A stretch of 21,950 bases of DNA from a virus. Positions 1-21,950 of this stretch are shown here, in pieces. How positions within the stretch are numbered: the stretch's first letter is position 1; every line of letters begins with the position of its first letter. Position numbers and translations under genes: made by a program. Under the pieces are notes generated by a model. That model made no database searches and was not told the origin of the DNA. It saw nothing but the letters and a program-made list of their open reading frames with translations. The stretch lies in the IMG/VR virus record IMGVR_UViG_3300033141_002206, positions 1 to 21,950 of that record; one strand, given 5' to 3'.

Positions 1-1933
1 CGTTCCATGTAAGAGAACCAGAGAGGTTGTATAGTTTGTCGGTTGTTGTGTCGGGAGCACTGCTCTGACTGACAATAACAACAGCACCAGTCGAGCCACT
101 TCCAGCGGGGTTTTGAGGATGTAGGGTAATGTTACCAGCGCGACCAGATGTTGCTCCGCCCTGTCCAGCCTTGATGTGTATATCACCACCATTAGTTGTT
201 GTATTACCATTACCAGCATATACATCAACCCGACCACCAGATGAACTAGTGTTACCATTGGCAGCTAGAAGCCGCACCCTACCAGTGTTGCCGTAGGTGC
301 CCGGGGAACCACTAGCAATATTCACATTACCCGGGAAACCACCCGACGTTCCGGCACCAGCGGTTATATCGATATCACCACCACCACCAGTAGTAGCTGA
401 TGTACCAGCGGTGAGAGATATTTCACCACCAGTACCACTACCAGTAGCGTCACCAGCAACTAAACCAATATCATCAGGGTTTGTTGCATCAGCAGTAATA
501 ATAGTATAACCGTTGACATCCAAAGCACCGCCGAGTTGCGGAGTCGTGTCTTCGACGACGTTGGAGATTCCACCACCACCGGCAGTCAGGTCTGTGCCGT
601 TCCACGTAAGAGCGCCAGCAATATTATAAAGTTTATTTGTTGTAACTAAGGGAACAGTCGTTGTTGTAATGATGATAGCGCCACCATAACCCGTACCCGC
701 AGTAGCCGCGTTAACAGCGACGAATGTTGTCAAGGTTGAGAACAGATTGGTATCGGTAATTGCTATTGTGGAAGTCGCACCGGTACTATCTGATGTCAGA
801 AGCAAGTTGCCACCAACCAATGACCAAACGGCTCCGGTCGTATCGGTGTTCAATTCACTGAGTAGCGTTGTATAGGTTTGTGCAAGAGAACCCGTAATAG
901 CAATCGGCTGAGCACTACCACCATCTACAACAATGCTTGCAGTATAAACCGTAGCATCATTCAATAATCCAGTTGTATCACCACCAACACGAGTACCACC
1001 AACATCAACTTCTTGAGTACCAGCAGCAAAATCACCAGAGCCCGTGTCCAATGTAATATCACCACCACCACCACCAGACGTGGCAGACACGGCATTACCA
1101 GCTTTAATGTCTATGTGACCACCGGTATTACTACCGGCACCCGCCCGCAGATTGACTGCGCCACCAGAGCTACCGGCACTACCACCAGCACCAGCGTAGA
1201 GACCCATTGTACCACCGGTACCACTGCCTGTTGAAGCACCACCCCTGATTCTAACATCACCACCACCCTGTGATGGAGATGTGCTAATACCAGCCTCGAT
1301 GTTAATATCGGAGGCGTTATGTGGACCACCACCGGTCGAACCACTTCGTATTAGAACCAGTCCGGGTTGTTCGGTTGCGGTGCCTTGACCGCCATGTATA
1401 TAAACATAGCCACCACCAAACGCACCTTGACCACCCGCGATTGTCACCGTGCCAGCAATATAATCTTCACTATGTCCAGCGGTGATATTGATCTTACCAC
1501 CGTAAGCAGACACTCCAACACCCTCACCACCAGTAATCGCAACATCACCACCACCGGTACCTGCACCATAACCACCAGTAATACCAACTGCACCACCATC
1601 ACCGGTTGCACCACCAGCACCACCAGTTAGGGCTAGAGCACCACCAGCACCGGTTGTGTTACCCGCACCAGCAGTAACAGTAATAGGATCACCCGGGTTG
1701 GTCGCAGCAACACCGGCTGCACTAATAATAGAGTAGCCGTTTACGTCGAGAGCACCACCAAGTTGTGGAGACGTATCATCAACAACAGCAGCGATTCCGC
1801 CAGCAGAAATGTCGGTACCGTTGAACGTAAGAGCACCAGCGACGTTGTACAACTTGTCGGTGGTAGTTCCGGGAGCCGTTACTTGTGGAAGCTCTATGGA
1901 GCCTTCACTTAAATTCTTTACTATTTCAGCCAT
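1..1933 (-). CDS. Gly-rich tail-fibre-like virion protein (3' end outside window)
   Basis: This leftward reading frame is open from the ATG at 1933 to the window edge, giving 644 codons with no stop. It starts MAEIVKNLSEGS, followed by a KLYNVAGALTFNG linker and a 'VVDDTSPQLGGALDVNGYSI' unit. Residues of about 60-300 form an array of GG-centred rungs (GGxhxIxxGxGxxTGxGG). Next comes a module at about 710-985 containing NDATVYTASIVVDGG and STIAITDT, then a second linker, a second TPQLGG unit and a second rung array running to the edge. This architecture is typical of phage tail fibres and surface decorations; a beta-solenoid fold is inferred. It lies 13 bp downstream of the 1947-5018 gene, with a weak AAGAGA ribosome site, so it is probably in the same transcript. 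The receptor or partner is unknown. Confidence 0.8.
   Translation of the reverse strand, partial: MAEIVKNLSEGSIELPQVTAPGTTTDKLYNVAGALTFNGTDISAGGIAAVVDDTSPQLGGALDVNGYSIISAAGVAATNPGDPITVTAGAGNTTGAGGALALTGGAGGATGDGGAVGITGGYGAGTGGGDVAITGGEGVGVSAYGGKINITAGHSEDYIAGTVTIAGGQGAFGGGYVYIHGGQGTATEQPGLVLIRSGSTGGGPHNASDINIEAGISTSPSQGGGDVRIRGGASTGSGTGGTMGLYAGAGGSAGSSGGAVNLRAGAGSNTGGHIDIKAGNAVSATSGGGGGDITLDTGSGDFAAGTQEVDVGGTRVGGDTTGLLNDATVYTASIVVDGGSAQPIAITGSLAQTYTTLLSELNTDTTGAVWSLVGGNLLLTSDSTGATSTIAITDTNLFSTLTTFVAVNAATAGTGYGGAIIITTTTVPLVTTNKLYNIAGALTWNGTDLTAGGGGISNVVEDTTPQLGGALDVNGYTIITADATNPDDIGLVAGDATGSGTGGEISLTAGTSATTGGGGDIDITAGAGTSGGFPGNVNIASGSPGTYGNTGRVRLLAANGNTSSSGGRVDVYAGNGNTTTNGGDIHIKAGQGGATSGRAGNITLHPQNPAGSGSTGAVVIVSQSSAPDTTTDKLYNLSGSLTWN
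1641..1800. repeat. Direct repeat, copy A (shared fibre cassette)
   Basis: This 160-bp segment aligns without gaps, at about four of five positions by eye, to 2698-2857 (offset 1057 bp). The best-conserved core is GGATCACCCGGGTTGGT followed after one base by GCAGCAACACCGGCTGCA. It encodes residues of about 45-98 of the left-most fibre protein, covering the TPQLGG unit and the start of the rung array. Confidence 0.75.
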
Positions 1934-1946
1934 TTCTATTTTTCTC

Positions 1947-4900
1947 TTATAATTCTGTTAGACGAACTTTAATTTTCCAGTCAACTGTTTCAGCATCGTT
2001 GTCGAGAGTTATTGTTAGGTTTCCACTACTGACACCCATGGTGACATCCCAGTCAACAGAAGCGCCACCATCATCGGTTCGATCCTTCGCGCTCGATCCT
2101 ATGAGTGCGGCTGTACCGCCTGTGTTTTCTACGCCACCAAAAATTCTGAATGCAGCGGATTCGGTTCCACTATCCTGACGAGCAACAGCGAAGACTTCAT
2201 AGACTGTGCTATCGCCAGATGTAAGAGGAATGGTTGCTATGAGAGCAGAGGCACCAGTTGAGTTGGTTGCGATGTAACCCTTTATAGTTTCGATAGCTCC
2301 TGCGGTACCGGTTTCGAGGACAATAGCACCATTATTATCAGCAGTATCACCTTCACCAGCGATAATAGTTACATCACCACCAGCACCAGATGTAGCACCA
2401 CCGTCACCAGCGTTGATGGTTACAGCACCACCCGCAGCGTTGATGGTTACAGCACCACCCGCACCAGTAGCACCACCACTAGCAGCGAAGATGCTAACGG
2501 GACCACCAGCACCAGTTCCTTGACTACTACCAGCAGTAAAGTAAAGAGCACCACCGGTTTGATCCGTTCCGTAACCACTACCGGCATATATTGAAACATT
2601 ACCACCAGTACCATCAACCGGAATACCACCGTATATCCCAACGTTGCCACCGTTACCAGAGGTTGCACCACCGGCACCACCCAGAATGTAATTACCACCA
2701 CCGGCACCGGTTGTGTTACCTGCACCAGCCGTTATGTTGATAGGATCACCCGGGTTGGTTGCAGCAACACCGGCTGCACCGATAATAGAGTAACCGTTTA
2801 CATCGAGATCGCCACCGAGTTGGGGAGTTGTGTCTTCGACTACGTTGGAGATTCCGCCACCACCGAGTACCGTATCGGTACCAGCGTCATCAGTGAATAC
2901 TAGAACGTTCGGAGTATCACTCTTAACCCATATCTCACCGAAGGTGGCTGTTGGAGTTCCGATGTGATCGGCACGTTCCTTGAACCGTAGCGATCCACCA
3001 AAATGAACTGCCTTGGTAGAGAAGTCACCACTAATTAATGGATCGGCAGCACTGACGTTGTTTATGATAAGTTGATTGCTTCTTACTCCAGAAACACCGT
3101 CGCCTGCATTGACGCCGAGGGTTACGTTATTAGAAGAGGCACCTGTGAAGCCGTTGCCCGAAGTACGACCAATGAATGTGTTATTCGATCCTGTTGATAA
3201 ACTGGAACCAGCGGTGAAGCCCAACATTACGTTATAGCTGGCACCGGTTTGTAGGAAGCCACCAGCACCGTCACCTATAGCGGTGTTGTTTTGCATACCA
3301 CCGGAGGTATTGAATCCCATTACACCCTGACCAATAGCGATGTTACCACCACCAGTGATCGAACCAGTACCACCCAGAGCATCCTGACCGATAGCAATAC
3401 AGTCATCACCACCAGCAAGTGCGTTACCTGCATTAAATCCGATAGCAATACAATCGGTACTGTTAGCTACACCCTGAAAGGCTGAAGTACCAATAACGAC
3501 ATTCCGACTACTGTTGGTCATGGTGCCGGTAGCGGAGTCTCTACCTATGACAACATTATCAGAATTGATGGTTATTCCAGAACCAGCATTCTCACCGATC
3601 AAAATATTATCTGATCCGGTAGTTAACCCAACACCAGCACCGTCGATGGCTAGAAAGTTATGATCACCAGAACCAGTGAAAGTACCAGAGTGAATGTTGT
3701 TAGTGCCGGTCTCTGTGAATATGCCGTCCGGTACCACTTGGAATGTTGGTGCTGCACCGGTTCCGTTACTGGTAAGAACATGAGTTGCTGTTCCCACCAG
3801 AACTGTTGTCGCTACGCCAGCCGCATCCCAAGTAATAAGTTCGCCGTCTGTGCCATCATCCAAATCGGAAACCGCAACAGAAGTAAGAGGGGCAATTGCT
3901 GGAACTAATTGACCAAACAATACCCACGACGTGGCAGTGATTTTCAATGCGGTCGCAATACTGTTTTGACCATTCATCACCAGAGTTGCGCCAGAATTAA
4001 TCAATAATGTGTCGGTTGTGATGCCGACGGTTACCGCACCCGCACCCAACTGTTGGAAGTTCAGCTTGGTACCGATTGGGTAAGCAACCGATGCGTTGGC
4101 AGGAATTGTCATTGCAATTGCCGCAGCATTGGTTAGTGTAATAATCTTGTCTGCATCAGCCAGTACTGCGGTATACGTCACGCCTACCTGTGCATTAATT
4201 GTTGCTGGATATGTAGCATCGGTAATTGCAAAGCCCTGACCATCTAACGCGCCACCAAGTTGTGGAGTCGTATCTTCGACGACAGCAGAAATACCACCAC
4301 CGCCAGTATCGAGGGTAGTTCCGTTCCACGAAAGTACACCACCGACGCTGTATAATTTGTTTGCAGGAGTAGTTGGGGCAATCGAGTCAGGAATAACAAC
4401 AGCACCAGCAGAGCCCGCACCAGCACCCAGACCAGATTGTAATGTGATGTTACCACCGTCGCTGTTACCACCTCCAGCAGCACCACCGTAAACGGTCACG
4501 CCACCACCGGTACCCGATGTAACGCCACCACCGGAAGCTCTGATAATAATCGCACCACCATCACCAGTTGTTCCGGCATAACCACTATCAATAGTTACGT
4601 TACCACCACTGTAGGTAGTACCTGAACCACCAGCCATAAGGGCAACATTACCACCCTGAGCATTACCGATACCTGCGGCAAGAGTTATATCACCGGCAGC
4701 ATAGCTACCGTATCCCTTACCTGCATTCAGGTCGATGTTGCCGCCGTCACCGTCAGAACCACCACTAGAACCAGCATTAATTCCGAGATCGCCACCATCG
4801 CCAGTGCCGCCACCACTACCGGCACTAATCGTAAGTGCACCACCATCACCAGTTGTTCCACCACCGTTGCCGGAGATTAAATTAACGCTACCACCGTCAC

Positions 4901-5018
4901 CGGTTGTGTTACCAGCACCCGCAGTAAGACTCAGGTCTTCTCCTGACACTCCCGCAGAAGGACCAGCCGGAGTAGTCAGTACACCCGCTAATTCGATATC
5001 ACCAGTACGCTTTGCCAT
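1947..5018 (-). CDS. Large modular tail-fibre-like virion protein (1023 aa)
   Basis: Residues of about 30-210 are a Gly-rich array of some ten rungs (GDGGxhxIxAGxG). A KLYSVGGVLSWNG linker (221-233) and a VVEDTTPQLGG unit (246-256) follow. Residues of about 270-370 resemble the phage fibre domain that begins with a YTAVLADADKIITLTN-type strand and has a polar IPANASVAYPIGT turn. Residues of about 455-640 carry repeated NxxIGxxAG units (NILIGENAG, NTFIGRTSG), a repeat known from phage fibres. A second TPQLGG unit and rung array span about 728-890, and a beta-rich C-terminal domain ends in KIKVRLTEL. The start is supported by AGGA 11-12 nt upstream. It sits 17 bp after the 5036-8254 gene and 13 bp before the next, an apparent virion-gene operon. 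The role as a fibre or decoration protein is inferred from family resemblance. Confidence 0.85.
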   Translation of the reverse strand: MAKRTGDIELAGVLTTPAGPSAGVSGEDLSLTAGAGNTTGDGGSVNLISGNGGGTTGDGGALTISAGSGGGTGDGGDLGINAGSSGGSDGDGGNIDLNAGKGYGSYAAGDITLAAGIGNAQGGNVALMAGGSGTTYSGGNVTIDSGYAGTTGDGGAIIIRASGGGVTSGTGGGVTVYGGAAGGGNSDGGNITLQSGLGAGAGSAGAVVIPDSIAPTTPANKLYSVGGVLSWNGTTLDTGGGGISAVVEDTTPQLGGALDGQGFAITDATYPATINAQVGVTYTAVLADADKIITLTNAAAIAMTIPANASVAYPIGTKLNFQQLGAGAVTVGITTDTLLINSGATLVMNGQNSIATALKITATSWVLFGQLVPAIAPLTSVAVSDLDDGTDGELITWDAAGVATTVLVGTATHVLTSNGTGAAPTFQVVPDGIFTETGTNNIHSGTFTGSGDHNFLAIDGAGVGLTTGSDNILIGENAGSGITINSDNVVIGRDSATGTMTNSSRNVVIGTSAFQGVANSTDCIAIGFNAGNALAGGDDCIAIGQDALGGTGSITGGGNIAIGQGVMGFNTSGGMQNNTAIGDGAGGFLQTGASYNVMLGFTAGSSLSTGSNNTFIGRTSGNGFTGASSNNVTLGVNAGDGVSGVRSNQLIINNVSAADPLISGDFSTKAVHFGGSLRFKERADHIGTPTATFGEIWVKSDTPNVLVFTDDAGTDTVLGGGGISNVVEDTTPQLGGDLDVNGYSIIGAAGVAATNPGDPINITAGAGNTTGAGGGNYILGGAGGATSGNGGNVGIYGGIPVDGTGGNVSIYAGSGYGTDQTGGALYFTAGSSQGTGAGGPVSIFAASGGATGAGGAVTINAAGGAVTINAGDGGATSGAGGDVTIIAGEGDTADNNGAIVLETGTAGAIETIKGYIATNSTGASALIATIPLTSGDSTVYEVFAVARQDSGTESAAFRIFGGVENTGGTAALIGSSAKDRTDDGGASVDWDVTMGVSSGNLTITLDNDAETVDWKIKVRLTEL
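2698..2857. repeat. Direct repeat, copy B (shared fibre cassette)
   Basis: This is the partner of 1641-1800. It encodes residues of about 721-774 of the 1947-5018 protein and is in the same codon phase as copy A. Recombination between the copies would therefore delete 1057 bp and join the two fibre genes in frame. Confidence 0.75.
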
Positions 5019-5035
5019 TATTATTATATCCTAAT

Positions 5036-8000
5036 TTATGAAACGACCACGTTCCAAGTTCCCGTTAGGGTACCGAAACTAGTCAGGTCTATTGTTGTGA
5101 CAGATGTGCTTGTGGCTGTTACGCTGTCGGGCTGAACAATGATAGCGCCGTTGTCATACACTGTTACGTGATTGTATCGGCGACCTAAGCTGTGCGTTAC
5201 TGTAAGAACACCAGCGGTCAGATCACTATCATCGAATGCTTCGGTGTATTGGTTAACGGCTGTTAAGTCGATACCATTCCAGTTAAGTGCACCCGATACG
5301 CTGTACAGTTTGTTGGTCGTAACAGATGGGGCGGTTTGATCAGGAAGAACAACGGAACCAGCACTACCAGCAACGGATGTACCTGCTGTTAGGATAATGT
5401 CACCACCATCTCCCGTTCCTGCTGCCGTAACGTCACCAGCATCAAACGTAATATCACCACCGTCTTGTGTTCCAGCGGAAAGATTACCGGCACCGGCAAC
5501 TATTTTACCCGGTACGCCGGTTGTTGAACTGCCAATTTGAATAAAGATATCACCCGATGAAGTACCATTACCAGATGTTAGAGATACACCACCACCACCT
5601 GTGCTACCTACACCACCTTTGATGTTTATACCACCGCCGTTTTGACCGGTTGCGTTACCACCAATAATATCAACGGCACCACCACTAGAGAATGATCCCG
5701 TAACATCACCACCACCAATCTTTATATCACCACCAGCTTGCTCGTCGCGATCACTGGTACCACCCTCGATAACAACTGATCCGCTATAAACGGTTCCGCC
5801 ATTAGGCCATTTGGTTGATACGTTAGTGAGCGTGGATATGTTATAACCATAACTACCAGCACCCGAAGAAATACCACCTTGAATGTGAACAACACCAGAT
5901 TCCGCGTTATCGTTCGCAGACGTTACCGCACCACCTTTTATCTCGACGTGTCCAGCTTGTGCATAAGCCGCAGCGGTGTTATTTGCACCACCTGTTATTT
6001 GTACGCCACCACGATAAGCTGCGTCGGTTGATTCACCGGCTGTGATAGAAATATCACCACCACTATAACCAGCGGCACCGATGAGAGACACAACACCACC
6101 AACACCAGTTGCACCACCAGCACCAGAGACTAAGGATACACCACCACCATCACCCGTGGTGTTACCGTCACCAGCCGTTAGGTTAATAGGGGCACCAACA
6201 GTCGTTGCTACGTTAGCAGCCGGTAGAGCTACAACCAGACCGCTTGACGCGATTGTCATTGTGTTTGTGTTAAGAGGGAATCCAACCGGTGTAGCACCAG
6301 TGTTGAAACGAATTGTATCATCGTCAGCAGCAGCTTCTACGTTAACGGATGTATCACCATCAGCATCGACAATGGAGTTAACCGGAATGGCACCAATTGA
6401 GTCGTCAACGTACTTCTTGTTCGGTACGTCGTTGTCAGCAAGAACCAGCGTCTCGTAGGATGCAGTACCGACCGAAACCGTACCGTCGCTTTCAACGCTA
6501 AGAGCATCATTTCCGCCAACAGCGAAGCCAATACCACCAGAACCATCGTTATACATACCCGTGGTTGTGGCACCTTCGAATGAATAGCTTGGATCACCAA
6601 CTGCACCAAAGTTCGGTAGGAAGTGATCGGCATATACATCACGCATCTTGAGACCGGTAGAACCGATATCTTGCGTTGCAGTAGCAGCAGGAGTGATCGC
6701 AGTTGTGGAATAATTCCATGTAGCAGCCGCGTTAAGTACGAGACTCAATGTGCCTGCACCAGCAGTTTGGTGTAGACCAGTATCTAGGTCACCATCGAAC
6801 GAGTAAGTCGGAGCAGTCGCAGTAGATGTGTCACCGACAATCTGAATGCCAGCAGAACCTATGGTGATAGTACCAACCATGATTCCACCAGACAGCGGCA
6901 AGAATGCACCACCACCACTAGATATCGCAGAGAAGATAAGAGGATCAGTTCCTAAAACAGCATCGTCTGATGGCTGAACCAAAACAAATCCTACTCCAGC
7001 AAGAGTTGCACCGTCTTCTACGAAAGAGAACATACCACCAGAAACTTCACTGGATGGGCTGTTGTCTGCATCAGTTGCGCGAGTTAATATCCATGCGGTA
7101 CCACCAGCGATTCCGTCGATGGCTACAGTAACAGTGAATCCCGAAGTTGATGGGTTTGCGTTTGTAACTGCTCCTATAACATTATTGACAAGATAGAACG
7201 AATTGTTTTCATCATCATATGCAACAGTTGCCGCACCAGATACGTTGATAGCTGCAATCGTAGCATTTTTGACATCTTCAGCAGAAGCAGCGGTCGCAAT
7301 AGCAACTGTGATTCCTGTTCCACCCGGGGTCGGATCACCGGCACCAGCGGGGGTATCATACCAAACGTAGAAACCTGTGGTATCATCATTGAATCTAAAA
7401 TAGGTTCCATCCAAACTATTGGCAACGTCAGCTATCGTAACAATTTCCGTAACTTCTTCACCAGTACCAGTATCAGTGATTTCGTAGATACCATTTTCTA
7501 CTGGGTCTGTTTGGTCTTTAACGAGAACACGGGTACCAACAGAATAGTGGGCGTGGTTATCCGTAATAGCCGGAGGTAGAACACCCGGTCCTGTAGCTGT
7601 CAGAGTAGCACCTAGACCGAGAGTACCGTTGTCATAGGTTGAAGAAAAAGTAGCAACCGTACCCATGTGGCACGATTCCTTGAAGTCGATTCCTGAAGCG
7701 ATTTGGTCAACGTAAGACTTGGATGCGGCTTCGGATGCGGTTGTCGGATTAAGAGGCAAACCAGTAATGGTATTGCTACCCATTGTAATACCACCAGTCA
7801 TCAAACCACCAGACAACGACAGTTGTAGATTGTCTTGGTCGTTTACATATTTTTTGTTTGTGATTACGGTGTCGGCGTCAACCAATGCTTCATACGCAGC
7901 AGGGACACGAAGACGACCGGTGTTTTCCAAAGTCAATGCAGTGGAATATGCAATAAGCGTCTCAGTGGAATCGACCATCATTACGCGATTGGCACTACCC

Positions 8001-8254
8001 ACTTTACTAGGAGGCGTGTCGGCTAATGCGTCAAATGTTGGAACAAGACCTGTTTCAAATGGTACCCAAGAACCGTCAAATCCTTCGAACGAATTGATTT
8101 GAGTATTGAAACGCATGTGACCCAAAGCAGGGCTCGCTGGTCGCTCTCCGGTGTTACCACTCGGAAGAATGATACCGGCAGGACCGTAAAATCCAATCAA
8201 GTCAGGATCGGTTCCGAAAATCTCAAACTGCCAGTATTGCTGTTGGTTCGCCAT
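5036..8254 (-). CDS. Large modular tail-fibre-like virion protein (1072 aa)
   Basis: The N-terminus has a segment common in tail fibres: GHMRFNTQINSFEGFDGSW, then LGSANR-type and NKKYVNDQ/SKSYVDQ segments (about 40-190). A conserved fibre domain beginning GIDFKES runs from about 188 to 450, but it is interrupted at about 262-384 by a second domain (DGTYFRFND...FYVWYD). Two 'YSFxGDxDTGx' hairpins occur near 484 and 557. A GG-centred rung array covers about 690-960. The C-terminal 75 residues (QYTEAFDDSDLTAGVLTVTH...GTWNVVVS) match a widespread phage fibre C-terminal domain. The gene has its own putative late promoter 33 nt upstream and lies just beyond a terminator, so it likely begins a transcript that continues into the 1947-5018 gene. 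Confidence 0.87.
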   Translation of the reverse strand: MANQQQYWQFEIFGTDPDLIGFYGPAGIILPSGNTGERPASPALGHMRFNTQINSFEGFDGSWVPFETGLVPTFDALADTPPSKVGSANRVMMVDSTETLIAYSTALTLENTGRLRVPAAYEALVDADTVITNKKYVNDQDNLQLSLSGGLMTGGITMGSNTITGLPLNPTTASEAASKSYVDQIASGIDFKESCHMGTVATFSSTYDNGTLGLGATLTATGPGVLPPAITDNHAHYSVGTRVLVKDQTDPVENGIYEITDTGTGEEVTEIVTIADVANSLDGTYFRFNDDTTGFYVWYDTPAGAGDPTPGGTGITVAIATAASAEDVKNATIAAINVSGAATVAYDDENNSFYLVNNVIGAVTNANPSTSGFTVTVAIDGIAGGTAWILTRATDADNSPSSEVSGGMFSFVEDGATLAGVGFVLVQPSDDAVLGTDPLIFSAISSGGGAFLPLSGGIMVGTITIGSAGIQIVGDTSTATAPTYSFDGDLDTGLHQTAGAGTLSLVLNAAATWNYSTTAITPAATATQDIGSTGLKMRDVYADHFLPNFGAVGDPSYSFEGATTTGMYNDGSGGIGFAVGGNDALSVESDGTVSVGTASYETLVLADNDVPNKKYVDDSIGAIPVNSIVDADGDTSVNVEAAADDDTIRFNTGATPVGFPLNTNTMTIASSGLVVALPAANVATTVGAPINLTAGDGNTTGDGGGVSLVSGAGGATGVGGVVSLIGAAGYSGGDISITAGESTDAAYRGGVQITGGANNTAAAYAQAGHVEIKGGAVTSANDNAESGVVHIQGGISSGAGSYGYNISTLTNVSTKWPNGGTVYSGSVVIEGGTSDRDEQAGGDIKIGGGDVTGSFSSGGAVDIIGGNATGQNGGGINIKGGVGSTGGGGVSLTSGNGTSSGDIFIQIGSSTTGVPGKIVAGAGNLSAGTQDGGDITFDAGDVTAAGTGDGGDIILTAGTSVAGSAGSVVLPDQTAPSVTTNKLYSVSGALNWNGIDLTAVNQYTEAFDDSDLTAGVLTVTHSLGRRYNHVTVYDNGAIIVQPDSVTATSTSVTTIDLTSFGTLTGTWNVVVS

Positions 8255-8286
8255 GGTTGGTTATTCCGTGTTTATTATTCTAATGT

Positions 8287-8294
8287 TATTTATC
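8287..8294 (-). promoter_or_regulatory. Putative T4-type late promoter
   Basis: The minus strand reads GATAAATA, one mismatch from the T4 late consensus TATAAATA that is recognised by the phage sigma factor gp55. It lies 33 nt upstream of the ATG at 8254 and directly after the terminator at 8305-8328. The same motif-to-ATG distance is seen at 12319-12326. The motif is short, so the call rests on position and recurrence. Confidence 0.5.
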
Positions 8295-8304
8295 TAAAAA
8301 TAAA

Positions 8305-8328
8305 AAGGGGAACCAACTGGTTCCCCTT
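8305..8328 (-). terminator. Rho-independent terminator after the 760-aa fibre gene
   Basis: A perfect 10-bp stem, AAGGGGAACC / GGTTCCCCTT, closes a 4-base AACT loop. On the minus strand it is followed by a T-rich tract (TTTTTATTTTT, counting the end of the stem). It lies about 30 bp past the stop of the 8360-10642 gene, so it ends that transcript before the 5036-8254 gene. The + strand side has a weaker T-rich tail. Confidence 0.9.
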
Positions 8329-8359
8329 CTTTGTTGGAGCATGAACAACTGCGTTCGGA

Positions 8360-10642
8360 TTACAGTTCGTAACCTAAGCAGATGATGTCAAGGTCGAACG
8401 AGTCGAGGTTCGCCAGAGTTCCGACGTAAGCAGTCAAGACTGCACCAGCGGCAAGTGCTTGGTAAGCCGCACCACTCGCACCCGAGATAGCAGGGAAGGT
8501 GTTGTCACCAGCGCCCAAAGGCATAACCTGCATGGCAGTATCAAAGTCATACGTACCGGGGTTGAAGATAGTCGTGTTCGTGGTGTTATCCACGATCTCG
8601 TCGTAAGTTGCAGCGGTAAAACCGATGTTCAACTCAAGGGTGTTGTTGCCCGGAGGACCACCTACGTAACCACCACCACCGACGACCGCTTGGGTCAGAC
8701 GGATAAGGACTTGCGTAACGATTGCAGAGCGACCAGCAGGAACGGTGTAAATCGGAGACGACTTAGGAGCCACCGCCGAAGTTGCACCAGCAGAAACGGA
8801 TACACGACCCAGTTCCTTGATACCTTGGAAGATACCAGAGATTTCAACCGAGTGGTTACCAGCGATAGCGCCACCAAGAACGATTTCACCAGCGGTGTCG
8901 TCGAACTTAGCCATCTCAGTACCACCAGCGGCGATACCAACGGAGTCAGCACTGATACGGTACATACCCGAATCTTCGTCACCGACGAACGACCATGTTG
9001 GGTCAGTTTCGCCCATACCAGAGTGCTTAGCCAACGGCTGACCAGAAGTCAACGCGTCACCAATTTGCATGTTGGTTCCGTCAATGGTTGTAGCACGTGT
9101 GCCAGCAACCGTGATACCAACACCGGTAGCACCAAAGAGGTACAGACCAGAGTTGTTGGAAGAGGCATAGCCAAGTCCCGGAGCAGCAGCGGTTCCGTCG
9201 AAGATGTAGATCGCACCAGTGAAGGTACCACCAGCAGCCGTAATAGAACCAGCAGCGAAGGCGTCGATCTGAGCCTGAATGTTCGAAGCCGCGCCAGACA
9301 GATAGTTCAGTTCGGTAGTCGTAATAGACGCACCAGTGATTTCCGCGATACCGATAGTATCAGCAGTGTTACGTTTGGAATCCAACTGATCCTGAATGTT
9401 TGCATTCACGCCGTTCAAGTGGGCGATTTCCGCAGACTGGATAGCACCAGCAGAGTATGCGCCAGTACCAGCGAAGGCACCACATAGCAAGTTCAGGTCG
9501 TCAACCGAAGAGTTAAGACCAGTTAGCGGAGTGATCGAGTCCAAAGCTGTTTGAACGTTCTCTGACAGACCAACGAGGTGTTGGAATTCACCGAAGTCTA
9601 CACCAACCGATGCGATACCGGCGATGCCGTTAACGTCACCAGCAGTTGCCGATGTACCAGAAAGGATGTTGATGTCAGCAGCAGTAGCAATCATACCATT
9701 CAGTGTGTTGATTTCAGCAGCAGAAGCAGTGATGTCGCCGAGCTTAACAAAGTCAGCAGCAGTCACGTCACCAGCAGTACCAGCCAAAGCATTCAGGTCA
9801 GCAGACGTGGCGATAAGACCAGTGAAAGCTGTGTTCAAGAATGACAACTGAACCGTAGGAGTAACGTCGAAGAAGAAATTGAAGTCGGTAGCTGAGACTG
9901 TAAGACCAGTCAAGTCAACACCAGCGCCGTCAACCTTTCCATCAAGCTGACCTTGGATACCACCGGATGCACCGATGAGTAAGTTGAGTTCAGAAGCACT
10001 CGCATCAACGTCAGCTAGCTTGTTAAGGTCAGCACTTGTCAGACCGTATGAGTCTTGACCAGACAACAGGTTAAGGTCGCCGATGGTAACACCAGCAAGA
10101 GTGATGGCTTCAAGAATCGCGTCGTGCTTAGCTAGCTCGTCAGTAACAGTACTGTTAAAGTCAAGAGCGTAAACAACGTCGTCAGAAGTGATAGACGGAA
10201 CCGTTGCAGCAGCAACGTGTACGAAAGCACCGACAACCGTTGTAGTACTTTGAGCAGTTACTACAGAAGTAGCCTGTACAAGAGAAGTACCAGCACCACC
10301 AACAAGACCGCCGTTGTTACTGTCACCAAATACAGAAACCTGACCAGAAGATACAGCAGAAAGAACTGCTTGCATACTGGTAGAGGAATTTTGAATGTAT
10401 AGAGTAAACGGACCAACGTGTCCAGTGAAGTCGATAGTTGCGATGACTGCGAAGTCACCAGCACCCGGTGAAGGTTTGTTAGTACCACGGATTTCCAAAG
10501 TACCCGTCAGCGGTACGCCAGAAGCAGGGTTGATTTGGATGAGTCGGATTCCATTACTACCCGGAAAGGCAACAATTGGTCCAGTACCACCCGGAGCAGG
10601 TGCAGCAGCACCAGTTTGCGAAAGCATCTGTTGGGAAGCCAT
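8360..10642 (-). CDS. Tail-fibre-like virion protein with ELNxL repeats (760 aa)
   Basis: Residues of about 1-150 form an Ala/Gly/Ser-rich, beta-predicted N-terminal domain. From about 185 to 460 the protein carries many short repeats with the pattern (A/S)xxLNxLxG, such as ASELNLLIG, SADLNALAG, AAEINTLNG and TTELNYLSG, interspersed with NIQxQLDxK segments. This repeat is common in shafts of long phage tail fibres. A 'TWSFVGDEDSGMYRI' hairpin near 549-563 matches the YSFxGDxDTG hairpins of the 5036-8254 protein. The last 140 residues form a beta-rich domain that may be the exposed tip, ending in DIICLGYEL. The start has a strong AGGAGA site 10-11 nt upstream. No adhesin specificity or peptidase motif can be read from the sequence. 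Confidence 0.85.
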   Translation of the reverse strand: MASQQMLSQTGAAAPAPGGTGPIVAFPGSNGIRLIQINPASGVPLTGTLEIRGTNKPSPGAGDFAVIATIDFTGHVGPFTLYIQNSSTSMQAVLSAVSSGQVSVFGDSNNGGLVGGAGTSLVQATSVVTAQSTTTVVGAFVHVAAATVPSITSDDVVYALDFNSTVTDELAKHDAILEAITLAGVTIGDLNLLSGQDSYGLTSADLNKLADVDASASELNLLIGASGGIQGQLDGKVDGAGVDLTGLTVSATDFNFFFDVTPTVQLSFLNTAFTGLIATSADLNALAGTAGDVTAADFVKLGDITASAAEINTLNGMIATAADINILSGTSATAGDVNGIAGIASVGVDFGEFQHLVGLSENVQTALDSITPLTGLNSSVDDLNLLCGAFAGTGAYSAGAIQSAEIAHLNGVNANIQDQLDSKRNTADTIGIAEITGASITTTELNYLSGAASNIQAQIDAFAAGSITAAGGTFTGAIYIFDGTAAAPGLGYASSNNSGLYLFGATGVGITVAGTRATTIDGTNMQIGDALTSGQPLAKHSGMGETDPTWSFVGDEDSGMYRISADSVGIAAGGTEMAKFDDTAGEIVLGGAIAGNHSVEISGIFQGIKELGRVSVSAGATSAVAPKSSPIYTVPAGRSAIVTQVLIRLTQAVVGGGGYVGGPPGNNTLELNIGFTAATYDEIVDNTTNTTIFNPGTYDFDTAMQVMPLGAGDNTFPAISGASGAAYQALAAGAVLTAYVGTLANLDSFDLDIICLGYEL

Positions 10643-10703
10643 TATTCAGTTTCTCCTAAAATAATTAATTTTGGCGCGTAAGGTGCGCATGTTTGTCAAA
10701 CAG

Positions 10704-10711
10704 TATTTAAG
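10704..10711 (-). promoter_or_regulatory. Weak candidate late promoter for the 760-aa fibre gene
   Basis: The minus strand reads CTTAAATA, two mismatches from TATAAATA with the AAATA core kept. It lies about 62 nt upstream of the ATG at 10642. The longer leader and extra mismatch make this weaker than the sites at 8287 and 12319. Confidence 0.25.
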
Positions 10712-10745
10712 TAATACACACAGAAAGCATGTTCCGAGTTGAGTG

Positions 10746-11129
10746 ATGCAAATCTACCAAGGAAAACCCTGCAATAGTTGCGGCAAAACAGAGAGGTACC
10801 GGTCTAACCGGAAGTGTATCGCGTGCGCCCGAAAAACATCTCGGGAATTTCGTCAGGAAAACCCAGACCAGCACGTGGCTCAGCAAACGTCGTACCGAAA
10901 TAATAAGTTCATCAAGCGTGCAACTCCCGTGTGGTCAAATAGCAATGCTATTAAACGATTGGAAGCAGAAGCGAGACGATTAGAAGCTCAGATGGGGATA
11001 CCCATGCACGTGGTACATGACATACCCATACGCGGGCGTAAGGCGTGCGGGCTCCATGTGGAGGATAATTTAAAGATTGTATCTCGGTCGTGGAGAAATT
11101 TACGGCGTGGGTTTAGTTCCACTGAGTAG
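10746..11129 (+). CDS. Zinc-ribbon protein with degenerate HNH-type nuclease domain
   Basis: The protein has 127 residues from the ATG at 10746; a GTG one codon earlier is also possible. Residues 9-27 hold a four-cysteine zinc ribbon (CNSC...CIAC). The C-terminal half (59-121) follows a phage HNH-endonuclease pattern: a VWSN segment, an AIKRLEAEARRLEAQMG helix, then HVVHDIPIRGRKACGLHV and NLKIV. Related enzymes normally have HVDHI at this point. Here the metal-site aspartate position is valine, while His91 and the later CGLHV and Asn residues are kept, so activity is doubtful. The gene is on the + strand inside a block of leftward fibre genes and its last 17 bp overlap the end of the convergent 11113-11862 gene. 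No clear promoter or strong ribosome site is visible. Confidence 0.75.
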   Translation: MQIYQGKPCNSCGKTERYRSNRKCIACARKTSREFRQENPDQHVAQQTSYRNNKFIKRATPVWSNSNAIKRLEAEARRLEAQMGIPMHVVHDIPIRGRKACGLHVEDNLKIVSRSWRNLRRGFSSTE

Positions 11130-11862
11130 CGACTTCAACACCGCCATCACCTTGACGACCTAGCGTCTTACTTTCGATACGGACTCGAATAGCATGCTTG
11201 TAATCTTCAGCAGCGAGGATAAAAACAGCAAGCCCCGAATCAGCCGAAACCGATGTCGCACTAATCGATGCCACATCAATGGCAACGAAGGCAGTGAGAC
11301 TTGAAAATAGGTCAGTGTCGGTAATTGCTATCGTTGAACCACCGCCAGAACTAGTTGAAACAGCAACCAAATTTCCACCAATAAGACTCCAAGTAGCACC
11401 CACTGTATCACTATTAAGTTCAGTGATCAGCGCGGCGTAAGTCTGTGCCGCAGAACCAGTGACCGTGATAGCTTGTGCTCCACCCCCATCCACCACTATG
11501 GACGCAGTGTAGACAGTAGCATCATTTGCTAGCCCCGTTGCATCGAGACCAACTATGTTATCACCTACATCCACGACCTGTGAACCAGAGGAACCAACAG
11601 CAACCCAATCAGCGGGAGTGCGCGTAGGTTCGAGCTTGCCACCGCGAACAGGTTTGCTGCCAATGGCGTTAGAGTTGTTGGTACCAATTATTTCAAGCGT
11701 GGTGTTCTTCTCGACGACAACCGAATCTCCGGGATAGGCACCGAATAACTGTACAGAAAGTTGGGGAGGAATAGCAACCTCGAAGTAATTTCGACCAGTG
11801 TGTGGTCCATAAAATTCGACCAAAGTGTCGTCTATGTCTTTTCCGAGAAGCCAATGGCTCAT
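11113..11862 (-). CDS. Small virion-type protein with an inserted beta module (249 aa)
   Basis: Residues 1-90 and about 208-249 are closely similar to the whole of the neighbouring 137-residue protein (11873-12286): both begin MSHxLLGKDxDDxLVE, share IGTNNSNAIGSKPVRGGK, and end ATQWN. Between them lies an extra module of about 115 residues (VVDVGDN to SATSV) found again at about 710-985 in the left-most fibre protein. The family is not one I can name. Its place next to fibre genes and its beta-rich composition suggest a small tail or head decoration protein. It starts 10 bp after the stop of its paralogue, with an AAGAGA ribosome site, so the pair is likely co-transcribed. Its 3' end overlaps the convergent HNH-like gene by 17 bp. 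Confidence 0.75.
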   Translation of the reverse strand: MSHWLLGKDIDDTLVEFYGPHTGRNYFEVAIPPQLSVQLFGAYPGDSVVVEKNTTLEIIGTNNSNAIGSKPVRGGKLEPTRTPADWVAVGSSGSQVVDVGDNIVGLDATGLANDATVYTASIVVDGGGAQAITVTGSAAQTYAALITELNSDTVGATWSLIGGNLVAVSTSSGGGSTIAITDTDLFSSLTAFVAIDVASISATSVSADSGLAVFILAAEDYKHAIRVRIESKTLGRQGDGGVEVATQWN

Positions 11863-11872
11863 GTCTATTCTC

Positions 11873-12286
11873 TTAATTCCACTGAGTAGCGAGTTCTATA
11901 CTACCATCACCTAGCCGACCTAAAGTCTTTACTGAAACACGAACACGAATGCCGTGCTCAAAATCTTCAGCAGTGAGTGCCTTAACCACCAGCCCACTAC
12001 CAATCAATACTGCTCCACCAATGGCGATCCAATTAGCAGGGGTGCGTGTCGGTTCGAGTTTGCCGCCACGAACTGGTTTGCTTCCGATAGCGTTAGAATT
12101 GTTTGTACCAATCATTTCGAGAACAACGTTCTTTTCAACTACGACCGCATCTGCGGCATCGGCACCAAATACCTGAATAGAAAGCTGAGGCGTAACAGTG
12201 GTTTCGAAATAATTCCGACCAGTGTGTGGTCCGTAAATTTCGACCAGAATGTCGTCTACGTCTTTTCCAAGAAGGCTGTGGCTCAT
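11873..12286 (-). CDS. Small virion-type protein, short paralogue (137 aa)
   Basis: This is the insert-free version of the downstream 249-residue protein. The two align along their whole lengths apart from the module missing here after TRTPANWIAIG. It is predicted to be mostly beta, has no signal peptide or membrane segment, and contains the conserved YGPHTGRNYFE and SNAIGSKPVRGGK segments. GAGAG precedes the ATG at a suitable distance, and a putative late promoter lies 33 nt upstream, which supports expression with virion genes. The molecular role is unknown; a tandem duplication followed by gain (or loss) of a module explains the pair. Confidence 0.75.
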   Translation of the reverse strand: MSHSLLGKDVDDILVEIYGPHTGRNYFETTVTPQLSIQVFGADAADAVVVEKNVVLEMIGTNNSNAIGSKPVRGGKLEPTRTPANWIAIGGAVLIGSGLVVKALTAEDFEHGIRVRVSVKTLGRLGDGSIELATQWN

Positions 12287-12318
12287 GTTTATTCTCTCAG
12301 TGCTTAAGGGCTACATAC

Positions 12319-12326
12319 TATTTACA
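12319..12326 (-). promoter_or_regulatory. Putative T4-type late promoter
   Basis: The minus strand reads TGTAAATA, one mismatch from TATAAATA. It lies 33 nt upstream of the ATG at 12286, the same spacing as the site before the 5036-8254 gene. It sits back to back with the rightward sigma70-type promoter at 12330, making this 104-bp gap a divergent late/early promoter region. Confidence 0.5.
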
Positions 12327-12329
12327 GGG

Positions 12330-12358
12330 TTGACTATATAAAGCGACCGGTGTATATT
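12330..12358 (+). promoter_or_regulatory. Sigma70-type promoter of the small-gene block
   Basis: The -35 box TTGACT (12330-12335), a 17-bp spacer and the -10 box TATATT (12353-12358) fit the bacterial housekeeping consensus well. The expected start of transcription, about 12365, leaves a leader of about 26 nt before the ATG at 12391. Confidence 0.75.
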
Positions 12359-12390
12359 AAAAGATGCGCAACTATTTTAGGAGTAACACC

Positions 12391-12837
12391 ATGAAAGGTA
12401 TTCTATTTCTAGGCGTGGCATTACTGTTCTCAACCGGAGCAGTAGCATACCACGGTACTGAACCTGAAGGCTTACCCCCAATGCCCGTACAGCAATGCTA
12501 CCAACAAGCACAAGTATATCAAAAACTCATAGTGCAGCGGCTTGCTGGTATGACATTAGAAGAAACACTAATGGCTAACGAATTCGTAGTACGTGTTTCA
12601 AGGTATGTAATTGAAGCAAATGGCCATGACCCCGCAGAAGCCGACGAAGAGGCAGCACTAATCGACGAAATAGCCAATGATGTTTACGAAATACCTGAAG
12701 ACCAAATCAACAACCAACCATATCTACAGGAATATGTCACCGCTGTGTTTGATGAATGTGTTGCAACAATACCCTTCGAGGCAAGTCCCAGTGACGACAC
12801 AGAAGCAATTGACCGGATGTTAATGCCCGATGAATGA
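12391..12837 (+). CDS. Exported small protein with signal peptide (148 aa)
   Basis: The ATG at 12391 is chosen because TAGGAG lies 8-9 nt upstream and the protein then begins with a classic signal peptide: MKG, a hydrophobic core ILFLGVALLF, and a small-residue cleavage site TGAVA before YHG. An in-frame ATG 27 nt upstream would fall at the predicted transcription start and spoil the signal. The mature part is acidic and helical, with two cysteines (CYQQA and DECVA segments) that could pair in the periplasm. No family is recognised. As the first gene after a sigma70-type promoter it may act early in the host envelope, for example in superinfection exclusion, but that is inference. Confidence 0.8.
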   Translation: MKGILFLGVALLFSTGAVAYHGTEPEGLPPMPVQQCYQQAQVYQKLIVQRLAGMTLEETLMANEFVVRVSRYVIEANGHDPAEADEEAALIDEIANDVYEIPEDQINNQPYLQEYVTAVFDECVATIPFEASPSDDTEAIDRMLMPDE

Positions 12838-13162
12838 TACCACATACAAAGGGGTACCAGTTACCCCCTCCCAACTCAAGACCATCGAGGCTCTGCATGA
12901 ACAGGTCATCGCCAACCACGGCGAAGGCTTCGAGTACAAGCGCTTCCATGTTCATCCCTTCGCCAGTATCAGTATGTTGGAGATCATGATCGAGATCGGA
13001 AAGATCGACGAGTCTCCTATGGATGCCATTTTGAACCGCTCTCTCAGGCAAATATTTGTCGGGGAACGCGGTGGTTGTGAACTGGGAAATCCAGAAGATT
13101 CTGAAAAACGTGGCAAAATCAAAGGCTTACAGGAGTGCATTAAAGCTCCAACCCTCGAATAA
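12830..13162 (+). CDS. Small protein of unknown function (110 aa)
   Basis: The ATG at 12830 overlaps the preceding stop by 8 bp, which suggests translational coupling since no good separate ribosome site is visible. The protein is mixed alpha/beta, with a likely helix at residues 13-29 (PSQLKTIEALHEQVIANHG) and a central FHVHPFASISMLEIMIEIG segment. Its C-terminus is basic and helical. No metal site, signal peptide or membrane segment is evident, and I do not recognise the family. It is likely an early gene of the same transcript as the exported protein. Confidence 0.7.
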   Translation: MNDTTYKGVPVTPSQLKTIEALHEQVIANHGEGFEYKRFHVHPFASISMLEIMIEIGKIDESPMDAILNRSLRQIFVGERGGCELGNPEDSEKRGKIKGLQECIKAPTLE

Positions 13163-13168
13163 TAAATT

Positions 13169-13233
13169 CCGAAACTTCTTGACGAAATTTCAATGATGGT
13201 GTACAATGTGCATTCATTTGAGAGATGAGAGAG
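13169..13233 (+). repeat. Promoter-leader cassette, copy 1
   Basis: This 65-bp segment is repeated at 13683-13747. The -35 region (CCGAAACTTCTTGAC) and the stretch from the end of the -10 box through a GA-rich ribosome-binding leader (CATTCATTTGAGAGATGAGA) are essentially identical, while part of the spacer differs. Confidence 0.85.
13179..13207 (+). promoter_or_regulatory. Sigma70-type promoter (cassette copy 1)
   Basis: TTGACG (13179-13184) and TACAAT (13202-13207) are separated by exactly 17 bp. The leader after the -10 box is about 33 nt and ends in GAGAGATGAGAGAGA, which supplies the ribosome site for the ATG at 13241. Confidence 0.8.
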
Positions 13234-13240
13234 AAACGCC

Positions 13241-13678
13241 ATGGAACTTAATTATTCAAAACTGTATTACTTCGTTCGCACCGACATCGTCGTTATAGAT
13301 CATAATTCCGAAATGGCTGATATGAGCAACCCAGATGGTGCCATTCATGGCGACGCCGATTACATCGTAGCCGAAACCCCTACCGGTCGCCGCTTCGCAC
13401 ATGATGTCACCGCTATTACTCGTAGCAACGGTCATACCGAGAGCAAGATTTCTTCTGCCCGTTTGGAAGAACTGGCTTTCCATCTCAACGAAACTAAACC
13501 CGATCTGGACATGACTCACTGGGAAGAAATCGATCCTTGTTACGGTTCGGAAGCATTCATCTCTCAGGATACCGAAAAGAAGAACCGCCTTCGTGAAATC
13601 CAAGAAGGTGTTGACTGCGGCGAAATCCCATTCGCCGAAGGTTTTAACCTGTCGTTACACGTCGTCGCACCTTTATAA
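13241..13678 (+). CDS. Small acidic protein of unknown function (145 aa)
   Basis: The protein starts MELNYSKLYYFVRTD behind its own promoter-leader cassette. It is acidic and mixed alpha/beta with no signal peptide, no membrane segment and no recognisable catalytic motif. Residues 38-62 (GDADYIVAETPTGRRFAHD and following) look like beta strands, and residues 74-88 form a probable helix (ARLEELAFHLNETK). A dedicated strong promoter implies a high early dose, as for phage proteins that bind and modify host factors, but no target can be named. Confidence 0.75.
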   Translation: MELNYSKLYYFVRTDIVVIDHNSEMADMSNPDGAIHGDADYIVAETPTGRRFAHDVTAITRSNGHTESKISSARLEELAFHLNETKPDLDMTHWEEIDPCYGSEAFISQDTEKKNRLREIQEGVDCGEIPFAEGFNLSLHVVAPL

Positions 13679-13682
13679 GACA

Positions 13683-13747
13683 CCGAAACTTCTTGACAAA
13701 AGTTCAACCGTATGTTAAGATGTGCATTCATTTGAGAGATGAGAGAG
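13683..13747 (+). repeat. Promoter-leader cassette, copy 2
   Basis: This is the second copy of the 65-bp cassette at 13169-13233, immediately downstream of the gene driven by copy 1. The two copies have the same box spacing and the same GA-rich leader. Confidence 0.85.
13693..13721 (+). promoter_or_regulatory. Sigma70-type promoter (cassette copy 2)
   Basis: A consensus TTGACA (13693-13698) is followed after 17 bp by TAAGAT (13716-13721). The leader carries the same GAGAGATGAGAGAGA ribosome-binding stretch and leads to the ATG at 13755. It likely drives the run of overlapping genes to 15737. Confidence 0.8.
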
Positions 13748-13754
13748 AGACATT

Positions 13755-13988
13755 ATGGAAATTCGATTTGACTTAAAACCTGATGGTGGTGTAGAACGCG
13801 GTTACGAAATGGCACAACGTCTTCGTAGCCCCATCGATTCTATCCACGCCCAAGTTGAGGACAATGTCCTTCGCGTAGTTCTTAATGAACCTGACCTTGT
13901 GGACATCAACGCACTGGTACAACGTGTTGAAGATGCCATCGTTCCTGACCCCGACGGTCTGGAATGGTCTGACCGGATTAAGGGTTAA
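13755..13988 (+). CDS. Small protein of unknown function (77 aa)
   Basis: This is the first gene behind cassette copy 2. It is acidic, with a short N-terminal strand (MEIRFDLKP), a helix (GVERGYEMAQRLRS), a strand pair (IHAQVEDNVLRVVL) and a C-terminal helix (DINALVQRVEDAI), giving a compact alpha/beta fold. No known family is recognised. The next gene starts 2 bp after its stop. Confidence 0.7.
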   Translation: MEIRFDLKPDGGVERGYEMAQRLRSPIDSIHAQVEDNVLRVVLNEPDLVDINALVQRVEDAIVPDPDGLEWSDRIKG

Positions 13989-13990
13989 TC

Positions 13991-14275
13991 ATGAGTTCCG
14001 CTACTAAAATCAGAAAAGGTGAATACGCCTATCGCGGTTACGAGATTGCGAATGACACTTACGGTTGGCACATCCGCGAAGCCGGAATGGGTCACTACCC
14101 AATAGGTGATATCGAATCAAAGAAAGCCGCCATGATATACATCGACGAGATGATCGAACAAAACATTAGCCAATCTCGCATGAACATGACCGCCGCCGAA
14201 CTCATCGCCATCGATGGTGTTGGTTGGGCTTGGCTCGAACAGAAAAACCACATTCACGAAGAGGTGAAGACATGA
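13991..14275 (+). CDS. Small protein of unknown function (94 aa)
   Basis: The start has AAGGG upstream and lies 2 bp after the preceding stop. The N-terminal part (YAYRGYEIANDTYGWHIRE, then a glycine turn and GDIESKKAAMIYIDEMIEQ) has the strand-strand-helix pattern of small phage proteins of the 'YRGYxI...GW.I......s...A...ID' type. The function of that pattern is not known to me. The stop overlaps the next start (ATGA). Confidence 0.7.
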   Translation: MSSATKIRKGEYAYRGYEIANDTYGWHIREAGMGHYPIGDIESKKAAMIYIDEMIEQNISQSRMNMTAAELIAIDGVGWAWLEQKNHIHEEVKT

Positions 14276-14472
14276 GTAAATTATTAGTTGCAGACAGAAC
14301 CGTTCGATCATTTACTAAACTGGATGATTGGCTCGATGTCGCTAGTGAGAGTAACTTGCGCGTCACCACCCGAGAGGACGATGGTGCGAAAGAATACTTC
14401 GCTGAGAAAGGCGACGCCGAAGACGTAACGGTAATCGGATACTTCAAAGAAGACTGGGGGATGCTGGTATGA
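14272..14472 (+). CDS. Small protein of unknown function (66 aa)
   Basis: The ATG at 14272 is chosen over an in-frame ATG at 14224 because it overlaps the previous stop as ATGA and has an AGGTGA ribosome site just upstream. The upstream start would put 48 nt inside the preceding gene. The protein is acidic and alpha/beta, with no recognised motif, ending YFKEDWGMLV. Confidence 0.7.
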   Translation: MSKLLVADRTVRSFTKLDDWLDVASESNLRVTTREDDGAKEYFAEKGDAEDVTVIGYFKEDWGMLV

Positions 14473-14738
14473 ACGAGGAAGTTGAAAATCATCCCTGCTA
14501 CCGAGCAGCAAAGCGTATTATTGAAAGCGCCCAGACTCTTGAAAGTAAGGATGTTCCTGATACGGTCAAATCCGATTGTTGGCTGAAAACCGCATACGGA
14601 ATGTTCCCGCTGTGCCTCGCAGTCGATTTTGAACGCGAGACCGGCAAAGTGGCGGCTAAAGAAATTACGGCAACCTATGATGCACTACGGACATTCCACG
14701 ATCATGCTATTAGTAAAGCAAAGGAGTATATGCTATGA
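14469..14738 (+). CDS. Small helical protein of unknown function (89 aa)
   Basis: The start overlaps the preceding stop (ATGA), with GGGGGAT upstream as ribosome site. The protein is mostly helical: residues 10-25 (CYRAAKRIIESAQTLE) and about 50-87 (ERETGKVAAKEITATYDAL onward) form long amphipathic helices. Three cysteines (9, 37 and 49 approximately) are not arranged as a metal site. No family is recognised. Confidence 0.7.
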   Translation: MNEEVENHPCYRAAKRIIESAQTLESKDVPDTVKSDCWLKTAYGMFPLCLAVDFERETGKVAAKEITATYDALRTFHDHAISKAKEYML

Positions 14739-15052
14739 ATAAACCTACACGCAAAGTAATGAGCATGGTTCCGAACCAAAAATATCTGGAAGGTTATAAC
14801 GACTGTGTGGAAGAAGCGACCGCCTATCAAGAAGCACTTGAAGGCATGCTTCGGAAATTATTGGACGGAACGTCACCCAAAGTGGATACGCCCGAGGAAG
14901 TGGTTTTGCGTTGCAAAGCCTACGAACTGCTTGGTGATCTCCCCGCGTCGTTTCAGGAAGCTATGCGGATGGCAACAGTAGTCCGTAAGTGTAAGGACGA
15001 CCGTGCCACCGGCTACGATGTCGATATGGACAAAGAGAGGGAAGCACAATGA
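14735..15052 (+). CDS. Small helical protein of unknown function (105 aa)
   Basis: A good AAAGGAG site precedes the ATG, which overlaps the previous stop. The protein is largely helical (residues 14-45, YLEGYNDCVEEATAYQEAL onward, and 55-90) and ends in a charged DMDKEREAQ tail. It has no membrane segment or catalytic signature. It belongs to the tightly packed run of small early genes. Confidence 0.7.
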   Translation: MNKPTRKVMSMVPNQKYLEGYNDCVEEATAYQEALEGMLRKLLDGTSPKVDTPEEVVLRCKAYELLGDLPASFQEAMRMATVVRKCKDDRATGYDVDMDKEREAQ

Positions 15053-15324
15053 ATATTTCTGGACTAGCATTTACCTTCTCGATTGAAAAGAGCAGCATTC
15101 AATATTGCCCAACTAGTCGCGGTGTCGCCTTTCATGCCACTTTGTTATTGGATGGCAAGCCCATCGGCACCATCGAAAATAGCGGACGCGGTGGACCTAC
15201 CAATAGTTGCCTTAATAATTACAAGACAACCGCCCCATTATTGAAGTCGGCTGCGGAGCATGCAGAGACCACAGAGGAGTTTTATCTTGATAGCCTCATG
15301 GATGTTGCAGAAGGTGTCGCATGA
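15049..15324 (+). CDS. Small protein of unknown function (91 aa)
   Basis: The start overlaps the previous stop as ATGA, with GAGAGGGA upstream. The N-terminal 45 residues are beta-rich (LAFTFSIEKSSIQYC, then AFHATLLLDGKPIGTIEN) followed by a Gly-rich turn (SGRGGPTNS) and a C-terminal helical region. The pattern resembles a small beta-sandwich phage protein, but no family is recognised. Confidence 0.68.
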   Translation: MNISGLAFTFSIEKSSIQYCPTSRGVAFHATLLLDGKPIGTIENSGRGGPTNSCLNNYKTTAPLLKSAAEHAETTEEFYLDSLMDVAEGVA

Positions 15325-15401
15325 TTGAAGTCATCTTTGTACTTGCAATTATCGGCATTGATGCTATATTATTGTCGAACACCGAAATGAGTATGGAGTA
15401 A
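15321..15401 (+). CDS. 26-residue hydrophobic peptide
   Basis: The ATG overlaps the stop of the preceding gene (ATGA) and the frame stops at TAA 15399-15401. The peptide is MIEVIFVLAIIGIDAILL followed by SNTEMSME, a single membrane helix with a short polar tail. It fills the 80-bp space before the next gene and continues the overlapping-start pattern, which argues that it is translated. It is adjacent to another membrane protein gene. Confidence 0.55.
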   Translation: MIEVIFVLAIIGIDAILLSNTEMSME

Positions 15402-15404
15402 ATC

Positions 15405-15737
15405 ATGAGCGACGGTAGAAGTGACATTGTAATAAAATTCGGATCACCGGTATATCTCGGGATCGGAGTGCTGTATCACCTTATCACTTCGGACATTCCC
15501 TTTGCGTGGAGCGACCCGTGGTTGTATATTACCATGGCACTTTGGCCGTTCATGTTACTCGGATGGTTTATCCTAATCGCTTTCGCCATATTCGTCATAT
15601 GGGTTATCTGTTTATGGTTTGATGAGCATTCCAAAAAATGCCAGAAACGCGAAAAACTGGCAAAAATTAGAAAGGAAAGCGAGCAACGAAAGGAGCGCCA
15701 ACGCATAAGAGCGTCAGCGCCCCCTGAACAGCCTTAA
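15405..15737 (+). CDS. Small inner-membrane protein with basic tail (110 aa)
   Basis: Residues 15-30 form a weak hydrophobic stretch, and about 39-72 (YITMALWPFMLLGWFILIA, then FAIFVIWVICLWF) form a long hydrophobic region of one or two membrane helices. The C-terminal 35 residues are strongly basic and helical (KKCQKREKLAKIRKESEQR), likely cytoplasmic. GGAG lies upstream of the ATG, 3 bp after the 26-residue peptide. The stop overlaps the convergent vWA gene by 4 bp (CTTAAG), with no terminator seen between the opposing transcripts. A role at the host membrane is inferred. Confidence 0.75.
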   Translation: MSDGRSDIVIKFGSPVYLGIGVLYHLITSDIPFAWSDPWLYITMALWPFMLLGWFILIAFAIFVIWVICLWFDEHSKKCQKREKLAKIRKESEQRKERQRIRASAPPEQP

Positions 15738-16474
15738 GCGTCAGTAACCGTATCCGATGGATCGGGAACCGGTGCGTCTTCTGTAACACCAGCATCGCTG
15801 AAGAACGAAGTCGTCGTATACGAGCCTACCAAACCACCTGCCTTAGCAGTGCTTGACATGCCACGGTACGCTACCGTTGATGCAGCAACCTTAGCGAATG
15901 CACCTTCCTTGATATCAGCAGCCGCGTAATTCATTACGTTGCCTTTCTGAAAACCAAGGTCTTGCGTTTCTTCCCAAGAGTCCTGATTGGCACCCATGTA
16001 TATGAATGTCCATCCATCTTCTTCGCGCTTCGTGATCATCTCTTTAACGAGACCAGTACCATAATTCCGCGACGTGTTCTCACCACCATCAGTGATGATA
16101 ACAACCAACGTATCAGGGCTCTCGGTCTTGACCGTCTTCAAGATGTCGTCGGTCTGGCTGATGCCATTACCGATTGCATCACGCAATGGAGTACCGCCAC
16201 CGACCTTGTAAACTTCACGCGTCAGTTCCGGCACTTCGTCGAGCGGGAGCGCTGTGTACGGACGTACCAATCGGAGATCGTTGCCCCAACCAGAATCGAA
16301 CAAGACGAGAGAAACGAGAACATCGCCGTCCTCTTCCCGCTGCTTAGTGATGAAGGCATTGTATCCTTCCAGCGTTGCAGCAACTATGCCACCCATCGAA
16401 CCCGATGCATCAATAATAACAGTGATGACGGTATCGGCTTCTACTTTCTTCTTTACTACTTTTAAATTTTCCAT
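15734..16474 (-). CDS. von Willebrand factor A (vWA) domain protein with intact MIDAS
   Basis: The protein has 246 residues with a vWA fold covering about 13-185. The metal-ion-dependent adhesion site is complete: DASGS at 22-26, the threonine in GGGTPLRD (Thr95), and the aspartate in ITDGGEN (Asp129). Such domains bind a divalent metal and use it to grip a partner protein. The remaining 60 residues are Ala/Ser/Gly-rich with a disordered acidic tail (APVPDPSDTVTDA). There is no signal peptide. GAGGAT supplies the ribosome site. It lies 21 bp after the 328-residue gene, on the same strand, so the two are likely co-expressed and may work together. Its place beside the neck genes suggests a virion or assembly role; the partner is unknown. 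Confidence 0.9.
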   Translation of the reverse strand: MENLKVVKKKVEADTVITVIIDASGSMGGIVAATLEGYNAFITKQREEDGDVLVSLVLFDSGWGNDLRLVRPYTALPLDEVPELTREVYKVGGGTPLRDAIGNGISQTDDILKTVKTESPDTLVVIITDGGENTSRNYGTGLVKEMITKREEDGWTFIYMGANQDSWEETQDLGFQKGNVMNYAAADIKEGAFAKVAASTVAYRGMSSTAKAGGLVGSYTTTSFFSDAGVTEDAPVPDPSDTVTDA

Positions 16475-16495
16475 TGAGTTAATCCTCAGTTAAGT

Positions 16496-17482
16496 TTATG
16501 AACGTGTCTTTCTACGAGTGCGACCAGTCCACCCACTTGGAGCCGTGGCATAGCCAGTAACCTCCGGTGAATCAGGGAATGGATTTGGAGCACTGCTTAC
16601 AGCTTCGGAATAGTGTCGATTGAAATGCTGGACAGGTACACCAACCTTTCGAAGATTCTTCAGCGTGTCGTAGTAAAATGCGAATGCCGCACATGGATTT
16701 AATTCACGTTCAAACTCAACCTTCTGAGTCTCAAACTCAACTGCATCACCGAAGCCCGTTCCAAGGGACTTTCCGTCATCAACGTCCATAGAGTCATAGG
16801 TAATATTAACATTGTTACCTAAACTATCCATCGTGTCGGTTGACGACACACCAGCACTCGTAGTCGTAAACGTCGGACTACTAGATATGCCATCACTACC
16901 AACAACGCTCCCTGTGAGAACGTTACTAGCGTAAGCGTGATTAACATCAAGAACACTTCCAGAAGCACCACGTAACAAATCGTTAGGCGGATTCCCCGTA
17001 CCGTTACCGCTCATGTCAAACATGGACTTGCGGGTTGAGGACTTCATACGGTTGCCCGCATAGGACTTTCGGACTCTAACTTTCCGATGGAATACCATGA
17101 AGCCGAGGGCTCCTTGGTTGGACGAATCCGCTTCAATCTCTTCAGCATAGGTTTGCTCATCGCTCCAGTACGCGCCTTGCGCATGGAAGACAAACTCCGC
17201 CGCCTCCTGTCCGTTCACAGTCCATCCGGGAATGGTTATATCACTCCAAGGATCGACAACGTAACCGGGAGACTGCTTGCCCGCGCTCTCACCGTCGATG
17301 ACAGACATGCCATCCACAGACGGAACTACAAGAACTTGCATATGGGAATTGTTGCGGAAATATAGCTCGTAAGTTGTTTTCTTACGACCTTCGATGTAAG
17401 TCTGTCCGTTGTGGACGACTTCGGTGACTGGCTTACCATTAACTAAAACGCAAGCCTCGAACTCTCTAGTCGAGTTATACAT
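16496..17482 (-). CDS. Conserved viral-type protein of unknown function (328 aa)
   Basis: Residues of about 8-115 form a beta-rich domain with a distinctive pattern: VNGKPVTEVVHNGQTYIEGR, then NNSHMQVLVVPSVDGMSV, DGESAGKQSPGYVVDPWSD and IPGWTVNGQEAAEFVF. I have seen the same 'VDGxxVxDGxxA...GYVxxPxxxxxIxGW' pattern in uncharacterised proteins of large phages and giant viruses, but cannot name it. Residues of about 150-235 are low-complexity Ser/Thr/Gly, and the C-terminus is basic (TGRTRRKTRS). GGAGAAA lies at a good distance before the ATG. It is immediately upstream of the vWA gene, making that protein the obvious candidate partner. Confidence 0.75.
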   Translation of the reverse strand: MYNSTREFEACVLVNGKPVTEVVHNGQTYIEGRKKTTYELYFRNNSHMQVLVVPSVDGMSVIDGESAGKQSPGYVVDPWSDITIPGWTVNGQEAAEFVFHAQGAYWSDEQTYAEEIEADSSNQGALGFMVFHRKVRVRKSYAGNRMKSSTRKSMFDMSGNGTGNPPNDLLRGASGSVLDVNHAYASNVLTGSVVGSDGISSSPTFTTTSAGVSSTDTMDSLGNNVNITYDSMDVDDGKSLGTGFGDAVEFETQKVEFERELNPCAAFAFYYDTLKNLRKVGVPVQHFNRHYSEAVSSAPNPFPDSPEVTGYATAPSGWTGRTRRKTRS

Positions 17483-17671
17483 GATACTTTCTCCATTGTA
17501 CTGCCGGAGGACTTCAATGGCCTAACTGAACACGCTAGGGCTTACCGCCTACGGACTTTTATCGCGGTGAAAAACTCGAAGAAGTTAAACACCTACCTCT
17601 ATATATAGTTTCCGCGTAGTCGATAGTCAAGAAACTCACTAAATACCCGTACCAGAACGGAGAACAATCGA
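17483..17671. other. Divergent intergenic region between the 328-aa gene and the neck genes
   Basis: These 189 bp separate leftward and rightward virion-type genes. They hold the candidate late promoter at 17638-17645 for the rightward side, a CTATATATAG palindrome near 17598-17608, and a weak ACCGC/GCGGT inverted repeat around 17550-17575. No clear promoter for the leftward gene and no small reading frame were found. Confidence 0.5.
17638..17645 (+). promoter_or_regulatory. Candidate T4-type late promoter of the neck genes
   Basis: The + strand reads ACTAAATA, keeping the TAAATA core of TATAAATA but differing at the first two bases. It ends 26 nt before the ATG at 17672, a plausible leader length, with GGAGAA as ribosome site in between. 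Confidence 0.4.
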
Positions 17672-18505
17672 ATGCCGACTATGCCCACGGGTGGACCAAA
17701 CGCTGAACTCACTCAGCCAGCCGACCACGAAACCAATACACCAGAGACACATCGCCTGCTGGAACGCATGTACCATGACAATTTTATTCGTCTTGGTGGT
17801 TCTAGCATCCCTGTCCATCTGGAAGACGATGACTACAGCGTAGCGTGGCGTATGGCAGTGGACTGCTACCGCCAAATGGGTAGTGGCTCCGTCTACAAAG
17901 CATGGACAGTAATTCATACAGACCCGACCGTTCAGGAATACATCTTGGATGAGCGTGTGGATAACGTGATTAAAATCTGGAGAAGCCGTGGACTCTTCGG
18001 AGGACAAGCCGGTGGCTCGGGTGCCTTTGAAAGTTTCGGCGCAGCCACAGCCAACACACTGCTTCGTGGAGGCATTGGGCAGAACGGCGCATCCTTCGAT
18101 TTAGTATCCTATGATTTGGTTCTCCAGTATCAAGAAACCCTAGACCGATTATTCGCCCGGGAAATGCAATTCGTATTCCGTACTGAAGCCAACTCATTAT
18201 ACCTTCTCCAAGTTCCACAGGCTCCCGAAGAAATTCTGGTCGAGTCTATGGTCCTTAAATCGTACATCGAATTACTCAAGGATCACTACGCCGCACGTTG
18301 GCTCCGTGATTACCATCTCGCTGAAATGAAAATTACGCTCGGCGAGAAGTACCGTGTGTTCGCGACCATTCCGGGTGCACAGGGTGGTACCACTATGAAG
18401 GGTGAGCAGTTGGTATCGGAAGGAATACAAGACAAGCAACGGCTCGAAGATGACCTACTTCTTTACGTCGATGGTGGTATGGTACCGCAACCGATTCGGG
18501 GATAA
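17672..18505 (+). CDS. 13: Neck protein, T4 gp13-like
   Basis: This 277-residue protein fits the gp13 neck family of T4-type phages, which seals the DNA-filled head at the portal and receives the tail. The family-like parts are an N-terminal LEDDDYSVAWRMAVDCYRQ region and, most clearly, the C-terminal segment with WLRDYHLAEMKITLGEKYR, the IPGAQGGT loop and GEQLVSEGIQDKQRLEDDL (about 208-268). T4 gp13 is 309 residues, so the length is close. Gene order (followed by gp14- and gp15-like genes) agrees. GGAGAA lies 8 nt before the ATG. Distant homology, judged by pattern, leaves some uncertainty. Confidence 0.8.
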   Translation: MPTMPTGGPNAELTQPADHETNTPETHRLLERMYHDNFIRLGGSSIPVHLEDDDYSVAWRMAVDCYRQMGSGSVYKAWTVIHTDPTVQEYILDERVDNVIKIWRSRGLFGGQAGGSGAFESFGAATANTLLRGGIGQNGASFDLVSYDLVLQYQETLDRLFAREMQFVFRTEANSLYLLQVPQAPEEILVESMVLKSYIELLKDHYAARWLRDYHLAEMKITLGEKYRVFATIPGAQGGTTMKGEQLVSEGIQDKQRLEDDLLLYVDGGMVPQPIRG

Positions 18506-18508
18506 ATC

Positions 18509-18631
18509 ATGAAGTGGCTTGACAAACTTAACGAAAGAGCACCAGACGACTTTAAGCTCAACCTATTACACACTGTGTTCTGGGCTGTGATCATTGGTGT
18601 CGGGTTTGGTGTCGTGGTGGTGCTCGGATAA
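18509..18631 (+). CDS. 40-residue single-pass membrane peptide between gp13 and gp14
   Basis: The frame runs from ATG 18509 to TAA 18629-18631, whose last base is the first base of the gp14-like start (TAATG). The first 20 residues are polar and charged (MKWLDKLNERAPDDFKLNL) and residues of about 21-40 form one membrane helix (HTVFWAVIIGVGFGVVVVLG). The GATAAATC context before the ATG gives only a weak ribosome site; coupling to gp13 translation is likely. The exact fit between flanking genes supports a real gene. The role is unknown. Confidence 0.7.
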   Translation: MKWLDKLNERAPDDFKLNLLHTVFWAVIIGVGFGVVVVLG

Positions 18632-19887
18632 TGCCTAAGTTTACACCAAAAAATCCATTCACTTGGTTCGCTAAAGACACGGACGGTCCTTCCCATTTCG
18701 GAAACCAAACCAAAATGAGCCGATTCACCAGCGACCTTATTAAGATGCACATCGATATGGGTGGCGTCGATGTCAATGTGTACCGATTCAAAGGAACGTT
18801 CGTTCAGGACGAAGACGAATTCGGCGTTAAGAAAGACCCGCACGGCGTCGATACCAACGACGAAGAAAACCTATTTGACGTGGACGACCAACGAGAGAAT
18901 CCATTCGGTCCGAAACACGAAGGACCAACCGATGTTGGATCATTCTTGGGCGTTCAAGATACCGTACTAAACGAAAACCGCGACCGCGAATATGACTTCG
19001 ACGAGATTCCGGTTCTGCGTGTAACCTATACAATCAGCCAAAACGAATTGGAGTACGCACGATTCGGTATGGCTCTGGCAAACGATGTACTGACAATCGA
19101 AGTCCACACCGAAGAAATGGAAAAGCAATGCGAACGCCGACTAGCACCGGGTGACGTAATCGAGATGCCCCACCTGCGTGAAGTGGGAATCGACGGACGT
19201 GTCGCCAACAAATGGTATGAAGTAAGCTCAATCATCTGGTCCCCGACCGGTATCGATGTGTCCTACGCACGCCACGTGTCCGCAATCGTGCTACGCCCAA
19301 TGCGTCACCAGCAAGAATTCCTCGACCTCTTCCATCGCATGGACGAGTACGGGAAGAATCTTGCCGAACAGATGTCGAACGTCGATGCCATGCTGTCGAT
19401 TACCCAAGCCAACCAAGAGAAGGCTCGCGAGTACGTCAACACTACATGGTTCGACACAACCCTGTTATACTTCTGCCCCGACGACCCAAGCCGCCATCCT
19501 TACCGATGGACTGGCGACGGTGTGCCTGATAATGGCGAGCCGGTTACACAGGGAGCAGACTTCCCATCCGCTCCAGCCCCGGGTGACTGGTTCCTCCGTG
19601 TTGACTTTGTCCCTAACAGACTTTATCGCTTCACCGACACCAACCGTTGGAAACTGATGGAGAAAGATACCAAGCGTGAATGGCAACCATATAACTGGGT
19701 CGTCCAGCTACGCGAGTTCATGTCCGACCGAAGTGAAGAAGACAGAGAACGTCCATGGGAACTGAAGAGTATCCACGACGTATTCACCAGTCGTCACGAC
19801 CGTTCCGATCTTGCCTACGAGGAGAAGACCGAGAACAAGGAACCCTACGAGGTTAAGGAGAACAAGGGAGAGTTGAAAGGTTCATGA
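18631..19887 (+). CDS. 14: Neck protein, T4 gp14-like, with extended C-terminus
   Basis: This 418-residue protein resembles gp14, which with gp13 forms the head-tail connector neck. Matching patterns are SDLIKMHIDMGGVDVNVYRF near the N-terminus, the ARFGMALANDVLTIEV segment, and LAPGDVIEMP...NKWYEV, all in the gp14 order. T4 gp14 is about 256 residues. The extra C-terminal part (about 265-418) contains a PGDWFLRVDFVPNRLYRF...RWKLMEKD domain, which I associate with longer gp14 versions of other T4-type phages, and then a highly charged Glu/Lys tail. The start follows the membrane peptide with a 1-bp overlap, and the stop overlaps the next start (ATGA). Confidence 0.8.
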   Translation: MPKFTPKNPFTWFAKDTDGPSHFGNQTKMSRFTSDLIKMHIDMGGVDVNVYRFKGTFVQDEDEFGVKKDPHGVDTNDEENLFDVDDQRENPFGPKHEGPTDVGSFLGVQDTVLNENRDREYDFDEIPVLRVTYTISQNELEYARFGMALANDVLTIEVHTEEMEKQCERRLAPGDVIEMPHLREVGIDGRVANKWYEVSSIIWSPTGIDVSYARHVSAIVLRPMRHQQEFLDLFHRMDEYGKNLAEQMSNVDAMLSITQANQEKAREYVNTTWFDTTLLYFCPDDPSRHPYRWTGDGVPDNGEPVTQGADFPSAPAPGDWFLRVDFVPNRLYRFTDTNRWKLMEKDTKREWQPYNWVVQLREFMSDRSEEDRERPWELKSIHDVFTSRHDRSDLAYEEKTENKEPYEVKENKGELKGS

Positions 19888-21221
19888 AACTCCAGCACAT
19901 AATGTATGAGGCGCACGAACCATCTGAGAAAGCCAAGTTGTTTCATCAGACGGCGGATACCCAACGTGGACCACCAGAAGCTACGATGCTCAAACTACAA
20001 AACCTCATCGGTGGTGGTGTATTCTCCTTTGCGATAGAACATGTCGGAGACATCACACATCGAATGGCTCAAAAGTTTGACTGGGCTAAAGGGCAACATG
20101 GCATCGTACAGGACAAAGTGGAAAAGACACTGCGAACTCTGGAACATCCCTACGGATTTGATAAAGAGATGCAGGAAAACTTTGAGAGTAATTTCAGATT
20201 CAATACTGAGCAGGGAAGAATGCCATACGATACCTACGAAGGGTTCGAAGGTGCCGCGAGAGGACTTTCGATGCTCTATGCCCGCGAGCATAACAAGATT
20301 CCTGTGTTCAATGCAGCACAATGGCATGCCAGACAGGCAGCAATTGAATTGGGATACTGGAATTTCTCGAAAGCCATCACGCATCTAAAATGGCTCAAAG
20401 ACCTCTGCGATGACGAAGAGCGGTATGACCATGAGGTCGCTCAAGTAACTATAGGGGAGGATGCCGATAGTGGTTTCTACCTGACACAGTTAACTGGCCG
20501 TGGTCCAACCATCTACCCGCTACCAACCAGTGCAGAAAAATATGACGACATCGATTCTCCGAAACGTGGTGGCGCGGATGTTGAAGTACGGGAAGATGAA
20601 GGGACGTGGTACCACGGCTCACCAGAGATACAGAAACTCGGTGATGAGTTCGAAAACCGAACCATCAATATAGACTATTTGACCGACCCTAAGAGATGGC
20701 TGAAGATTCAGGACATGCTCAACCGATATGAAAGCGGCTCCGATGAATACATGAACCTCTTAGACGCTGCGGCAAAATTACGGGCGAACAAGAAAGTACG
20801 GGCTCCGGTGTTCCTGAGCAACAAGCATCCGGTGGCTAACACCTATGCGGATGACCGCCGAGCGTTCGACTATCAGAGTGCCGTACCCGGCGTCGCCTCA
20901 GTAGAAGTAGGCGATGGGAAAACATTAACCATCAACGGACATGGCCAGAATTTCCGAGGGATTTCAATCAACTCGGTACGCGAGGGATTACGCAAAGCCG
21001 GAATTGACGACGAGACTATCAACAATGAAATCCAGAAATTCTCTCATCAAATTCGCGGTGATGGTGGAACGATTTCTACTACCTCCCTTGCAGCTATCGT
21101 GGATGATCTGGGTTTCGACATTATCGACGTAAGAGGGATTAAAGATAATTACATGGGTGACGGCCCGCCTGCTACGGTTCGCATGGTCATGAATCCATCA
21201 CTGATTAGGATAAACAAATAA
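19884..21221 (+). CDS. Two-domain protein with C-terminal ADP-ribosyltransferase-like domain (445 aa)
   Basis: Residues of about 1-215 form a mainly helical region of no recognised family (it includes EHPYGFDKEMQENFES and AARGLSMLYAREHNKIP). Residues of about 240-445 resemble the ADP-ribosyltransferase domain found in phage polyvalent proteins: TWYHGSPE at 241-248, then VFLSNKHPVANTYADDR at 309-325, a long insert, FDIIDVRGIKDN at 411-422 and a final VMNPSLIRI strand at 435-443. By family analogy His244 and Tyr321 would hold NAD; a third catalytic residue is not clear. It overlaps gp14 by ATGA and gp15 by one base, so it should be made late and in step with them. It may be packaged and injected like T4 Alt; this is inference. 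Confidence 0.7.
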   Translation: MKLQHIMYEAHEPSEKAKLFHQTADTQRGPPEATMLKLQNLIGGGVFSFAIEHVGDITHRMAQKFDWAKGQHGIVQDKVEKTLRTLEHPYGFDKEMQENFESNFRFNTEQGRMPYDTYEGFEGAARGLSMLYAREHNKIPVFNAAQWHARQAAIELGYWNFSKAITHLKWLKDLCDDEERYDHEVAQVTIGEDADSGFYLTQLTGRGPTIYPLPTSAEKYDDIDSPKRGGADVEVREDEGTWYHGSPEIQKLGDEFENRTINIDYLTDPKRWLKIQDMLNRYESGSDEYMNLLDAAAKLRANKKVRAPVFLSNKHPVANTYADDRRAFDYQSAVPGVASVEVGDGKTLTINGHGQNFRGISINSVREGLRKAGIDDETINNEIQKFSHQIRGDGGTISTTSLAAIVDDLGFDIIDVRGIKDNYMGDGPPATVRMVMNPSLIRINK

Positions 21222-21950
21222 TGAAACCTGATTCGAGCCCATTAACAGGACTGAAGAGAAAGCCATACTTCTACGATGCTCAGTTTAAGCGACTGATCGT
21301 TCAGGTGCTCGCTGCGTTCGCCGGTTACCAAGTTCGTACCGGTGTTCAACGCGATGGCAAACATCACTTCATGGATACGCCCGTAATATACGGAGCCATG
21401 GATCGAGCCGTGGGTTATATCCTACAAGGTGGCTCTGAAAACACCGTTGCCTACCTGCCTATCATGTCTATCATCGATACTGGATACTCGCAAAAAGCTG
21501 AATGGCGTCAGAACCCCGTGCACGTTGAAAAATTACAGTTCGTCGAACGAGCCCGCGATCCCGACGGAAAGCTCATCGTCGGACAACCCGGAAAGCACAC
21601 AACCGTCGAACGCTCCATGCCCGTACCGTATGAAGTGTCATTCGAACTGGCTATCTGGACTCCGAATAAAGACCAAGCATTTCAGTTGATAGAACAAATT
21701 GGCGTAGTATTCAACCCCGAACTGGACATCGCATTGTCCAACGGTATGGCGGACTGGGCATTCCTGTCTACCCTGAACTTCGATGGCGATATCAAAATCG
21801 AAAGCGTACAGGCAGATGGCACCAACTCTGACCCCTTTACCGTTCACTCGATGTCATTCAATACCGTAATGTGGCTGTCCCCACCCGTCAAGGTTCTGGC
21901 GACAAAGAACATCCAAGAAATTCATATACCTATTCTGGACATGGGGAACT
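21221..21950 (+). CDS. 15: Tail sheath stabiliser/completion protein, T4 gp15-like (3' end outside window)
   Basis: The frame starts at ATG 21221 (TAATG with the preceding stop) and stays open to the window end, 243 codons. It has the gp15 layout: KPYFYDAQFKRLIVQVLAAF near the start, a short HFMDTPVIYGAMDRAVGYI segment, and YEVSFELAIWTPNKDQAFQ followed by LIEQIGVVFNPELD. In T4, gp15 (272 residues) caps the tail tube and sheath and joins the tail to the neck. An AGGATAA ribosome site is present. Position directly after gp13/gp14-like genes agrees with the T4 order. Confidence 0.88.
   Translation, partial: MKPDSSPLTGLKRKPYFYDAQFKRLIVQVLAAFAGYQVRTGVQRDGKHHFMDTPVIYGAMDRAVGYILQGGSENTVAYLPIMSIIDTGYSQKAEWRQNPVHVEKLQFVERARDPDGKLIVGQPGKHTTVERSMPVPYEVSFELAIWTPNKDQAFQLIEQIGVVFNPELDIALSNGMADWAFLSTLNFDGDIKIESVQADGTNSDPFTVHSMSFNTVMWLSPPVKVLATKNIQEIHIPILDMGN

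Follow-up and report, generated by a model that had tools for sequence, protein, structure and literature searches.

What might a virus gain from a vWA-domain protein whose gene lies next to that of a 328-residue partner (hereafter p328) and beside the neck genes, and do the two genes belong together at all? The window analysed here, the 21,950-bp virus record IMGVR_UViG_3300033141_002206, had been described in an earlier note as holding these genes as a co-oriented two-gene unit, and the ORF positions and strands confirm this. The p328 gene (16496..17482, minus strand, 328 aa) lies upstream as first gene of the unit, and after a spacing of 21 bp the vWA gene (15734..16474, minus strand, 246 aa, with a complete MIDAS) follows as the second. 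Since the gene to the left of the vWA gene is on the plus strand and p328 is divergent from the neck gene that starts at 17672 on the plus strand, the two make up a unit of their own. PHROG matches bear out the presence of neck genes beside the pair in the window: the divergent neighbour (17672..18505, plus strand) is a head-tail adaptor (gp13-like) gene (phrog_211 Ad2, E=1.5e-24), and a virion structural protein gene (phrog_11591, E=1.3e-31) lies at 18631-19887 on the plus strand.

The metal site of the vWA protein is intact, as had been claimed for it. The DASGSM motif (D22-x-S24-x-S26) is joined by T95 and D129, and the MIDAS residues are kept in 67 of 68 distinct vWA relatives, with S or T at position 24. 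Its Pfam VWA (PF00092) score of 26.7 bits exceeds the cut-off, 23.8, and it matches phrog_7371, a family of unknown function, over residues 12-210 (E=6e-46). Phage proteins of the phrog_7371/Pfam VWA type have the vWA fold and MIDAS in common with it, but their genes mostly stand without a p328 neighbour, and the paired ones occupy their own part of the tree. Related vWA genes are also found beside a TROVE (Ro60-type)-like protein or PARP gene (L109 975-3021; XacN1 298048-299979).

For p328, Pfam and PHROG gave no family and NCBIfam a match at chance level only, and among 50,697 phage records its relatives were confined to Phosso, Atu_ph07 (two records) and Rhizobium phage RHph_I1_18. The alignment of 35 p328 relatives contains conserved IEGR, VDG, PGW and YYD motifs and a tail of the form xNPFPG...CxPPxGW, which in the window reads NPFP...PSGW. 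Motifs of the NPFPG type are found both in p328 tails and at the N-terminus of some vWA proteins and are rare otherwise; an NPFPG/AFPG motif resembling the p328 tail was seen in the vWA proteins of L147 (10780, minus strand), L096 (about 4920, plus strand), L104 and L087.

The AlphaFold2 model of p328, with pLDDT of 90 or more across 159 residues, builds a beta-sandwich from residues 1-133 and strands 240-249 and 265-272, the last two strands being preceded by a disordered insert at about 134-238. As a whole, the protein is predicted to have an Ig-like beta-sandwich, interrupted by a disordered insert, and a conserved tail. A Foldseek search of viral models (BFVD) returned uncharacterised marseille-, pitho-, klosneu- and iridovirus proteins, nudivirus proteins and granulovirus P22.2, with E down to 1e-10 for these eukaryotic viruses. 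DUF7918 (PF25534) likewise has a predicted fold resembling that of p328; the sequence relation is below the Pfam cut-off of 27 bits, with two p328 relatives at 14.6 and 14.3 bits (E about 0.04) and no match for p328 of the window. Sequence searches of the PDB gave no match, and the weak Ig/MSP-like fold relatives of p328 in the PDB (Foldseek E at best 0.015, Z up to 6.6) were set aside as uninterpretable. A second partner family adjoins vWA genes from a distant part of the vWA tree. Its own model is of low confidence (pLDDT 54), so the fold it would share with p328 rests on the same strand order, the same BFVD matches and a weak hhalign match (E=4e-5, probability 70). The arrangement of a vWA gene beside a beta-sandwich gene may be older than p328 itself.

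The earlier note had reckoned with the chance that the two genes are rarely adjacent in related phages; the reverse was found, and the case for the pair is stronger than the note had made it. IMG/VR profile searches, a six-frame HMM scan and a later RNA-led scan together located vWA and p328 as neighbours in 22 contigs from diverse phages, some of them near-copies (L036/L037, L147/L149), and in both gene orders. The p328 gene comes first in six (the window, L005, L007, L036, L037 and L038) and the vWA gene in sixteen (Atu_ph07, Phosso, L011, L012, L019, L021, L023, L024, L058, L059, L087, L096, L104, L147, L148 and L149); in Phosso and Atu_ph07 the vWA gene is directly upstream of p328 and overlaps it. 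Twenty p328 contigs were searched whole. Eight of them, of up to 608 kb, hold this vWA, in a single copy and in all eight cases as the neighbour, an adjacency far above chance. Such a vWA is absent from the other 12, and p328 can therefore work without it. No p328 was found anywhere in 28 contigs, some of them fragments, that have a vWA without a neighbouring p328. On a vWA tree with 72 proteins, 2 changes suffice for the paired state, against a mean of 16 when shuffled, which indicates that vWA and p328 have been inherited together as neighbours. By this comparison of sequences the pair is an old two-gene unit of many unrelated large phages. Because a gp23-type capsid protein was present in 10 of the 15 p328-carrying records tested, we take the p328 carriers to be largely T4-superfamily phages; we found no description of the pair for T4-type phages, in agreement with its having been called undescribed there.

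When would the pair be expressed? Of 100 gene starts in a 103-kb relative (L141-L146), 18 have TAAATA at a distance of at most 70 nt, those of the sheath, capsid and tail genes among them, and both strands of 104 kb contain 27 sites in total, a distribution that identifies TAAATA as a T4-like late promoter. In that relative the sequence (A/C/G)TAAATA(A/C/T), mostly 28-55 nt ahead of virion genes, seems to be the late promoter of the window clade. The T4-late-like motif CTAAATAC at 17639..17646 on the plus strand is that of the divergent neck gene and lies outside the pair. Beyond the window clade, TAAATA stands at most 120 nt upstream of 12 of 16 pair operons (0.41 expected). The pair of the window clade has no TAAATA in its own direction and instead a conserved TTGAC-N19-TATATA box, seen in the window as a putative promoter TTGACT-N19-TATATA (17600..17630, minus strand), which is a consensus match only and is conserved in four relatives. 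With TAAATA absent and this box present, the pair of the window clade may not be late. Early expression as a general rule, which the box of the window had prompted, was rejected, as most other operons have TAAATA. The late-type promoters of most other carriers fit the virion or assembly role envisaged in the earlier note.

The neck-gene setting holds within the window clade (the window, L005, L007, L036 and L037) and not as a general context. In Phosso and Atu_ph07 the pair adjoins genes for thymidine kinase, ClpS, Hsp20 and ThrRS, in L018 Hsp20 and ClpS are near p328, and elsewhere the surroundings include DNA gyrase, glycosyltransferase, tail-spike and ClpA-type ATPase genes. These differing contexts rule out the neck module as a general rule for the pair, and its neck context is incidental.

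The same surroundings bear on the possibility raised in the earlier note, that p328 and vWA form a virion-surface adhesion module. A tail-spike gene upstream of the pair in L058 is in its favour, as are the late-type promoters, the intact metal site and collagen-like repeats, a trait of phage fibre proteins, in the p328 insert of L019 and in the second partner family. However, the vWA protein is small, acidic (pI 4.4), free of cysteine and predicted to be soluble, neither it nor p328 of the window has a hydrophobic segment of membrane-span or signal strength, and the latter has no fibre-like repeat; the lack of a general neck adjacency counts against adhesion too. In Atu_ph07 the pair corresponds to gp707 and gp706, with the accessions AUZ95446 and AUZ95445 (gene numbers derived by counting from ClpS gp708), and the main text of the genome description, which places most virion genes in three named clusters, does not name these two and does not include them in the clusters (PMC6102473). 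We found nothing supporting surface exposure or adhesion, and consider such a module improbable.

Alternatively, the pair might be a late module that is no part of the virion and targets the host cell, through superinfection exclusion or through stress or proteostasis control as for Ter-type vWA proteins. The ClpS, Hsp20, thymidine kinase and ThrRS genes of Phosso and Atu_ph07 and the Hsp20 and ClpS genes of L018 would suit this, and so would the variable, accessory-type positions of the pair, the RyR-domain (PF02026) gene directly upstream of vWA in four contigs (L058, L087, L096 and L104) and the vWA gene of RsoM2USA, which stands beside TerD-like and DUF475 genes (PMC8504454). The Ter system (TerF/TerY with TerD) likewise brings together a vWA and a small beta-sandwich protein and occurs in phages. 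Unlike that system, p328 has no sequence match to TerD, and TerD was missing from all 13 pair-carrying records searched, while control genomes were positive in 2. The late-type motif in 12 of 16 operons also argues against a host-cell module, which we regard as unlikely, though by no means negligible. In some of the contigs with the RyR-domain gene an HD-domain gene lies downstream of vWA-p328, and a larger module is possible there.

A further comparison is with the MoxR-vWA chaperone pairs of ATV, haloviruses and group 2.2 jumbo phages, in which a vWA gene is likewise part of a conserved viral gene pair. Viral vWA co-chaperones of MoxR are known (PMC7824862; PMC7911831), and the vWA protein might similarly assist a MoxR-type AAA+ ATPase, with p328 as the client. 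The partner here, in contrast, is a predicted beta-sandwich, and no MoxR-type AAA+ ATPase gene adjoins the vWA gene in the window; elsewhere AAA_5 is not adjacent either, the matches in 11 of 13 pair records being distant, or a Clp ATPase where the protein was inspected (L104), and the 103-kb relative has no AAA_5. A co-chaperone role of this kind is very improbable to us, and as identities for the pair both the MoxR chaperone and the Ter system were set aside for lack of gene support.

How the operon may be controlled is suggested by its leader, a feature absent from the earlier note. A conserved RNA with an outer stem, a CAGUNAAGA-type internal loop on both strands, an inner stem and a loop of about 6 nt ends abutting the Shine-Dalgarno sequence of the operon's first gene. 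In 13 leaders, aligned by hand (the covariance model was built with 10 of them), 62 of 65 outer-stem pairs and 52 of 52 inner-stem pairs are formed, against shuffled means of 45.8 and 36.2; none of 10,000 shuffles, in which strands were swapped among phages, paired as well, and the stems covary, with several pair types per position. The covariance model also found leaders outside its training set (L024, E=5e-5; L038, 1e-3; L036 and L007/L008 weakly). In whole genomes of up to 608 kb it gave one copy in 14 of 14, always directly before the operon, and in 554 kb it had no match before unpaired vWA genes. Of two blind pattern scans of IMG/VR, one returned 4 contigs and the other 69; both stems were formed in only 4 of the returned contigs, all 4 preceding vWA-p328. 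The element is present in L018, which has p328 and no vWA, and is thus tied to p328 and not to vWA.

The copy in the window (17506..17552, minus strand) is divergent from the model, R1, and scores 13.3 bits (E=0.0021 in a 321-base search). It consists of a stem, an internal loop, a stem with a GUGUUCA loop, an internal loop and a stem, upstream of the p328 Shine-Dalgarno GGAG. Its first single-sequence fold gave z=-1.1 and a MAFFT alignment of the window clade leaders was too poor for a pair count; comparison across phages settled the structure. Rfam had no match in the window or at the leaders of eight loci, and at a lax threshold no credible match for two leaders. Judged from this covariation, the pair operon has its own, previously unrecorded folded leader RNA. 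Most vWA-first leaders have a further hairpin, unrelated in sequence, immediately downstream of TAAATA (for instance L019 7245-7280, L059 4870-4892), where the mRNA is expected to begin.

The leaders of T4 gp32 and gp43 are autogenous translational operators, structured RNAs near the ribosome-binding site. The pair leader resembles them in being structured RNA near the ribosome-binding site of its operon, and a covarying structure abutting the Shine-Dalgarno sequence is what marks such an operator; it differs from them in sequence, structure and controlled genes, and is without an Rfam family. A small-molecule riboswitch, as opposed to a protein-bound operator, might also present compact, symmetric and strongly conserved CAGUNAAGA internal loops between variable stems beside a Shine-Dalgarno sequence. 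Single-ligand riboswitches, however, usually serve several genes, whereas this leader is strictly that of one operon, at one copy per genome. The contigs with the RyR-domain gene, moreover, have a one-hairpin variant, in which the 9-mer of the two-stem form is the terminal loop on four perfect, differing stems, and protein operators often vary likewise. We find a riboswitch quite doubtful.

From the conserved unit, the metal site, the leader RNA and, outside the window clade, the late-type promoter motifs, all read from the DNA itself, we tentatively propose, as a reading with not quite an even chance, that vWA-p328 is a late, translationally controlled complex for particle assembly or an accessory part of the particle. 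By analogy to the integrin I-domain and ICAM, we infer that the MIDAS metal would let vWA grip p328 by an acidic residue, for which E21, E31, D63 and D272, kept when paired and relaxed when unpaired, are candidates. Across 17 paired p328s E21, E31, G32, R33, S71 and D272 do not vary, and in 18 unpaired p328s they are relaxed, a contrast confounded by the greater divergence of the unpaired rows. The leader RNA would be a translational operator, in the simplest case bound by one of the operon's own products, and this control would set the amount of the vWA-p328 complex late in infection; the complex would most likely serve particle assembly or be an accessory particle part. Set against this proposal are the 12 p328 contigs without such a vWA, the widely differing contexts, the pair's missing TAAATA in the window clade, the position of the Atu_ph07 genes outside the named virion clusters and the divergence of the leader in the window itself. 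It is conceivable, though less likely than not, that the leader with its symmetric CAGUNAAGA loops represents a new class of phage cis-regulatory RNA, that vWA-p328 binds it and so autoregulates late synthesis, and that the whole is a metal-dependent module, common to T4-like and jumbo phages, with a partner fold that extends to giant eukaryotic viruses.

Two scattered "hypothetical proteins" of many large phages thus become one testable unit, to which is added, as its most novel part, a strongly covarying RNA element found only before the vWA-p328 operon. Both Sinorhizobium phage Phosso and Agrobacterium phage Atu_ph07 possess the complete unit, so that its timing, its presence in virions, the formation of the complex and control by the RNA are open to experiment in laboratory phages. 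Finding the p328 fold in giant viruses prompts the question whether they and the phages share an ancient function.

Several other features were seen along the way. After the neck genes of the window, a 445-aa ORF (19884-21221, plus strand) with no Pfam match above cut-off has a C-terminal half (YHGS...FLSNKHPVANTYA) that reads like an ADP-ribosyltransferase fold, and its homologue in L007 consists of the C-terminal half only (254 aa). Three large glycine-rich repeat ORFs (1023, 1072 and 760 aa; 1947-10642, minus strand) are tail-fibre or collar-like by appearance, with PHROG matches, if any, to unknown or virion structural families only. Between tail-fibre-like genes, a small ORF (10743-11129, plus strand) gave weak endonuclease VII/HNH-type PHROG matches. 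In L005, a close relative of the window, an inserted homing-endonuclease-like ORF (3786-4577, plus strand) separates the tail sheath gene from its neighbour, and the 141-kb pair-carrying phage contig L059 encodes a permuted tmRNA (223-520, plus strand; Rfam RF04321, 75 bits).

Follow-up and report, generated by a model that had tools for sequence, protein, structure and literature searches.

The window, a stretch of 21,950 nucleotides from an IMG/VR virus record (IMGVR_UViG_3300033141_002206), derives from an uncultured contractile-tailed phage that is T4-like in its structural module only; the head module is absent from the fragment. A gene for a two-domain protein of 445 aa (19884..21221, +) follows a head-tail adaptor gene in the gp13 position (17672..18505, +; phrog_211, 1.5e-24) and a neck/virion structural gene in the gp14 position (18631..19887, +; phrog_11591, 1.3e-31), and precedes a gp15-type sheath stabilizer gene that extends past the window end (21221..21949, +; PF16724, 2.5e-22; phrog_11196, 2.2e-42). 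An earlier note on this DNA had described the protein as encoded between gp14 and gp15. The gp15 assignment stands through PF16724, whereas the gp14 label, like that of gp13, is positional, given from gene order with matches to phrog_11591 and phrog_211 and not from a direct gp13 or gp14 model. The nearest cultured matches of the gp14-like protein are in the jumbo myoviruses PA5oct, Atu_ph07, Phosso, and Munch; its PA5oct homolog is annotated in the record as a virion protein found by mass spectrometry, and the gp15-type product has 34% identity to a PA5oct protein also seen in mass spectrometry. The two-domain ORF starts at ATG 19884, overlapping the upstream ORF (18631-19887) by 4 nt at its stop, and the downstream ATG begins on the final base of the two-domain ORF's own stop codon (21221). 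These overlaps with both flanking virion genes agree with the earlier note and support the translational coupling that it proposed. Every motif named there lies in this ORF: YHGS at residues 243-246, FLSNKHPVANTYAD at 310-323, DIIDVRG at 412-418, and NPSLIRI at 437-443. A search for the T4 late promoter TATAAATA found 14 one-mismatch sites compared to 14.3 expected, thus no excess, and PADLOC returned no matches.

Two full-length relatives on IMG/VR contigs (L001 and L002; 72% and 69% identity in the best segment) have the identical gene order, with dN/dS values for the two-domain gene of 0.21 and 0.14, and a position-matched relative also occurs in a 103-kb contig; the ORF is therefore not a chance one. 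Its rate of evolution is about three- to fourfold that of the gp14-like neighbor (dN/dS of 0.21 versus 0.05). A shortened form is found in L072, where the gene is flanked by the same neighbors and retains the leader (MKIQELM) and the linker element GPTIYPLP, while the helical domain between them is absent; the helical domain is therefore optional. In the window, the linker covers residues 199-237 (20478..20594, +) and contains GRGPTIYPLPT; GPTIYPLP is kept in L072 just before the ADP-ribosyltransferase (ART) domain, and the linker is partly deleted in L002. The same interval is occupied differently elsewhere. In PA5oct, the homologous gp14-like and sheath stabilizer genes are joined directly, both products being present in virions by mass spectrometry according to the record, and in Atu_ph07 an endolysin gene occupies the interval. 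The window gene thus seems to have been inserted into a virion operon, and from the three arrangements we infer that the interval between the neck and sheath stabilizer genes is a place of cargo gene insertion.

Residues 238-445 (20595..21218, +) are assigned, by sequence comparison and a predicted structure, to a divergent ART of the polyvalent-protein type (ART-PolyVal, in the H-Y-D clade with Tox-ART-HYD2 relatives). With the whole protein as query, Pfam, PHROGs, and PDB sequences returned no usable match, and the Pfam model PF18760 did not match it even at E<=10. This miss reflects the library threshold and is not a property of the clade; a distant family member, L073, scores 18.8 bits with PF18760 against a cut-off of 31.2. 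We collected the family by scans with conserved C-terminal patterns, which retrieved L072 at 65% identity and L073, L074, L067, L068, and L069 at 33-37%. They also retrieved L070 and L078, canonical polyvalent ARTs (PF18760 at 3.7e-17 and 1.7e-7) that bridge to Pfam; L078 aligns with the window domain over the domain length (BLASTP, 3e-13). An HMM built from seven PF18760-positive domains, with the window family excluded, picks the window ORF from 127 frames (E 2.2e-6) and gives the domain 24.4 bits, compared to at most 5.9 across 1000 shuffles (best shuffle E 0.76). Comparison by hhalign of the nine-member window family with the seven ART-PolyVal domains gave 98.2% probability (E 6e-14; 0.4% for a control with the helical domain), although two of the seven, L070 and L078, were fetched with patterns drawn from the window family, so that their likeness is partly selected.

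The predicted structure leads to the same class. Full-length AF2 prediction from three sequences left the C-terminal half unusable, and we used instead a model of the ART domain from nine sequences (pLDDT 88.6, pTM 0.83), which has the strand and helix order expected for an ART. A Foldseek search of viral models (BFVD) gave nine matches at E<=0.001 (1.8e-7 to 9e-4), four of them named polyvalent ARTs; the named matches are mostly ART-PolyVal. Against the PDB, the top match, the ADP-ribosylating toxin ParT, was not significant (E 0.24). The earlier note had recognized an ART-like C-terminal half and proposed comparing it with known folds by profile and structure; the HMM, hhalign, and L078 results uphold that recognition, and the predicted model takes an ART fold by its BFVD matches, the PDB match being non-significant. 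Two inserts, at about residues 255-306 and 360-405, are specific to the family. A DUF6074 match in this half (E 0.011) fell below the cut-off and was disregarded. Among the genome contigs we found no relative of the ART subfamily, and searches of cultured phages with the ART half of the window protein, L067, L069, L073, or L074 gave no significant relative. Another member, L068:2439-5738 (1099 aa), has a GH19 (chitinase/endolysin-like) domain fused to an ART of the window subfamily and looks like a two-activity virion protein.

The candidate catalytic residues are H244 in strand 1 (20613..20615, +), Y321 (20844..20846, +), and D412 (21117..21119, +), each invariant in all nine aligned proteins at identities down to 33%. 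The earlier note had named the first two as candidates, which their invariance supports; the third, D412, aligns with the invariant GxD of ART-PolyVal. D415 and D421 are likewise invariant in the family. In the Tox-ART-HYD2/ART-PolyVal clade, the H lies in strand 1, the Y in strand 2, and the D in strand 5 (PMC5512222). Our AF2 model places H244 in the first strand, Y321 in the helix following the FLS strand, and D412 just ahead of the strand at model numbering 176-183. By its residues, then, the window ART is of H-Y-D type, outside the R-S-E clade of Alt/VIP2; the earlier note had likewise expected a subfamily other than that of T4 Alt, and no R-S-E active site was found.

The N-terminal half (residues about 19-198; 19938..20477, +) holds an unnamed domain that is all-helical in the full-length AF2 model and carries the motif EHVGDITHRM at residues 52-61 (20037-20066, +). 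We find this domain in 57 IMG/VR loci, which include both full-length relatives and some near-identical contigs; an HMM built without the window family matches the window at 3.8e-61. Across 30 aligned domains, 14 positions are invariant: Q27, P31, E32, M35, E52, H53, G55, D56, H59, R60, K78, Y132, A153, and G157. No relative was found in Pfam, NCBIfam, PHROGs, or PDB sequences, so the domain is undescribed, at least in those libraries, and a fold search with the full-length model retrieved unrelated helix bundles only (E>=0.4). It occurs as a stand-alone protein of about 180-220 aa, preceded in L018 by gp21-22-23 type head genes, and within giant polyvalent proteins carrying PF18760 or LPD domains; by HMM, seven of the 57 loci combine it with an ART in one ORF, two of these belonging to the window's own family. 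Salicola phage SCTP-2 gp47 (MF360958, ASV44062.1, hypothetical) has the domain in common with the window protein (29% over 180 aa, E 5e-15), but there it is C-terminal, behind a putative HExxH metallopeptidase domain, with no ART and outside a neck operon. Three paralogues (phrog_17056/28193; gp48, gp46, and gp45) lie on either side of gp47 at L004:10485-15526. Resemblance of EHVGDL to the MazG motif EELGDLL raised the candidate of a MazG-type NTP pyrophosphatase, which we rejected at an hhalign probability of 0.1, a weak test with one phage MazG sequence.

The earlier note had suggested that this domain could be the packaging or targeting part. That now appears unlikely: the L072 version of the gene lacks the domain, SCTP-2 gp47 has it at the C-terminus, and polyvalent proteins carry it mid-protein, and the conserved stretch is instead the first ~7 residues, MK[LI]Q[HE][IL]M, common to the window, L001, L002, and the helical-domain-less L072. 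We tentatively suggest, at somewhat less than even chances, that the domain (EHxGD[LI]xHR) represents a new effector domain that is injected and may be catalytic, in which case the window protein would pair it with the ART as a bifunctional injected effector.

The conserved start belongs to an N-terminal leader, MKLQHIMYEA (residues 1-10; 19884..19913, +), that we regard as a candidate capsid-targeting leader. In the T4 capsid-targeting sequence, residues 4 and 7 serve targeting and residues 8 and 10 processing (PMC9026906). The window leader ends in EA, with E9 preceded by M7 where I or L is expected, and so has no canonical (I/L)-x-E site; the leader of a far relative, L074 (FEQYISEA; MEPIKFITTTFEQYISEA), resembles the T4 sequence. 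The T4 internal proteins IPI-IPIII likewise have a short N-terminal leader, whose canonical cleavage motif the window leader lacks. Matches to a gp21-type protease are present in all four of the longer contigs with the window ART subfamily, three of them above the Pfam cut-off and that of G005 at E 1e-5 only. A strict T4-like leader begins no ORF of G003, the nearest relative genome. The strict pattern occurs 6 times in G008 compared to 1.2 expected (P 2e-3), and 17 times in G005 compared to 6.4 expected (P 3e-4), an excess inflated by a tandem paralogue array that supplies seven. This array, in a 597-kb contig (L105:17136-19594 and L106:96-506), comprises about seven small paralogues whose leaders (like MIKKFKLFLES) are of the T4 capsid-targeting type, and may be an internal-protein family. 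Leader-like starts are also seen in the gene after gp15 (L001:7502-8044, MRLLELFDK; L072:7933-8439, MKLLELFDK; L002:2830-3291, MSILLELFDR), which has a weak phrog_6387 match in L001 and is possibly a second cargo protein. In other large phages, small ART-like proteins (YHGS/YHGT) near helical-domain genes start with T4-like leaders (L048:6488-6940, MQSFSLWLEN; L063:9056-9514, MTFKEYFFKE).

We consider it quite likely that the two-domain protein is packaged in the particle, as the earlier note proposed; packaging in the head followed by injection is plausible on the indirect grounds of the late-gene position, the polyvalent company, and the gp21-type protease of related genomes. As in polyvalent proteins, two disparate domains (helical and ART) share one polypeptide next to the PF16724 and phrog_11591 neighbors. 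Our preferred reading, which we hold to be fairly likely, is a virion-associated host-takeover protein with an H-Y-D ART and a separate helical domain, packaged, injected, and ADP-ribosylating a host macromolecule. The protein would be translated together with the late neck genes and ride in the particle, with the head as its probable location and its first ten residues as guide, and would enter the host cell along with the DNA. Early in infection the ART would transfer ADP-ribose from NAD+ to a host macromolecule, and the helical domain would either be a second effector or serve in target recognition.

An active ART might instead stay unpackaged; synthesized late alongside the neck proteins, it would act in the infected cell as infection ends, its targets being, for instance, those of the host or of a competing phage. 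Translational coupling shows synthesis with the neck genes and nothing more, the window leader departs from the gp21 site, and G003 has no strict leader, all of which favors this alternative; we nonetheless think it unlikely, since relatives of the helical domain lie within polyvalent proteins thought to be injected (PMC5512222) and ARTs close to head genes are usually interpreted as packaged (PMC9503650). Still less probable is a catalytically dead ART fold with a structural accessory role in the neck or tail. The position between two structural genes, the strong divergence from PF18760, and the two inserts would suit such a role, but H, Y, and D are invariant, relatives occur in other contexts such as the GH19 fusion of L068, the direct joining of the PA5oct genes argues that neck assembly in that phage does not depend on the protein, and the gene evolves faster than its gp14-like neighbor. 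That the C-terminal half is no ART and its motif likeness convergent, as the Pfam miss and the PDB fold search might suggest, is very improbable given the agreement of the HMM, the profile-profile comparison, the bridge sequence L078, and the BFVD matches.

The packaged, injected ART that we favor has points of reference among known systems. It has in common with ART-PolyVal (PF18760)/Tox-ART-HYD2 (Iyer et al. 2017, PMC5512222) the motif order, the H-Y-D residues, and the profile-profile match, and members of that clade are similarly encoded alongside virion genes and fused to other domains; unlike them, it falls below Pfam detection, has two family-specific inserts, and is no giant polyprotein but a small protein of two domains. 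T4 Alt resembles it in the proposed working, as an ART made late, carried in, and acting early, but Alt (Alt/VIP2, head-packaged and injected) is of the R-S-E clade and has a different gene position, and packaging is here proposed from the genes. It has been argued that packaging into heads is common among phage ARTs, with about 44% of them so judged by context (PMC9503650). Head-packaged phage ARTs have thus been proposed before, and the window protein adds a divergent variant to this class; new are an ART subfamily below Pfam detection, its fusion to an unnamed domain, and the spread of that domain. ARTs carried in phage heads are a proposed general route to immediate host takeover. To our knowledge, T4 Alt aside, only a few of them have been tested. 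The window protein is a compact example with two domains and a defined candidate active site, L072 provides a natural version without the helical domain, and PA5oct an empty-site comparison; the analysis also points to a widespread helical domain that the searched libraries do not name.

We also note several other features of the window and its relatives. In L001:11275-13296 and L002:6559-8610, a protein of about 680 aa that starts MDM.EEIN.ILRLAGLPPQLDEA follows the sheath gene, with a histidine-phosphatase-like gene a few genes beyond. A VWA-domain protein (window:15734-16474, minus; PF00092, 7.5e-6; phrog_7371, 6e-46) adjoins the neck genes, and adjoins the two-domain locus also in L001 and L072. 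Four large proteins are encoded at window:2-10642 (minus), three of them repeat-rich (e.g. TAGAGNTTGDGG) and three of the four without a PHROG match; these are probably fibers. Finally, window:11113-11862 and 11873-12286 (minus) are adjacent paralogues with the near-identical N-terminal sequence MSH.LLGKD.DD.LVE.YGPHTGRNYFE.
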